A DNA stretch of 55,922 nucleotides from positions 1 through 55,922 of the IMG/VR virus record IMGVR_UViG_3300025154_002045; one strand, 5' to 3'. The notes below the pieces were generated by a model that saw only the letters and a list, made by a program, of their open reading frames with translations, searched no databases and was not told the origin of the DNA. The DNA is from a virus. The position numbers were made by a program, and so were the translations under genes. Position 1 is the stretch's first letter, and every line of letters begins with the position of its first letter. Positions 1-55,922 of this stretch are shown piece after piece.

Positions 1-27
1 ACCGGGCGAAATCAAGGATATACAATT

Positions 28-1644
28 TCACAAATAGGGAGAGGTGCCGGAGCGGTTGAACGGGCTTGACTCGAAATCAAGTGTACTCGCAAGGGTATCG
101 AGGGTTCGAATCCCTCCCTCTCCGCCAGATGTCCAAGTTAGAACCTTAGGTACGGCAAGGGTTTTTGAGCCCTTGCCCACGACTTTTGGGGGGTCGAACT
201 TGGACATGTGTAAGTCCATCAAGACATCAAAGACTGGCGTCCATATCGGCGTCAGTTTTTGATTTCTGACCGTGAATCCCTCAATGCAAAGCTTTAATAC
301 CGTTCGCTTCTGACTCGTGCCACTCTTTCCGTACACTTGATCAGCATGATCCGTGAAGTCCAGTAGCTCGTTGAATTTCTGCACGAATTTGTCCGACTTG
401 CCCTCGAGCACGGCCAAGTGATCCTGATACATTTCTTTCTCCTTAAGAAGCTCGTCCTGAATCTTTATAAAGACCTCTGCGTCTATGATGCGTTTTGAGC
501 GATCCACGACGATATTGCGGATCTGCTGTTGCACCCTGATCAAGTCGTGCTTGAGACTCTTACGCTCGTTATCCTCCTGCGTTAGACGCTCCTGTGCGAA
601 GTGCTGGAAGTACGCATCCAAGACAGTCTTGAACTTAGGTGGCAACTGCACATGAGAAAGATACGCCATGACCTGTTCCTCGATAATCTCGGATCGTGTG
701 TACTTTCTTTCCGGACATTTGGCGTCACGCCGGTGAGAGCAGTTATAGTACAAGTGACCCTTTTTCACCTGACCACTCAACATCGAACCGCAGTGACCGC
801 ATCGCATGAAGCCAGTAAGCGGAAACGTATGCTTGCGAGACCGGTCCGCATAGTGATTGTGCTGGGCGATGATCTCCTGCACGTCATCAAACATTTTCTT
901 TGTGATGAGTGACGGGAAGTTTGCCTGATTGGTAGCCGATCGTGTTTTTATAAGTCCGTAGTAGATCGTATTTTGAAGCATCCGTTCAACACCTTTCTTT
1001 GAGACACGTTTGCCAGCCTTACTTTTGAGACCACGCTTTGCCAACTCGTCACCGAGTGTGTAATAAGAAAATTTGCCGGTGGCGTAGAGCTCGAACCCGA
1101 GCTTCACATATGGTGCTCGAACATTGTCCACAATAAGCGACTTGGTCTTCCGATCGTTCATGTAGCCGATTGGGGCGTATCCGGGGAACCTGCCACGCTC
1201 TACGGCTTCCTTGAGACCCTTCCTGACCTCCCAGCTGATGTTCTGGGACGTCCATTGAGCGATCGACGACATGATGTTCTCGACCAACTCTCCGGAGAAA
1301 GACTCGTCGAATTGCTCGACCACCGAGATCAACCGAACGTCGTGCTTCTTGAGCATCATCTTGATCGCCGCATAGTCGGCCACGTTGCGACACATACGAT
1401 CGAGCTTGTGCATCAGGATCGCATCGATCTTGGCATCAGTCTTTGCTCGGTGAAGCATTTTCTGAAGCTGTGGACGTTCAACGGTACGAGCCGATTCGCC
1501 CTTTTCTTCGTAGATGCCATCCGGTGCGAGATTCCAATTGTGATCCATGCCGTACTTCTGACATGCTTTCACCTGAGCCGGAATACTCAGTTCTCGTTCG
1601 GCCTGACGAGATGTAGAGACACGGCCGTAGATTAAGTAGTTCAT
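28..1644 (-). CDS. Large serine recombinase (prophage integrase)
   Basis: Site-specific integrase of the large serine family. An N-terminal resolvase domain starts YGRVSTSRQ, with the catalytic serine around residue 10. A recombinase domain follows, then a zinc ribbon (CGHCG ... YYNCSHRR ... CPER, around residues 280-310) and a coiled-coil segment. It cuts and rejoins phage and host attachment sites through a 5'-phosphoserine intermediate. The start ATG lies in an AT-rich upstream stretch without a Shine-Dalgarno sequence. Oddly, the frame stays open through the entire tRNA-Ser gene on the opposite strand, so the last 30 or so residues (from about GGEGGIRTLD) are antisense tRNA. The native phage-encoded C-terminus therefore probably ends differently in the excised circle. 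Identification is firm; the true C-terminus is uncertain. Confidence 0.93.
   Translation of the reverse strand: MNYLIYGRVSTSRQAERELSIPAQVKACQKYGMDHNWNLAPDGIYEEKGESARTVERPQLQKMLHRAKTDAKIDAILMHKLDRMCRNVADYAAIKMMLKKHDVRLISVVEQFDESFSGELVENIMSSIAQWTSQNISWEVRKGLKEAVERGRFPGYAPIGYMNDRKTKSLIVDNVRAPYVKLGFELYATGKFSYYTLGDELAKRGLKSKAGKRVSKKGVERMLQNTIYYGLIKTRSATNQANFPSLITKKMFDDVQEIIAQHNHYADRSRKHTFPLTGFMRCGHCGSMLSGQVKKGHLYYNCSHRRDAKCPERKYTRSEIIEEQVMAYLSHVQLPPKFKTVLDAYFQHFAQERLTQEDNERKSLKHDLIRVQQQIRNIVVDRSKRIIDAEVFIKIQDELLKEKEMYQDHLAVLEGKSDKFVQKFNELLDFTDHADQVYGKSGTSQKRTVLKLCIEGFTVRNQKLTPIWTPVFDVLMDLHMSKFDPPKVVGKGSKTLAVPKVLTWTSGGEGGIRTLDTLASTLDFESSPFNRSGTSPYL
38..127 (+). tRNA. tRNA-Ser (anticodon CGA)
   Basis: This is a complete class II serine tRNA that reads UCG codons. 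The acceptor arms GGAGAGG and CCTCTCC pair, the anticodon stem CTTGA/TCAAG encloses a loop with CGA at 72-74, a long variable arm follows, the T-loop has GGTTCGAATCC, and the 3' CCA is encoded at 125-127. It is the likely integration target of the neighbouring prophage, because the integrase gene abuts and overlaps it antisense. The gene appears intact, so integration has left a functional copy at this end. Confidence 0.97.
129..207. repeat. Nested inverted repeats next to the tRNA 3' end (attachment-site or terminator candidate)
   Basis: An 11-bp perfect inverted repeat (129-139 with 197-207) encloses a second perfect 8-bp repeat, GGCAAGGG/CCCTTGCC (154-161 with 170-177). It begins two bases after the tRNA CCA end and lies inside the integrase 3' coding region. 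Position and symmetry suit the phage arm of attL or a terminator for the tRNA. No copy was found elsewhere in the window, so the role is inference. Confidence 0.5.
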
Positions 1645-1706
1645 AATTTATAAATTCTTTACTAATTTTTTATAATTTCTTGACCACCACCTCTTAAAAT
1701 AACTAG

Positions 1707-1730
1707 AGGGCTCACCTTGCGGAGAGCCCT
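1707..1730 (-). terminator. Terminator after the repressor gene
   Basis: A 7-bp stem AGGGCTC/GAGCCCT (1707-1713 with 1724-1730) sits six bases past the repressor stop codon on the minus strand, followed in that direction by a T-rich stretch. It separates the repressor from the integrase, which is read in the same direction. Confidence 0.6.
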
Positions 1731-1735
1731 GTTCG

Positions 1736-2452
1736 TTAATACTTTTTGATGTGGTAAACCAACCGACCTATCATCTTGCTCTCCTTGAGATGGTAGGTCT
1801 TTTTGAAGCCCTCCTTCTCCGGCCGAAGCTCAAGGTGATCACCTCGCTCTTGGTAATAAGTCATCACCAGACCATCCGGTGTACTCATGATCACGATGTC
1901 GCCATTCTTTGGATCGTGATCGGCATCAAGAATAACGAAGTCTCCGGAAAGAATGCCTGCATCCGGAAGTGCGAGATCAGACACCCTAAGCCCAAACACT
2001 CGATGACCCGCAATGATTGAATCCTTCGGCATTAAAACGAAATCGCTCGAACGATTCAAATGACCATCGAGATCATCAATAGGAATCGCTACGAGCACTG
2101 GCAATTTAAAATGTCCGTCACCGGAAAAACTTTTTTTCAATTCCTCCAATCCCTCTTCAAGTTTGTTGGCGGCTTCATGCACACGCTTCTCGCCGACATC
2201 TTTGAGATTGAATTTGTAGTCAGTCTGCATGCTGACCTTTTGCATTTTGCCCTCCGCCCAATGCTTCTTCACTTCCTCTTTCGGAAGCTGGTATGCCTTA
2301 GCAAAAGTCTCCAACTGTTTGTTGGATGGCATACGAGCACCATTCTCCAGCTGGCTCACATAGCTCGAGGAAAAGCCGAGCCGCTCTGCGATCTCTTTGA
2401 TACTCCAGTTATTCGATTCTCTTTGTTGTTTTAGATATGAACCAAATGACAT
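1736..2452 (-). CDS. CI-like repressor with a degenerate S24 peptidase domain
   Basis: Lysogeny repressor candidate. Residues 5-60 form an HTH_3 domain (IKEIAERLGFSSSYVSQLENG), a linker follows, and residues 115-238 match the LexA/CI dimerisation and peptidase fold (FGLRV ... GILSGDFVILD ... NGDIVI). The catalytic positions are lost. Where LexA-type proteins have GDSM, this protein has DLAL (159-162), putting alanine 161 at the nucleophile. The strand that normally carries the lysine reads DGLVMTYY and has none, and no Ala-Gly or Cys-Gly cleavage site is evident before the domain. It is divergent from a Cro-like gene across a region with matched operators. The domain should still dimerise, but self-cleavage in an SOS response is unlikely. 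Confidence 0.88.
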   Translation of the reverse strand: MSFGSYLKQQRESNNWSIKEIAERLGFSSSYVSQLENGARMPSNKQLETFAKAYQLPKEEVKKHWAEGKMQKVSMQTDYKFNLKDVGEKRVHEAANKLEEGLEELKKSFSGDGHFKLPVLVAIPIDDLDGHLNRSSDFVLMPKDSIIAGHRVFGLRVSDLALPDAGILSGDFVILDADHDPKNGDIVIMSTPDGLVMTYYQERGDHLELRPEKEGFKKTYHLKESKMIGRLVYHIKKY

Positions 2453-2498
2453 ATTTGTTGATTTTGCTTAATCGGTTAATGGCGACCTTATTGCTTAC

Positions 2499-2536
2499 AT
2501 GATAGCAAATTAGTAAAGATTAAGCAACTTTGCTTA
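2499..2536 (-). promoter_or_regulatory. Repressor promoter with operator O1
   Basis: On the minus strand a -35 TTGCTT (2522-2527) and a -10 TATCAT (2499-2504) are 17 bp apart and point at the repressor. A perfect 16-bp operator, TAAGCAA-CT-TTGCTTA (2521-2536), covers the -35. Weaker half-sites TTGCTTA occur at 2491-2497 and 2464-2470. The layout suits autoregulation of the repressor. Confidence 0.75.
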
Positions 2537-2552
2537 TCCACACCCCAATATA

Positions 2553-2581
2553 TTGACCTTGTAAGCAAAATTGCTTAATAT
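2553..2581 (+). promoter_or_regulatory. Early rightward promoter with operator O2
   Basis: The -35 TTGACC (2553-2558) and -10 TAATAT (2576-2581) are 17 bp apart. The perfect operator TAAGCAA-AA-TTGCTTA (2562-2577) fills the spacer, so bound repressor would exclude RNA polymerase. It drives the Cro-like gene and the replication genes behind it. O1 and O2 centres are 41 bp apart, about four helical turns. Confidence 0.82.
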
Positions 2582-2611
2582 GACTGTAGGGGTCTAAAAG
2601 TTAAACAATTT

Positions 2612-2818
2612 ATGAACAAAGCACCAGTGAATATAAAACTCCGTGACCTTCGAATCAAGAAAGGGCTAACGCAATACAAGCTAGCCCGAATTCTTGGTTT
2701 TAAGCACAACACTGCGATCAGCCGGTACGAGACAGGACGGAAGCGTCCGAATCTCGAAACAGCCCAGCGGATCGCTTTGGCTCTCGGAGTCAGAGTAGAG
2801 GAAGTTTTCTTGCCGTAG
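2612..2818 (+). CDS. Cro-like HTH protein
   Basis: A 68-residue single-domain HTH_3 protein (LRDLRIKKGLTQYKLARILG ... ISRYETGRKRPNLETAQRIA) with no dimerisation or peptidase domain, transcribed away from the CI-like repressor. By position and size it is the Cro counterpart of the switch and should compete for the same TAAGCAA/TTGCTTA operators. It is the first gene of the early rightward operon. Confidence 0.85.
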   Translation: MNKAPVNIKLRDLRIKKGLTQYKLARILGFKHNTAISRYETGRKRPNLETAQRIALALGVRVEEVFLP

Positions 2819-2871
2819 GCAAGGTGGGGTCAAAAAAAGTGTGAGGTCACTTCTATGAACCAAACCACCGC

Positions 2872-3150
2872 ATGTCCAAACCAGCAAAAGACGAGGAAGC
2901 TCTTATTGAGCTTACTCACAATGCTCTCGCCGAAGTTCTCGGACGGGAGCCTACTAAGCAGGAAGTTTGGAAAGTCCATGCTGGCTTTAAGCGCATGGCG
3001 TTCATGCTTTTGGATCACATGGATCACATCAAAAAACATGACAACAAAAATCCTGATCAAGAGACTTATCCGAAGGATGTGGACTCGGATGACTCGGAAA
3101 CCGCCGACGAGGAAGGAACTTCTTTGGAGACGGGAGAGTCTACTCCGTAA
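2872..3150 (+). CDS. Small acidic early protein, unknown function
   Basis: A 92-residue protein I do not recognise. The first 55 residues look helical (ALAEVLGREPTKQEVWKVHAGFKRMAFMLLDHMDH) and resemble small early phage regulators. The last 35 are strongly acidic and probably disordered. It lies between the Cro-like gene and the replication gene, within the early operon. An overlapping frame that starts 17 bases earlier has worse composition and was not chosen. Expression is likely from its position, not from homology. Confidence 0.6.
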   Translation: MSKPAKDEEALIELTHNALAEVLGREPTKQEVWKVHAGFKRMAFMLLDHMDHIKKHDNKNPDQETYPKDVDSDDSETADEEGTSLETGESTP

Positions 3151-3342
3151 TTTCACAATCCGGGAACTCGAAAATCCAACTATGCGACGAGACTTCTGCC
3201 GAGCGATGGACAACATCGATCGAGCCCTACCCAAGTCCAAAGAATGGTAGACGGCGTCTTACTCTCCCCTCAATGGCGCCAGACGGTGATGGGAGGAATA
3301 AGGCGCGGTCTGGTCAACCATTCGCCTTTATTATTCGTTGCC

Positions 3343-3885
3343 ATGTCAGATGAAAAAATAAAAGTTAGAGATTTAAGAAATGGCGATTGGTATTGGATCA
3401 ACAAAGTACTCCTCGATGAGTACGGAGAGAAACTCAAGCCGATCGGCATCGCAATTTATAACTGCCTGGCGGCACATGCTAATCAGGAGGGTTTTTGTTT
3501 TCCATCACACAAGCACATTGCCAACAAAATAGGAGCCAGCATCTCGAGCGTGCAAAGAGGCATCCGGCAACTTATCAAACTGAATCTCATTCGCAAAGGC
3601 CGACAACGATATCACAACCTCTACTACCTCTTAAAACTAGATAGGTCACACAGACCGACCTCAAAAGAGATCGGTCAGTCAGACCGGCACATCGGTCATA
3701 CAGACCGGTCAGATCAGTCAGCCGGAACTACTAACAAGAATAAAGAAAAAGATTTAAATAAAAAGAATTACGCTCGTGATCAAAAAACTGTGGATAACTT
3801 GGAGGAAATGAAAAGAGCACTGGCCAACAAGATGTCCATGAATAGCGGTAGGAAGCATTTAAGAACGGCAACGGATGAACCTTGA
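3343..3885 (+). CDS. Replication-initiator-like winged-helix protein with embedded origin
   Basis: A 180-residue protein with an N-terminal helix-turn-helix domain of the kind found in phage replication initiators (HTH_36/DnaD-like). Visible segments are VLLDEYGEKLKPIGIAIYNC, FPSHKHIANKIGASISSVQRG and LIKLNLIRKG. The middle, around residues 100-130, is low complexity and rich in S, D, H and R because the DNA there is made of short palindromic repeats; the C-terminus is basic. I start it at the ATG at 3343, since the upstream extension in this frame lacks recognisable sequence. Coming just after the Cro-like and small early genes, it takes the place of O in a lambdoid early operon. The repeats inside it support an initiator that binds within its own gene. 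The exact family is not certain. Confidence 0.72.
   Translation: MSDEKIKVRDLRNGDWYWINKVLLDEYGEKLKPIGIAIYNCLAAHANQEGFCFPSHKHIANKIGASISSVQRGIRQLIKLNLIRKGRQRYHNLYYLLKLDRSHRPTSKEIGQSDRHIGHTDRSDQSAGTTNKNKEKDLNKKNYARDQKTVDNLEEMKRALANKMSMNSGRKHLRTATDEP
3644..3771 (+). repeat. Candidate replication origin: iterons plus AT-rich tract inside the initiator gene
   Basis: Three copies of the dyad GGTC-N5-GACC lie at 3644-3656, 3673-3685 and 3694-3706; the last two extend to CGGTC-N5-GACCG. An imperfect fourth follows at about 3707-3723. Directly after them, 3727-3770 is purine-rich with only about seven G or C in 44 bases. Iterons followed by an AT-rich unwinding tract inside an initiator gene is the lambda O layout. 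Function is inferred. Confidence 0.62.
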
Positions 3886-3948
3886 AAAGCAATTGATCGT
3901 TCGGAAGTCGTCGAACCCGAACCATTGATTATTTATTAATTAACCACC

Positions 3949-4082
3949 ATGAACGAGGATTTCTGCGGCCGAGCCCGATAAGGAACTGGTGAATGCAATT
4001 CACTCTTTCCCGACCCGAGGTTCTCCGTTGCCAGGTATAGAACCAACAACAGCTTATCGGGCTGGCATCAGAGAACCTCCGG
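3949..4082 (+). ncRNA. Structured RNA element with interleaved helices (HDV-like topology candidate)
   Basis: An 11-bp helix pairs 3972-3982 with 4053-4063. A 9-bp helix pairs 4017-4025 with 4071-4079 and interleaves with the first, so the fold is a pseudoknot. A 6-bp hairpin with loop GCA sits at 3989-4003. A short GTTG/CAAC pairing (4027-4030 with 4047-4050) is possible, as is pairing of CC at 4031-4032 with GG at 4064-4065, right after the first helix. The 5' part also contains a possible 10-codon leader (3949-3981) whose stop codon lies in the first helix. No known riboswitch was recognised. It lies between the initiator-like gene and a zinc-ribbon gene. Confidence 0.5.
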
Positions 4083-4092
4083 AACAAAAACT

Positions 4093-4383
4093 ATGGAAGC
4101 AGAGGAACCAACCAATCTAGGAAACTGTCCTCACTGCACCAACATCATCTTCAAAGATGCGGTTTTCAACTCCGAGGGCCGATTCTCTATGCGGTGTCCA
4201 CATTGCAGTAAGACACTGAAAGTGATTATCAAACAAAAGATTGAGATCATTATTCTCCCTGCTATCAATGAAATAAAGAAAAAAAGTCCCGGGGTGGTCG
4301 CAGTGATCCTCGTCCTTTACCTTCCGCCGATCCTACATCGATTGACGCAAGGGGCGGACATTTTTCAGGATATTTTTAGCTGA
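4093..4383 (+). CDS. Small zinc-ribbon protein with C-terminal membrane helix
   Basis: A 96-residue protein. Two CPHC knuckles (residues 12-15 and 35-38) form a rubredoxin-like zinc ribbon, followed by a basic linker and one hydrophobic segment (VVAVILVLYLPPIL, about residues 67-81) that would anchor it in the membrane. Function is unknown. It is the last plus-strand gene before a terminator and the oppositely read cargo operon. The pseudoknotted RNA just upstream may control it. Confidence 0.7.
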   Translation: MEAEEPTNLGNCPHCTNIIFKDAVFNSEGRFSMRCPHCSKTLKVIIKQKIEIIILPAINEIKKKSPGVVAVILVLYLPPILHRLTQGADIFQDIFS

Positions 4384-4408
4384 CTCAACAGCGTAGACCT
4401 TTGAGATC

Positions 4409-4439
4409 GCAAAAAGGAGCTTATATAGCCCCTTTTTGC
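4409..4439. terminator. Bidirectional terminator between early and cargo genes
   Basis: A perfect 9-bp stem GCAAAAAGG/CCTTTTTGC (4409-4417 with 4431-4439) gives A-stem-T ends in both directions. It closes the early plus-strand operon and probably the minus-strand cargo operon. The stretch 4440-4665 holds further short inverted repeats but no convincing gene. Confidence 0.7.
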
Positions 4440-4665
4440 CATTTATTTGCCCCTGTGGCGAGCTTTGCCCGAGGGGTTAGAGCCTTTGTGCCTATAAAGC
4501 AAAAAACTCCCACAAATGGAAGTCCTTTGCTGGAATAGCACTCTTGGTAGACCCGTAAGCCACCGCCGCTTTTAACCGAACAAGTCGGACTTATTGAACG
4601 GTAATGTTTCCGGCGTAAGCCGAAAAATACCAACTCTCGCTACTCCAACATAATTTTATCACTTT

Positions 4666-5487
4666 TCATAAATAGCTGGGAGCATATTTTTGATACTGGT
4701 TCTTGTCGACAAAGATTATGGAATTGACGTAGTGAAGTGTGGTCTCTAGCAAAGTATGTCTAAGCTGTCTGTTTAAGGCCACCAGATTAGCTCCCCGGAG
4801 AAGCATATTCGCTGACATTGAATGTCTTAGTAGATGCGGATACGTTCTTTTGCTTATCCTAGCTCTTTTAGCCAAAACATGAACAAGCTTCCTTAAATCT
4901 TGTCCCTTGTAATTATTTTGCATCCTAAGGGTGGTGAAAAGAAAATCGTCTTCCGTTCTCGGATATTTTTCCAGATACTCGAAAACAACTTTTGTGCATT
5001 CAGGGGGTATCTCCGAAATCCCATCCTTGAAACCCTTACCGCTCACAACTCTCACAGCGTTTTGAGCATACAGAAAATCTTTTTTTCTAAGATTGCAAAG
5101 CTCTTTATTTCTTAGCCCTGAATAAGCAAGAAGTGAGATAATTGCCTTCTCTCGAACATTTTTGGAACTAAATATGAGAGTGGTGATCTCCGCTTCAGTG
5201 AGAGTATCCTTCATCATCGGCTTTGGCTTTTTTTGTCTGCCCAGCTTGATCGGGTTACCAATAAATTTCATATACTTTTCTATCGCCAAGGACGTGTTCA
5301 GCTTATAACTATAAGAGAATGGCGAAGTGTAAAAAGCATAAACATAATTTTTTACTTTTTCGTGATCAGGATACTCACCAATAGATTCAATCAAGCGCCT
5401 TGCACCACCTACGTAACCATGAACCGTAATTTCTGATAGACCCTCATCCACAACCAAAAACCGCTCAAACATTGTTTTATTTGTCAT
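4666..5487 (-). CDS. Tyrosine recombinase (XerC/D-like integrase)
   Basis: A 273-residue phage-integrase-family protein with all the main catalytic signatures: SGLRNKEL (Arg I), HLLRHS (His-x-x-Arg II), a second RHTLLETTLHY histidine box, and the tyrosine nucleophile in LHYVN. The N-terminal SAM-like core-binding domain spans residues 1-90. It is the last gene of the minus-strand cargo block, separated from the next gene by 107 bp with two hairpins. The prophage already has a serine integrase, so this enzyme may have brought in the cargo island or may resolve a local site. Full length and apparently intact. Confidence 0.9.
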   Translation of the reverse strand: MTNKTMFERFLVVDEGLSEITVHGYVGGARRLIESIGEYPDHEKVKNYVYAFYTSPFSYSYKLNTSLAIEKYMKFIGNPIKLGRQKKPKPMMKDTLTEAEITTLIFSSKNVREKAIISLLAYSGLRNKELCNLRKKDFLYAQNAVRVVSGKGFKDGISEIPPECTKVVFEYLEKYPRTEDDFLFTTLRMQNNYKGQDLRKLVHVLAKRARISKRTYPHLLRHSMSANMLLRGANLVALNRQLRHTLLETTLHYVNSIIFVDKNQYQKYAPSYL

Positions 5488-5519
5488 CTTTATTGTTGTT
5501 AATTTGTAATTAATAAAAA

Positions 5520-5581
5520 TACCCCCTGGCTAAGCCAAAGGGTATCTTTATGGAGAATTCCGCAAGCGTGGCTTTGCCACG
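5520..5581 (-). terminator. Two hairpins between the nuclease and recombinase genes
   Basis: Hairpin one pairs TACCC/GGGTA plus TGGC/GCCA (5520-5544). Hairpin two is CGTGGC-TTT-GCCACG (5567-5581). They lie in the 107-bp gap after the PD-(D/E)XK gene and could reduce read-through into the tyrosine recombinase. Neither has a strong T-run. Confidence 0.45.
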
Positions 5582-5594
5582 AAAACTCACTAGA

Positions 5595-6119
5595 CTACGC
5601 TTTGAAATCCCAGTTATCCTCGTACTGTTCAGCGGTCGGAGTAGGTATCGGATACTGTTCTCCTTTTACGCCAAGCCGGAAAATACGCATCTCTCCATCC
5701 TTAACTTTCTTGCCCTCTTTTTTCTTCTCTCCCAGCCAGAGGGTGTGTTGACCTTTTACATAGTTCGCAACAACTTTGCTCGGAACAATATAAAACTTAA
5801 AAACATTGGTGTCTTTTGAAATGTTTACGAAACAGTAAAAGAGAGTCGGGATGTCGACCGTTTCGTTTTTCTTGCTCATGATCCATCCGCTTACAGACGA
5901 TCCGTGAACCTTTGAGACCGATGCCTTATTGCGACTGTTCTGAAAGTTAGTCTTTACTTCCATCTGGTATAGCTTTCCGGTGCGAGGATCAGAGACTAAA
6001 ATGTCGACACTCTTCGTGTGACCGAGTGTCATGTTTGCGTCGTATCCTCGCAAAGCAAGCTGTGATAGAACAGCAAATTCACCGGCGATAGATACTGAGT
6101 TTTTGTTGATTGAATTCAT
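5595..6119 (-). CDS. PD-(D/E)XK-like nuclease protein
   Basis: A 174-residue protein with a compact nuclease-like core: GEFAVLSQLALRGYDANM, then SVDILVSD and, after a short loop, YQMEVKTNF. The spacing matches the D ... E-x-K metal-binding pattern of the restriction-endonuclease fold. It lies 17 bp after the RecB-like gene in the cargo operon, which suggests a shared role in cutting foreign DNA. I see no DNA-binding domain of its own. Specific function is unknown. Confidence 0.65.
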   Translation of the reverse strand: MNSINKNSVSIAGEFAVLSQLALRGYDANMTLGHTKSVDILVSDPRTGKLYQMEVKTNFQNSRNKASVSKVHGSSVSGWIMSKKNETVDIPTLFYCFVNISKDTNVFKFYIVPSKVVANYVKGQHTLWLGEKKKEGKKVKDGEMRIFRLGVKGEQYPIPTPTAEQYEDNWDFKA

Positions 6120-6136
6120 GGGCTTATTGTTAAAGA

Positions 6137-6889
6137 TTACTTATATTTGTTAATTGTCTCGACGTACTGACAATAATCGCAATCCGGCTTACCGGCTGGA
6201 ATAGCATCGCCATTGAGACACTTGTGAGCGTCGATGAGTGCTTTTTCTACCCATGAATCATCGCCGGTGTACGGGATCAAAGTGATATCGAAGTCTAGCT
6301 TCGCATCGAATGCCTCACGGTCAGACTTCCCATTGCAGTAAACGAAATATCCAGTGCTGGAAACTTTCAATCCGTTACGGCGAAGCAACCACTGATACAC
6401 CTCCATCTGACGCTTATATCCAATCTGCCATTCTTTATTAAGCTCGGTGATATCCTCGGCTTTGGAAGTCGCCTTATAGTCGACGACAATGTATTCACCC
6501 TGCGGACTTTGCCAGAGATCATCAATCGCACCGAACACTAAAAAGTTTGTCTCCGGATGCAGATACTGAATGCCGGTAAAATTGTGTCGCCACTTTTCCA
6601 ACTGCTCGTGAGGAATCGGTCGTGCATCAATCCCATACTTTTCGATAAGCGGATGCTTTGTACCGTTCGCACGATGGATATCAAACTCGGCTTTTAAGAG
6701 ATGGTCTACCGCCGAGTTTAGAGCGAATGGAAAGCCGGGTGGCCGTCCGACACCGAGTTTGCGATCGTAATAGAAGCAACGAGGACACTGCAAAGAAAGA
6801 TCAATCTTTGATCGTGATAGTTTGAACGGGTCCGACGATGCCGGATCATATAAACTTTTTACTCGTTGTGGTGTGTAGTATTCAGACAT
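6137..6889 (-). CDS. RecB/Cas4-type nuclease with probable Fe-S cluster
   Basis: A 250-residue PD-(D/E)XK superfamily exonuclease. Key segments are SLQCPRCFYYD near the N-terminus, FGAIDDLW and IVVDYKAT in the middle (the D and D-x-K metal ligands), a QMEVYQWLL motif behind them, and PDCDYCQY near the C-terminus. The two Cys-x2-Cys pairs bracketing the nuclease core match Cas4/AddB-type iron-sulfur ligands. I use the ATG at 6889, four bases after the PHP-SMC stop, because the longer form overlaps that gene. Its pairing with an SMC-like ATPase recalls nuclease-ATPase partners of the SbcCD or AddAB kind. Confidence 0.85.
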   Translation of the reverse strand: MSEYYTPQRVKSLYDPASSDPFKLSRSKIDLSLQCPRCFYYDRKLGVGRPPGFPFALNSAVDHLLKAEFDIHRANGTKHPLIEKYGIDARPIPHEQLEKWRHNFTGIQYLHPETNFLVFGAIDDLWQSPQGEYIVVDYKATSKAEDITELNKEWQIGYKRQMEVYQWLLRRNGLKVSSTGYFVYCNGKSDREAFDAKLDFDITLIPYTGDDSWVEKALIDAHKCLNGDAIPAGKPDCDYCQYVETINKYK

Positions 6890-6893
6890 AAAA

Positions 6894-9683
6894 TTAAAAG
6901 CCGTACTGATCCATACGCAATTTAAATGCGTCACGACCGCCCTCAGTGACGAGGATTATTTCTTCCTTAATTTCCTTTTTATCGATTGCACCCATAGCTT
7001 TGATTGATCCACGGGTCTGGTCGCCAGCTTTTATGTAATCGCAACACACTACAAGCTCGGCATCACCGTTCACGACAAAGTTCGCACTGTGGCTAGCGAA
7101 AATAAGCTGGCGTTTACTCTTAGCTCTCCAGACTTGCTGGACAATATCTTTGAACATTTTGCTGTCGATATCGTCTTCCGGCTGGTCAATGATGAGAGGC
7201 GCGCCCGGCTGGTTCAAAAGGACGGTAAGCAAAGCAGTAGCTTGCTGACCAGCTGATGCATCTGAAAATGCAATATAGTCTTTTTTCGTTTTGTTGGTGC
7301 AATAAGAAAACTTCGGATTAAATTGAAGCTCTGTAACGGAGAGATCGAGCCATCGAGCAGAGTCGAAGCTAGTCGCAATTCTCATGCGTTCGGTATCGAT
7401 AAAATTACATTTATTTAGAATCGGAGTATCCGGCATTTCATCCGGTCCCTCCGTAGAATGCAGTGCGAGTTTTTCAAGTTCCGAAAGAATACCATTCCAC
7501 TCAACAAATGGATCGCTGGCTTTCAATAGACATTGGCAGATTTTCTCAAGCTTCGCTTCATTGATATTCATGCCCGAAAAGGCGGTTTTAAGTTTTAGAG
7601 TAAGAGCGTCGGTGTCTAAACTATTCTTAATCTCTGCCTTAATGAGATCGCCAGAAAGTGCTGTGAACTGAGTACACTGCTTTTCAAGAGCCGTAATCTT
7701 TTGAGTATGCAAACCATCCCACTTCGTGCGAAGTTTTTTGTACACAGTTTCCGGGTCGCCAAGAGCCGCAAGTGCATTGCGTTTTTCCGTCTGTTGTTTT
7801 TTGAGTGCGGCGATACGCTTCTCAAGAGTTTGTATTTGATCGAGCTGTTGCTGGTTAACCTTAGCTTTTACTTTTGCGGCCTCGTATTTCTTATCAAATG
7901 CCACCTTGAGTTTTTCCCATTCTTTGATCTCGTCATTGATGGCCTTGAGTGATGCTGGCTTAAAGAGATTTGAGAGTGCAGTAACGCCAGCCTCTATTTC
8001 TGTAAACTTAGAAGCATATTTTTTTTGAATCCGACCGATCAGAGCTGTATTTTCTAGCTCAACCTCTTCCTCTTCCACCTCTTCACTTTCCAATGCTTCC
8101 ACAAGACCATTGACGTGTTCCTGTGTTGTTTCGAGCTCGTTTTTGAGACCCTCGATAATCGCTTCTTCGTTATCGTATTTTGCCTTCTGATCGATAACTT
8201 CCTGATCCTCTTTAGGCAACCCCTTGAGACTCTTGCGAAGTTTTCCAAGCTGTTCGGTTGATGAAGCTATCTCAACATTGTTTTTGTCGACTTCCGCTTC
8301 GATTTCCTTCATCCGGATTAAGTCACCATAAGCGGATCGCATCTTTGCTTCCGTGTCTCGTACATCCGAACGAATCTGATCGAGTTCCTGTTTGATTGGA
8401 AGCTCGACAAAACGCTTCAGCTCATCGATGCGTACACCTACGCTACTAAGCTGTTTCTGACTGTACGCTTGGATCGGAAGCAAATTGCGAACTTGCTGTT
8501 CTGTGGCCGGAGTGAATTCACCGTCGCCAATTTTAAGTAAAATTTCCTGCTTCTTTGAGTTACGTTTTACGATATGAGGAACGTCATTGAGCAGAAATTC
8601 CACATGCACCTCACCGTCAAATTTCTGGAGAGTATTGTCGATCAAATTCTTGCGTTTAGTCTGCACTATGTCCATGTCCTCGCTTTCTACCGGCTGATCA
8701 CAAAGACCCCAGCGGAGATATTCGAGGATTGTAGACTTGCCCGTACCACGACCACCGATGATGGCGTTGTACTGCTGGTTTAAATCAAAGCCAACCTGCC
8801 CAAGAAACTTGGAGTTTGTGACGCTGATTGAAGTGATCCAAAGATTCGGGAGTTCGGGTTCAACGAGAGAGACTCTGGATTCTCTAGCCAAACATGCCTG
8901 ACGGAGTGCCTCTGCAGTCGGCTCTGACCATTTGACGTAGGTGCTAGGTGATCCAAGATCGGAATGGTCACGCTTGCGGTTATCGGAAGTTTGAAAGACC
9001 GCAATCGGTTTGTACCCATTGTTTTGCTGACGTCCTTCAAGGATATTTTTGTAGCCGTCGCTAGACTTTGAATACTCACCATCAACATAACCGCCCACGC
9101 AACGCATCTCTTTGTAATGCTTTGCGAATCCATCACGGAAAAGAGTTTTATGTCCTGCAGTGGTGACGTTCGGGAGTATGATGAATTTTCCTTTAAGCCA
9201 AGGATGCTGATTCAGTCGTTCTTCGAGATCATTCAATCCCGTGATTGATGTCGGCGATACAGACTCAACACTTGCAAGTTTACTCTTAGCTAAATCCGTA
9301 GATGCAATAGTAAGTGTGGTGAGGATATCCCCGAATTTTGTCTCGTCGAAATCAGCGTCGAGCAAAAGTATTGCTTGGCATGGTGGAGATGAAAGAGTGA
9401 GCTCGATACCAGGAAAGACAACGATCTGATCCTTTGAATCAATAGATTCACCGATAAGATTAACTTCGGATGCGGCGGCCGCTTTTACATATGGGAACAT
9501 GCAAAAGTCATGGTGATCAGTTATCGCAATCGCATCGAGACCTTTTGCTCGGCACGCTTGAATAAGCTCATCTGCGTAAGCTTGGCGTTCTTTTGGTGTA
9601 GCGGCTTCCGCACCGTCCCAATTTGCATCTCGGGGAGTGTGAACTTGGAAGTCGCATTTGTAGAAGTGAGCGCCTTTATCCAT
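6894..9683 (-). CDS. PHP-SMC protein (TrlF-type AAA-like ATPase)
   Basis: A 929-residue fusion. Residues 1-270 are a PHP phosphoesterase-like domain (FQVHTPRD and AITDHHDF carry metal ligands). Residues 285-929 are an SMC/ABC-type ATPase with Walker A GGRGTGKST (310-318), a long coiled coil (about 430-700), a signature-like ASAGQQAT and Walker B LIIDQPEDD. This arrangement matches the TrlF family as I know it, which is found in defence and mobile contexts. It would hydrolyse ATP on DNA and may cleave phosphodiesters. It sits mid-operon, with four-base gaps to the nucleases on either side, which points to a shared complex or pathway. The AT-rich sequence before its ATG has no Shine-Dalgarno sequence. 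Confidence 0.88.
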   Translation of the reverse strand: MDKGAHFYKCDFQVHTPRDANWDGAEAATPKERQAYADELIQACRAKGLDAIAITDHHDFCMFPYVKAAAASEVNLIGESIDSKDQIVVFPGIELTLSSPPCQAILLLDADFDETKFGDILTTLTIASTDLAKSKLASVESVSPTSITGLNDLEERLNQHPWLKGKFIILPNVTTAGHKTLFRDGFAKHYKEMRCVGGYVDGEYSKSSDGYKNILEGRQQNNGYKPIAVFQTSDNRKRDHSDLGSPSTYVKWSEPTAEALRQACLARESRVSLVEPELPNLWITSISVTNSKFLGQVGFDLNQQYNAIIGGRGTGKSTILEYLRWGLCDQPVESEDMDIVQTKRKNLIDNTLQKFDGEVHVEFLLNDVPHIVKRNSKKQEILLKIGDGEFTPATEQQVRNLLPIQAYSQKQLSSVGVRIDELKRFVELPIKQELDQIRSDVRDTEAKMRSAYGDLIRMKEIEAEVDKNNVEIASSTEQLGKLRKSLKGLPKEDQEVIDQKAKYDNEEAIIEGLKNELETTQEHVNGLVEALESEEVEEEEVELENTALIGRIQKKYASKFTEIEAGVTALSNLFKPASLKAINDEIKEWEKLKVAFDKKYEAAKVKAKVNQQQLDQIQTLEKRIAALKKQQTEKRNALAALGDPETVYKKLRTKWDGLHTQKITALEKQCTQFTALSGDLIKAEIKNSLDTDALTLKLKTAFSGMNINEAKLEKICQCLLKASDPFVEWNGILSELEKLALHSTEGPDEMPDTPILNKCNFIDTERMRIATSFDSARWLDLSVTELQFNPKFSYCTNKTKKDYIAFSDASAGQQATALLTVLLNQPGAPLIIDQPEDDIDSKMFKDIVQQVWRAKSKRQLIFASHSANFVVNGDAELVVCCDYIKAGDQTRGSIKAMGAIDKKEIKEEIILVTEGGRDAFKLRMDQYGF

Positions 9684-9687
9684 AAAA

Positions 9688-10701
9688 TTAAGTAATCTTC
9701 AACTTACCTGACTTGAAGCCCTCGACTATGATCTTCATGCACTTATTAAAAGTACGCATGGCGTCACCTTTCAGTGGAGTATCCTGAATGCTCAAAAGTG
9801 CTTCTCGACATTCCTTATCGAGTCCGGCAATATCGTCCATTGTCTTGATTTCAACATTGGGCTCGTTTCGCAAAAGAAACCACTCTTTGTCTGTGGTTTT
9901 ACTGTGATCAAGGACTTCCAAGTCCTTGTGCGTCATTTTCGGGAATAGGTAATAAAACTTTTTATCGTAAAAATAATATTTTGTTAGAAACATCTCGCCA
10001 ACGGCGATATGTCCTGCACGTTGCGATCCGTCAGTGAAATTTCTACGCATGCGACCGGCATACTTGATGACATAGCCATCTTTAATGATGGTCGATCGTT
10101 GTTCTGCAAACTTCTCCCAATCTCCACCGTAAGCGGCGTTGAATTTAGTTATAAAAAGTTCGTGCATCTTTTCCAGATATGCATCGATATAAGCAGAAAA
10201 TGCAATGGGATTGTGGTAACACTCCAGCAAGTCTTTGACGACAGAGAGATCATCCGTAATTAAATATTTCCCTTTCTCTATCTTAGATGCAAAGTAAGCC
10301 ATGCCGTAGAGGTCGGGCTGTATTTTCTGTGTGCCTTTCTTTAAATAATAAACTCCGACAATGCCGTTCTTTACGCCACCCAGTGCATGATGAAATCTCT
10401 GATAGAGTGCATTACCGGCCGAGTTCCTACTTAGCGCATCAGTCCCTTCTAGCGCAATTACTGGCTTCTTGTTTATTTCTTTACCGTTGAGTCCATCAAC
10501 CCATTGTTCGTCTACATACCATGCGGCGTCACACGAACCGTAAGAAACACCCTCGAATCCAAAAGTAAGACCACCCTCTGAAAAGGACTTCTGATCCTCG
10601 TTGCTACTTTGTGGAAAGATTCGAAGTTTAATCCCTTTGGTTTCGTGACCAAGGGTGTCTAGAATCTCTCTTTTTATGATTTCGTCGCTGGAGTATGCCA
10701 T
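9688..10701 (-). CDS. Probable restriction-endonuclease-like protein, unrecognised family
   Basis: A 337-residue protein. The N-terminal third has GVSYGSCDAAWYVDE and then PVIALEGTDAL, which could supply D and E ligands of a nuclease core, although a clear E-x-K is missing. The next segment (GNALYQRFHHALGGVKNGIVG) is helical and looks well conserved. It is encoded between a PD-x-EAK nuclease and the PHP-SMC gene, with four-base gaps, in an operon that also holds two DNA methyltransferases. Context suggests the cutting partner of one of them. The function is inferred from neighbours. Confidence 0.5.
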   Translation of the reverse strand: MAYSSDEIIKREILDTLGHETKGIKLRIFPQSSNEDQKSFSEGGLTFGFEGVSYGSCDAAWYVDEQWVDGLNGKEINKKPVIALEGTDALSRNSAGNALYQRFHHALGGVKNGIVGVYYLKKGTQKIQPDLYGMAYFASKIEKGKYLITDDLSVVKDLLECYHNPIAFSAYIDAYLEKMHELFITKFNAAYGGDWEKFAEQRSTIIKDGYVIKYAGRMRRNFTDGSQRAGHIAVGEMFLTKYYFYDKKFYYLFPKMTHKDLEVLDHSKTTDKEWFLLRNEPNVEIKTMDDIAGLDKECREALLSIQDTPLKGDAMRTFNKCMKIIVEGFKSGKLKIT

Positions 10702-10705
10702 ATAG

Positions 10706-11788
10706 TTATAGGGATTTAATTTTCTCCAGAATCGCTTCCGTCTCCAACTCCAAGACGAAACTCACAAGGTCAGACTCCTTATTTATCTCTTCACCTTTCG
10801 ACTCCAGGTAGAACTGCTTAAGCTCGTCGTTCGTGAAATTTGAAATGAGATAAAACTTAATATAGTTCCCAAGCCAGACAGTGTACTCTTCCCGTGATAG
10901 TGGATTTTCCGCAGTATATTTTGTTGCGGGGAGTGTAATTTTTATTTTGAAATCGCCATCCAAACTGATTAAACCGAAGTAGTCCTTTGACGGCTTTGCC
11001 TTTGCCGGATGGATCTCGAATCCTTGATCAAACAATCCGGTGTTGAGATATTTTTCCAGCTGTTTGGTCATGACGAGATTGCCGGTTTTTGCCTCGCCGA
11101 CAATGAAGTCATGGGTGACATGATCACTCTCGTCCTTTGTTCCTTGCTTGAAGTTTCTAATAAGTGCCAACTCGATCATGTGGAAACCAGTGCTTGGGAG
11201 ATATCCGTAATTACTTATTTTTGTTATGAGCTCACTCAGACCATATCCGGCAAAGTCCGGAGAGCCTATCGCATGGGCGAGAGGTATTTGGTTCTCTACA
11301 ATGAAGCCAAGGTGTCGGAAGTATTCACCGGCAAGGTATTCCATAAAGGGTTCCATTCCATTGCCTTGCTTACTGGTCTCGATACGCTGGATGATGTAGT
11401 TTTCTCGGTCTTTTATGTGATCGAACTTTGTCTTAAGTAGATCGACTAATTTCTCTTCGGACTCAAACTCAATCGGGACGATATATTTATCGCCCTCAAA
11501 CAAATACTTCTTTGCTTGCGACAAAATGTACGGCGTGTTTTTGAGGACACCGTTGTCAAAAATACCCGATACGAATTTGTAATTAAACGCATTATAAAAA
11601 AGCTTCATCAATCCCTTTGGAGTGAAAGGATAGATCGGATTTTCAAAATACCCAGCACCAGTGATACTGCTATAAATAAAAGCTTCCTTCGCAGGCATTT
11701 TGACAGCCGGTCCCATTTCAGTATCGACAATCTCGAAATCGAAGTTGGCTTTAAATATATTGAAAAAATCTTTAGTGTAAATTTCCAT
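10706..11788 (-). CDS. PD-(D/E)XK restriction endonuclease candidate
   Basis: A 360-residue protein starting at the ATG at 11788, four bases after the methyltransferase stop; the longer frame runs back into that gene. The nuclease signature is visible in EYLAGEYFRHLGF, SPDFAGYG and FIVGEAKTGN, a PD ... E-A-K arrangement around residues 145-240. The N-terminal 130 residues are mixed alpha/beta and may provide target recognition. Directly following a DNA methyltransferase, it is most simply the restriction half of a type II-like pair. The recognition sequence cannot be read from the protein. Confidence 0.68.
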   Translation of the reverse strand: MEIYTKDFFNIFKANFDFEIVDTEMGPAVKMPAKEAFIYSSITGAGYFENPIYPFTPKGLMKLFYNAFNYKFVSGIFDNGVLKNTPYILSQAKKYLFEGDKYIVPIEFESEEKLVDLLKTKFDHIKDRENYIIQRIETSKQGNGMEPFMEYLAGEYFRHLGFIVENQIPLAHAIGSPDFAGYGLSELITKISNYGYLPSTGFHMIELALIRNFKQGTKDESDHVTHDFIVGEAKTGNLVMTKQLEKYLNTGLFDQGFEIHPAKAKPSKDYFGLISLDGDFKIKITLPATKYTAENPLSREEYTVWLGNYIKFYLISNFTNDELKQFYLESKGEEINKESDLVSFVLELETEAILEKIKSL

Positions 11789-11792
11789 AAAA

Positions 11793-13421
11793 TTATACGT
11801 GTTGTAATTTAAATAAGCTTTGCTGAACCTCTTTTTTTTTCTGCTCACGCTTCTCCTCCCGAGGAACATCCTGAAAGAGATTCGTGATGTTTTCAATACT
11901 CATCCTTTCGTGCTCGGCGACCTGAGAGCCATCAAAAATCTTGCTGATCACAACACCCACGAATAGATCGTATGCCTTGTTCAGATTAAAGAGCTTGTCA
12001 TTATTCTTGCCAAGGCATTTGACGATCTCATCCGCAATTTCGTCAGGGTAGATCGCTTTTTTATTTGTCGCCGGTGCTTTCTTTTGAGAATTTACAAAAG
12101 TCACGTAGAAGTCCGACTTAGGCGAAAACTTAGCCCAGTTTTTGTTGTAAGGACTGCCAAATGTGTCGTAAGAGGAAATGTCCACCAACTCCATGCCATG
12201 ATCCCTAATGAGCTCGGCAAGACTGATCCAGATTTTCAAATCTTTATTGTGGAAAGCAAGAGTAAAATAAGCATCTTTTTTGAGAACCCTTTTTGCCTCA
12301 CCAATAAAGGCGGTGAGCTGATCATAGTATTCGTTTACTCCTTTTTTCTGGACAGGATTTATAATGACCTCGTCCTCAATTTCAAACGCCTTCTCAAGCC
12401 AGCAATTCCAGATATACGAAAGTTCTGAGTATTGGATCGTGTCACCGTATGGAGGGTCAGTAATCAAATAATCCACGCTAGACGGTTTTACTTCCGCCAT
12501 CTTCAATGAGGATTTGTTGTAAATTTTGGACGAGGGTTTCGAGACCTTGTTTCGGGAAGCCTTCTCTGAGATCACAACCTTCGCCATTTTTACATTGTCG
12601 ACACGATCAACAAACCTCCACCACACATTCTCTTCGATAAAGTCGTCCGGAATCCAAAAGTTATTTACGCCAAGAGGACGAACATTCTCTGCTTTTAATT
12701 TGCTCACATGCAATAGGGTGTTGGTGAAAGCGAGCATGAACAAGTCTCTGTTTTTCAGAGGTAATTCTTTGATAGCGGTATGAAGCGTTGCCAAAGCAAA
12801 GAGATTCCTCTTTGTAAACATGTCCGACACTTTCTTTACTCCCTTATACGAAAACCGATCCTTATAGAATTTCTCCGGAAAGTCCATATCCGGATACTTC
12901 AAGCTTTTAGGAAATTTTACAGTCGGCTCTAGATCGTCTTGTGTGAGACTAACTTTTTGTTTATTCCGGAAACTACTGTCGGCGATCACTGCGTTATAAT
13001 CCTTGCTGTTTTTCTTTCCGAGAATGGTGTACAGAATATACTTATCTTTTGTCGTGTAGAGAGGCATTATTTTCTCCCTTACAGCTTTCTCGATTACCGA
13101 AAATTCGTCCTCGAAAGAAACCGGATCGTAGCTTACATCCATAGAGTTTTTTGCCAAAAAGACGGCAAAGGGATTGAGATCGTAGCCGATGAAGTTTCTG
13201 TCGGCCAAGACTGACTGCAATCCTATAATTCCGCTACCACAAAACGGGTCCAAAACGACATGATCCTTTTTGGAGTATTTTTCGATGTATTGATCGACAA
13301 CAAACCAGGGTTTCCTCGACCAATACTTGTGAAGCTTTGCGACGCGCGAATACTGACGATCGTGTTTGATATCGTTTACGTCGACAAGGTTCTTTACGAT
13401 TTGTGAAATGGTTAATGACAT
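11793..13421 (-). CDS. DNA methyltransferase (DPPY type)
   Basis: A 542-residue S-adenosylmethionine-dependent DNA methyltransferase. KLHKYWSRKPW precedes motif I (VVLDPFCGSGIIGLQS), then comes a long central region likely holding target recognition, then motif IV DPPYGDTIQYSELSYIW. The KYWSRKPW opening resembles large DUF1156-like methylases. The product is an exocyclic amino methylation (N6-adenine or N4-cytosine). One base separates it from the preceding methyltransferase gene and four bases from the following nuclease, so all three are co-translated or nearly so. Confidence 0.88.
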   Translation of the reverse strand: MSLTISQIVKNLVDVNDIKHDRQYSRVAKLHKYWSRKPWFVVDQYIEKYSKKDHVVLDPFCGSGIIGLQSVLADRNFIGYDLNPFAVFLAKNSMDVSYDPVSFEDEFSVIEKAVREKIMPLYTTKDKYILYTILGKKNSKDYNAVIADSSFRNKQKVSLTQDDLEPTVKFPKSLKYPDMDFPEKFYKDRFSYKGVKKVSDMFTKRNLFALATLHTAIKELPLKNRDLFMLAFTNTLLHVSKLKAENVRPLGVNNFWIPDDFIEENVWWRFVDRVDNVKMAKVVISEKASRNKVSKPSSKIYNKSSLKMAEVKPSSVDYLITDPPYGDTIQYSELSYIWNCWLEKAFEIEDEVIINPVQKKGVNEYYDQLTAFIGEAKRVLKKDAYFTLAFHNKDLKIWISLAELIRDHGMELVDISSYDTFGSPYNKNWAKFSPKSDFYVTFVNSQKKAPATNKKAIYPDEIADEIVKCLGKNNDKLFNLNKAYDLFVGVVISKIFDGSQVAEHERMSIENITNLFQDVPREEKREQKKKEVQQSLFKLQHV

Positions 13422-13422
13422 A

Positions 13423-14445
13423 TTATTTCTTTTGGAATACTAAGCAGTAATGATGCAAGATATTGCTTGCCCATGCTGAAGGGTATCCGTAGGGTGCAAG
13501 TCCGACTTTATCCTGTATCCAGAGCTTCTCGTCTTTGAGCACATACTTCTTCGAAAGAAGCCGTGCCAAGTCCCACGCCAATGGATACATTTTACCTTCT
13601 TTCTTTATATTCTTCACAATCACCACGAGGTAACCTCCGTCCTTCAGTAAATCGAAAATATCAAAGTATATATTCGCCAATTTCTCCAAAAAGAGATCGT
13701 AGTCGGCAATGTTGCCCAAGTCCTCTGCGGCTTCCGAGTAATTAACATCGAGACCATCCTTAGTTCTGTCTTTTTTGAAATCTTTTGTGCTTCTATTCAA
13801 CACATCCCAATACGGTGGTGATGAGATCGAGAAAGCGATTTTAGGAAGCTTTAATTTTTTGATGTTTGCGGCATTTTCGTTAAAGATAGTCTTTTTGAAT
13901 TCCGGAGTCCGCTTGAGAGATAGATCGTAGTATTTTTTGTTGAGCTCTATACCATATCCAATTCGGCCGGTTCGCTTACAAGCGACCATCGTGCTTCCAA
14001 TTCCACAGAACGGGTCCAACACAGCTTCACCTTTTTTGGTAAAGAAATTTATAAATCCCTCAATCATCGTCGGCGAGAATGTTGCAGGATGATCTTCGGT
14101 GTTCGGCGATATTTCTCGCTCTTCTTTTAAATCCTTATGTAAAGCATTGAAAATAAACCAGCTGCAACTAAATTTTACCCACTCTTTTCCTGTCATCTCA
14201 TTGAGTGGATTGGATAGATCGTAAGCACCGTCTTCCGGATTAATTAAAATGGCGTTGGCTTTTTCAACATCACCACCTGGGTTATACAAAGCAACTTCTG
14301 CCCATCTCTCAATAAAGTGGTCAGGTATTAACTCCTTTTTGTTCTTAAGGAGGTGAGCAAGTTTCTTTTTTGCCAGTTTGTTTTTTTCCTCGTCTAAGAC
14401 GGGTACAACTTGCTTTTTATCTTTGTAGTAAAAGTGGGATTTCAT
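13423..14445 (-). CDS. DNA methyltransferase (SPPY type, probable N4-cytosine)
   Basis: A 340-residue methyltransferase that begins at the ATG at 14445; a longer form would overlap the RadC-like gene heavily. Motif I is AVLDPFCGIGSTMVACKR and motif IV is ISSPPYWDVLNRS. SPPY is typical of N4-cytosine methylases. The N-terminal 100 residues have no recognised domain. Paired head-to-tail with a DPPY methyltransferase, it suggests a system that protects two strands or two sites. Intact by length and motifs. Confidence 0.85.
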   Translation of the reverse strand: MKSHFYYKDKKQVVPVLDEEKNKLAKKKLAHLLKNKKELIPDHFIERWAEVALYNPGGDVEKANAILINPEDGAYDLSNPLNEMTGKEWVKFSCSWFIFNALHKDLKEEREISPNTEDHPATFSPTMIEGFINFFTKKGEAVLDPFCGIGSTMVACKRTGRIGYGIELNKKYYDLSLKRTPEFKKTIFNENAANIKKLKLPKIAFSISSPPYWDVLNRSTKDFKKDRTKDGLDVNYSEAAEDLGNIADYDLFLEKLANIYFDIFDLLKDGGYLVVIVKNIKKEGKMYPLAWDLARLLSKKYVLKDEKLWIQDKVGLAPYGYPSAWASNILHHYCLVFQKK

Positions 14446-14452
14446 AATTGAT

Positions 14453-14956
14453 TTATTCTGCTGGAATATATTCCTGATGACCGCATCTGCATGCCGTACC
14501 ATCGTTAGTGGCCATGCTGAAGTACGATTTCTTAGCAACGATAATAAAGTCTTCAAAGAATGGCTTGAACGACAAAACCTGCGAGTCTGCTTGCAGTGCT
14601 CGCATAAGTTTCTTGTCATCCTCATCCGGAGTCGGATCAGTAGAGCCGGGATGATTGATTAAGATCATGAACTTCTTTGCAAGGAATAGAGAGAAGTAAT
14701 GCCAGAGCATTTGCGTATCGAGATTCTTGGGGGAGGAACCAAGAAAGACCTGATGTCCGAGGAACAGGTTTCGGTCGTCGAGATAGATTCCAATCACTTT
14801 GGAAACACTTTCGTCTTCCAAGTCTTTGAGAAATTTGTACAGGTCTTCCGGATCACGAACCTGACCCTGAATCGGAAGCTCTACATCGGTCTCAACGATC
14901 TCATATTTCTTGAGGTATCGTTTTCCATCATCATTTTTGTGTTCAACGTTTTTCAT
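14453..14956 (-). CDS. RadC-like JAB/MPN-domain protein with altered metal site
   Basis: A 167-residue protein resembling the C-terminal RadC (JAB1/MPN+) domain: VIGIYLDDRNLFLGHQVFLG, LWHYFSLFLAKKFMILINHPGS, TPDEDDKKLMRALQ and FIIVAKKSYFSM. RadC normally has HxHP before a proline and aspartate. Here the first histidine is replaced (INHP), so zinc binding is probably weakened. The tail adds CRCGH. RadC-like proteins are common in mobile and defence loci, where their role is unsettled. I chose the second methionine (14956), since the first candidate is a TTG. Confidence 0.75.
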   Translation of the reverse strand: MKNVEHKNDDGKRYLKKYEIVETDVELPIQGQVRDPEDLYKFLKDLEDESVSKVIGIYLDDRNLFLGHQVFLGSSPKNLDTQMLWHYFSLFLAKKFMILINHPGSTDPTPDEDDKKLMRALQADSQVLSFKPFFEDFIIVAKKSYFSMATNDGTACRCGHQEYIPAE

Positions 14957-14976
14957 AGGCAATTTCCAAAGTTAAT

Positions 14977-16053
14977 TTATAATTTGACGTACCTCGTGCC
15001 TCGGCCACGCCCGACTCGTTTGACTAGTCCGAGTTCTATCAATCTCTCCAATGCCTGACTGACTGTAACTCCTACAATGCCGGTGGCCTTGGCGATATCA
15101 CCAGGAGCGGCCTCGCCAACAGATGTGAGATATTTCCATACCTCGTACTGCTTGGGAGAAAGGGTGTCTTCGACTTTTTCCTCTTCCAGATACGAGAGAG
15201 CCTTTGTTGCTTGCTCTCGCACGACTGACAAAAAGAAATTAAGCCACGGCGAGATAGTGTCGTGATCAGTATTGAATGTTTCCTGCGACTTGCGGAGTGC
15301 CAAATAGTATTCGTCCTTGCGACGCTCGACGATTTGCTCGTGCGACACATACTGAACGAATTGATAACCAGATCGGAGTAGCAAAAGGTTCGTGAGCACA
15401 CGGGAAAGACGCCCATTGCCGTCTTCAAATGGGTGGATTTTCAAAAACTCAACGATAAAGTTTGAAATCAGAAGCAAAGGATGAAAGCGGTTCTTTTCAA
15501 ACGCATCATTTGTCCATTCAAGAAGCTCCTGCATTTCCTTTGCAGTAAGATATGCCGGTGTAGTCTCGAACATGATCTTGGCGACTTTGCCATCCGGTCC
15601 AAGTACGCCGACCGTGTTCTCTTTCTTTTTGTAACCGCCACGATGCACATCGTCTTTGTTGGAATATTTGAGAAGCTGATTGTGGAGTGATGTGACCACA
15701 CTCTCTCGAAGTGGCAAAGTCTGGAAAGAGTCAAAAACATTCTGAAGCACTTCAAGATAACCCTGCACTTCCTGCGAGTCTCGATCGGAAAACTTTGAGA
15801 CCGCAAGACCCTGCATTATTTTTTCTACTTCCTCATCGGTAAGCTTTGCACCCTCGATACGAGTGGACGCACCTGCAGAAGTAATAAGCACCGACTGCTT
15901 CAAGCTAGTGATCGCTTGCGGAGTCATTCGCAGACCCGACTTAAATTCACCTCGAATACCATCGATCTCAGCCAAGAGAGCGACAATGTGTGGTTCGGGA
16001 CTTTTGATCCTGTGATCGAATTTGTTTGTAATATTGTCCATAAGATTACTCAT
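14977..16053 (-). CDS. Fic AMP-transferase-like protein with winged helix
   Basis: A 358-residue Fic protein, first gene of the minus-strand cargo operon. The Fic core motif HPFEDGNGRLSR is complete, so transfer of AMP or another nucleotide onto a protein target is expected. An N-terminal inhibitory motif of the S-x3-E-G form (STRIEG, about residues 64-69) should block ATP placement until released. The C-terminal 70 residues form a winged helix (PGDIAKATGIVGVTVSQALERLIELG) likely to bind DNA. Its start codon lies within a palindrome at 16048-16090, which suggests autoregulation of the whole operon. Confidence 0.92.
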   Translation of the reverse strand: MSNLMDNITNKFDHRIKSPEPHIVALLAEIDGIRGEFKSGLRMTPQAITSLKQSVLITSAGASTRIEGAKLTDEEVEKIMQGLAVSKFSDRDSQEVQGYLEVLQNVFDSFQTLPLRESVVTSLHNQLLKYSNKDDVHRGGYKKKENTVGVLGPDGKVAKIMFETTPAYLTAKEMQELLEWTNDAFEKNRFHPLLLISNFIVEFLKIHPFEDGNGRLSRVLTNLLLLRSGYQFVQYVSHEQIVERRKDEYYLALRKSQETFNTDHDTISPWLNFFLSVVREQATKALSYLEEEKVEDTLSPKQYEVWKYLTSVGEAAPGDIAKATGIVGVTVSQALERLIELGLVKRVGRGRGTRYVKL

Positions 16054-16090
16054 ATAGGTTATATATGTGATTATATGGGATTATATGAGT
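16048..16090 (-). promoter_or_regulatory. Palindromic operator candidate at the head of the cargo operon
   Basis: ACTCATATA (16048-16056) and TATATGAGT (16082-16090) form a 9-bp inverted repeat; further TATATG half-sites lie between them. The Fic start codon is part of the left arm. A protein with a winged-helix end encoded directly from this site is a natural binder. Binding is inferred. Confidence 0.6.
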
Positions 16091-16120
16091 AAATACAAGT
16101 CCCTGACCTGTGGGTATCCT

Positions 16121-16145
16121 AAAAGCCCCTTAATCAAGGCTTTTT
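16121..16145 (+). terminator. Hairpin with T-run upstream of the zeta-like gene
   Basis: AAAAGCC (16121-16127) pairs with GGCTTTTT (16138-16145), with an inner CCTT/AAGG pairing and a terminal T-run. It would shield the zeta-like gene from transcription entering from the left. Confidence 0.55.
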
Positions 16146-16166
16146 CTACCAAAAACCTCCATTTTG

Positions 16167-16184
16167 TGTCATAATGACTTCATG
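16167..16184 (+). promoter_or_regulatory. Extended -10 promoter giving a leaderless transcript
   Basis: TG-T-CATAAT (16167-16175) is an extended -10 element. The ATG begins six bases later, at 16182, where transcription would start, so the mRNA probably has no 5' leader. No clear -35 is present. Confidence 0.6.
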
Positions 16185-16742
16185 GACGAAGCATCAGGAT
16201 ACAAAGTAGCTCACTTTACCGGCGATGAATTTCTCGCTATTGGAGACATCATAAAGACCTTTTGGGAGAATGTTCCTACAAGTAACCCTCCGAAATTTGT
16301 CATGGTCATGGGAGGAGTCGGGGCCGGAAAGACGACTATACGCCGCCAGCAATTTGCAGACGGTTATGTGAACATCGACGCCGGTGAGATATACCAAGCT
16401 CTCCTGAAATCTTACGATCCAGATGATCCAAAACTCGAGGACTACACCGCATTTGCAACTCACCTGATCCTGAAAGAGTGCATCCTCGAAAAGAAAAATA
16501 TCGTGATTGAAATCATCGGTGATTCAGCCGAAGCCATAACCCCGGTCATCGACAAGATGAAAGAAATCGGCTACGAAATCTCCGTCTCTGGAATCACTTG
16601 CGACCCTGCCGAAGCATACGAGCGACATCTCAAGGCGGTAAAGGAAGATAAGAATTATTTGTCCGCATACTACACACAAGACGCTACGTTGGGAGCCTTT
16701 TATACTTACTTCGATCTGGGAGCCGTGCCGGTGCAGAAATAA
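16182..16742 (+). CDS. Zeta-toxin-like P-loop kinase
   Basis: A 186-residue P-loop kinase of the zeta-toxin/polynucleotide-kinase type: VMVMGGVGAGKTTIRRQ (Walker A), YVNIDAGEIYQAL directly after it, and an R-containing lid region (AYERHLKAVKED). Zeta toxins phosphorylate the cell-wall precursor UDP-N-acetylglucosamine; that substrate is not established for this protein. No epsilon-like antitoxin gene is visible on either side. It stands alone between the cargo operon and the late phage promoter, with its own leaderless promoter. It could be a lone toxin, a superinfection-exclusion gene or a housekeeping-type kinase. Confidence 0.72.
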   Translation: MDEASGYKVAHFTGDEFLAIGDIIKTFWENVPTSNPPKFVMVMGGVGAGKTTIRRQQFADGYVNIDAGEIYQALLKSYDPDDPKLEDYTAFATHLILKECILEKKNIVIEIIGDSAEAITPVIDKMKEIGYEISVSGITCDPAEAYERHLKAVKEDKNYLSAYYTQDATLGAFYTYFDLGAVPVQK

Positions 16743-16759
16743 CTTATACACAGTGTGCA

Positions 16760-16803
16760 TATTCGCAACCCTCTTGCGAATAAAATGTTCGTAGTGATAT
16801 AAT
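16760..16803 (+). promoter_or_regulatory. Late operon promoter with upstream hairpin
   Basis: An extended -10 TG-A-TATAAT (16795-16803) lies 18 bp after TTGCGA (16774-16779). The -35 falls in the right arm of a perfect 9-bp inverted repeat (16760-16768 with 16774-16782) that could be an operator. This is the only strong promoter seen ahead of the 21-kb structural gene block. Confidence 0.68.
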
Positions 16804-16824
16804 AAATTCACAATCGAATAACTT

Positions 16825-16912
16825 AATGCCTCAAGGGGCATTCCTGAAAGGGATTCCGAGTTTAAGGGCTCGTGACCAATCGCTTAATTGCGAACGGTCA
16901 CGAGCCCTTTTT
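16825..16912 (+). terminator. Late leader with hairpins ending in a strong terminator
   Basis: Two small hairpins (AATGCC/GGCATT at 16825-16842 and ATTCC/GGGAT at about 16840-16853) precede a 14-bp GC-rich stem (16864-16877 with 16896-16909) and a T-run at 16908-16912. The terminator lies about 100 bases downstream of the late promoter and 156 bases before the first gene. The remaining stretch to 17068 holds no convincing gene. Such a layout fits antitermination control of late genes. Confidence 0.75.
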
Positions 16913-17068
16913 CGTTATCCGATTGTTTCCAGCTCCCTGATACCTCTCGGTCGAACATCCACTAGCTGTGATCGACCTCACACTGCACGGGACTCACGGG
17001 TTTCGTGTACATAAAAAAATTTCACAGCGGATGAGGGGGTGTCAGAGAGCTGGAACAATAAATATTTT

Positions 17069-18088
17069 ATGTTTAGCAAATTTCAATCATTACCAAGTTA
17101 CTTCGGCGGCAAGCGAAAGCTGGTCAAGTATATTTTTAAGCCGATCAAAAAGACCGAAGGAGTTTTTATAGACGCTTTTCTTGGCGGTGGATCAGTAAGT
17201 CTCTACGCCAAAGCAAAAGGATACAAAGTTATCGCAAACGACATCGCATTCCGATCCGCCATTATCGGCCGGGCCCTGATTTCCAACAACAGCGTAAAGA
17301 TTGAGACCGAGGATTTGGCGAGACTCTTCCTCGATGTTAAGCACGACGGCTTTATTCGCAAGAATTATTGCCCGAAAGTATTCACCAGCAAGATCGCCGA
17401 CTTCCTCGACACCGCAATCGTGAACGCACGAGCGGTCGAGAACGAAACCAAGCGACATCTCCTCCTGCACCTCCTCATAAAGTTTATTTTGTCCTGCCGA
17501 CAATTTGGAAAATTCACGCACACCAGAGACACGCTCGATCTTGAAGCTCGCAAATGGGAGTGGCCGCTCCGGTCCAAGTCTCATGCACCGAAAAACCTCC
17601 GCATGATCCAAAATCCGATGATGACTTTGGAAAAATTAAAAGACGAAATTAATCATGGCGTTTTCGATAATCATCAAGACAATGAAATACACCAAAAAGA
17701 CGTGTTCGAATTTCTCAAGAAAGTTACTGGTGATGTTGCTTATTTTGATCCTCCTTATCCTGGCTCTTCTTCCTACGAGGTTGAGTATGGGATCTTGGAT
17801 AACATCCTCGCCGGAAAAAAGCTCGACAACAAACCCAGTCCCTTCTCCAACAAAGATGCCGACGAATTTCTAGAGCGGATGTTCGAGTCGGCAAAGCACA
17901 TTCCGCAATGGGTTATCTCCCTCGGCCAGAACAAAGAGGACGTGGGAGTAAAGCCGGAGAAGCTTCTCGCAATGGTGCAGAAGCACCGCAAAGCGGAAGT
18001 GCAGATGCTCGATCACAAGTGGTCGGTATCGAACGCCGGAGGTCGAGGCCAAACAGACAACATTGAGTACATGATCGTAACCATATGA
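17069..18088 (+). CDS. D12-class N6-adenine DNA methyltransferase
   Basis: A 339-residue Dam-like (MethyltransfD12) enzyme: SYFGGKRKLV and FIDAFLGGGSVSLYA bind S-adenosylmethionine and AYFDPPYPGSSSYE is the catalytic DPPY motif. It should methylate the N6 of adenine in a short DNA site. I start it at the ATG at 17069; an in-frame GTG at 17039 is the alternative. It is the first gene of the late operon and overlaps the ParB-like start by four bases (ATGA). Methylation beside packaging genes could mark phage DNA for protection or for packaging initiation. Confidence 0.9.
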   Translation: MFSKFQSLPSYFGGKRKLVKYIFKPIKKTEGVFIDAFLGGGSVSLYAKAKGYKVIANDIAFRSAIIGRALISNNSVKIETEDLARLFLDVKHDGFIRKNYCPKVFTSKIADFLDTAIVNARAVENETKRHLLLHLLIKFILSCRQFGKFTHTRDTLDLEARKWEWPLRSKSHAPKNLRMIQNPMMTLEKLKDEINHGVFDNHQDNEIHQKDVFEFLKKVTGDVAYFDPPYPGSSSYEVEYGILDNILAGKKLDNKPSPFSNKDADEFLERMFESAKHIPQWVISLGQNKEDVGVKPEKLLAMVQKHRKAEVQMLDHKWSVSNAGGRGQTDNIEYMIVTI

Positions 18089-18894
18089 CAAAACCAACAG
18101 CACAAATCAAGACAGTGAAAATTAAGGAATGCATTCCGAACTCTTGGAATCCCAACGAGATGAATGCACGCCAATTTACGTCGCTCAAGAAAGCGGTCAC
18201 CAAGTTCGGACAAACGAAGCCGATCCAAGTTGGCGTCTGGCCGAACATGAAAGTGAAAGATGGCTATGTCATTGTCGGCGGTTACCACACATGGAAAGTG
18301 CTGGGTGAACTAGGTAATACGGACATCGAAGCAAACGTCCACGAATTCAAAAGCGAGGACGAAGCGAAGCTTTACGGTTTGACCGACAACATTCACGGGT
18401 CCAACCAGCAACTGAAACTCGGTAAGCTCGCATACGAGCTGACGCAGAATGGCTACTCGATAAAAGAGATCGCAAGCAATCTCGGTGAGGAGGATATCAA
18501 CGTTAAGGATGCACTCGACCTCGTGAAAGATGAGATCGCAAAGAAAATGGTCGAGCTCAAGAATGCCGAGCGTGAGAACTTTGTCGCCCTGAACTTTATC
18601 GTCGACAAAGACCCGAAAGAAGCGGCCGATGATTTTATTACTGCCGTCACTGCCTTTGCCAAAACCAAAGGCGTGAAAGTCGCTAAGGCGACCAAGGACG
18701 TGAACGGCCAGAGAGAAACGATCGCCCTCTTGAGCTTCAACGTGACCAATCCGCAAAAGACGGTGATCGACGACGCACTCGCACACATCGCAAAGGTCGA
18801 GGGTGTGAGCGAGAGCAAGGCATTAGAGCATATTTGCTCGCAATTCCTGTTGACCATATCTGACCTTAACTCACCGAAACATGGCAAAAATTGA
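18085..18894 (+). CDS. ParB N-terminal-domain protein
   Basis: A 269-residue protein whose first 100 residues are a ParB/Srx-like domain (IPNSWNPNEM, then VIVGGYHTWKVL at the nucleotide-binding position), followed by a helical middle with an HTH-like segment (NGYSIKEIASNLG) and an unassigned C-terminal domain. ParB-type domains bind CTP or act as nucleases. It is translationally coupled to the methyltransferase before it and overlaps the TerS start. Its position right before the terminase points to a packaging role, not partition; no ParA gene is visible. Confidence 0.8.
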   Translation: MTKPTAQIKTVKIKECIPNSWNPNEMNARQFTSLKKAVTKFGQTKPIQVGVWPNMKVKDGYVIVGGYHTWKVLGELGNTDIEANVHEFKSEDEAKLYGLTDNIHGSNQQLKLGKLAYELTQNGYSIKEIASNLGEEDINVKDALDLVKDEIAKKMVELKNAERENFVALNFIVDKDPKEAADDFITAVTAFAKTKGVKVAKATKDVNGQRETIALLSFNVTNPQKTVIDDALAHIAKVEGVSESKALEHICSQFLLTISDLNSPKHGKN

Positions 18895-19303
18895 TACTAA
18901 AAGTAAAAGGAGTCATGACGCAATACGCCTTAAATACGAAGGTGAATCTTATGATTCCATTTCTAAAAGTATCAAAACGCCGGTGGAAACGATCCGAAGC
19001 TGGTTCAAGCCGTCGGGGCCACTCAAAGCAGAGTACGAGAAATACTGCGATGAGCAGAACGAATTTAAGAAACGTGAAGCCCAAGACATCATCAAAAAGA
19101 ACATTGCGACTGCCGCTTCCATGCTCGTTGCCCTTATGGCCAGTGCAGATGATAACGTTAAATTTCGTGCCGCAAAAGAACTCCTCGACCGAGAGCTTGG
19201 AAGTCCGAAAGAGACTGTCGAGCACCGAGGTCTATTCGGAACAGACCTAAGCTATGAACAAATCCTCCGAAAAGCCAGAGAAAAACCCCCTCCAGATGGT
19301 TAA
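18881..19303 (+). CDS. terS: Terminase small subunit
   Basis: A 140-residue protein with an N-terminal HTH (AIRLKYEGESYDSISKSI ... VETIRSWF) and a helical C-terminal oligomerisation region. That is the usual build of a phage small terminase, which recognises the packaging start site and hands DNA to the large subunit. It overlaps ParB by 14 bases and TerL by 50 bases, so all three are tightly coupled. Identified by architecture and position. Confidence 0.78.
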   Translation: MAKIDTKSKRSHDAIRLKYEGESYDSISKSIKTPVETIRSWFKPSGPLKAEYEKYCDEQNEFKKREAQDIIKKNIATAASMLVALMASADDNVKFRAAKELLDRELGSPKETVEHRGLFGTDLSYEQILRKAREKPPPDG

Positions 19304-20903
19304 TGACCTTATCGAAACGATGAGGATTTGTGACGCTGATCCACAAGAATTCATCGAACACTGTTTATCAATAAAAACCAAGAATCAGCAAACAGTTCTT
19401 TTACACCTGAATACCGCACAGACCATGATCCACGACAGGATCAAGAAACTGCGAGCACTCGGTAAGCCGATAAGAATGATCATCTTGAAAGCGAGACAGG
19501 AGGGGGTCTCTACTCTCTGCGAAGCTCTGATCTTCGAACGGACTGCCAGATTCGAGAACACAAACTCGCTTATAGTCGCACACGAACCGGAATCAACAGA
19601 CGCAATCTTTGCCATGAGTAAGCTCTTCTACGACTTACTGCCAATGTGGGCAAAGCCAATGCGACGGTACGACAATAAGAAACAGATGGTGTTTGAGAAT
19701 CCAGAGGAGAAGTCGAGAGCAAAAAACCCAGGACTGCGAAGCCGAATGGTTATCGCAACAGCCGAGAAAGCGAAAGTGGGCAGAGGGTTGACCCTCCACA
19801 ACTTTCACGGATCGGAAGTGGCATTCTGGAAAAATGCTAAAGACCTCATGCTCTCGGTACTACAAGCAATTCCGAACCTACCGAACACAAGCGTGTTCCT
19901 AGAGTCGACTGCCAACGGATTCGGAGGTGACGGCGAATACTTCTACAAGACCGTGCAAGACTCGCTTGCCGGTAAGAACGGATTCGAGCTCGTCTTCCTA
20001 CCGTGGCACTTGATGGACGAATACAGCACGCCATTTGCCGGAGATAAAGAAAAGATAAAGTTTTCCGAAACTCTGGACGAATACGAGAAAGGACTCAAGG
20101 CGTCGGCAAAACTGACCCTTGAACAACTCAACTGGCGACGCTGGGCAATCCAAAACCTCTGCGGAGGCGACGTCGAGAAGTTCAAGCAGGAATACCCAGC
20201 AACGATCGAGGAATCATTCGTTGCCTCAAGCAAGTCAGTGATCTCAAAGCAGTACATCGAAGCCCAAGGGAAATTCACCCGAAGCCCGATACGAAAGCTC
20301 GACGACATCCTGATCTACGAGGAACCGAATCCGAGACACTTCTACAGCTTAGGTGCAGACCCAAGCGAAGGGATCGGACAAGACGACTCTGCGATCACGA
20401 TCATCGACAAGATGACCGGCCGAGAGGTGGGATCGTACATCGGACAGATACAGCCGGACTTGTTTGCCAAGAAAATCAAACAGGCGGCCGAACTCTTCAA
20501 CGATGCACTGGCAGTAGTGGAAATAAACAATCACGGTCTAGCGGTAATCAACGCACTCAAAGGCGAATACTCGAATCTCTACCAACGCACGGTGTTCGAT
20601 AAGCAAGCGAATACCAAGCGCAAAGAGCTGGGATGGAAAACAAGCCAAACCACAAAGCCCCTCATGGTAGACGACTTCATCGCCGGATTGCGTGACGAGG
20701 ACATCGGACTCTCAAGCCAGACAACCGTAAGCCAGATGATGACGTTCGTACACACGAATGAAAGCAACCGGTACGGAATGGGTGCAGAGAGCGGACAGAA
20801 AGATGATGCCCTGATATCAGCGATGCTCGCATGGCAAGGATTGAAAGAACTACCAAGCGAAATGCCGATACAGAGAAAAGGTCGATCAATGAAACTTTAC
20901 TAA
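19254..20903 (+). CDS. terL: Terminase large subunit
   Basis: A 549-residue packaging motor. The ATPase domain has a deviant Walker A, LKARQEGVST (about residues 76-85), where the usual lysine before S/T is valine and the basic residues lie upstream, as in lambda gpA. Walker B is less clear (GSEVAFWKNA region); FLESTANG resembles the coupling motif. The nuclease domain has GADPSEG and, near the end, KDDALISAMLAWQG, supplying acidic metal ligands. It cuts concatemeric DNA and drives it into the procapsid through the portal encoded next. Confidence 0.92.
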   Translation: MNKSSEKPEKNPLQMVNDLIETMRICDADPQEFIEHCLSIKTKNQQTVLLHLNTAQTMIHDRIKKLRALGKPIRMIILKARQEGVSTLCEALIFERTARFENTNSLIVAHEPESTDAIFAMSKLFYDLLPMWAKPMRRYDNKKQMVFENPEEKSRAKNPGLRSRMVIATAEKAKVGRGLTLHNFHGSEVAFWKNAKDLMLSVLQAIPNLPNTSVFLESTANGFGGDGEYFYKTVQDSLAGKNGFELVFLPWHLMDEYSTPFAGDKEKIKFSETLDEYEKGLKASAKLTLEQLNWRRWAIQNLCGGDVEKFKQEYPATIEESFVASSKSVISKQYIEAQGKFTRSPIRKLDDILIYEEPNPRHFYSLGADPSEGIGQDDSAITIIDKMTGREVGSYIGQIQPDLFAKKIKQAAELFNDALAVVEINNHGLAVINALKGEYSNLYQRTVFDKQANTKRKELGWKTSQTTKPLMVDDFIAGLRDEDIGLSSQTTVSQMMTFVHTNESNRYGMGAESGQKDDALISAMLAWQGLKELPSEMPIQRKGRSMKLY

Positions 20904-20904
20904 T

Positions 20905-22803
20905 ATGGCAACCACCAAAGAACTACAAAAATATAATAGCGAGTACGACGAAGCGAAAAAGAACTTCTTGTACTATTTCAAACCCGAATTTGATCGGGGT
21001 TATAAGCTGTTCTCGTCTTACAACGGAGATCGTGCCGCTGAACTGGAACAGACGAATGACGGTGAGATATGGCAGTCCAACGTTTTCATTCCCCAAGTAT
21101 TTGCATACATCAAGACGTTCCTCCAAAAGACCGTCGGCATTACCCCCGACTTTAAGCTCGATGGAAAGAACAGTGACGCAATGAAAGACTTGATCCTCTG
21201 GCTCTGGGAAGTAGGAATGAGTGACGACCTGATCGACTACTTCCTGCAGGTGTTTATTTGCGGAACGACAATAGGTAAAGACTTCTTGCGTAAGGAAACC
21301 AAGAAAAAGAGAAAGAAAGAGATAAGTATTGTCGAGAAAATAAAGAAACTCGTATTTAAAACCGAGACCTCCAAGATCACCTTCCGTCCGGACTTTGACC
21401 CTGTAGATATTTATAACTTCTATCCTCACCCAAGGATGAAAAAGATGGCCGATCCACTACCTGTATTCCACCGGTATGTGCTGACGCTGGACGAAATGAA
21501 AGCCCAGTATCCGGATGTACCAAAGAGTAAGTGGACGCAATTCGTGGACAAAGAGGGAGAGGTTACCAAGTCCGGTGGTGATATGACCGACTACGCATAC
21601 GTGCGAAAGGAAGTCTTAATCCAACTGCGTAAGAGTTTGAGAGAGACAACCAAAGCGTCATCTCCGATCCAAGGCAACCCGAATAATCCGGTCCAAATGC
21701 CAACAAGCGATGACAAGCTCTTCGAAGTCGTAGAGAGATGGACTGACGACGTGATGACCGTATTCCTACCAATGGACGGAACACCGATCGAGATCAAAGA
21801 CGGTGACAACCCATACGACCACCAATCGAAACCTTATTCCCGAACAGGCTTCTTCCCTCGAGCGTTCTCGTTTTACTGGCTCGGTATCCCGAAGCTCGTA
21901 GACCATTTGCAAGAACTCCTGAACTCCGTGACCAACCAGAGAGTGGACGCTATCACAATGAAAATTCACAGCATGATTGCGGCGGCACCGGTGGCTCTTC
22001 CCGGTTACAAACAATCAACCATCAGCATACGACCACTTGGAATCCTCTGGACGAATGACCCGAATTCCGTCAAAGAACTGAAGTTTGGCGACGTAAACTC
22101 CTCTGCGTTTATAGAACCCGATCACATCAAAGAAGCGATGCGTATCGCAGTCGGAATAGACGAATACACAACCACGGCCGGTGCAGACAGCAAACAAACT
22201 GCAACCGTTGCCTCATTCATGCGAGAAGCAACACTCGAGGGAGTAAAGCTTTTCCTGATCATGCTCCGAGGTTCGTACATCATGCACTTTGAGCACTGGA
22301 TTTGCATGATCAAGCAATTCTGGACAACCAAAGGCGTGGTGCCGGATAAGGCCGTCGCAATTCTCATGCGTCACGGACTTATAACCCCCGAAACAGAAAA
22401 CCTTGAAGGACTATTCGACTACGAATACGAAATGTCCCTCGAATCAACATCTGCCCTCGCTTCCTCGTCCGAACTCAAGAAAGCAAAAGACTTGGAACTC
22501 TGGGCTTTGATCAAAGACGTGAACGAAATCGTAGACACGGAAACCGGAACGGTCTACTCGGTAAAGAAGTTCAAGATACTGATGAAGCTCTTTGAGGATT
22601 ACGGCTGGGAGCCAACGAACTACATAAGCGAGACAAAGCAACCACCCGTCACTGCACCAATAGACGAAACAATCCCATCGGGAACTGGATCACCGGCCAC
22701 CGGTGACGCACCTGCAGTCGAACTGCCACCGGACGCAGTATCCGAGCAAGGACTGCCGGGTAACGAAATGGGTGCGATGCTCGGTAACGCAATGAAGCAA
22801 TAA
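20905..22803 (+). CDS. Portal protein
   Basis: A 632-residue protein directly after TerL, one base apart. Size, position and features such as DPVDIYNFYPHP, YSRTGFFPRAFSFYWLGIPKLVDHLQELLN and a long helical hinge fit podovirus-type portal proteins. The C-terminal 60 residues are proline- and glycine-rich and probably flexible. It forms the dodecameric ring through which DNA enters and leaves the head. No fused protease or MuF domain is visible. Confidence 0.87.
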   Translation: MATTKELQKYNSEYDEAKKNFLYYFKPEFDRGYKLFSSYNGDRAAELEQTNDGEIWQSNVFIPQVFAYIKTFLQKTVGITPDFKLDGKNSDAMKDLILWLWEVGMSDDLIDYFLQVFICGTTIGKDFLRKETKKKRKKEISIVEKIKKLVFKTETSKITFRPDFDPVDIYNFYPHPRMKKMADPLPVFHRYVLTLDEMKAQYPDVPKSKWTQFVDKEGEVTKSGGDMTDYAYVRKEVLIQLRKSLRETTKASSPIQGNPNNPVQMPTSDDKLFEVVERWTDDVMTVFLPMDGTPIEIKDGDNPYDHQSKPYSRTGFFPRAFSFYWLGIPKLVDHLQELLNSVTNQRVDAITMKIHSMIAAAPVALPGYKQSTISIRPLGILWTNDPNSVKELKFGDVNSSAFIEPDHIKEAMRIAVGIDEYTTTAGADSKQTATVASFMREATLEGVKLFLIMLRGSYIMHFEHWICMIKQFWTTKGVVPDKAVAILMRHGLITPETENLEGLFDYEYEMSLESTSALASSSELKKAKDLELWALIKDVNEIVDTETGTVYSVKKFKILMKLFEDYGWEPTNYISETKQPPVTAPIDETIPSGTGSPATGDAPAVELPPDAVSEQGLPGNEMGAMLGNAMKQ

Positions 22804-22808
22804 CGCAT

Positions 22809-23048
22809 ATGACTAAAACACTCAACAAAGAAATAGAAGCAACGATCAGCAACTTGTATGAGACCAAGTATTTTGAAGCGTTGTCAGAGCTTATTGCGAA
22901 CGAACTCGATATCACAAAGACGTGGCTACTCAACAAACAACTGACTGCCGACGAGATTCGGTTTTATCAAGGTCGAGCCGAAGGACTCGGGGTCATCCTG
23001 ATCCAGATAAAAGCTATTCACGATGAATATATGAAAACACCAACATAA
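22809..23048 (+). CDS. Small helical late protein, unknown
   Basis: A 79-residue, mostly helical protein between portal and scaffold; no family recognised. Small proteins in this slot are often head assembly factors. It starts at an ATG six bases after the portal stop, in the CATATG context common in this phage. It is followed by the longest gap of the structural block, which contains competing RNA hairpins and a terminator. Confidence 0.65.
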   Translation: MTKTLNKEIEATISNLYETKYFEALSELIANELDITKTWLLNKQLTADEIRFYQGRAEGLGVILIQIKAIHDEYMKTPT

Positions 23049-23064
23049 CATCTCCCAACCACAA

Positions 23065-23172
23065 GGAAATCGCCAAACTTTTTGAGGGGTTCAGCTGGCC
23101 TCTTAAGATGGGATTTCTGGCGATTTCCACATCTTGAGAGACCAACCGAGCCTCCCGAAAAGGGGCTCGGTT
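23065..23172 (+). promoter_or_regulatory. Alternative RNA hairpins followed by a terminator between portal and scaffold genes
   Basis: Helix A pairs GGAAATCGCCA (23065-23075) perfectly with 23118-23128. Helix B pairs 23100-23110 with 23130-23140 (11 bp, one G-U). They interleave, with one base between A' and B', so both are unlikely to form fully at once. A terminator-like stem AACCGAGCC/GGCTCGGTT (23144-23152 with 23164-23172) follows. This looks like an attenuator that could set capsid expression relative to terminase and portal. Confidence 0.6.
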
Positions 23173-23242
23173 TATTAATTTGCAGACGCCAACGTGCCGA
23201 CCGTGATCGGATACCGAGGAACAATCTGCGACTAACACGCCT

Positions 23243-24091
23243 ATGAACGACAAAAACAATTCCGGCGCCGAACCGAACACACCGTCATTCGACGATGCAG
23301 TCGGTAAGGAACAACCGGTCAATTCAATCCCGTCAGGCACCTCAACAGAGGAACAACCTGACAAAAAACCAGACGCCAACGGTGATAAGCCCGAGGATCA
23401 ATCTGGCGTAAAGCCAAACGATAAGAGCGAAAGTCCCGAGGACAAAGACAAGAAGTCCGAGGGCGACAACACCTTCTGGGGCAAGTTCAAGAGCGAGGAC
23501 GATGCTAAACGCTCCTACGACGAAGCCCAGACCAAGATTATCGACCAAGGCAAAGAGATCAACGATCTCAAAACCGGAAGCGAGAAAAACCAACAGTTTC
23601 TCTCGATACTCGATAAAGCCTTGACCAAGAATCCGCAACTAGCCGAACAGCTGAAAGCGAGTCTCGCCGAAGCTATGAAAGCCAGCGATGCAGAACCAGA
23701 GGATGAACCGGACATCGACACTCTTCTCGACAAGAAGCTCGAGGAACGGGAAACGAAAGCCAAGACCAAAACAGAGATCGACAAATGGATCTCGGAACAC
23801 GAGGACTTCAAAACTCCTGAGATTGGTCATCAGATTCTCGATCTTATCGAGAAAGAAAAGCTTCCGTTTAATGCCCGAACGCTTCAACTGGCCTACGACT
23901 CCGTAACCAAGGATTCGCAGACAAAGAAAGCGGCCGACGAAGCTCTCAAGAAAGAGGAAGTCAAAAATCTCGAAAGAGAGAATGCGTCCGGCGTCGGTGG
24001 TGGCCAACCGGCCAACAAAGGCAAGACCTCCGAAGAGAGTCCATTCGACGATCTCGTCGGTGAGAGCATCAACCCTAATCGAGTTAAGTAA
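23243..24091 (+). CDS. Scaffold-like protein
   Basis: A 282-residue, highly charged protein. The first 75 residues are acidic and low in complexity, followed by coiled-coil helices (residues 90-250) and a Gly/Asn-rich stretch near the end. No enzymatic motif. Composition, length and position directly before the major capsid gene match phage scaffolding proteins, which template the procapsid and are then expelled. A protease was not found nearby. Confidence 0.78.
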   Translation: MNDKNNSGAEPNTPSFDDAVGKEQPVNSIPSGTSTEEQPDKKPDANGDKPEDQSGVKPNDKSESPEDKDKKSEGDNTFWGKFKSEDDAKRSYDEAQTKIIDQGKEINDLKTGSEKNQQFLSILDKALTKNPQLAEQLKASLAEAMKASDAEPEDEPDIDTLLDKKLEERETKAKTKTEIDKWISEHEDFKTPEIGHQILDLIEKEKLPFNARTLQLAYDSVTKDSQTKKAADEALKKEEVKNLERENASGVGGGQPANKGKTSEESPFDDLVGESINPNRVK

Positions 24092-24151
24092 CGCTTATAA
24101 GGTTCGAATGGCCTGTGAGCGGTTGCTAACTCTTAACCTAAACAACAACCT

Positions 24152-25375
24152 ATGGCTGAACCAAATCACATCATCGGATCGAGGGACACACTGACCATTG
24201 AGCAGAGTCAGCGTATTCCTGATGTCGATGACAAAATTTTCCTCCTTGAACCGGGAGAGTCACCGCTCACTGCCTTCTTGACCCAGATCGGAAAGATCGG
24301 AGACGGCGGGGGCAAGTTCAAGGGACACGCTCTTCAAAAAAGAGTCGTGTACAACCCCGAATTCACGGAATACGAGGATCAGTATTCCGGCGTCTGGGCA
24401 CAGATCAACAACGGTGCTGGATATGCATCCGGCGCAACTGCTCTTGTTGTAGACAACCCAGGTGCTTCGATCTTCACCAAGTTCGACCTGATCAAGAACA
24501 CTCGAACCGGTGAAATCATGCGTGTCACTGCAGTCGATTACTCAACACTAACCCTCACGGTAACTCGTGGAGCTGGTGCAACTGCGGCCGCCGCCATTAA
24601 CGATAACGATTGGTTGCTCGTTATAGGCCCTGCTTTTGAGGAAGGTTCGAAATCTGGTGATTCCAATACGACCAAGCTCGTAAAGGTCACCAACTACACT
24701 CAAATCTTCAAGACGAAGTTCGGCGTGACCCAAACCGAGAATGCATCAAAGCTCTATCCGTCCGGCAACCCCGGTGCGGACTTGAAGTACCTCCGAGCAA
24801 AACACGGTATCGAACAGGCAAAGAAAATCGAACGTGCGTACTGGTTCGGTGAAAAGAAAGAAGTAACCGGTCCAGACGGCAAACCGCTTCGCCTCTCCGG
24901 AGGAATCCTAGAAGCGATCACTGCCGCCGGAAGCGTACAGGACGAAGCCGGATCAGCTCTTACCGAGCCTGAGTTCCGCACTTTCCTCCAGAACTACGCA
25001 TTCAAGTACGGATCATCCGAGAAGTATTTCTTCTGTGGCAACACCGTACTCGGATACTTGGAAAGCTTTGCCACTTCCAAGATGTACATCGTACCGAGCG
25101 ATAAGACTTACGGCGTAGAAATCCGTAAGTTCCAGTCGTCATTCGGAACGCTGAACATTGTCCGCCACCCGATGTTCGACAACCAGTATGCCGGTATAGG
25201 CGTAGTGGTCGATCTCTCCACGCTTAAGCACTGTCCGCTGAATGGCCGAGACACCAATCTCGAAACCAACATTCAGGACAACGATGCTGACGAGGAAGTC
25301 GATCAGTACAAGACCGAAGCCGGTCTGCAGAGAGTCAACTTCGAAAAGAACGCACTCCTCAAGGGCGTCGCCTAA
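24152..25375 (+). CDS. Major capsid protein (SU10/DUF5309-like, HK97 fold)
   Basis: A 407-residue protein resembling the DUF5309/SU10 major capsid family. The N-terminus is RIPDVDDKIFLLEPGESPLT; the middle has a beta-rich insertion (SGATALVVDNPG ... TLTLTVTRGAG); the C-terminal half has RAYWFGEKKE and GTLNIVRHPMFDNQ, conserved in this family. It would build the icosahedral head. The order portal-scaffold-capsid is standard. A hairpin follows the stop codon. Confidence 0.85.
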   Translation: MAEPNHIIGSRDTLTIEQSQRIPDVDDKIFLLEPGESPLTAFLTQIGKIGDGGGKFKGHALQKRVVYNPEFTEYEDQYSGVWAQINNGAGYASGATALVVDNPGASIFTKFDLIKNTRTGEIMRVTAVDYSTLTLTVTRGAGATAAAAINDNDWLLVIGPAFEEGSKSGDSNTTKLVKVTNYTQIFKTKFGVTQTENASKLYPSGNPGADLKYLRAKHGIEQAKKIERAYWFGEKKEVTGPDGKPLRLSGGILEAITAAGSVQDEAGSALTEPEFRTFLQNYAFKYGSSEKYFFCGNTVLGYLESFATSKMYIVPSDKTYGVEIRKFQSSFGTLNIVRHPMFDNQYAGIGVVVDLSTLKHCPLNGRDTNLETNIQDNDADEEVDQYKTEAGLQRVNFEKNALLKGVA

Positions 25376-25394
25376 ATGGATTAGAGGCTCTGTT

Positions 25395-25436
25395 CTGACT
25401 TGCTGGCCTCCACCTTGCGTGGAAGCCAGAAGTCAG
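25395..25436 (+). other. Strong hairpin after the capsid gene
   Basis: CTGACTT/AAGTCAG (25395-25401 with 25430-25436) is extended inward by CTGGC/GCCAG. There is no T-run, so it is more likely an mRNA-stabilising or processing hairpin than a terminator. It lies 20 bases past the capsid stop codon. Confidence 0.55.
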
Positions 25437-25479
25437 GGCGGAGGCCGAAATTACAAACATTAATCACTCAAACTTACTT

Positions 25480-25836
25480 ATGGCTAAATTCAATTCACAC
25501 ATCAAAAGTCTGCGAATCGTACTCAAGCCCGCCCAGCCGATATTCGAGGGAGGCCTCAAGATCGGCGACACTCCAGGCGAGTACGCACAATTCTCGGACG
25601 GACAATTCGAGACCGCAAACGAGGAACACCTTTCCAAGTTAGCAAGTCTCTCAACATTCGGCATCGATTTCTGGAAAGTATCCGAGGAATCTTCACCGAT
25701 TGATCCGCCGACGGTCGACGGCGAACTACAGAAGCTCACCAAAAAGGAATTACAGACCTTGGCCGGTGAAAAAAACGTCGAGCTGGACGGAACAGAAACC
25801 AAAGACCGCCTGATCGAACTTCTGCAAGGCAGATAG
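25480..25836 (+). CDS. Small virion-associated protein with HeH/SAP-like C-terminus
   Basis: A 118-residue protein. The C-terminal 35 residues (LTKKELQTLAGEKNVELDGTETKDRLIELLQG) form a helix-extended-loop-helix of the SAP/HeH/Rho-N type, often seen in small head or connector proteins. The N-terminal part is a beta-rich segment. It lies between the capsid gene and a structural protein gene. It may be a head decoration or completion protein; the exact role is unknown. Confidence 0.6.
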   Translation: MAKFNSHIKSLRIVLKPAQPIFEGGLKIGDTPGEYAQFSDGQFETANEEHLSKLASLSTFGIDFWKVSEESSPIDPPTVDGELQKLTKKELQTLAGEKNVELDGTETKDRLIELLQGR

Positions 25837-25870
25837 ACCGACATGAGGTCGTAAATAACACACCAATCTT

Positions 25871-26650
25871 ATGGCAATCATATCAGCAGACCTAAAAGAA
25901 TATGAGTCAAATAGTGCCAACTCAGACGGCGGTGAGATCACGGCAGTAGAAGTCGTGGACAACGTCGACAACAACCTCTTCACCGACATAACCGGTGACG
26001 AAGCGGCCGCCGGTGGCACTGAATACCGAAAGGCCTTCCGAAAGAATACGCACGGATCACTTTCGTGGCAGAACGTCGTGACGTGGCTTCAATCACAACC
26101 GACCAACGCCGCTCTTTCGTTCGGATTCGGGATCGATCATGCCGATGATGACGAGGGTGCTCAAGGAAACATGTCGGCATTCTCCGCAAACGCAGTCGTT
26201 GCAGTCGTCTCCGATGGTGCTGACACTCGACAAGTGACAGTCGTCGGCGAGGATGCGTCCGGAAACAGACAGGCGGAAAACCTGACGCTAAACGGTACCA
26301 CCGAAGTCGTGGGTGCTCTGACGTTCTCCAAACTCTACGGTGCTTATGTGGCATCGCTCTCTGGATCACGCATTGTGACAATCCGACAAGGATCGGGAGG
26401 CACTACCCGAGGCACCATCGGAGTAAACAAAAAGACCAGTTTTATCTGGTACGGCAGAGTCTACTCCGGAGGATCTCCTATCGATGCCGAAGGAGGAAAC
26501 ATGGCAAACAAAGCGGCCGGAATGGAACACGGTGATATTGCGTCCGGTGGAAACTTCGGACTCTGGTATCGCCTGACATGGCCAGCTGGGGCCGGTGCAG
26601 TGACCGCCAATTCAACCCAAGTGAAGTCCGAGGGAGACACGGCGGCGTAA
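25871..26650 (+). CDS. Structural protein, beta-rich
   Basis: A 259-residue, beta-rich, glycine-rich protein without cysteine. Segments such as RQVTVVGEDASGNRQAENLT and RIVTIRQGSGG resemble phage virion proteins annotated only as structural. It lies between capsid-associated and tail spike genes. It could be a head decoration protein or an early tail protein. No enzymatic motif is visible. Assignment rests on composition and place in the operon. Confidence 0.6.
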   Translation: MAIISADLKEYESNSANSDGGEITAVEVVDNVDNNLFTDITGDEAAAGGTEYRKAFRKNTHGSLSWQNVVTWLQSQPTNAALSFGFGIDHADDDEGAQGNMSAFSANAVVAVVSDGADTRQVTVVGEDASGNRQAENLTLNGTTEVVGALTFSKLYGAYVASLSGSRIVTIRQGSGGTTRGTIGVNKKTSFIWYGRVYSGGSPIDAEGGNMANKAAGMEHGDIASGGNFGLWYRLTWPAGAGAVTANSTQVKSEGDTAA

Positions 26651-26669
26651 ACGGAAAGATCGATAAGCT

Positions 26670-28223
26670 ATGGCTAAAACATTCTTAACAAAAAAGAATA
26701 ACGCCAAAAGCACGATCACGGACAATCCTCTAACATCAGGTGCAACAACCGTGAACGTGCAGTCCGGCGACGGTGCAAAGTTTCCGGCGGCTCCATTCCA
26801 CGCCACACTCTACACGAGCGATCCAAGCGTGGGAGAAATTGTGAAAGTAACTGCCAAGTCAACAGATGCATTCACGATTGAACGAGCCAAAGAAAACACG
26901 ACAGCCCAAGAATGGGCGCAAAACACCAGAATCGAACTCTTGGTAACAGCCAAGCTCTTTGACGACCTCCAAATTCGAACCGAGGTCATCATTGCAACCG
27001 ATGGTTCGGGTGATTACAACTGCGACGGTACAGACGACCAGACAGAAATAAACGAAGCAATCAGTGACCTGCCAGCCGGAGGCGGTATCGTTCGCCTAAA
27101 AAGAGGAACGTACACTCTGACCGGACTCGTTCAGATTCTCAAAGACAATGTTGTGCTCGAGGGCGAGGGTGCATCAACGCTTATAAAAGCGGCCAATGCC
27201 AGTAACCTTGGCGACATCGTGCGTGTGGGTGACGGCGGTACGACAGCGTACTCGAATATCGTCATTCGGAATCTAAAAGTTGACGGCAACCAAGCAAATC
27301 AAACGTCCGGAAACTCCAGCCCGATTGTGCTATGGGGTACAAGCTCCAACAAGCACAAACGGATTCTCATCGAGAATTGCTGGCTTACCGGTGCGCGTCT
27401 CGATTGTCTGAAAGTTATAGGCACCGAGGAAAGCATAATCAGAAATTGCTTCGTTCACGACAACACCGGAACCGGAATAGGTCTCTTCACTAACTCCCAG
27501 CACAACACGATCACCGGGAACGTCCTGACTTCAAATGGCTACGGCGTGTATGACAGTGCATGCAACTACAACACCTTCAGTGGCAACGTAAGCCGAAGCA
27601 ACGGCTACGGTTTTTACCTGAGCAATGCTTGGCGTGAAGCGGTAACCGGCAATGCAATCTTCACGAGCACAAACTACGGAGTCTACATCGTCGGTGGTCA
27701 ACGAAATGCAGTCACAGGAAATCATCTCTACGGCGACAGCTGGGGCATGATCATTGGCAACAGCTCGAACATCACCAAGTACAACGTGATCTCCGGAAAC
27801 ACCGTTGCGTGGGCGACGAGTCAAGGAATCGCTCTCTATCACGGAAGCGGTACAACGATTAATAACGTGGTAACTGGCAATCACATCTTCGGATGTGGAG
27901 GACATGGAATTTATCTCTACGGTTCTTCCTTTAACACGATTACTGGAAACGCCATCGACAACGCTTCTCGGTCAACCAACAACACATCTCAAAGCATATT
28001 CCTAACCAATAACGGAACGGTCTACTCGACCTACAACGTTATCTCCTCAAACAACTGCCAAGCGACCCAAGCGAATAAGGCCGCCTATCACATCCGTGAA
28101 CAGAGTACGAGTGATGACTTCAACTTGGCGATCGCAAATGTCTGCAAGGACGGCGTAACCGGACAGATTGGACTTCAGGGAACCAACTCCGTGCGAGGTA
28201 CCAACATTCCTGCGACAGGATAA
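26670..28223 (+). CDS. Tail spike with parallel beta-helix domain
   Basis: A 517-residue protein. Residues 1-115 form a head-binding or tail-attachment domain (SGATTVNVQSGDGAKFP). Residues 120-480 are a right-handed parallel beta-helix of the pectate-lyase/NosD type, shown by repeating NTITGNVLTSNGYGVY-like rungs. DGSGDYNCDGTDDQTEINEAI is the usual entry to such domains. Tail spikes of this build bind and often degrade surface polysaccharide. No catalytic residues can be assigned by eye. It should decide host recognition together with the next gene products. Confidence 0.83.
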   Translation: MAKTFLTKKNNAKSTITDNPLTSGATTVNVQSGDGAKFPAAPFHATLYTSDPSVGEIVKVTAKSTDAFTIERAKENTTAQEWAQNTRIELLVTAKLFDDLQIRTEVIIATDGSGDYNCDGTDDQTEINEAISDLPAGGGIVRLKRGTYTLTGLVQILKDNVVLEGEGASTLIKAANASNLGDIVRVGDGGTTAYSNIVIRNLKVDGNQANQTSGNSSPIVLWGTSSNKHKRILIENCWLTGARLDCLKVIGTEESIIRNCFVHDNTGTGIGLFTNSQHNTITGNVLTSNGYGVYDSACNYNTFSGNVSRSNGYGFYLSNAWREAVTGNAIFTSTNYGVYIVGGQRNAVTGNHLYGDSWGMIIGNSSNITKYNVISGNTVAWATSQGIALYHGSGTTINNVVTGNHIFGCGGHGIYLYGSSFNTITGNAIDNASRSTNNTSQSIFLTNNGTVYSTYNVISSNNCQATQANKAAYHIREQSTSDDFNLAIANVCKDGVTGQIGLQGTNSVRGTNIPATG

Positions 28224-28229
28224 AAGATT

Positions 28230-29531
28230 ATGTTCAATTCCTACCAATTCAACAGCGCAAGACTCAATGACACCGGCTCATCAACCGTGAGCAAGGTAAT
28301 GAACTACGTGCTGGATGTATTCGGATTGGTAGCAAAGCCGATCACCTATGTCTTCGATCAAGTGATGACGGTGGAAGCCATACGAACATATCTGACCGAC
28401 ATCAGGAATCTTGCTGAAAAAGTAGGCACGTATCTCATGGACGTATACGGTCTTGCCGAAAAAACTCTTACGTATGTCTTCGATATGCGGAGCTTGATCG
28501 ACAAGACATCCATGTACCTCTGGGACGGACTGCAACTCATCGCAAAACAAATCACGTACTTGCTCGACATCATTGGCGGTGCCGTGATGACGATGACTTA
28601 TAAGCTCGACATGCGAGAGCTGGCAACAAAGAGTACGACGTATCTGCATGACATCCTTCTCACGATCGGACAAACGATAACCTACGTGTTCGACTCATTC
28701 CTGTCGGCCGTGAGAGAGACAACGTACCGGATGGATATCAGGAATCTTGCGACAAAGCTCACAACCTACTTGATCAACATCGGGGACGTGGTCGCAAAGA
28801 TCGTGACATATAGATTCGACATGCGAAATCTGGCAAGCCAATCAACCATATACCTGCTCGATATTCGAAACCTGATAAGCAAGACGTGGACGTATGTGCT
28901 GGACGCAAGAAATCTTGCTACCAAAGCAACGCAGTATCTCTTCGACATGGCTGGTGCTGTCACTAAAAGCACTCAATACATGTTCGACGTGCTGATCAGT
29001 GCAGTAAGCCAAACAACGTATCTCTTCGACACCAGAAGTCTCGTCACAAAAGCATTGACGTACATCAATGATATACGAGGGCTTATTGCAAAACTGCAAA
29101 CCTACAAGTGGGATATCCGGACACTCGCATCGAGAGTGACCAGCTATCTCTTAGACATCCGAGGCTTCGTGGCGAAATCCGTGACTTATGCATTAGACAT
29201 TCTAAGTCACATCGCAAAAATCTGGACGTACCGATTCGACATCCTGATTGGAGTCGGCAAGGTGTGGACGTATCTTCTCGACATTCGAGGATTGGTATCG
29301 AGGACGTGGAAGTACGTGTGGGACATCCTGAAAATTCCACCCGGTGTAAAGATTGCCGTTGATTTCCTCTCGGCGAAAGTATCCGTGCTCATGCTTTCCG
29401 CAAAAGAAACACTGGGACTTACCACTGCCAAGAACAACATTGAGGTCAAGACAGCTCGAGCAGATCAACAGCTTCAGAATGCAAAAGCTGACGTGACGTT
29501 TCCGAGCAATAAGCAAGACATAAACCTATGA
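28230..29531 (+). CDS. Repeat protein: 25 tandem 14-residue units (putative tail fibre)
   Basis: A 433-residue protein of unknown family. Residues 24-373 are 25 gapless copies of a 14-residue unit with consensus x-T-Y-L-x-D-I-R-x-L-x-x-K-x; tyrosine is invariant and aspartate is present in 24 of 25. The last 60 residues are non-repetitive and partly helical. Located between the tail spike and a BppU-like protein, it is probably an elongated fibre or adhesin. The regular alternation of hydrophobic positions suggests a solenoid, though a membrane-associated helix bundle cannot be excluded by eye. Its stop overlaps the next start by four bases. Confidence 0.7.
   Translation: MFNSYQFNSARLNDTGSSTVSKVMNYVLDVFGLVAKPITYVFDQVMTVEAIRTYLTDIRNLAEKVGTYLMDVYGLAEKTLTYVFDMRSLIDKTSMYLWDGLQLIAKQITYLLDIIGGAVMTMTYKLDMRELATKSTTYLHDILLTIGQTITYVFDSFLSAVRETTYRMDIRNLATKLTTYLINIGDVVAKIVTYRFDMRNLASQSTIYLLDIRNLISKTWTYVLDARNLATKATQYLFDMAGAVTKSTQYMFDVLISAVSQTTYLFDTRSLVTKALTYINDIRGLIAKLQTYKWDIRTLASRVTSYLLDIRGFVAKSVTYALDILSHIAKIWTYRFDILIGVGKVWTYLLDIRGLVSRTWKYVWDILKIPPGVKIAVDFLSAKVSVLMLSAKETLGLTTAKNNIEVKTARADQQLQNAKADVTFPSNKQDINL
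28299..29348 (+). repeat. Tandem 42-bp coding repeats
   Basis: Twenty-five in-frame 42-bp units, diverged at DNA level but strongly conserved in protein, especially the TY and D positions. Divergence with preserved phase implies age and selection on the protein, not recent slippage. Confidence 0.85.
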
Positions 29532-29842
29532 GCATAAAAATCGTACAAAACGACTCCCGTCCTCCACTGGAATTCTCCCTGACGCAAGACGGCGCACCGG
29601 TAAATCTTACCGGATGCACGGTGAAGTTCTATATGAAAAACGCCACGACCGGATCGGTAAAAATCAACGGCGTTGCATGCACTGTCACCGACGCAGTCAA
29701 AGGGAAATGTCGGTACAGCTGGACGGGTTCAGACACCGACACGGTCGGAACGTATCTCGGTGAGGTCGAGGTCACGTTTGGCGACGGAAAGATTCAGACC
29801 GGCTTCAAGCAATTATCAATCATCATCCGTGATGACATCTAA
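29528..29842 (+). CDS. BppU-like N-terminal domain protein
   Basis: A 104-residue, beta-sandwich-like protein matching the N-terminal domain of baseplate upper proteins (PPLEFSLTQDGAPVNLTGCTVKFYM ... GTYLGEVEVTFGDGKIQT). In lactococcal phages BppU carries receptor-binding proteins. Here it stands alone, directly after the repeat protein with an ATGA overlap, so it may attach that fibre or the spike to the tail. Confidence 0.75.
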   Translation: MSIKIVQNDSRPPLEFSLTQDGAPVNLTGCTVKFYMKNATTGSVKINGVACTVTDAVKGKCRYSWTGSDTDTVGTYLGEVEVTFGDGKIQTGFKQLSIIIRDDI

Positions 29843-29848
29843 ACGCAT

Positions 29849-30481
29849 ATGAACCGAGGCGAAATAAGACAATCAATAAAAAACGAAGTCGACGATCAAA
29901 CACTCGACGACACGATCTCAAACTCGTGGATTCAACGTGCGGATGAAAAGGTGCAAAGCTGGCGTCCTCCCGAGGATCGTGACCAGACATTCGACTACTG
30001 GGACTACCTCAAGACCGAACAGCCATACACGACAGTGGCCAACCAGCCAAAATATCCAGTTCCCGAAAATTACCGAGCATTCGTGGAATTAAAGATCGGA
30101 ACGGACACACAACCGTACACGCTGATCGACTTCCGAGCACGTACCCGATACACGGATCACGTGGTGTACACACTCGGCGGTTCTTTCTACCCGATAACAA
30201 CTCCGACTGTAGACGGCGACGCAATGATGCTGGTCTTTGTCCGCATATCGGATGACTTCGCATCGGATAACGACGAACCAGAGGTCGAAAAGCTCTATCA
30301 CCAAGCCTACGTCGAGTGGGGCAAAAAGATGTACTACAACCAGCAAGGCGACACCGAGCTTGAACGCCAAGCTGATACCAACTTCGAACGGATCATGATC
30401 GGAAAGTGGCGAGACCAAGAGCTTGCCCGAATGGCGTCGGCCGACGATCAAGCTTCTATCCCACGAAGCAGTCTCGTATAA
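29849..30481 (+). CDS. Head-tail adaptor protein
   Basis: A 210-residue protein with a helical N-terminus (RGEIRQSIKNEVDDQTLDDTISNSWIQRADEKVQ), a central beta region (KYPVPENYRAFVELKIG) and a helical C-terminus (EKLYHQAYVEWGKKMYY). This pattern is typical of phage adaptor (gp6/gp11-like) proteins that form a ring under the portal. In podoviruses this gene often precedes the tail nozzle gene, as it does here. Family match is by pattern only. Confidence 0.65.
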   Translation: MNRGEIRQSIKNEVDDQTLDDTISNSWIQRADEKVQSWRPPEDRDQTFDYWDYLKTEQPYTTVANQPKYPVPENYRAFVELKIGTDTQPYTLIDFRARTRYTDHVVYTLGGSFYPITTPTVDGDAMMLVFVRISDDFASDNDEPEVEKLYHQAYVEWGKKMYYNQQGDTELERQADTNFERIMIGKWRDQELARMASADDQASIPRSSLV

Positions 30482-30490
30482 ACCAAACCT

Positions 30491-32179
30491 ATGGCACTAG
30501 CAAAGAAAATCTGGAAAGCGTCACGATTTCACAAAGGCATCTCAAACCTGAATGCCGATGGTAGTTTTTGGTTCTCAAATGGACTCGACATAGACCAATA
30601 CCCTCCGTACATCAAAGTCGCAAATAAGTTTTTCAAAGAAACGGATAGCGTGTTGCTACCGGCACTCGATGAACCGTGGGGCATGGCGTATTTCAACAAC
30701 AGATACTACATGGCGAATCGTAACAACGGAAAGATTTTTGAAAATACTTTTTCCAGCTGGGTGGAAGTCCACGACAACGTGAATATCTGGGGAGGAAGTG
30801 GAATGTTTGCCGACGAGGACTATCTCTATTACGCCGGAAGTACGTGGATCGGACGCTACGACAAAACCACGTGGACGGACTCGTGGCAATCACTCAACGT
30901 TAACACTGCGTTTGATCCCGTGCCGATCACCAAGTTTTTGAAATTCATCTGCTTTGGAAATAAACAGTACATGGCGGCGTGGGATACGGCCGCAAGCTCA
31001 TGGAATCCAAACCGACTGACGCTTCCATCCGGATACGTGATCCGCTGGCTCGCTCCGCTTACCGACTATCTGGTGGTCTCTGCTCATCATGAGAGCCAAG
31101 GATCGGCATTGTTTTTCTGGGACGGATACTCACAAACATATAACCGTGTCCTCCAGCTGACGCAAACCGAATGCCTCTCCGGTGTCGTCGATAAAAACGT
31201 GCTGTACATGGTGATGAGAGACGGCTGGATTTGCCGATTCAACGGTGCAGGAATCGAAAAGCTGAATCGCTTCCCAGACATGGACTACCAAGACTACATC
31301 AACATCCTCGCTCAATGCGTAAAGGTGTACCAAGGCATGATCTATATCGCAAAAGGATCGAACACATTCGAAGTGACCCGACGCCATCACTTCTGCGGAA
31401 TCTGGGTATTCAATCCTGCGACCAACGCTCTCTACTACAAACACCGATTCTCCAACAATGCAGTCAACAACCACACGGGCGGTGTCTCAAGTGTGCAATT
31501 CCTATTCGTCGATCGAAATACGATCCGTGTCGGATATCGAGACAGCACAAAATACATCGTCGATATAAACCACGACACCGGAACGTACCGACCTTATGAC
31601 TTCGGTGCGTACTGGGTCAGTCCGCTCGTCGATGACGAGCCGTATCTGCGAAAGAGATTCAAGCAAGCGATCTTGAACTTTATGAAGCCGATGCCGAACA
31701 GTAGCTTCTCTCGCTTCGAAGTGAAGTACAACACCAGCGAACGTTGGGTGCGAGACATGAAAAGCGTAAACAGTGGTGGGTCCGACTTCTGCATCCTTTC
31801 AAGTTTTCCAACCGGCATGGAAATCGGCGACGAAGTGATAGTCACTACCGGCGGTGCGGCCGGACAAACACGGCACATCAAAGCAATGGACACTGTAACC
31901 AAGCGCATCGACTTTGACGAAACGCTGTACTACGTCGGCGGATCAATCGGAACGATGTCGGCTGGTGACATGGTGATGATCACGCCTTTCAAGAAACTTG
32001 GCACGATCAAAGGAAACGAAAACTCCGGCAAGGTTAACAAGATGATCCGCTTCAATGCGAGGACAAAGAAAATCCAATTTAAGGTCGAAATTTGGAGCAA
32101 CTCCGGCTTCGGTGGCGAGTGGGACATGGGTCTGAAAGATTTCTCCGCCATTTTTGTGCCGGATCGAATAATCAAATAA
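30491..32179 (+). CDS. Tail tube/nozzle-like beta-rich protein
   Basis: A 562-residue protein. Residues 1-380 show repeated aromatic-rich blades (MAYFNNRYYMANRNNGKIFE, DYLYYAGSTWIGRYDKTTW, KNVLYMVMRDGWICRFNG) consistent with a beta-propeller or nozzle. The last 180 residues form a separate beta domain. No enzymatic motif is visible. Placed after an adaptor gene in an operon with no sheath or tape-measure gene, it is most simply the tail nozzle of a podovirus-like virion. Confidence 0.6.
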   Translation: MALAKKIWKASRFHKGISNLNADGSFWFSNGLDIDQYPPYIKVANKFFKETDSVLLPALDEPWGMAYFNNRYYMANRNNGKIFENTFSSWVEVHDNVNIWGGSGMFADEDYLYYAGSTWIGRYDKTTWTDSWQSLNVNTAFDPVPITKFLKFICFGNKQYMAAWDTAASSWNPNRLTLPSGYVIRWLAPLTDYLVVSAHHESQGSALFFWDGYSQTYNRVLQLTQTECLSGVVDKNVLYMVMRDGWICRFNGAGIEKLNRFPDMDYQDYINILAQCVKVYQGMIYIAKGSNTFEVTRRHHFCGIWVFNPATNALYYKHRFSNNAVNNHTGGVSSVQFLFVDRNTIRVGYRDSTKYIVDINHDTGTYRPYDFGAYWVSPLVDDEPYLRKRFKQAILNFMKPMPNSSFSRFEVKYNTSERWVRDMKSVNSGGSDFCILSSFPTGMEIGDEVIVTTGGAAGQTRHIKAMDTVTKRIDFDETLYYVGGSIGTMSAGDMVMITPFKKLGTIKGNENSGKVNKMIRFNARTKKIQFKVEIWSNSGFGGEWDMGLKDFSAIFVPDRIIK

Positions 32180-32183
32180 ATAT

Positions 32184-32390
32184 ATGCCCGAAGAAACACT
32201 AACATTTCGACTTGAAAAGATAGATGCAGAGAATGTGAAAAAGACTGACACACGTGAGGAAGTGTCGGTCGTGAATATTCCAGCTCTGCAATTCCAGAAA
32301 GTAATACTGGAAAAAACGATCAGCGACTCGCAAGAACAACTCGACCAGATAGATGAGGTCTTGGTCGAGTGGGAAAAGTTACCGAAATAG
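32184..32390 (+). CDS. Small coiled-coil late protein
   Basis: A 68-residue, charged protein with a helical second half (QFQKVILEKTISDSQEQLDQIDEVLVEWEK) typical of a short coiled coil. No family recognised. It lies five bases after the nozzle-like gene and two bases before the next start, so it is part of the late operon. Confidence 0.6.
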   Translation: MPEETLTFRLEKIDAENVKKTDTREEVSVVNIPALQFQKVILEKTISDSQEQLDQIDEVLVEWEKLPK

Positions 32391-32392
32391 TT

Positions 32393-32608
32393 ATGGACGA
32401 CTACAACAATAACAACAAACAGCCGAAGCAGGATTTTGATCCAAATCTGGGGTCGATCTTAACCCTGCTTCGAGACATCCCGATACTGAACACTGCTCCA
32501 TCCGACGCACCAAGAACCCCGATCAGCTTTGCGTTGTATGAGAGCGGTGGCACACGCCGGTTCTATGTCTTTTTTAACGGAGCGTGGAGGTACGCAACCC
32601 TTACTTAA
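32393..32608 (+). CDS. Small late protein, unknown
   Basis: A 71-residue protein. The N-terminus is asparagine-rich (DDYNNNNKQPKQDF) and the C-terminus ends in a beta-hairpin-like YVFFNGAWRYATL, an ending common in small phage fibre-associated proteins. I chose the ATG at 32393, since an upstream in-frame start would overlap the previous gene. Function unknown. Confidence 0.58.
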   Translation: MDDYNNNNKQPKQDFDPNLGSILTLLRDIPILNTAPSDAPRTPISFALYESGGTRRFYVFFNGAWRYATLT

Positions 32609-32614
32609 AAACTT

Positions 32615-33958
32615 ATGGCAACAATAACAATACAAAAAGGTCAAACCTTATCGGGAATCGCCAAACAGCAAGGCACGACAATCGATGCCTTGATGAAAGC
32701 GAATCCAAGTATCAAGAATGCGAACCTGATATACGCCGGTTCGAGTTTGAACTTGCCCGGAGCACCGACTTCACCCGTTGTTGCCCCTAAGGCGAGCGTT
32801 CCAACCCCTCCTGCACCCGTGACACCTTCTTCGCCCGTAACCCAGCGCGTTGACCAAATTTCGAGCCCGGGGACGAGCGGTGTACCGGAGAAAAGCACCC
32901 TGTATGGAGCTGAAGTGCCTTCTTCGACCTCTTTGCTCGCAAAATACCGATCCGAGCTCGGTCTTGATTCCGCCCTAAAAGGCATGCAAGACAGCCAGAC
33001 TTCCTACCTTGATACCCTCAAGAATCTGCCAAAGAAAGCAGACATCTATGAACAGGAAAAAACTAAACGTGGTGTCGACGTCATGCAAAAGAATCTGCAG
33101 AGTTTAGACGATCGACTGGCGACTATGGAAATGTCGCTTGATGATTCAGAGAAAGATATTCGTGACCGAATGATTAAAAGCGGTGCAATGGTTACCGAAA
33201 GTCAGACACAGCGACTGGTCTCTACTGAGAAGCAACCACTGATGGACGAATATAGAAAACTTCTGAATGAGCGTAACCGACTGGCCAACAATCTCGGCGT
33301 TGCCGAAACGTCGGCAAAGGATTCTGCCGGTATGAGATACGACGATTCCACACTGCCACTTACCGTCGCAGAAAAGATGATGGGCTTCCAGAAAGACCAG
33401 TACGGCGTACTCGGTGATCTCCTGAAGCAAGTCTTCGGTGCTTCAGAAAAAGATGTCGCAAACATTGTCGAAGCTTCCAAATACGGCAAAGAGCAAGAAA
33501 AGAAAGATGCTCAAGACGTGATCAACCGAGCGATCCAACTCGCAAACCTCGCCAACGACACACCATCCGGAACAGTGCTTGATATTGCTGGTACAAAAGT
33601 AGTAGGCACAAAGAAAGCGACCGGTAGTGGCTCTGGTGACGGTGGTAGTGCAAGCGACGTCGAAGCCTACGCACTTGAGCTTCTAAATAACCCGAACTTC
33701 ACCGCAAGCAACGTGCCTCAAAACATACGAGCGCAAGTCCTCCAGAAACGAGATCAGATTATTTCTGAAGCAAACACACAACAGCAAGCCGATGCGGCGG
33801 CCGCTCAAGCGTTGAAAGCAAGTCAGCCAAAGATAACGGCTCAAGACTTTGGTGCTGGGGTCAAAGACGTATTCACCCAAAAGATACCGAATGTTGCGAA
33901 GGCCGGATTCAACACCAGCAAAAACTTCTTCAAAGGTCTCTTCGGTATAGGAAATTAA
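32615..33958 (+). CDS. LysM-domain virion protein
   Basis: A 447-residue protein. Residues 3-48 are a LysM domain (TIQKGQTLSGIAKQQGTTID ... LIYAGSSLNLP), which binds N-acetylglucosamine in peptidoglycan. A proline-rich linker (50-100) leads to long coiled-coil helices (120-330) and an alanine/glutamine-rich end. There is no catalytic cell-wall domain. Placed before the large ejection-type protein, it is likely an internal or tail-tip virion protein that anchors the particle to the wall during DNA entry. Confidence 0.78.
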   Translation: MATITIQKGQTLSGIAKQQGTTIDALMKANPSIKNANLIYAGSSLNLPGAPTSPVVAPKASVPTPPAPVTPSSPVTQRVDQISSPGTSGVPEKSTLYGAEVPSSTSLLAKYRSELGLDSALKGMQDSQTSYLDTLKNLPKKADIYEQEKTKRGVDVMQKNLQSLDDRLATMEMSLDDSEKDIRDRMIKSGAMVTESQTQRLVSTEKQPLMDEYRKLLNERNRLANNLGVAETSAKDSAGMRYDDSTLPLTVAEKMMGFQKDQYGVLGDLLKQVFGASEKDVANIVEASKYGKEQEKKDAQDVINRAIQLANLANDTPSGTVLDIAGTKVVGTKKATGSGSGDGGSASDVEAYALELLNNPNFTASNVPQNIRAQVLQKRDQIISEANTQQQADAAAAQALKASQPKITAQDFGAGVKDVFTQKIPNVAKAGFNTSKNFFKGLFGIGN

Positions 33959-33964
33959 AACGTT

Positions 33965-36781
33965 ATGGCTTACATCAAAGACCCTAAAACAGGAAAGTAT
34001 GTAAACACCGGTTCTGCACCAGCCTCTCCTCCACTCACCGTACCCAAACCATCATCGGCCGGTACTGCAGTGAAGTACCAAAAGAATGCCGAGGGAAAGT
34101 TTGTGACGACCGAGGTAGAGAAAACGGCCGGTAAGCCGAATGTGACAACAGTCGAGGGACTGAGAGATTTTGCTTTGCAAAATAACGTGGACGTCTCCTC
34201 CACTCAACCTAAAGAATCAACACTGCAGAAAATACTCCATGTGCTCAACACCGGAGGATATGCAGTCGGTGGTCTTATAAGCGGAAAAGGAATCAAGGCC
34301 GGAATCAAAGAACGCATCCAGCCATCTGAAGCACTCGGTATTAAAAGCAAAGTCGGTGGATTTATTGCCGACATACTGCTCGATCCAACAACGTATCTGA
34401 GCTTCGGTTACGGTGCTGGTGCAAAACTCGCAACCAAAGCTGGAACGGTGGTGCTCAGTAAAACCGGAACGTCACTCCTCAAGAAGTCGATCCTTGAAGT
34501 CGGCGAACAGGGTGCAAGAAAAATGCTTGCCGAAAAAGTGCTTGCGGATGGTGGCGAAAAGTTTCTCGCAAAAGGCGGTCTGAAATTCGCTGGAAAACAG
34601 ATAGTGCCACGATCAGCTGTCACTGCTCCATTCAGAGCCGCAGACTGGCTTGTTGAAAAGACTCCGGTAGTCGGAAAGATATACGAGAGTGCAAAAGACT
34701 TGGCAGGTAAAGCATTCGTGCCATTCAAAAGCATTAAAGACTTGCCGGGACGCATTGGCGAGGAATACGTCGACAAGTTCTCACAATTCAGCAAAGCAAC
34801 CCGGTCCGAAGTCGGAAAGGCCGTCGAGGAAGCAACCACACTCGGTAAGAGTGCAAAAAAGGAACTCGGAAAAGATGCCGGTACTAGAGTCGGTCGCATG
34901 ATCGAAGGAATGGCAGAGATTCCTGCAAAGGTAGCCGATGGAGTGGAGAAAACAGCCACGGCCGGAAACAAGGTTATCGATGACATCATCGGTCACATTC
35001 AGGGCGAGCATAAAAGATTCGCAACACTCGAAAAAGAACGAGGACTGCTTGATAACGAACTTCCGGATTATCTGCGTCACTACCTGACACCGGAGGGTCG
35101 TGACTTCATCGCAAAGAATAGTGACGTTGCCGCAGAACTTCTCCAAAAAACGAGAGTAAGCACTCCGTTCGCAAAAGCTCGAACACTCGACGACACGATC
35201 GTAAATATAAATAGTTACTTCCGCAAGACTCACGGAGTGAAGCTCTTTGAGCAAGATGCATTCAAAGCGTTTGGTGCTCGTAAAGCCGAACATGTCAAAG
35301 CCGTGAATACCTACGACTTCCTAACCGACGTCGGGAAGCAATTCGGGAAGCAAGCCGAAATGGTCACCAAAGAATATAAACATCCGATAAGCGGACAGAT
35401 GGTGAAAAAAGAGACTGCAAAGCCAATCTTCGACAACGGAATGCGGTACATCGAAAGCACCGTGCCTCAACTCAAAGGTGTGTTGTTGCCCGAACAGATC
35501 GTGAAGCACGTCGAGGAAACTTATAAGGTGCTTACGAGCGATGAAGCAACAAAGGGCTTCCTAAGAATCTACGACAAAGCTCTCGGCTTCTGGAAAGGAT
35601 CGGTGACTGGGTGGTTTCCTGCATTCCATGTCCGAAACTCAATCGGTGGAATTTTTAATAACTTTATAGCCGGAGTCAAAAACCCTACTCGATACCTCCA
35701 GGGCGATCAGATTGCTCGAGGAGTAAAAGGAACGATCACAACCAAGCTGGGTACGAAATACACCTACCAGCAAGTAAAAGAAATTGTCGAGAAGCTGGGA
35801 GTGGTAGGACAGCCCGGTTACTTGGATGTGATGCGTGAGGTCGAGAAAGACGTGGGTAAGGGTGCTGTTGGAAAACTCATGGATCTGCCGAAAAACGCAA
35901 TGGAGATCACTGAAAATCGACTCCGCCTACCTCTCTTTGTGGATCGCTTGATCAAAGGCGACGCACCAGAGGAAGCCGCAAAGTCGGTATTCCAATTCCA
36001 CTTCGACTACGCACCGGAGGGACTAGCAACTTTCGAGCAGAACATTATGAAGCGACTGTTGCCGTTCTACCGATGGACTCGTGGCAATATTCCGCTTCAG
36101 CTCGAGCAGATGGTAAAGCAACCGGGTAAGTATGCCGCCATCGGCAAGTTTGTAGATAACCTCCAAGTCGACAAAGAGAAAGCCAAAGAGGAATTCCAGT
36201 ATCTGCCTCCGTACATGCGAGAGGGATTGCCGGTCCGACTTGGCGAAAAAAACGGATTCTCGCAATACCTCTACGGTTTGGGTTTGCCGGTTGAGGATAT
36301 CAACCGCCTTTACAAAGGAAGCCCACGGCGAACATTGGCGAGCATGGTCGGCGAACTCTCACCGATCCTGAAGTATCCGATTGAAGCGGCCACCGGCCAG
36401 AATCTATTCACCGGTGAGCCAATCAAAGAAGGAAGCCGTGTCTATCCGTTCGTGAATGCCGTCCCCGGACTGCGTGATTGGCTCGAGGTTTCCGAACATA
36501 AGAATAAAAACGGTGATGTCAGCTACCGAGCGAATGCTTACAAACTCCACTTCTTAAACACCGCTCTTGGTCGCTTTTACACGACAGCCGGAAAACTTTC
36601 TGATGACAACACATCGGGAGTCGTGAAGTTCCTCTACGGACTCGTCGGTGCAAAAGCAAAGTCAGTCGACATGGAAAAAGAAAAGTTCTGGCGTGATCGG
36701 GACGTACAAGACCGACTCGAGGAGGAATTGGAAGGCAGAGGTCTCATCAACAGGTTCGACTCCGTGTACGTACCGAAGTAA
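33965..36781 (+). CDS. Large internal virion/ejection protein (LPD38-like)
   Basis: A 938-residue protein, the largest of the structural block. The N-terminus is low complexity, residues 80-220 hold small-residue hydrophobic stretches (GGYAVGGLISGKGIKAG), and the middle is helical. Residues around 670-760 contain RLLPFYRWTRGNIPLQLEQM, which resembles the large polyvalent protein-associated domain LPD38 found in phage ejection proteins. It would be packaged in the head and injected with the DNA. I see no lytic or ADP-ribosyl site. Confidence 0.68.
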   Translation: MAYIKDPKTGKYVNTGSAPASPPLTVPKPSSAGTAVKYQKNAEGKFVTTEVEKTAGKPNVTTVEGLRDFALQNNVDVSSTQPKESTLQKILHVLNTGGYAVGGLISGKGIKAGIKERIQPSEALGIKSKVGGFIADILLDPTTYLSFGYGAGAKLATKAGTVVLSKTGTSLLKKSILEVGEQGARKMLAEKVLADGGEKFLAKGGLKFAGKQIVPRSAVTAPFRAADWLVEKTPVVGKIYESAKDLAGKAFVPFKSIKDLPGRIGEEYVDKFSQFSKATRSEVGKAVEEATTLGKSAKKELGKDAGTRVGRMIEGMAEIPAKVADGVEKTATAGNKVIDDIIGHIQGEHKRFATLEKERGLLDNELPDYLRHYLTPEGRDFIAKNSDVAAELLQKTRVSTPFAKARTLDDTIVNINSYFRKTHGVKLFEQDAFKAFGARKAEHVKAVNTYDFLTDVGKQFGKQAEMVTKEYKHPISGQMVKKETAKPIFDNGMRYIESTVPQLKGVLLPEQIVKHVEETYKVLTSDEATKGFLRIYDKALGFWKGSVTGWFPAFHVRNSIGGIFNNFIAGVKNPTRYLQGDQIARGVKGTITTKLGTKYTYQQVKEIVEKLGVVGQPGYLDVMREVEKDVGKGAVGKLMDLPKNAMEITENRLRLPLFVDRLIKGDAPEEAAKSVFQFHFDYAPEGLATFEQNIMKRLLPFYRWTRGNIPLQLEQMVKQPGKYAAIGKFVDNLQVDKEKAKEEFQYLPPYMREGLPVRLGEKNGFSQYLYGLGLPVEDINRLYKGSPRRTLASMVGELSPILKYPIEAATGQNLFTGEPIKEGSRVYPFVNAVPGLRDWLEVSEHKNKNGDVSYRANAYKLHFLNTALGRFYTTAGKLSDDNTSGVVKFLYGLVGAKAKSVDMEKEKFWRDRDVQDRLEEELEGRGLINRFDSVYVPK

Positions 36782-36785
36782 TCAC

Positions 36786-37013
36786 ATGGAAAAAACAGAC
36801 TACCAAAACCAACTGCAAGATGAACGTCTTGATCGAGTCGAAAAGACCGTAAACGAAATCAAAGACAATCATCTAACACACATGCAAACCGATCTGACGA
36901 AAGTAGGTACTGACGTCGATTGGCTTAAACGATTCTTCTGGGTCATCGCTACGGCGTCAGTGGGAGGTCTGATCACAGCAATTATAAATTTACTACTAAC
37001 CATCAACAAATAA
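36786..37013 (+). CDS. Holin-like protein (XhlA type)
   Basis: A 75-residue protein. A charged coiled-coil N-terminus (DERLDRVEKTVNEIKDNHLTHMQ) is followed by one membrane helix (FFWVIATASVGGLITAIINLLLTI). This is the build of XhlA-type haemolysin/holin proteins encoded beside endolysins. It lies four bases upstream of the amidase gene and forms a lysis cassette with the next two genes. Confidence 0.75.
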   Translation: MEKTDYQNQLQDERLDRVEKTVNEIKDNHLTHMQTDLTKVGTDVDWLKRFFWVIATASVGGLITAIINLLLTINK

Positions 37014-37017
37014 ACTT

Positions 37018-37584
37018 ATGGAAATCATTCAAAAGAAATCACCAAACTTCTGGGTAGGTCGCAAAGGTTACCGCCCTGAAGCAGTCGTCATCCATATCAT
37101 GGACGGCACCCTAGTCGGCACTGATGCATGGTTCGCAAACCACACGTCGCAAGTAAGCGCACATTACGGAATTGGAAAGCTCGGACAAGTCCACCAGTAC
37201 GTGCAAGAAAATGATACCGCCTGGCACGCTGGCCGTGTCGATGCACCGGTTTGGAAGCTCATAAGACCAAACCTAAACCCGAACCTGTACACGATCGGGA
37301 TTGAACACGAGGGAAAACCAAATGACCAGTGGACGGAGGAAATGAAAAGAGTAAGTGCAAACCTGATCCGAGAAATTTGCCAACGATGGCAGATTCCAAT
37401 CGACCGGAATCACATCGTTGGTCACTTTGAGATTTTCTCAAAGAAACCAAACTGCCCGGCAAGCAATAAAGCGATCATCGACGAGCTGGTCACCCTTGCC
37501 GGTCAACAAACAACCAATCTGTCCATCGAGGACGGTGTGAGGAAAATCGAGGAGGGATTGGCAATTATTAAGCGAGCATTTTAA
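37018..37584 (+). CDS. Endolysin: N-acetylmuramoyl-L-alanine amidase
   Basis: A 188-residue Amidase_2 (T7-lysozyme-like) enzyme that cleaves between muramic acid and the stem peptide. Zinc ligands are visible: the histidine of AVVIHIMDG, the histidine of NHIVGHFEI, and the Cys/Lys region KKPNCPAS. VSAHYGIGKLGQVHQYV is the standard second strand. No separate wall-binding domain and no signal peptide are present, so export depends on the holin genes on either side. Confidence 0.93.
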   Translation: MEIIQKKSPNFWVGRKGYRPEAVVIHIMDGTLVGTDAWFANHTSQVSAHYGIGKLGQVHQYVQENDTAWHAGRVDAPVWKLIRPNLNPNLYTIGIEHEGKPNDQWTEEMKRVSANLIREICQRWQIPIDRNHIVGHFEIFSKKPNCPASNKAIIDELVTLAGQQTTNLSIEDGVRKIEEGLAIIKRAF

Positions 37585-37589
37585 CCACT

Positions 37590-37805
37590 ATGACAACACC
37601 AACAAAAGAAGCCCTAAAGCACCTAGCAGTCGTGTTCTTTTACTCCGCAGTATCGGCAGTCCTGCCCATCCTGATCGCTTACGCTCAGAACGACCCACGT
37701 TGGGCGTTACTGATCCCAGTGATCAATGCGGCGTGGTACTCCGTAACTCGATACCTGAAAGAGCAAAAGCTGATCGAAAACGATATTGCCCGAGGAGAGG
37801 AATAG
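37590..37805 (+). CDS. Small holin
   Basis: A 71-residue membrane protein with two hydrophobic segments (LAVVFFYSAVSAVLPILIAYA and WALLIPVINAAWYSV) and a charged C-terminal tail, typical of class II holins. It follows the amidase by five bases and is the last gene of the 21-kb late operon. Confidence 0.75.
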   Translation: MTTPTKEALKHLAVVFFYSAVSAVLPILIAYAQNDPRWALLIPVINAAWYSVTRYLKEQKLIENDIARGEE

Positions 37806-38048
37806 TCGCTAAATCTAGCGGAAATCCGGTCTTAGTAGACCTTTACGGCAAAGGCCGGAACGTCAAACGAGGCCGGATTATCCTTGTAAATTCGCCTTAA
37901 ATCACGTACAATTTTATCAACGCGACTGTAATGAAGCCCCCTAATCGGTTCTAACTTCGGGACATCGCCACCGCCAGGACAATTTCTTATCGGAGCGACC
38001 CACCTGCCTCAGGCAGGTACGGCGACCGATGGGGCTGTGTCCAATACA
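37806..38048 (+). other. Structured intergenic region after the late operon
   Basis: No gene is seen. The region holds GGTCT-TAGT-AGACC (37828-37841), a wider AATCCGG/CCGGATT pairing (37823-37829 with 37873-37879), and a perfect ACCTGCC-TCA-GGCAGGT hairpin (38002-38018) enclosed by ATCGG/CCGAT. It may be a structured 3' end of the late mRNA or a small RNA. Confidence 0.45.
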
Positions 38049-38078
38049 CAAAACGACTCCTTTTTCGGGGTCGTTTTG
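38049..38078. terminator. Bidirectional terminator
   Basis: CAAAACGACTCC pairs with GGGGTCGTTTTG across a T-rich loop (38049-38078). It separates the late operon from a convergent small gene on the minus strand. Confidence 0.78.
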
Positions 38079-38092
38079 TCATTCTTCGCATA

Positions 38093-38227
38093 CTACACGC
38101 GACGCTTCTTCTCACGTTGAGAAAGTGCGCTCGCGGCAGTCTGCCTCGCGGGCTTGCTCGTTCGCTTTGAACGAAGTTGCTTTGATGCAACTCGTGCAAT
38201 CTTCTTACTCGTTGCTTTCTTTGGCAT
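38093..38227 (-). CDS. Very basic 44-residue protein
   Basis: A small frame from the ATG at 38227 to a TAG at 38093. The product (MPKKATSKKIARVASKQLRS ... AASALSQREKKRRV) is extremely lysine/arginine-rich with alanine-serine helices. It resembles small basic proteins of unknown function, with ASK.LR and AASALSQ motifs, that I recall from bacteria and phages. It could bind nucleic acid. It is convergent with the late operon and divergent from the CBASS operon, sharing the 75-base gap before that promoter. Confidence 0.68.
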   Translation of the reverse strand: MPKKATSKKIARVASKQLRSKRTSKPARQTAASALSQREKKRRV

Positions 38228-38265
38228 ACGAAAGGTTAATAATTATTGACAGCATATTACAGGAC

Positions 38266-38305
38266 TTGAAAGATCTTGCAAAATGGATTAGTATATCTCC
38301 GTATG
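38266..38305 (+). promoter_or_regulatory. CBASS operon promoter, apparently leaderless
   Basis: TTGAAA (38266-38271) and TAGTAT (38289-38294) are 17 bp apart. The ATG at 38303 lies eight bases past the -10, at the expected transcription start, so the LexA-like message would have no leader. No clear palindromic operator was identified. Confidence 0.65.
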
Positions 38306-38950
38306 CATGAGACAAAACGTAAAATTCTTGCCCTTTCCCGTAGCCGGAACTTGGGCGATATGTCCCTCCAACAAATCGGGGATGCTGTCGGGATTAAGAA
38401 TCCTAGCGGGGTCAGTTACCACCTTTCCCAGCTCTACGCGTCTGGGCACCTGAGAAAGGGAGGGAGTGGTGTCGTAACCGCTTTGGATGATCGGGGCGAT
38501 GCCATCTCGCTTAACTCCATCCCGATTCTCGGGGCGGCGAATTGTGGCCCAGCCAGCCTGTACGCGGAAGATGTGGTGGAAGGTTTTCTTCAGGTATCTG
38601 CAAAGCTCGTCCACCCAGGAAAGAAGCTGTTTGCACTTCGTGCCAGCGGCAACTCCATGAATAACGCAAAGGCGGGTGATCGCAAAGACAAGATTGAGGA
38701 CGGCGACTACATCATCATCGACTCGACCAAGCGTAATCCGGAGTCTGGTTCCTACATCGTCGCCGTCCTCGAAGGCCTGGCAAACATCAAGCGGTTCTCG
38801 AAGAACGATCAGACCGGCGAGATCGCTCTCCTCTCGGAATCCACAGAATCGAATCCACCAATTTTTCTTCATCCCGAGGACTCCGATAAGTTCTTCGTAG
38901 CTGGTGAGGTAAAGTTCGTTCTTAAAAAACCAGCAATGAACTGGAACTAA
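38303..38950 (+). CDS. LexA-like repressor with intact S24 autoprotease
   Basis: A 215-residue LexA-architecture protein. Residues 1-55 are a winged helix (MSLQQIGDAVGIKNPSGVSYHLSQL). A Cys-Gly pair at 81-82 in LGAANCGPA is the expected self-cleavage site, as in UmuD. Residues 105-215 are the S24 peptidase, with serine 118 in ASGNSM and lysine 163 in LANIKRF. Both catalytic residues are present, unlike in the CI-like repressor of this prophage. I use the ATG at 38303 over an upstream TTG because the promoter predicts it. It is the first gene of a four-gene operon ending in a CBASS effector, with a three-base gap to the next gene, so it most likely represses that operon until cleaved. Confidence 0.88.
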   Translation: MHETKRKILALSRSRNLGDMSLQQIGDAVGIKNPSGVSYHLSQLYASGHLRKGGSGVVTALDDRGDAISLNSIPILGAANCGPASLYAEDVVEGFLQVSAKLVHPGKKLFALRASGNSMNNAKAGDRKDKIEDGDYIIIDSTKRNPESGSYIVAVLEGLANIKRFSKNDQTGEIALLSESTESNPPIFLHPEDSDKFFVAGEVKFVLKKPAMNWN

Positions 38951-38953
38951 TCT

Positions 38954-39199
38954 ATGCCCAATTACCACGTGACTAATAAGAAAGGTTCCGACAATTGGAG
39001 GATTGTTAAGGAAAACGCCGATCGAGCCTCTGGCACCGCGAACACGCAGAAACAAGCTGAACAGTTAGCGAAACAGTTTGCCGAAGGAGCAGGCGGAGGG
39101 GAGGTACGAATCCATCGTCCAAATGGTGGGCCGATCCGAGATAGCGATACAGTCGCACCTGGTCGCGATCCTTTTCCGCCAAGAGATAAAAAGAATTAG
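38954..39199 (+). CDS. DUF2188 protein
   Basis: An 81-residue protein matching the DUF2188 pattern: YHVTNKKGSDNWRIVKENADRAS, a helical TQKQAEQLAKQFA and GGEVRIHRPNGGPI. The function of the family is not established. The C-terminal 20 residues are proline- and charge-rich. It sits three bases from genes on both sides, so it is translated with the LexA-like repressor and the CD-NTase. It could be an accessory of the CBASS system or a co-opted small protein. Confidence 0.75.
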   Translation: MPNYHVTNKKGSDNWRIVKENADRASGTANTQKQAEQLAKQFAEGAGGGEVRIHRPNGGPIRDSDTVAPGRDPFPPRDKKN

Positions 39200-39202
39200 T
39201 AT

Positions 39203-40093
39203 ATGTCCTGGGAAGATACTTTCAAATCTTGGGGCGCTGCGCCGGGCACTACGGAACAGCAGAAAATGGAGAATACTGAGACGGCTGTTCGGAAAGCTAT
39301 AAGTGCCAGTGCTCGTTTGGCGGATATGGATATTTCGATCATTCCGCAGGGGTCATACAAATCGAAGACGAACGTTAAGAATGACAGTGATGTCGATATT
39401 TGCGTTTGCCTGAACTCAACCTTCTTCCCAAGATATCCTGAAGGTAAAACGCAAAACGACTACGGAAACGTCGATGGCTCCATCAGTTTTTCAGACTTCA
39501 AAAACCTCATACAAAAAGCTTTGGAAGATTACTTTGAAAAGTCAGAAATCACTCGCGGAAACAAAGCGTTCGATATCCATTCAAATACTTACAGAATCGA
39601 TGCGGATGTGGTTCCTGCTTTTGCTTACAGGTATTACTACGATACAGGTTATGATTGGCACAAGGAAGAAGGAATCTGCTTTCTTACTGACGATGGAACA
39701 AAAATAATAAACTGGCCTCACCAGACGTACAGAAATTGTAAAAATAAACATGACGCAACGGGGCAAAGATATCGCAAGATGACTCGTATCTTAAAAAGAT
39801 TACGAAACAAGATGCAGGAAGAAAATATTGTCGAAGCAAAAGACATACCGTCTTTCCTTATCCAGAGCATGGTTTGGAGCGCTCCTGACGACCACTTTAA
39901 TAGAGCAACGTATTCCGCTGATGTGCGTGCAGTACTCGCGCACTGTTACAATGAGACACTGCCGAATGGAAAGCATGCGACATTACGTGAGGTTAACGAT
40001 ATTAAAAATATCTATGGATCGCATCAGCCGTGTACTCGAGAGAAAGCTCATGCCTTTTTCTCGAGGGCATGGAGCTATTTTGAATTTGAATAA
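39203..40093 (+). CDS. CD-NTase (CBASS cyclic nucleotide synthase)
   Basis: A 296-residue cGAS/DncV-like nucleotidyltransferase. The active site is clear: GSYKSKT at 50-56, then SDVDI with aspartates 63 and 65, and a third acidic pair in RIDADVV (133/135). The C-terminal half is a helical lid (RYRKMTRILKRLRNKM ... FLIQSMVW). On phage infection such enzymes make a cyclic di- or trinucleotide that switches on the effector. The product cannot be predicted by eye. Gap to the effector gene is five bases. No Cap2/Cap3 ubiquitin-like or HORMA/TRIP13 genes are present, so the type is the short one. Confidence 0.92.
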   Translation: MSWEDTFKSWGAAPGTTEQQKMENTETAVRKAISASARLADMDISIIPQGSYKSKTNVKNDSDVDICVCLNSTFFPRYPEGKTQNDYGNVDGSISFSDFKNLIQKALEDYFEKSEITRGNKAFDIHSNTYRIDADVVPAFAYRYYYDTGYDWHKEEGICFLTDDGTKIINWPHQTYRNCKNKHDATGQRYRKMTRILKRLRNKMQEENIVEAKDIPSFLIQSMVWSAPDDHFNRATYSADVRAVLAHCYNETLPNGKHATLREVNDIKNIYGSHQPCTREKAHAFFSRAWSYFEFE

Positions 40094-40098
40094 ATGCT

Positions 40099-40716
40099 AT
40101 GGAGAAAATGAACAATTCAATCAAAATACATGCCCAGATATTCACTTTTCTCATCATATGGGGCCTGGTGCTATTTATCAGCAGAATATATTCGACCATC
40201 GATTTGTGGTCAGCAATAAAACTGATTCCTCAAGCAATTTCACTCTACGTTGCCGTAGGGATTATTTTTACAAAATGGTTGTGGCGTTCGAAATTTTTGC
40301 AAGGTTGGCTTATTAAAATTCCTGATCTTCAAGGCACATGGCGTGGTGAATTGAAAAGCGACTGGATTAATCCAGAGACGGGAAAGGGTATGGATCCCAT
40401 TTCTATGATTTTGGTAATCAAACAAACTTTTTCAAGCATTCAATGCACCCTCATGACAAAAGAGTCTTCAAGCTATAGCACGACAGCAAATATAAACATT
40501 GCTCCAAATAGCGAGGACTTGTATTTAACTTATAATTACACTAATCGACCAAAGGCTACTATTCGAGAGAGAAGCGCAATTCACGACGGCGCTTCTCTTT
40601 TGAAAATTATCGATAAACCCAGCAGATGCCTCGAGGGTGAGTATTGGACGAGCCGTAAAACTCGTGGCGAAATGACACTCTCTTTCGATTCAAAGGATCT
40701 CGTAGAGAAATTTTAG
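40099..40716 (+). CDS. Cap15-like membrane effector of CBASS
   Basis: A 205-residue protein with two N-terminal membrane helices (IFTFLIIWGLVLFISRIY and AISLYVAVGIIFTKWLW) and a beta-barrel domain (IPDLQGTWRGELKSDW ... LEGEYWTSRKTRGEMTLSF). This matches Cap15 (two-helix beta-barrel) effectors, in which cyclic nucleotide binding by the barrel causes membrane disruption and growth arrest. It is the last gene of the operon. Only 21 bases separate it from the end of the convergent recombinase gene. Confidence 0.87.
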   Translation: MEKMNNSIKIHAQIFTFLIIWGLVLFISRIYSTIDLWSAIKLIPQAISLYVAVGIIFTKWLWRSKFLQGWLIKIPDLQGTWRGELKSDWINPETGKGMDPISMILVIKQTFSSIQCTLMTKESSSYSTTANINIAPNSEDLYLTYNYTNRPKATIRERSAIHDGASLLKIIDKPSRCLEGEYWTSRKTRGEMTLSFDSKDLVEKF

Positions 40717-40737
40717 GATTAGTTGTATCCTCGATCG

Positions 40738-42087
40738 TTAGATTATTTCCACGGTTCTGTTTAGATAAATCAATCGACTCCTTAGATTTCCAAGCAGTTC
40801 CCGTTTCTCAGACACGCTTCCTTCTTTCAGAAGATACTTAGCGTACGTTCGGATATTTACGTCACCCTCATCGGCTTCTTTCTTTCCATCCGATCCAAAG
40901 ACCACTTTTTGAAAATGACTGAACCGCTTGATCTCATCCTCCAGCTTGTGTCGCATCCCAAGCTCGTTAATATTGATCCGGTCGAGAATTTTTAAAAGCT
41001 CTCCGATCAGCTCCTCCTCCCTGATGTACTGGTTCTTGCAGTTCCGGTCGCGCGCCCGCGTGCAGCCGTAGTAGACATAGTGCGCCGTTGTCCCATCGCG
41101 AAGCTTTTTGTACTTGTCCTCCGCGCTGATACCGGATCCGCAGTAGCCACAGGTAAACAATTTGGTGAACGCGAACTCTTTATTCTCGCGTACGATCTGG
41201 TCTCGCTTGAGCTGGACTTGACCGAGATCGAACAATTCTTTTGTGATGATTGGCTTATGCTTGCCTTCGTACCAATTGCCGCTATTTTTGGGACGCTCGA
41301 ATACCCCGTAGTACATCGGGGCATCAAGGATACGGTAGAGACCGCTCAATGTCAGCGACTTATTACCGCGTGTTTTAAAGTTCAGGTCATGCTTTAGCCA
41401 GTTGTAAATCTTCCGACCGCTCCATTTCTCATACGCAAGCTTTTCAAACATTTGTTTGATAACCGGAGCGCGCACAGGATCGATGATGATCTGACATTTG
41501 CGATCCATCCGACCTTGATTCAGATAACCAAGCGGTGCAACACCCGGCCATAGCCCCATTTCTGCCCGCGTTCGAAGTCCACGTTTTACGTTCTCGCCGC
41601 GATGATCGTTTTCTAACTTTGCTGTCGATCCTAAAATCATCAACATGAATTTTTCGTTGGGCGAGTTGCTGAACCGCTGACCGTACGTTCGGATCTCGTG
41701 AAGCAATCCTTGATCCATTAAATCCACGATAGCTCCGAGGTCGCCCGCATTTCTGCTCAATCGATCTGGTGCCCACGTAAGAATCCCACCGAACTTTCCT
41801 AACCTGATGTCCGCCAAAAGTTCGTTGTAAATAGGTCGTTGTCCCGTTGCCTTTGCCGAATGACTTTCGCGACGGATTTCGGTCACGTCGAGCCCCTCTC
41901 TTTCTGCGAGTTGGAGCATCTCCTTAATCTGTGAGTCAATGGAAAGTACCTGACGCTCCTCTGACTCAGTTGACTTACGAGCGTAGAGGCAGTACTTCAC
42001 CTTCTCTACGACTTCAGGTTTTTCCTGTTCGTGTTTTGTGCGTGTATACCCAGATTGGGCTACCGCCACTCCATGATTGTTTTTCAT
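40738..42087 (-). CDS. Second large serine recombinase
   Basis: A 449-residue serine recombinase. The resolvase domain begins YCLYARKSTESEERQVLSID with the catalytic serine in RKST; then come WAPDRLSRNAGD, a recombinase domain (GVAPLGYLNQGRMDRKCQII) and a zinc ribbon (FTCGYCGSGIS ... YYGCTRARDRNCKN). It is unrelated in detail to the integrase at the left end. I start it at the ATG at 42087; an upstream ATG at 42108 is possible. Read in the same direction as the type I restriction operon 60 bases upstream, it is probably the integrase of that island. Confidence 0.9.
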   Translation of the reverse strand: MKNNHGVAVAQSGYTRTKHEQEKPEVVEKVKYCLYARKSTESEERQVLSIDSQIKEMLQLAEREGLDVTEIRRESHSAKATGQRPIYNELLADIRLGKFGGILTWAPDRLSRNAGDLGAIVDLMDQGLLHEIRTYGQRFSNSPNEKFMLMILGSTAKLENDHRGENVKRGLRTRAEMGLWPGVAPLGYLNQGRMDRKCQIIIDPVRAPVIKQMFEKLAYEKWSGRKIYNWLKHDLNFKTRGNKSLTLSGLYRILDAPMYYGVFERPKNSGNWYEGKHKPIITKELFDLGQVQLKRDQIVRENKEFAFTKLFTCGYCGSGISAEDKYKKLRDGTTAHYVYYGCTRARDRNCKNQYIREEELIGELLKILDRININELGMRHKLEDEIKRFSHFQKVVFGSDGKKEADEGDVNIRTYAKYLLKEGSVSEKRELLGNLRSRLIYLNRTVEII

Positions 42088-42167
42088 ACAACACAAGGGA
42101 TGACGCAATGGCGGTGGGGCGTCCAGGCTGCCTACTGTAGGTAACTTATCTCCTTAAATTTTCTTGT

Positions 42168-45100
42168 TTACGCGTAAACCGGCGCGTACTCTTTATAAAC
42201 TCGGACAGTCTCCAAATAGATGTATTCAATCAAACGCTCAGTCTGCTGCTCCTGAATGATGCCACGTTGAATCAAAAGCAACCGAACGTTCTGACGGATT
42301 CGGGCTTTGATTGTTTCGTTGTTCGTCCAATCAATTGTCAGGTCGCGACGAATACGCTTCGTAAGATCCTTCACGAATTCTTTAATATCGATTTTGGCAT
42401 CCTTCAAATCAGGATCCTTGGCCAACGAATCATAGAACGTGATTTCCTCGGGAGACAATCCAAACGCCTGGCTTTCGGCATCTAGTTTTTTAATCTCGTC
42501 GGCGATTTCGAGCAGTCGTTTGATGATTTCAGATGAGCTAATCACGTTGTTCTCGTATTTCTCGATCAGATCCGTGAGCAAGGTGAGCATTGTTTCGTAA
42601 CGAGCCTTGTTGGTCCGCATTCGAGTGACGATTTCTTTATCCAAGAGCTTACGGACAGTATCAACGGCCAAATTTTTGTATTCCGACTTACGGATCTCCT
42701 CAGCAAACTTGTCATCGAAAATCGAGATACTCTTGGATTCGTCGGCTGACGCAAACAGATCAATGATGTTCTCAGCTTGCACGGCGTCATGAATCAAGGA
42801 ACGGATTGCGCTCTCGGTTGCCTCTGGGAATACCGCCTTTGGAATAATCGTTTGTTTCGCAATTCCTTCGCGAACAGCCTGAAGGAACTGTATGTCAGTC
42901 AGGATATCCATAGCCGACTCGCTTGGCATGACAAGAGCGTGGAGCTTCGAGAGTTTCCCCACCGTTCCGATAAATTGCATCTTGCGGTCATCGGATAGAA
43001 TTCCATCTTTGGTGATGACCTCATTGATACAAGCCTGCAAAAGGCGTGAGAGCTCGGTGCCTTTCAATTTCTTCCAACCTGAATACTTGATTCCGTTGAA
43101 GAATGAAATAGCAGACTGATGCAACGAGCCCATCTCGGCGATAATCTCATCGAGAGAGAGCATGGCTTCTTTCTGCACGCCAGAATCGTAAATCGAGAGA
43201 GCTTTTTTCAGATTCTCAGCGATCCCAATGTAATCAACGATGAGTCCGCCCGGTTTGTCCTTAAACACACGATTTACGCGGGCGATGGCCTGCATGAGCC
43301 CATGGTTCTTGAGGGGCTTATCGAGATACATCGTGTGCAAACATGGAACGTCAAAGCCCGTCAGCCACATGTCGCAAACGATGGCGATCTTGAGCGGGTC
43401 GTTAATTTTCTTGAAGCGTTTCTCCAGCTTTTTAGTATCTCGTTCCAGCTGAATGTCCGACGCAAACTCGTCACTGTTTGAAATCACAACCGCACACTCT
43501 GGCGCGTCCCACATCTTTTTCATCTCCTTGTAGACCGCGACGGCGATTCTACGGCTCATCGTCACAACCATTGCCTTACCTTCAATTGGGCGATTGTTAT
43601 AATGATGAACAATGTCTTTCGCCACCTGTTCAATACGGCTCTGTGTACCGATGATTTCTTCGAGAACAGCCCATTCTTTTCGAGCCTTCGTCTTTTCGTC
43701 GACGATAATCTCTCCCAAGAGACTGTCGAATTTGGAGTCAACAAATTTATCTGCCATGTGCAGCGGCACCAGCCTCCCCTCGTAGTAGATTGGGACGGTC
43801 GCTCCATCTTTCACTGCCTTGCCGATGCGATATTCGCTGACAACCGGCCCGAACACGCGCATCGTATCCTTATCGTTGTTCGCGATGGGGGTTCCCGTCA
43901 CACCAAGGAAGCTCGCATTAGGCATGGCCTGTCGCACATTGCCTGCCAACGCGCTGTATTGCGTACGGTGCGCCTCATCCGCAAGCACAATTACGTTCTC
44001 ACGATCTGTAAGGACTGCATTCGCGTCAGGATCCTCTTTAAACTTCTGGATAGTCGTGAAAATAAGCTCGCTCCCAAGACGACCGAGACGCTCTCGCAAA
44101 TCCTTGATGCTGGATGCTCGTTTCGCAAGGGTGCCATACCCCGACCGTTTGAAGGTTTTATACAGCTGGTCGTCCAAATCTTCACGATCGGTCAAAAACA
44201 CATAGGAAGGGCTCTTCAAGGCATCGATCCGTTTGGTCTTGTTCACGTAGAAAACCATGGACAACGATTTGCCCGAACCCTGCGTGTGCCAAAAGACACC
44301 AATCTTGCGTTCCTGTTTGCCGGCGATAGCGTGGACTGTGCTCTCTACGGTCTTATTCACCCCGTAGTACTGGTGGTAGAGACACATCTTCTTGGTGTAG
44401 GTCACTGCGTCTCCATCCCCATCGGCCTCAAATACAATGAAGTTTTGGAGTACATCCAAGAACCGCTGTTTATTGAACAGGCCGCGCAAAAGTACCTCGA
44501 GCTGGACGGCGTCCTTCGGGGCATCGTCGTCCGTGTTCACGCCTTTCCATGACGCATAACGTTCCCAGGAAGAAGAGATCGTCCCATACTTTGCGTTATG
44601 AAGGTCAGAGAGTCCGACAATCTGATTGTACAAAAAGAGTTTTGGAACCTCCCTTTTATAGGATTCGACATCCCGATACGCTTCCCCGATCGAGGCGGAA
44701 TCTCGCACGGCACTTTTCAACTCAAACACTGATAGCGGTAACCCGTTCACGAAGACCACTACATCTGGTCGGCAAACTGAATCGATGCCTTGCACTGTAA
44801 ATTGATTAACGACCAGAAATTCATTTGCTTCCTGATTCTGAAAATCAATCAATTTAACCAACTCGGTGTGTTCATTTCCATCGGCTCGCCAAGAGTGCTT
44901 TTTCCCATCCGTAATCCAAGCGAACATCTCCTTGTTCCCTAGAACCAGGTCGGCATGGTTGTATTCTGCGACGTCACGAGCAACCACCTCGGCTTGTCCT
45001 GAAGGCAATTGGGGATTGAGACGACGAATGGCACCAACCAACCGATCCTTCAACACTACTGTGCGAAAATCGCCACGCTCGGCCTTCTGCTGGCCCGGGT

Positions 45101-45194
45101 TAATGTCTGGACCATAGACATATTCGTAGCCCTGACCCTTGAGCCAATCTATGAGAGATTGCTCGGTTAAATTTTGTTCGTTGAGGGGGTTCAT
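42168..45194 (-). CDS. hsdR: Type I restriction enzyme R subunit
   Basis: A 1008-residue HsdR. The N-terminal nuclease has PDVVVFVNGLPLSVFELKS, the PD ... E-x-K metal site. The translocase follows with Walker A HTQGSGKSLSM, ADEAHRTQY (DEAH box), LGVTGTPI and ARVNRVFKDKPGGLIVDY. The C-terminal 250 residues are helical and contact the methylase core. It translocates DNA after recognition of unmethylated sites and cuts at a distance. One base separates it from the TPR gene before it. All key motifs are intact. Confidence 0.95.
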   Translation of the reverse strand: MNPLNEQNLTEQSLIDWLKGQGYEYVYGPDINPGQQKAERGDFRTVVLKDRLVGAIRRLNPQLPSGQAEVVARDVAEYNHADLVLGNKEMFAWITDGKKHSWRADGNEHTELVKLIDFQNQEANEFLVVNQFTVQGIDSVCRPDVVVFVNGLPLSVFELKSAVRDSASIGEAYRDVESYKREVPKLFLYNQIVGLSDLHNAKYGTISSSWERYASWKGVNTDDDAPKDAVQLEVLLRGLFNKQRFLDVLQNFIVFEADGDGDAVTYTKKMCLYHQYYGVNKTVESTVHAIAGKQERKIGVFWHTQGSGKSLSMVFYVNKTKRIDALKSPSYVFLTDREDLDDQLYKTFKRSGYGTLAKRASSIKDLRERLGRLGSELIFTTIQKFKEDPDANAVLTDRENVIVLADEAHRTQYSALAGNVRQAMPNASFLGVTGTPIANNDKDTMRVFGPVVSEYRIGKAVKDGATVPIYYEGRLVPLHMADKFVDSKFDSLLGEIIVDEKTKARKEWAVLEEIIGTQSRIEQVAKDIVHHYNNRPIEGKAMVVTMSRRIAVAVYKEMKKMWDAPECAVVISNSDEFASDIQLERDTKKLEKRFKKINDPLKIAIVCDMWLTGFDVPCLHTMYLDKPLKNHGLMQAIARVNRVFKDKPGGLIVDYIGIAENLKKALSIYDSGVQKEAMLSLDEIIAEMGSLHQSAISFFNGIKYSGWKKLKGTELSRLLQACINEVITKDGILSDDRKMQFIGTVGKLSKLHALVMPSESAMDILTDIQFLQAVREGIAKQTIIPKAVFPEATESAIRSLIHDAVQAENIIDLFASADESKSISIFDDKFAEEIRKSEYKNLAVDTVRKLLDKEIVTRMRTNKARYETMLTLLTDLIEKYENNVISSSEIIKRLLEIADEIKKLDAESQAFGLSPEEITFYDSLAKDPDLKDAKIDIKEFVKDLTKRIRRDLTIDWTNNETIKARIRQNVRLLLIQRGIIQEQQTERLIEYIYLETVRVYKEYAPVYA

Positions 45195-45195
45195 A

Positions 45196-46533
45196 TTATC
45201 GAAGGTTCATTTCTTTCCTAATCTCCATTAACCAAACAGAAGATTTATCCTTGAGGTTTCGCATGCTCACATCGGACTTTTCCTCGAAGAGTTCGAGATT
45301 CTTTAGTGCCATCGGCATATTTTTTTGCTTCACGAAGTAATTAAACCCCAGCCAAAAGTACAAAACGGGTTTTTCTGTGAGGGTTGGGAGTTTTTCGTTG
45401 AACTGAGTCACCTCTTGTGAGGTAGCTATTTCTCCCGGATAGTTTTGCGTTTTAATTTTTTCGCACCACTTCCAAGCGGAGGGATAATTACCAATCCAAA
45501 AATGTAAAAAGGCTTGGTTATATCTCCACTCAGGCATATTGAATCCATGGCACTTCTTTGTAATAACAAGTGCCTGTTTCGGATCGTTGTCCCAACTGAA
45601 AGCAACTATGGATTTCAGGAGCAGTGCCCGGTAGCAATTTGAATTTAACTTGAGAGCAGTCGCCAGATTTTCTCGAGCCTTTTGTTGTTCATTTTTCCTA
45701 AAGCAATACAAACCAACCATTGCAAACTCATTGGACAGCAATGTGTCAATTTTTCCCAAGATTACTCCGTCGAAAGGTGATCTCTGTGGCGCAGATCGTA
45801 TCTGATTCTTAAGATCTTCGTGTAGCTTAATCGAGAGAAATGGGTTACCAGAAATAAAGGAAGCAATCCCTACAATGTATTTAACGGATTTAACTACAAT
45901 GTCCGCAGAAATCTGGAATCCCTTGAATGCCAACTCATCATTAAAGTTAATTGCTTTCGGTAAAGTTGAAAGAAAATCCTTTGATAGATCTTGGCTTACT
46001 TCATGCGCAACTGGTCTGTGCAATACCAAACCATCCAACGATAGGAAATATTTGTCGCTTCCTTCTTTTCGTTTTTTTGTTTCTCCGAATATATAGATGT
46101 GCCCGTTGGTTCTCTTGTGGAGTTTTTTTATTGAACTGAAGTTATTGAACTTCGTTGCTAAGTGGTTCTTTACAATGATTACATCAAAGGTGTCCTCGAG
46201 CTCTTCATTCGCAATTTGCCGCTTTATGGAAGATAAGAAATCCTTTTTTAAGGCTTGTTCGGCTTCATTGGTATCAGCATGAATGCAAAGAACGAGTCCT
46301 ACGTTTTTTTTCTTATGTCTGGGAATCCAGAATCGATTTACGAACCAATAAACAATCCACGACGCCAATACCAACGAGTAGACCCACCTTAAATCATTTG
46401 AGGTACTATACTTCGAGAGAAAATTGTCCGATGCTATAAACCCAGCAACAAGAAGAACACACCCGCCGATCAGAGCAAGTACTGCATGTGCTCTGTTTTC
46501 AACCCAGTCAAGAAATTTATTAAGAATTTCCAT
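45196..46533 (-). CDS. Two-helix membrane protein with TPR-like repeats
   Basis: A 445-residue protein embedded in the restriction operon. Two N-terminal membrane helices (AHAVLALIGGCVLLVAGFIA and WVYSLVLASWIVYWFV) are followed by a cytoplasmic alpha/beta domain (NVGLVLCIHADTNEAEQALK ... IYIFGETKKRK) and a C-terminal TPR-like solenoid (QKARENLATALKLNSNCYRALLLKS). No catalytic motif recognised. It lies one base before hsdR and four bases after the fused hsdM, so all three are co-expressed. It may sense or act at the membrane when restriction fails; this is inference from position. Confidence 0.7.
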   Translation of the reverse strand: MEILNKFLDWVENRAHAVLALIGGCVLLVAGFIASDNFLSKYSTSNDLRWVYSLVLASWIVYWFVNRFWIPRHKKKNVGLVLCIHADTNEAEQALKKDFLSSIKRQIANEELEDTFDVIIVKNHLATKFNNFSSIKKLHKRTNGHIYIFGETKKRKEGSDKYFLSLDGLVLHRPVAHEVSQDLSKDFLSTLPKAINFNDELAFKGFQISADIVVKSVKYIVGIASFISGNPFLSIKLHEDLKNQIRSAPQRSPFDGVILGKIDTLLSNEFAMVGLYCFRKNEQQKARENLATALKLNSNCYRALLLKSIVAFSWDNDPKQALVITKKCHGFNMPEWRYNQAFLHFWIGNYPSAWKWCEKIKTQNYPGEIATSQEVTQFNEKLPTLTEKPVLYFWLGFNYFVKQKNMPMALKNLELFEEKSDVSMRNLKDKSSVWLMEIRKEMNLR

Positions 46534-46537
46534 ACAC

Positions 46538-48979
46538 TTACACCAACTTTGACAGCAACGAATCCCTAGACTGTTTCAGGAGATTGTTTTCTTCTTCACA
46601 AACGACCATCTTTTCAATTAACGGTCGCATATTGATCGTAAATATCTCGGCTAGCGAGGTTGGGGGAATCACAAAGTCTTGTTGCTCAAAGTCCGGCCAA
46701 TGCCCTTTGTATTCCTGCATCTTAATTTTTTCTTTTGTAAGGAAATATACGAATAGCGTAGAGTAACCATTTTTCCCTTTGTATGGAAGAACGTTTTGAA
46801 TGCAAGAAAACGGTTCGGTCAGCAGCCGGTAATAACAAGTATGATTCGTGAATACAACGACTGGATTTTCTATGCTGGCTATTACTCCTGGTTGATCATT
46901 GTGATAGCCAATATTGCCAGATCTACCTTGGTCAAGGATCGGTACCTTCCCCACTGGAAGAGCGGACTTGTTATCATACTTTTTTCCGACATTAATCCGC
47001 TCGACAACATCGAGCACGTTTTGAACTTTCCAACCCATTGGAATTTCTCCCATCTCACTTTCAACCAACCCAACCTTCTCGCGCCCAGGAAAGTTGAACT
47101 TAATGAACCATTCATTAAAAATTTTGGATGCGATGGTTTCTAGGATTTTTATTGATGAAAAGCTGATTTCTCCCCAGTCATATTTAGGGTAAAGACTCGT
47201 TAACGCAGAGGTAATTTTAGCGTCTAGCTCTACATTCTTTTCCGTCTGTTTTTTTAGGAATTCGACAGTGTGCTTCATGTCTTGCTCAAACGAGATGCCA
47301 TCATCCTCAACCTCAGAAAGACCGACGTAACGTCCGGGAGTAAGGACATAGCCATTTTTCTTTATCTCTTCGAGAGTCACGGACTTACAGTACCCGGCGA
47401 TATCTTCGTATGTTGCGGCTCCCGATTCTCCACGCCAGGCACGGACGGTGCCTGCAATTTTTTGGATATGCTCCGTGTTGAACACGACCTGCTTGCGAGA
47501 GATCTGCTCAAACAATTCCCGCGCATCGATGAAGAGTGTCTCGCCCTTGCGGCTTCGGAATCGGTCACCACCCTTATTCTTTGAGAGGAACCAGAGCGAT
47601 ACTGGGAGTCCGACGTTGTAGAAGAGCTTGGACGGGCAGGAAATGATCACGTCGACTAGATCGGTTTCGATCAGCTTCTGTCGAAGTTCGCCTTCCTTAC
47701 CTGATACGGCCAACGCACCGTTTGGCATGACGAAGCCAGCATTGCCGTTTGGGGCAAGGTGATGTGCGAAGTGTTGTACCCACATGAAGTTGGCGTTCCC
47801 GGACGGTGGGAGGCCGAGAGTGATGCGGGGGTCATTATCCGATATCTTGGACGGTTCCCATTCCGCATTGAACGGCGGATTGGCGATCACGAAATCCGCC
47901 TGGAGGTGCGGGAACATGTCATTGTAGTAGGAGTTGCCGAGCTCGATCTTTCCCGAAAGGCCGCGAATTGCCAGATTCATTTTTGCGAGGCGGAGCGTCG
48001 TCTGATTGCTCTCCTGGCAGCTAATGGAAAGCTTCGACGGATCCTGACCGTGTTCACGGAGAAACTTTCCCATCGACACGAACATGCCACCGCTTCCGCA
48101 GGCCGGGTCAAAGACACGTGCATTTTCGTATGGTTCGAGAATCTCAACGAGGAGAGAGACGATAGAACGAGGCGAAAAAAACTCCCCACCGCGTTTGCCT
48201 TCGGCAGATGCAAACTGTCCCAGAAAGTATTCGTAAATGCGACCAAGAATATCCTTCTCGCGATCAAAGTCGTGGTCGAACGAGATGCGCGAAAAAATGT
48301 TGACCAACTCGCCGAGTACCGAGTGATCGAGGTTTGTCTTGGTATAGACGCGTGGCAGGACATTTTCGAGCTGAGCCGGATTATCCTTCTCGATGAGCGT
48401 CATTGCGTCATCCAGAACCTTTCCCAAGTCCGCACTCATGGTCTTCGTCTGAAGGTATTCCCAACGCGAATGTTCCGGAACGTAGAACACGCCTTCGGCG
48501 GTGTAGAAATCCTTGGTCTCGAGGATGTGCTTCCGAGCTTCTTCGTTCGAAACATAGAAGTCCTCGTTCTTTGGGTCGCGGGTCATTTCCGCAAGCACTT
48601 CGCGACGCTTGTAGAAGGAGTCGGAGATGTATTTCAAAAAGAGGAGGCCGAGGACGATATTCTTGTACTCGGACACGTCTATGTTCCCCCGAAGCTTGTC
48701 GGCGGCCGCCCAAAGCTCTTTTTCAAAGCCTAAATCATGGTGTTGGCCTTTCTTGCCAACTACGCTTTCTGTCGCCTTCTTTTGCTCCTTTACGATCCGC
48801 GCTTGCAGTTCTTCCGAAAGAGATATCTTCGGAATGAGCCAGGTTGGCTTGGAAGGATCCCCAACGTTCTCTGCCTTGATATCGCCCTTCTTAATCTTTT
48901 GGTGGACGGCAACACGCGAAATCCCTAACATTTTAGCGAGCTGGGTTGGAGTAATGAATTCAGACTTGTTGATGGCCAT
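46538..48979 (-). CDS. hsdM: HTH-HsdM-half-HsdS fusion (type I modification and specificity)
   Basis: An 813-residue fusion. Residues 8-50 are a helix-turn-helix (ITPTQLAKMLGISRVAVHQKIKKGD). Residues 80-600 are HsdM with motif I DPACGSGGMF (291-300) and NPPF (about 367), making N6-methyladenine. The C-terminal 170 residues read like one HsdS target-recognition domain with its coiled coil (MGEIPMGWKVQNVLDVVERI ... LLKQSRDSLLSKL). A separate hsdS gene is absent. With a single recognition domain, two copies would have to assemble and read a symmetric site. The N-terminal HTH is unusual for HsdM and could bind the operon's own promoter. Confidence 0.9.
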   Translation of the reverse strand: MAINKSEFITPTQLAKMLGISRVAVHQKIKKGDIKAENVGDPSKPTWLIPKISLSEELQARIVKEQKKATESVVGKKGQHHDLGFEKELWAAADKLRGNIDVSEYKNIVLGLLFLKYISDSFYKRREVLAEMTRDPKNEDFYVSNEEARKHILETKDFYTAEGVFYVPEHSRWEYLQTKTMSADLGKVLDDAMTLIEKDNPAQLENVLPRVYTKTNLDHSVLGELVNIFSRISFDHDFDREKDILGRIYEYFLGQFASAEGKRGGEFFSPRSIVSLLVEILEPYENARVFDPACGSGGMFVSMGKFLREHGQDPSKLSISCQESNQTTLRLAKMNLAIRGLSGKIELGNSYYNDMFPHLQADFVIANPPFNAEWEPSKISDNDPRITLGLPPSGNANFMWVQHFAHHLAPNGNAGFVMPNGALAVSGKEGELRQKLIETDLVDVIISCPSKLFYNVGLPVSLWFLSKNKGGDRFRSRKGETLFIDARELFEQISRKQVVFNTEHIQKIAGTVRAWRGESGAATYEDIAGYCKSVTLEEIKKNGYVLTPGRYVGLSEVEDDGISFEQDMKHTVEFLKKQTEKNVELDAKITSALTSLYPKYDWGEISFSSIKILETIASKIFNEWFIKFNFPGREKVGLVESEMGEIPMGWKVQNVLDVVERINVGKKYDNKSALPVGKVPILDQGRSGNIGYHNDQPGVIASIENPVVVFTNHTCYYRLLTEPFSCIQNVLPYKGKNGYSTLFVYFLTKEKIKMQEYKGHWPDFEQQDFVIPPTSLAEIFTINMRPLIEKMVVCEEENNLLKQSRDSLLSKLV

Positions 48980-48998
48980 AGGTAATAAAATAGCATTA

Positions 48999-49051
48999 AC
49001 ATGTGTAAAGTATATGACGTTTATTCTCTTGTCAAGTTTACATGTGTTAAG
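48999..49051 (-). promoter_or_regulatory. Restriction operon promoter flanked by direct-repeat operators
   Basis: On the minus strand a -35 TTGACA (forward 49030-49035) precedes TATACT (forward 49009-49014) by 15 bp, or TACTTT by 17 bp. ACATGTGT-W-AAG occurs twice in direct orientation, at 48999-49010 over the transcription start and at 49040-49051 just upstream of the -35. Two identical sites on both sides of a promoter fit repression by the HTH part of the HsdM fusion. Confidence 0.7.
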
Positions 49052-49145
49052 TTCGTACGCAATGATCCATCAAAAATGCCTTGAAAGTATCAATAAATAC
49101 TCTGGGGCGGCAGAATTGCTTTACTTACGGGGTAGTTATGCTATC

Positions 49146-49290
49146 CTAGCAACGTCTAGATCCAAGCCTTAGCAAGGCTTTTATTGCCTATTTCCGGATT
49201 GCGCGCATTGAGCGGCATCCGGTTAAAACAAACCTCGCACAATCCGTGCTTGGCTTGGGTCTAGACACCACCGGGTGTCGCTTTTGTTTT
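49146..49290 (+). ncRNA. Structured RNA candidate with a 15-bp closing helix and terminator
   Basis: A 15-bp helix (49154-49168 with 49252-49266, one G-U) encloses CCGGAT/ATCCGG (49194-49199 with 49217-49222) and GCAC-AATCC-GTGC (49237-49249). A terminator GACACC/GGTGTC (49264-49279) with a T-rich tail follows and shares three bases with the closing helix. A weak promoter (TATGCT, 49137-49142) lies just upstream. It could be an independent small RNA or a leader attenuator for the membrane protein at 49327. No known RNA family recognised. Confidence 0.55.
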
Positions 49291-49326
49291 ATGCGAACAC
49301 CCCACCTAATTCCTTTATCAGCAACT

Positions 49327-49992
49327 ATGTCCACACTCTTTGGGCTCATCGCGTTCGCTGCGTTTGTCTGTACGTTTCTCGGACTCATCAAGCCGAGCTT
49401 ACTCTCCCGTTTTTCAAAGAAACCCATGACTCGGCTGCGTTCATTCGCCACTTTTGGAGGTATTTTTTTCTTATTTTTGATCCTTGCCGCAGCATCGTCC
49501 CCTTCACAACCTGTGTCAGAGAACCAATCGGAAAGCCAAAACGACGCATCGGTTATGCAGGAAGACGCTGCTAGTTATGTGACTGAGGAGAACACCCAAG
49601 AACGCACAATCGAACAAGCTATCATCGAACTCCTAGGCGAAGCATCGAATGAAGACTTACCGCGTGTTCGTAATATCGACGCGTATGATGGGGTGATCCT
49701 CGTTGAGTACAGCGCTGATGAGAATCTCACGAGCAATCTCACGAGATTTGGAATCTGGATGGACACCATTGAAATCGTGCAAAAGCTCTCTGACAACGAG
49801 GACATTAACAGTGTTACTGTTAATGCTTATCTCAACCTTGTCGACGCATACGGCAACACAGCGCCCGGCAAGGTAATGACCGTAAACATCACCAAGGAGA
49901 CGTGGTCGAAGATCAACTGGGATAATTTCCTCACCGATAATCTCCCTGTCGTTGCGGACATCTATTGGGTTCACCCAGCAATTAACGACTAG
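49327..49992 (+). CDS. Two-helix membrane protein with extracytoplasmic domain
   Basis: A 221-residue protein. Two hydrophobic segments (LFGLIAFAAFVCTFLGLI and FGGIFFLFLILAAA) flank a short basic loop, a Ser/Gln/Glu-rich linker follows, and residues 90-221 form a soluble alpha/beta domain ending TVNITKETWSKINWDNFL and so on. It resembles small membrane proteins I recall from Patescibacteria genomes, function unknown. The ATG at 49327 is chosen; one at 49291 would add 12 residues and overlap the terminator. Its 3' end overlaps the convergent terminase gene by four bases. Confidence 0.65.
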   Translation: MSTLFGLIAFAAFVCTFLGLIKPSLLSRFSKKPMTRLRSFATFGGIFFLFLILAAASSPSQPVSENQSESQNDASVMQEDAASYVTEENTQERTIEQAIIELLGEASNEDLPRVRNIDAYDGVILVEYSADENLTSNLTRFGIWMDTIEIVQKLSDNEDINSVTVNAYLNLVDAYGNTAPGKVMTVNITKETWSKINWDNFLTDNLPVVADIYWVHPAIND

Positions 49993-51488
49993 AATTTCAT
50001 ATTCATGACGTCTCCGAAGACTGATTTGCCACCCATAAATGGACGTATCTTTGATCTCGGCGGACGGGTTTCGATGATCTTATTGACCATGGTGGTGAAA
50101 GCGTCAGCGAGATCGTCATGACGTTCAAGACCGAAACCAGCAAGTTGAGCAATGAGCAGCTCGGATCCTTTTCTCGAGAATTTGATGATGCCGGAGCGGA
50201 TCGCTTCGGATGTGAAAGCGATTCTCGTTCGCTTATCGTTCCCACCTGGATTTACCCCCTCAACAGGCAAGCCCTTCTCCTTCAACCTCTGAACGAGATA
50301 GTCTTGTGCCTGCACGTTTTCGATGTACATCACGTGACGATGTGTCATTTTAAATCGTGTATGTAACTGTTCAATAGTCTTGATGATACCAGGAAATGTT
50401 AAGCGCTCGTTTATAGAATTAGGTAGGATGAAAATTCGCAGCTCTTCGCCGTACCCGTGCACCACTGCTGACACCATAGCAGTATAGTCGGCGGTTTGTT
50501 TCTGCGAGATTGCTAAATCAACCCCCGTTGCAATGATAGGGTACGTATATCGATCGACCTTCGGTATCTCGTCGTAATACTGGATCCACTCGGGAAATAC
50601 GACTCGTGTTGCGTCAGAAATAATAGTCAATAAATATTCTTGCTGCCACGCAAGTTCGTTCGCCACACTCTGACGTAATTCCTCGATCTTTTCTTCCGTT
50701 TCAAATTTACCTGGCCATAAACAATGACCATCCTCATCGACCAGGGGATACCATTTATATAATCCACGAAGCTCCTTTGCTTCAATCTTTCCTCGCAGAC
50801 GCATCATAAGCGAATCATCGTGAAGCAAATTCCCTACGATGATTGTGCGCGTACCAATGTCGCCGAGTGGAATAACCTCGCGGGTGAACCAGTCGAACGT
50901 CTTATTTCGTCCCTCCATTGTTTTACAGGAATTCATGTCTTCAACGTCGTCGAGAATAAGTAAATCTGGACGATGCTCGAAATGACGAGTGCCACGGATG
51001 CTCTGTTCAACGGAGACAACCATGATGCGGGCGTTGGTGTTCGTAAAAACAAGCGATGACATTGCCCATTCACCTCCTGTTTCTTCTTGGAATGGTCCCA
51101 TATCGCTTTTGAGCAACTTGTTGTTTTCGAGCTCGCGTCGAATATTCATCATATGTTGTCGCGCTTGCGCCTGCGTTTGACAAATAATGACCACAAATTT
51201 TTTTTGCTGGATTCCAAGAATTGCCCAAAGCGAGTACGACAACGTCACGATCGTCGACTTGGCTGAACCGCGAAACGCGACAATACACGCAAGTTTGTTC
51301 GATGTATCTTCGGTGATGCGGAAGATGTCCTTTTGAAATTCTGCAATCGGATATTTCACATAGTGCGAAAAATACAGATGAAAAAACATCAGGTGACTTT
51401 CGCGAGCAACCGTTTGCCGAACGACACGATCCTTAGCAATGGCATCAATAGGATTATTGGTTTGTATTTTCGTTGTTGTCCTCTTCAT
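49989..51488 (-). CDS. terL: Second terminase large subunit
   Basis: A 500-residue TerL. Walker A is canonical (AFRGSAKST), Walker B is DLLILDDVED, the coupling segment is TIIVGNLLH, and the nuclease has GVDLAISQKQ and DDLADAFTTMV. It is clearly different from the TerL of the large prophage, whose Walker A is deviant. I start it at the ATG at 51488, overlapping TerS. No portal, capsid or tail gene follows; the next gene is a convergent membrane protein. Either a decayed prophage or a satellite that keeps only its packaging functions is possible. Confidence 0.9.
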   Translation of the reverse strand: MKRTTTKIQTNNPIDAIAKDRVVRQTVARESHLMFFHLYFSHYVKYPIAEFQKDIFRITEDTSNKLACIVAFRGSAKSTIVTLSYSLWAILGIQQKKFVVIICQTQAQARQHMMNIRRELENNKLLKSDMGPFQEETGGEWAMSSLVFTNTNARIMVVSVEQSIRGTRHFEHRPDLLILDDVEDMNSCKTMEGRNKTFDWFTREVIPLGDIGTRTIIVGNLLHDDSLMMRLRGKIEAKELRGLYKWYPLVDEDGHCLWPGKFETEEKIEELRQSVANELAWQQEYLLTIISDATRVVFPEWIQYYDEIPKVDRYTYPIIATGVDLAISQKQTADYTAMVSAVVHGYGEELRIFILPNSINERLTFPGIIKTIEQLHTRFKMTHRHVMYIENVQAQDYLVQRLKEKGLPVEGVNPGGNDKRTRIAFTSEAIRSGIIKFSRKGSELLIAQLAGFGLERHDDLADAFTTMVNKIIETRPPRSKIRPFMGGKSVFGDVMNMKF

Positions 51489-51870
51489 ATTCGTTTGTGA
51501 TTCCTGCGAGCACGAATGCTTGGCGAACAAGCTCTTTTTGCTCATCCGATAATTCATGCACTGTGTTCAGGGTTCCTTCTAGCTCGATGCGTGTTTTGTA
51601 GTCCGTGTGATGATGCTTGAGCCAATACATGATCGCCCGCATATCCCGATCCCTCACCGCGCCGATGAGCTGACTTTCAGCAAGGTCGTTGACCATGAGA
51701 CGACCGTCAAAAATTGCGATATCGACTTTTCGTGAAAATTCCGCATCCTCTTCTTTCCAGCGATAAAATGTCGCCCGTCCGATGCAGAGTTTCTCACAGG
51801 CTATCTGTACGATTGGTGTTTTCTTAAGCTGTTCCAGAAACAGCATTTTTGTTTCGTTGTTTTTCTTCAT
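51454..51870 (-). CDS. terS: Terminase small subunit, second module
   Basis: A 138-residue protein with an N-terminal HTH (FLEQLKKTPIVQIACEKLCIGRATFYRWKEED), a helical centre (DIAIFDGRLMVNDLAESQLIGAV) and an acidic tail. This resembles phBC6A51-type small terminases. It overlaps the methyltransferase stop by four bases and the TerL start by 35 bases. It would recognise the packaging site for the second TerL. Confidence 0.78.
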   Translation of the reverse strand: MKKNNETKMLFLEQLKKTPIVQIACEKLCIGRATFYRWKEEDAEFSRKVDIAIFDGRLMVNDLAESQLIGAVRDRDMRAIMYWLKHHHTDYKTRIELEGTLNTVHELSDEQKELVRQAFVLAGITNEYEEDNNENTNQ

Positions 51871-52640
51871 AGCAATTTAGCCTTTTGGCCAGACATCTTC
51901 TCCCAATAGGAAATAATCCCGGCGCAATATTCAAGATCAACTTCGCCAGCAAAACAGCGCCGTTTTGTTTGCTCACAGCAAATGAGTGTCGTGCCCGATC
52001 CCGCGAATGGCTCATACACAACATCACCGACATTAGTGGCGTTGAGTACCAAGTGGCGAACGAGTGGAATCGGCTTCTGTGTTGGATGCCGACTACTTTT
52101 GTTCGGCTTTGGGTAGAAGAGGACGGACTTGTCCTTGCTTCGACGGAAGGCGTGCCTGCCGAACCAGCCAAAGACAATAAGTTCATGCTGCGGAAGATAA
52201 TCCTTCCGCCCTATGACCGCGTGATTTTTTACCCAGATAATGAGCTGGGAAAAATACACGTGCAGTTGATCAAGCGCATCCTTGAGTGCGAACAGCATCT
52301 TGTCGCAGTTGAAAATGTAGATGCTGTTTTTCTTTATAAGATGCGGAAGCACTGGAACGAGCCACGCCTTGGTGAACGTTACATATTCGCCCTCGGTAGA
52401 AATATCATCGTTCACAATACGCTTGTTCACCTTCACTGCGGAGAATCCCTCCTTACTTTGCGTATAGGACACGCCATATGGAGGATCAGTTATCACGGCA
52501 TTGATGCGTGTATTTCCTATGAGTTTTTTCACGAGCGTCGCATCTAACGAACTTCCGCAGAGCAGGCGATGGTCGCCAAGCTGCCAGATTTGGCCGGTCT
52601 TAATTGAGCTTTTTCGCTTTTTGTCCTGTGAGTTTTTCAT
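51867..52640 (-). CDS. DNA methyltransferase (beta class)
   Basis: A 257-residue DNA modification methylase. TDPPYGVSYTQ (motif IV) comes before YEPFAGSGTTLICCE (motif I), the beta-class order, with SRHPTQKPIPLVRHL between them. It makes N6-methyladenine or N4-methylcytosine. The ATG at 52640 overlaps the previous gene by 41 bases; a TTG further upstream is less likely. It shares its C-terminal pattern, ending GQKAK, with the ParB-methyltransferase before it, which suggests duplication of the catalytic domain. Confidence 0.87.
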   Translation of the reverse strand: MKNSQDKKRKSSIKTGQIWQLGDHRLLCGSSLDATLVKKLIGNTRINAVITDPPYGVSYTQSKEGFSAVKVNKRIVNDDISTEGEYVTFTKAWLVPVLPHLIKKNSIYIFNCDKMLFALKDALDQLHVYFSQLIIWVKNHAVIGRKDYLPQHELIVFGWFGRHAFRRSKDKSVLFYPKPNKSSRHPTQKPIPLVRHLVLNATNVGDVVYEPFAGSGTTLICCEQTKRRCFAGEVDLEYCAGIISYWEKMSGQKAKLL

Positions 52641-53871
52641 AACGGTTAAGAATGACCTCCGCAAATACGGGGCTTTGTTCAATAAGATAGGTTGAGCGCT
52701 GTAATTGTTCTGCGGCGACCATTAAGCTTCCGGATCCTGCAAAACAGTCCAAGATGATGTCGCCAGATTTGGTGCATCGGCGAAGTGCTCGCTCATGCAG
52801 CTTCGGTGGCTTTGCGGTCGGGTGCGTCATGTCAGTGCCGTTAAGACGCTTCACGAGCCAGATGTCGATCATATCAAGCACGTCCTCGAGTGTGCGGTTT
52901 CCAGTGCCGACTTCTGCGTTCATGATTTCGGAGAGATTAAGTACCTTGTCAGATAAATACGGTTTACCAATCGTGCCGTAAACACATGGTTCGAACTGAC
53001 GGTTAAACGCAACCTGCGGAGTCGGAGTCGAGTTGTTCTTGATCCATAAGCACACACGCTTATTTTGCACCTGTAAGTCCTGATAAAGGGTTTGCAAAAG
53101 CCAGATATATTTCTGGTCGCAGTACGTGAAGATGTGCACATCCTTCTCGCATACTGACAATCCATTGGTCAGTGCCTTACACAGAAACTCGCGATATTCT
53201 GCGTCAGATTTATTGTCATCGACCTGCCCGCCGAAGTGACGCTTGCCGCCAATACCCTTATCGTATGACAGACCAATGTTATAAGGCGGATCTTGGAGAA
53301 TGATGTTGGCTTTCTTGTCACCCATGAGTGTCTGCACGGACTTTGGATCGGTGCTGTCACCGCACAGCAGACGATGCCGCCCTAGTTGATAAAGATCGCC
53401 CGTCTTAACCTTCGGCTTCTTGATGCGTCCAACTTCCTTGTCCACATCAAACTCATCATCCTCGACATCAAGGTCATCAAAGAGATGCGATAGATCGGTG
53501 TTATCAAAACCGCTGACGAGTAGCATATCGATGTCAAAGTTCTCGGCAAGCTTGTCCCAATCCCAATCGCCGTGTACGCGATTTGAAGACAATAGATACT
53601 GGTTGTATTCCTGCTTCGTAAGTTTGCGATTCGGAACACGTACTTCGATTTTCTCGTTGCCGCGTTCGAGGAGTTTCAGCACCATGAGCCGCTGGTGGCC
53701 GGCGATGACTTTGTTGTCCATGTCGACAACGGGAATCTCGACGAGGTTAAATTTCTTGAGGCTCTTCTTGAGATCCTCGATCTGTTTCGGACTCATTGTG
53801 CGTGGGTTCTTCTCGTTGGGAACGAGGTCGGAAACCCGACGCCGTTCCGTCTTCCATGAAAGTTTTTGCAT
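52600..53871 (-). CDS. ParB-methyltransferase fusion
   Basis: A 423-residue fusion. Residues 10-95 are a ParB-like domain (DLVPNEKNPRTMSPKQIEDL ... VIAGHQRLMVLKLL). Residues 160-423 are a beta-class methyltransferase with LQDPPYNIGLSYDKG (motif IV), THPTAKPPKLHERAL and ILDCFAGSGSLMVAAE (motif I). Such fusions are common in phages, where the ParB part is thought to guide or regulate methylation. It is the first gene of the second packaging module and is followed by a second methyltransferase, TerS and TerL. Confidence 0.9.
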   Translation of the reverse strand: MQKLSWKTERRRVSDLVPNEKNPRTMSPKQIEDLKKSLKKFNLVEIPVVDMDNKVIAGHQRLMVLKLLERGNEKIEVRVPNRKLTKQEYNQYLLSSNRVHGDWDWDKLAENFDIDMLLVSGFDNTDLSHLFDDLDVEDDEFDVDKEVGRIKKPKVKTGDLYQLGRHRLLCGDSTDPKSVQTLMGDKKANIILQDPPYNIGLSYDKGIGGKRHFGGQVDDNKSDAEYREFLCKALTNGLSVCEKDVHIFTYCDQKYIWLLQTLYQDLQVQNKRVCLWIKNNSTPTPQVAFNRQFEPCVYGTIGKPYLSDKVLNLSEIMNAEVGTGNRTLEDVLDMIDIWLVKRLNGTDMTHPTAKPPKLHERALRRCTKSGDIILDCFAGSGSLMVAAEQLQRSTYLIEQSPVFAEVILNRYEKLTGQKAKKLN

Positions 53872-53953
53872 ACACTTTTCGTAAAGATTTATACAAGAAG
53901 CATACAGATAAGCGAGTTTTTATATCATCCGCCATGACTCCAGATTTCAAACT

Positions 53954-53976
53954 AAAAATAGCCCTTTGTCTGGGCT
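53954..53976 (-). terminator. Terminator after the 54011-54643 gene
   Basis: On the minus strand AGCCC pairs with GGGCT (forward 53960-53964 with 53972-53976), followed by A-TTTTT. It isolates the second packaging module from the gene upstream. Confidence 0.65.
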
Positions 53977-54010
53977 AATTCTGCATACGTCGAGCTGGAT
54001 ACACGGCGGA

Positions 54011-54643
54011 CTAAAAAATAGCGATGTGGTAGAGGGGATGAATACGATAACCCGAGCCAGACTTTGAGTCGATCACTTCATATTCTTGCGACGTACCAAG
54101 GTCACGGCGCAATGCTAAATTGATTGTTCTTTTTTGTTCGCTCAGGGCCTTTAGATCCTTACATCCAATTTTCTCTATTAATTCTTGCGTTGATGCATAA
54201 CCACCTTGTTTTTCTACAAGTATTCGAAGTAGGGCTAGATTCATTCCATCATTTGCAAAATCGCAACGGGAATTGTCTTTACTATCACGATAGGTCATGC
54301 GTCCTTCCGGCGAAAGCGCTAATCGGATAAGGGTCACGTCGTAAGCGTATTCTTTCATTTTACCTCGCAGGATATCCATGAGCTCATCCCATTTCGCTGC
54401 GGGATCTACTTTCCAGATACGAGCAAAATCTGAATCAAATTTCGATCCTCTCAGCCATACTGCAATTATGTCCATCGCACGGTTATAAGCTCCTCCCAAT
54501 TCCTTTTCAAGAAACATGAGATGTAGATCCCTTAATTCTTCTGGTTCCCTTACGGTCGTAAATCCAATTTCAATTTCAGAAAAAATCCGCTGTAATGCAG
54601 GTAGGTATTCGTGAACAGATATTCGAGAGAATTCATCGACCAT
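54011..54643 (-). CDS. Unrecognised protein with C-terminal winged-helix-like domain
   Basis: A 210-residue protein. The N-terminal 120 residues are helical with no motif I know. The C-terminal 85 residues (LALLRILVEKQGGYASTQEL ... INLALRRDLGTSQEYEVIDS and SGYRIHP) look like a winged helix of the response-regulator output kind. A DNA-binding regulator is plausible. It is divergent from the gene at 54726, and the 82-base gap between them should hold both promoters. Confidence 0.55.
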   Translation of the reverse strand: MVDEFSRISVHEYLPALQRIFSEIEIGFTTVREPEELRDLHLMFLEKELGGAYNRAMDIIAVWLRGSKFDSDFARIWKVDPAAKWDELMDILRGKMKEYAYDVTLIRLALSPEGRMTYRDSKDNSRCDFANDGMNLALLRILVEKQGGYASTQELIEKIGCKDLKALSEQKRTINLALRRDLGTSQEYEVIDSKSGSGYRIHPLYHIAIF

Positions 54644-54725
54644 ACAGGGGCATATTATCAGACCTATCCATAAATATCTCTTCTTGGGTTCAATTGCAAT
54701 GTATCTAAATCTTCATTCATTTTCT

Positions 54726-55643
54726 ATGACGATCCGCACCCTCATCGTCGGCTATGAGCCGCCCTCAGACCTAGCCGCCCTTAACCCACGAGACCGAAGG
54801 AACGCTGAGTATTTTTCCAAGCTCCTTGGAGAGCATAACCTTGGCGAACTCCATTACTCCTCTCAAGAAAACTTTTGTGAAAAGCTCGACGCACTCGATC
54901 CAATCATCGTCATTGTTTTCGATTCTTCCACGGCGCGTGAGGTGAGCGAGTACAAAAGGGACACGTTCGTGTACGTCGCGGAATCGCCGAGTTCCGTTTT
55001 CCACCGCAAGACGGAGGTTGAATCCCGTCAGCTGAAAAACGAAAAGATTTTCAGAGAAGCCGCAGGACTCTTGCGTCAGATCATTGAAGAAGGTGAGGAG
55101 AAGTTGGTCGCCGCGCGGAGGTACGCGGCAATGTCCTTTCAGGACAAGTACGACATGGTCGTACAGATGCTTATCAGCGACGACGAAAAAATCCATAAGA
55201 TGGGACGTGAACTCATCAATCGAAACGATATCGATCCTGACTTCATTTGGATTCGTGTGAAGCTGATTGCTGACCTGTGGCAAAACGCTGACGCGAAGGG
55301 TCGTCAAGAATTTACGGAAGCCGCTATACAAGGACATGTCAGTAACGGTATCGCGCATCAGATGAAGGATTTCACCGACGCGGACGGACAGATTTACAAG
55401 CAATTCATGTTTCACGACGTGCATGGCAAGGATGTAAACGAAATCCGCCTGGTTCCTGTGGCAACACCAGATATGGGAAAGTATGATTACGAAGCTCTCT
55501 TTAGTAAGCACGAAACTCCAATTGGTTCACGCACGGATCTTGAGGCGGGAATCTGGAAAACGGAGCGAGATATTCAGATGTCTAATTCCAACGATGAGCC
55601 CACCGATTCTCCACTAAATCCAGCGGAAAAACTACATAAATGA
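54726..55643 (+). CDS. Unrecognised cytoplasmic protein
   Basis: A 305-residue protein starting at the ATG at 54726; an earlier start at 54684 would add 14 residues. The first 100 residues alternate strands and helices (MTIRTLIVGYEPPSDL ... PIIVIVFDSSTAREVSEYK), like a Rossmann or receiver fold, but the phospho-acceptor pattern is not clear. The rest is helical and ends in a low-complexity tail. No membrane segment. Possibly a host gene flanking the packaging module. Confidence 0.55.
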   Translation: MTIRTLIVGYEPPSDLAALNPRDRRNAEYFSKLLGEHNLGELHYSSQENFCEKLDALDPIIVIVFDSSTAREVSEYKRDTFVYVAESPSSVFHRKTEVESRQLKNEKIFREAAGLLRQIIEEGEEKLVAARRYAAMSFQDKYDMVVQMLISDDEKIHKMGRELINRNDIDPDFIWIRVKLIADLWQNADAKGRQEFTEAAIQGHVSNGIAHQMKDFTDADGQIYKQFMFHDVHGKDVNEIRLVPVATPDMGKYDYEALFSKHETPIGSRTDLEAGIWKTERDIQMSNSNDEPTDSPLNPAEKLHK

Positions 55644-55922
55644 GACAGTGCCGAAACCCAAAAAAGTGTCTCATTTGTCTCGTTTGTGTTCCGTCGACCC
55701 CGACCCACTGTCCTTAAAAGCGCCTATGGACGAATGATCGAAAACCCCTTAGAATACCCCGCAGATGGTGGTACTTAACCCGTGTACACCGCCAATTTAC
55801 AATTTTTGTGAAAATTGATATGAGGGAGGGTGAGAACCCTCGATGGTTCGGATGACGACTGAAGCGAGAGAATAGATCCCGCTTTGCGGGAGATGATTCC
55901 GAGCGAAGGAGTCATCATTGTG
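55644..55922. other. Hairpin-rich stretch at the window edge
   Basis: No gene is seen. Perfect hairpins are CAATTTT-TGTG-AAAATTG (55800-55817), GAGGGT-GAGA-ACCCTC (55826-55841), TCCCGC-TTT-GCGGGA (55877-55891), and GATGATTCC/GGAGTCATC with one G-U (55892-55916). Four consecutive hairpins suggest the beginning of a structured RNA or a repeat element that continues past the window. Confidence 0.5.

Follow-up and report, generated by a model that had tools for sequence, protein, structure and literature searches.

The operon and its setting

The window, i.e., the whole stretch of DNA that was analysed, comprises the 55,922 bases of a virus record. Its features relevant to the present work are as follows.

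Left end of the window: tRNA-Ser
Left end of the window: serine-type phage integrase, CI-like repressor and replication initiator
4666–5487, minus strand: tyrosine recombinase (Phage_integrase 6e-22), outside the transcription unit
5495–5594, minus strand: intrinsic-terminator-like hairpin ending the operon (fold −37.5 kcal/mol, z = −6.0, then a T-rich run)
5595–6119, minus strand: small PD-(D/E)XK-like protein, 174 aa, last operon gene (VDILV...EVKT, by reading)
6137–6889, minus strand: Cas4/RecB-like Fe-S nuclease (PDDEXK_1 3.7e-14; CxxC...CxxC, GAIDD, VDYKA, QMEVY)
6894–9683, minus strand: TrlF family PHP-ABC ATPase, 929 aa (NF045780 495.3 bits, cut-off 350, residues 3–928)
9688–10701, minus strand: RE2, tentative second restriction subunit, cassette end (CDAAW...ALEGT; by position only)
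10706–11788, minus strand: RE1, PD-(D/E)XK nuclease-like (PDFA-x50-GEAK)
11793–13421, minus strand: M2, amino-methyltransferase (DPFCGSG and DPPY; N6_N4_Mtase 1.5e-18; MTase_II 151 bits in PADLOC)
13423–14445, minus strand: M1, amino-methyltransferase, cassette start (DPFCGIG and SPPY; N6_N4_Mtase 6e-23)
14453–14956, minus strand: RadC-like JAB-domain protein, 167 aa, frame gene (Pfam RadC 2e-8)
14977–16053, minus strand: Fic, AMPylator type, first frame gene (Pfam Fic 4e-16; HPFEDGNGR; C-terminal winged helix)
Beyond the island: methyltransferase, ParB-like protein, terminase, portal and SU10-type major capsid protein

Both flanks of the locus (2295–3965 and 16793–19515) align at 83–84% DNA identity with a sister prophage, L009. 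The window is very likely a prophage, and its host is very likely a member of the Patescibacteria, since L009 is located in a Candidatus Kaiserbacteria genome.

The nine genes that the sequence-only reading had named are all present on the minus strand with intact frames and no internal stops, in the order Fic, RadC-like, M1, M2, RE1, RE2, TrlF, Cas4-like and small PD-(D/E)XK-like. The starts were corrected for M1 (14445, 340 aa), RE1 (11788, 360 aa), the Cas4-like protein (6889, 250 aa) and RadC (14956). One base separates M1 from M2, and four bases each separate M2 from RE1, RE1 from RE2, RE2 from TrlF, and TrlF from the Cas4-like gene, exactly the one to four bases described earlier for the stretch from the SPPY methyltransferase through the RecB-like nuclease. 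From M2 through the Cas4-like gene, the gaps are uniformly 4 bp and the junctions are TAATTTTATG-like. The gaps are wider between Fic and RadC (20 bases), between RadC and M1 (7 bases), and between the Cas4-like gene and the small PD-(D/E)XK gene (17 bases). A single terminator lies 3' of the last operon gene, and the 107-bp interval between the recombinase and the operon contains its hairpin and T-run. The range of 4666–16053 first assigned to the island includes all nine genes; its left edge falls in a previously unlisted tyrosine recombinase past this strong terminator. The recombinase is possibly the mobility gene of the cargo.

Fic scores 148.6 bits against the SoFic-like model of PADLOC, and its copies are 78% identical in L009 and 77% identical in L012, a Candidatus Nomurabacteria prophage. 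RadC is 79% identical in L009, where it adjoins TrlF. The Cas4-like protein reaches 32.3 bits with the Cas4 equivalog model, under the cut-off of 65, and it has both the Fe-S cysteine pairs and the nuclease motifs; judged by these features, it is Cas4/RecB-like only. A solved-structure search with this protein returned no useful match. A 65% identical copy is found immediately 3' of TrlF in L012, and these are the only two loci in which a Cas4-like gene follows TrlF. The 174-aa protein matches only unnamed phage families and has no Pfam, NCBIfam or PADLOC profile.

A probable restriction-modification cassette within a constant frame

The genes M1, M2, RE1 and RE2 occupy 9688–14445, and their G+C content of 40–42% differs from the 44–49% of the surrounding genes. 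In both methyltransferases, the SAM-binding and catalytic motifs of site-specific DNA methyltransferases (DPFCG.G with SPPY or DPPY) are intact. The modification type of M1 is predicted to be m4C. M2 has distant relatives on plasmids.

RE1 carries a conserved PD...EXK motif, yet it matches no Pfam restriction family. Among 380 Patescibacteria, its sole relative is a 31%-identical protein (L084) on a 3.4-kb contig whose neighbours are uninformative; no relatives were found on plasmids. RE1 is a good candidate nuclease because PDFA and GE(A/V)K are both kept in this distant relative. RE2 matches no Pfam, NCBIfam or PADLOC profile, and no relative was found in plasmids, phages, the 380 Patescibacteria, 395 genomes of a second phylum, or 20 TrlF-carrying or related genomes and records; it is tentatively regarded, by its position, as a second restriction subunit. 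RE1 and RE2 were also considered as homologous subunits, and this was rejected because their sequences are unlike each other. The AlphaFold2 single-sequence models of RE1 and RE2 were unusable (pLDDT 37) and were kept out of the fold searches; searches of solved structures with the two proteins gave no useful match. A short exact peptide search of IMG/VR confirmed no relatives of RE1, RE2, M2 or TrlF, and no relative of the entire M1-M2-RE1-RE2 cassette was found.

BbvCI, Bpu10I and BsrDI are two-methylase, two-subunit Type II restriction-modification (R-M) systems with asymmetric sites. On the basis of gene counts, the present cassette resembles them, since it has two methyltransferases and two candidate genes for restriction; a Type II system whose site is asymmetric would be expected to have two methyltransferases with one or two restriction subunits. 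On the other hand, the cassette differs from these systems in that RE1 is unlike RE2 and neither matches a Pfam restriction family.

The comparison with L009 resolves the boundaries of this cassette. TrlF (6890–9685) aligns with the L009 DNA at 87% and RadC-Fic (14492–16085) at 77%, whereas 9686–14491 is unaligned. In L009, the stop of RadC lies 2 bases from the start of TrlF, and M1-M2-RE1-RE2 is absent; M1 is missing at both the nucleotide and the protein level. The two prophages are compatible with either a gain of the cassette in the window or a loss in L009. The contents of the cargo slot are variable and include metal-handling genes in L009.

Other close relatives of this TrlF have other neighbours. 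In L012, Fic is followed by type III Mod and type III Res, then by TrlF, the Cas4-like gene and a phage-integrase-family gene, the last lying downstream of the TrlF block as in the window. A DpnII endonuclease precedes TrlF in L010, HpaII and an m5C methylase precede it in L013, and no restriction gene adjoins it in L011. In fact, the upstream settings of the window TrlF and its five nearest relatives are all different. Since TrlF, RadC and Fic persist in L009 without the cassette, and TrlF partners unrelated R-M systems elsewhere, M1-M2-RE1-RE2 is, with high confidence, an exchangeable cassette within a constant frame. The constant part of the operon is very probably Fic-RadC-TrlF; the window and one relative have the Cas4-like nuclease in addition.

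Modularity extends to the restriction side: the same Mod-Res pair occurs with TrlF, without it, or with McrBC in its place. One type III Mod-Res pair, with Res 86–100% identical, has TrlF behind it on four plasmids; nothing comparable occupies that place on Acetobacter and Ancylobacter plasmids, and on a Sphingomonas insulae plasmid, an AAA ATPase with a McrBC component lies 10 bp downstream. The position behind the type III Res looks like an accessory slot.

TrlF and its restriction partners across phyla

The protein matches the NF045780 TrlF family over its full length and has the same layout, an N-terminal PHP domain followed by an ABC ATPase. The ABC motifs (Walker A, signature, Walker B and H-loop) are invariant in 70 TrlF sequences and are also present in Ppl; the invariant residues are G310, G313, G315, K316, S810, G812, Q813, D833, E836 and H865. 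Ppl, which combines the same two domains and shares its C-terminal ATPase region with TrlF, is reported to be a 3'-5' ssDNA exonuclease that is active only on free 3'-OH ends and once its inhibition by nucleotides is lost (PMC12904381). In the PHP domain, TrlF shares the positions D11, H15, D56, H57, E94 and D234 with Ppl. However, three putative ligand positions that are His in Ppl are Q13, N172 and R236 in TrlF, nearly or fully invariant in the 70 sequences. Because these residues replace histidines of Ppl, TrlF may not be a Ppl-like exonuclease, and its PHP domain could be an altered nuclease or have a regulatory function. The protein reaches 169 bits with the Ppl model NF042955, below the cut-off of 1000, and the Ppl gene examined has no adjacent R-M gene. 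A solved-structure search with TrlF returned only SMC heads and coiled coils. The name trlF apparently derives from a temperature-restricting locus of Photorhabdus, in which no role of trlF was shown (PMC7554251).

An alignment of TrlF was scanned against one genome per species (84,980 species), which yielded 75 loci from many phyla, and plasmids were added. Upstream neighbours were taken from co-directional ORFs only, since the local gene caller made spurious antisense ORFs in high-G+C loci. A tight neighbour was defined as a co-directional gene ending at most 50 bp before the TrlF start, and 21 genome and plasmid loci have one. In 18 of these 21 loci, some of which are close relatives and hence not all independent, a restriction gene is found there or in the same operon, with types I, II, IIG, III and IV all represented. 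Partners assigned by Pfam are HpaII, Eco29kI, an EcoRI-type methylase (twice), Eco57I, MmeI, Mrr, type III Res and HsdS; in a further locus, the partner is NgoFVII plus an m5C methylase. Type III Mod-Res, annotated or closely similar, accounts for four loci, and the HsdS of L057 was assigned because its operon resembles one of the scanned loci. The three exceptions have RadC (L009), a TIR protein (L044) or an unclassified fragment (L050) at this position.

On the TrlF tree, at least 18 changes in R-M linkage and at least 10 changes in R-M type are required. In addition, an N6_N4 or N6 methylase lies within about 10 kb of 6 of 40 TrlF genes (Poisson P = 1.3e-4), compared with at most 0.75 expected from the genome-wide density, a baseline of random genes and not of other defence genes. 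In this rough check, the enrichment by itself is compatible with defence-island clustering; the more direct argument against such clustering is the close spacing of genes read in one direction. No gene is adjacent upstream of TrlF in 33 of 72 loci; since about half of the loci lack such a neighbour, TrlF probably does not need a linked R-M system in order to act. The neighbourhoods strongly indicate that TrlF has repeatedly been paired with restriction systems that are unrelated to each other, and that these partners are exchangeable. No earlier account of TrlF as a general R-M partner was found in the open-licence papers searched.

A modular operon and the possible role of TrlF

The locus is very probably a cargo slot of a Patescibacteria prophage occupied by a modular defence operon. 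The sequence-only reading had suggested that the operon may be one restriction system of several parts, with two methylases giving protection from a complex of nuclease and ATPase. Gene content and profile matches bear out a multi-part defence operon with a two-methylase R-M part and TrlF, and the R-M part and TrlF do share one operon. The single integrated system is not supported, since the block of methylases and nucleases is an exchangeable cassette and L009 retains TrlF, RadC and Fic in its absence. The earlier remark that the whole set matches no named system agrees with the PADLOC and NCBIfam profile searches. Weak matches to MADS were found (M1 and M2 to mad2, TrlF to mad3 and mad8), but the scores are low, the gene set is different, and no other MADS component was found.

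We consider it probable that, taken as a whole, the operon is best explained as a modular one in which an R-M cut is followed up by TrlF acting on the cut ends. In the mechanism that we infer, M1 and M2 would each mark one strand of the host sites, and RE1, with RE2, would cut unmarked incoming DNA. The cut ends would be a common signal, and TrlF, with its SMC/Rad50-like ATPase and its PHP domain, would recognise ends left by any enzyme. Aided here by the Cas4-like nuclease, TrlF would then degrade the cut DNA or block its repair. End sensing is the simplest common signal, because the partners of TrlF share a product (a DNA end) and no subunit. TrlF might be an end-triggered follow-up nuclease, an assignment to which we give a little less than an even chance.

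An alternative role is suggested by PrrC and RloC. PrrC is an ABC ATPase toxin held inactive by the type Ic R-M enzyme to which it is linked, until an anti-restriction peptide of a phage releases it; RloC, also an ABC ATPase toxin, is turned on by breaks in DNA (PMC3874168). Like TrlF, PrrC (with the EcoprrI type Ic R-M system) and RloC are ABC ATPase effectors whose genes are attached to R-M operons. TrlF could be a back-up effector that is held silent, or one that is set off once phage anti-restriction proteins have disabled its partner R-M enzyme, whereupon growth stops. TrlF is an ABC ATPase too, its gene stands last in R-M operons, and its altered PHP site suits a role other than DNA exonuclease. 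However, PrrC has an anticodon nuclease domain, absent from TrlF, where TrlF has PHP, and PrrC is reportedly linked to type Ic systems only, whereas TrlF accompanies many R-M types. Moreover, the partners of TrlF (HsdS, Res, Eco29kI, HpaII, DpnII, MmeI and Mrr) have no common subunit, so the silencing contacts would have to be reinvented every time, and TrlF is often unlinked to R-M genes. We regard this back-up role as rather unlikely.

The arrangement of the operon may also be read in two opposite ways. A single dedicated restriction system, with TrlF and the nucleases joined in one complex specified by the two methylases, would account for the uniform gaps and junctions from M2 to the Cas4-like gene and for the one terminator after the last gene, but it is improbable given that the sister prophage lacks the cassette with the remainder intact, and that close relatives of TrlF adjoin type III, DpnII or HpaII genes. 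Conversely, R-M genes might adjoin TrlF merely through shared defence hotspots, the chance pile-up that had been named as a refutation of the earlier proposal. The variable cargo slot with its metal-handling genes in L009, the often solitary TrlF, and the inclusion of Fic and RadC without an obvious role are all consistent with this possibility; yet in loci from many phyla TrlF is read in the same direction as the last R-M gene and lies no more than 50 bp from it, the tight partner is mostly a restriction gene and not a random defence mix (one TIR gene), and methyltransferases near TrlF are commoner than the genome-wide density. A pile-up is therefore unlikely. Both the fixed single system and the chance accumulation are thus very probably wrong for this locus, and a modular R-M plus TrlF composite is the preferred reading.

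Phage defences of Patescibacteria are, to our knowledge, little studied, and two sister prophages with and without the cassette provide a clean natural comparison of one exchange at single-gene resolution. Restriction enzymes are usually regarded as self-sufficient. On the modular reading, we suggest tentatively, and with some doubt, that TrlF may be a universal second-stage effector behind every restriction type that would make any cut irreversible, with prophages shuffling the recognition cassette and keeping the effector. If TrlF has been recruited repeatedly behind types I, II, IIG, III and IV, this would imply a common need after the cut, possibly to keep restricted phage DNA from being repaired or to protect against anti-restriction, and TrlF would offer a way to study it.

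The PHP domain of TrlF and the RadC-like protein

In the PHP domain of TrlF, the PHP-ABC ATPase of the defence operon (window 6897-9683), and in those of TrlF from loci L002-L082, three positions are occupied by Q13, N172 and R236, whereas Ppl, its characterised anti-phage relative, carries histidine. The invariance of these three residues is near-complete or complete across the 70 sequences.

The JAB motif of the RadC-like protein (window 14453-14956) reads NHPG. The usual motif is HxHP; since its first histidine is missing here, this protein may not be a working metalloprotease, as judged from its motif. Separately, in an Omnitrophota genome (L075:3367-10468), a type I methylase/specificity gene, RadC and TrlF occur in that arrangement; this placing of RadC in the middle recalls the frame of the window.

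Neighbours and replacements of TrlF at related loci

The slot immediately upstream of TrlF is occupied by an Mrr nuclease-nSTAND3 NTPase fusion, 32 bp away, on an Agrobacterium plasmid (L003:5650-7968), and by a non-restriction partner in Aurantimonas (L044:9015-9995), where 5 bp separate TrlF from the end of a TIR-domain gene. On a Sphingomonas insulae plasmid (L089:7948-12134), an AAA ATPase and a McrBC component replace TrlF behind a type III Mod-Res pair; elsewhere, behind the same pair, TrlF holds that position. In the sister prophage from a Candidatus Kaiserbacteria genome (L009:7276-15175), membrane, DsbA-like and metal-handling genes lie downstream of TrlF where the window has nucleases, and the metal-handling genes include, by reading, P-type ATPase-like and multicopper-oxidase-like genes.

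The right part of the window

In the region 40738-55922, a second serine recombinase comes first, the genes of a type I R-M set lie next, and after these comes another terminase large subunit:

40738-42108, second serine recombinase
42168-45194, HsdR of the type I R-M set
46538-48979, HsdM of the type I R-M set
49989-51557, second terminase large subunit

Because of these genes, the record is probably two tandem prophages joined, each with restriction cargo of its own.
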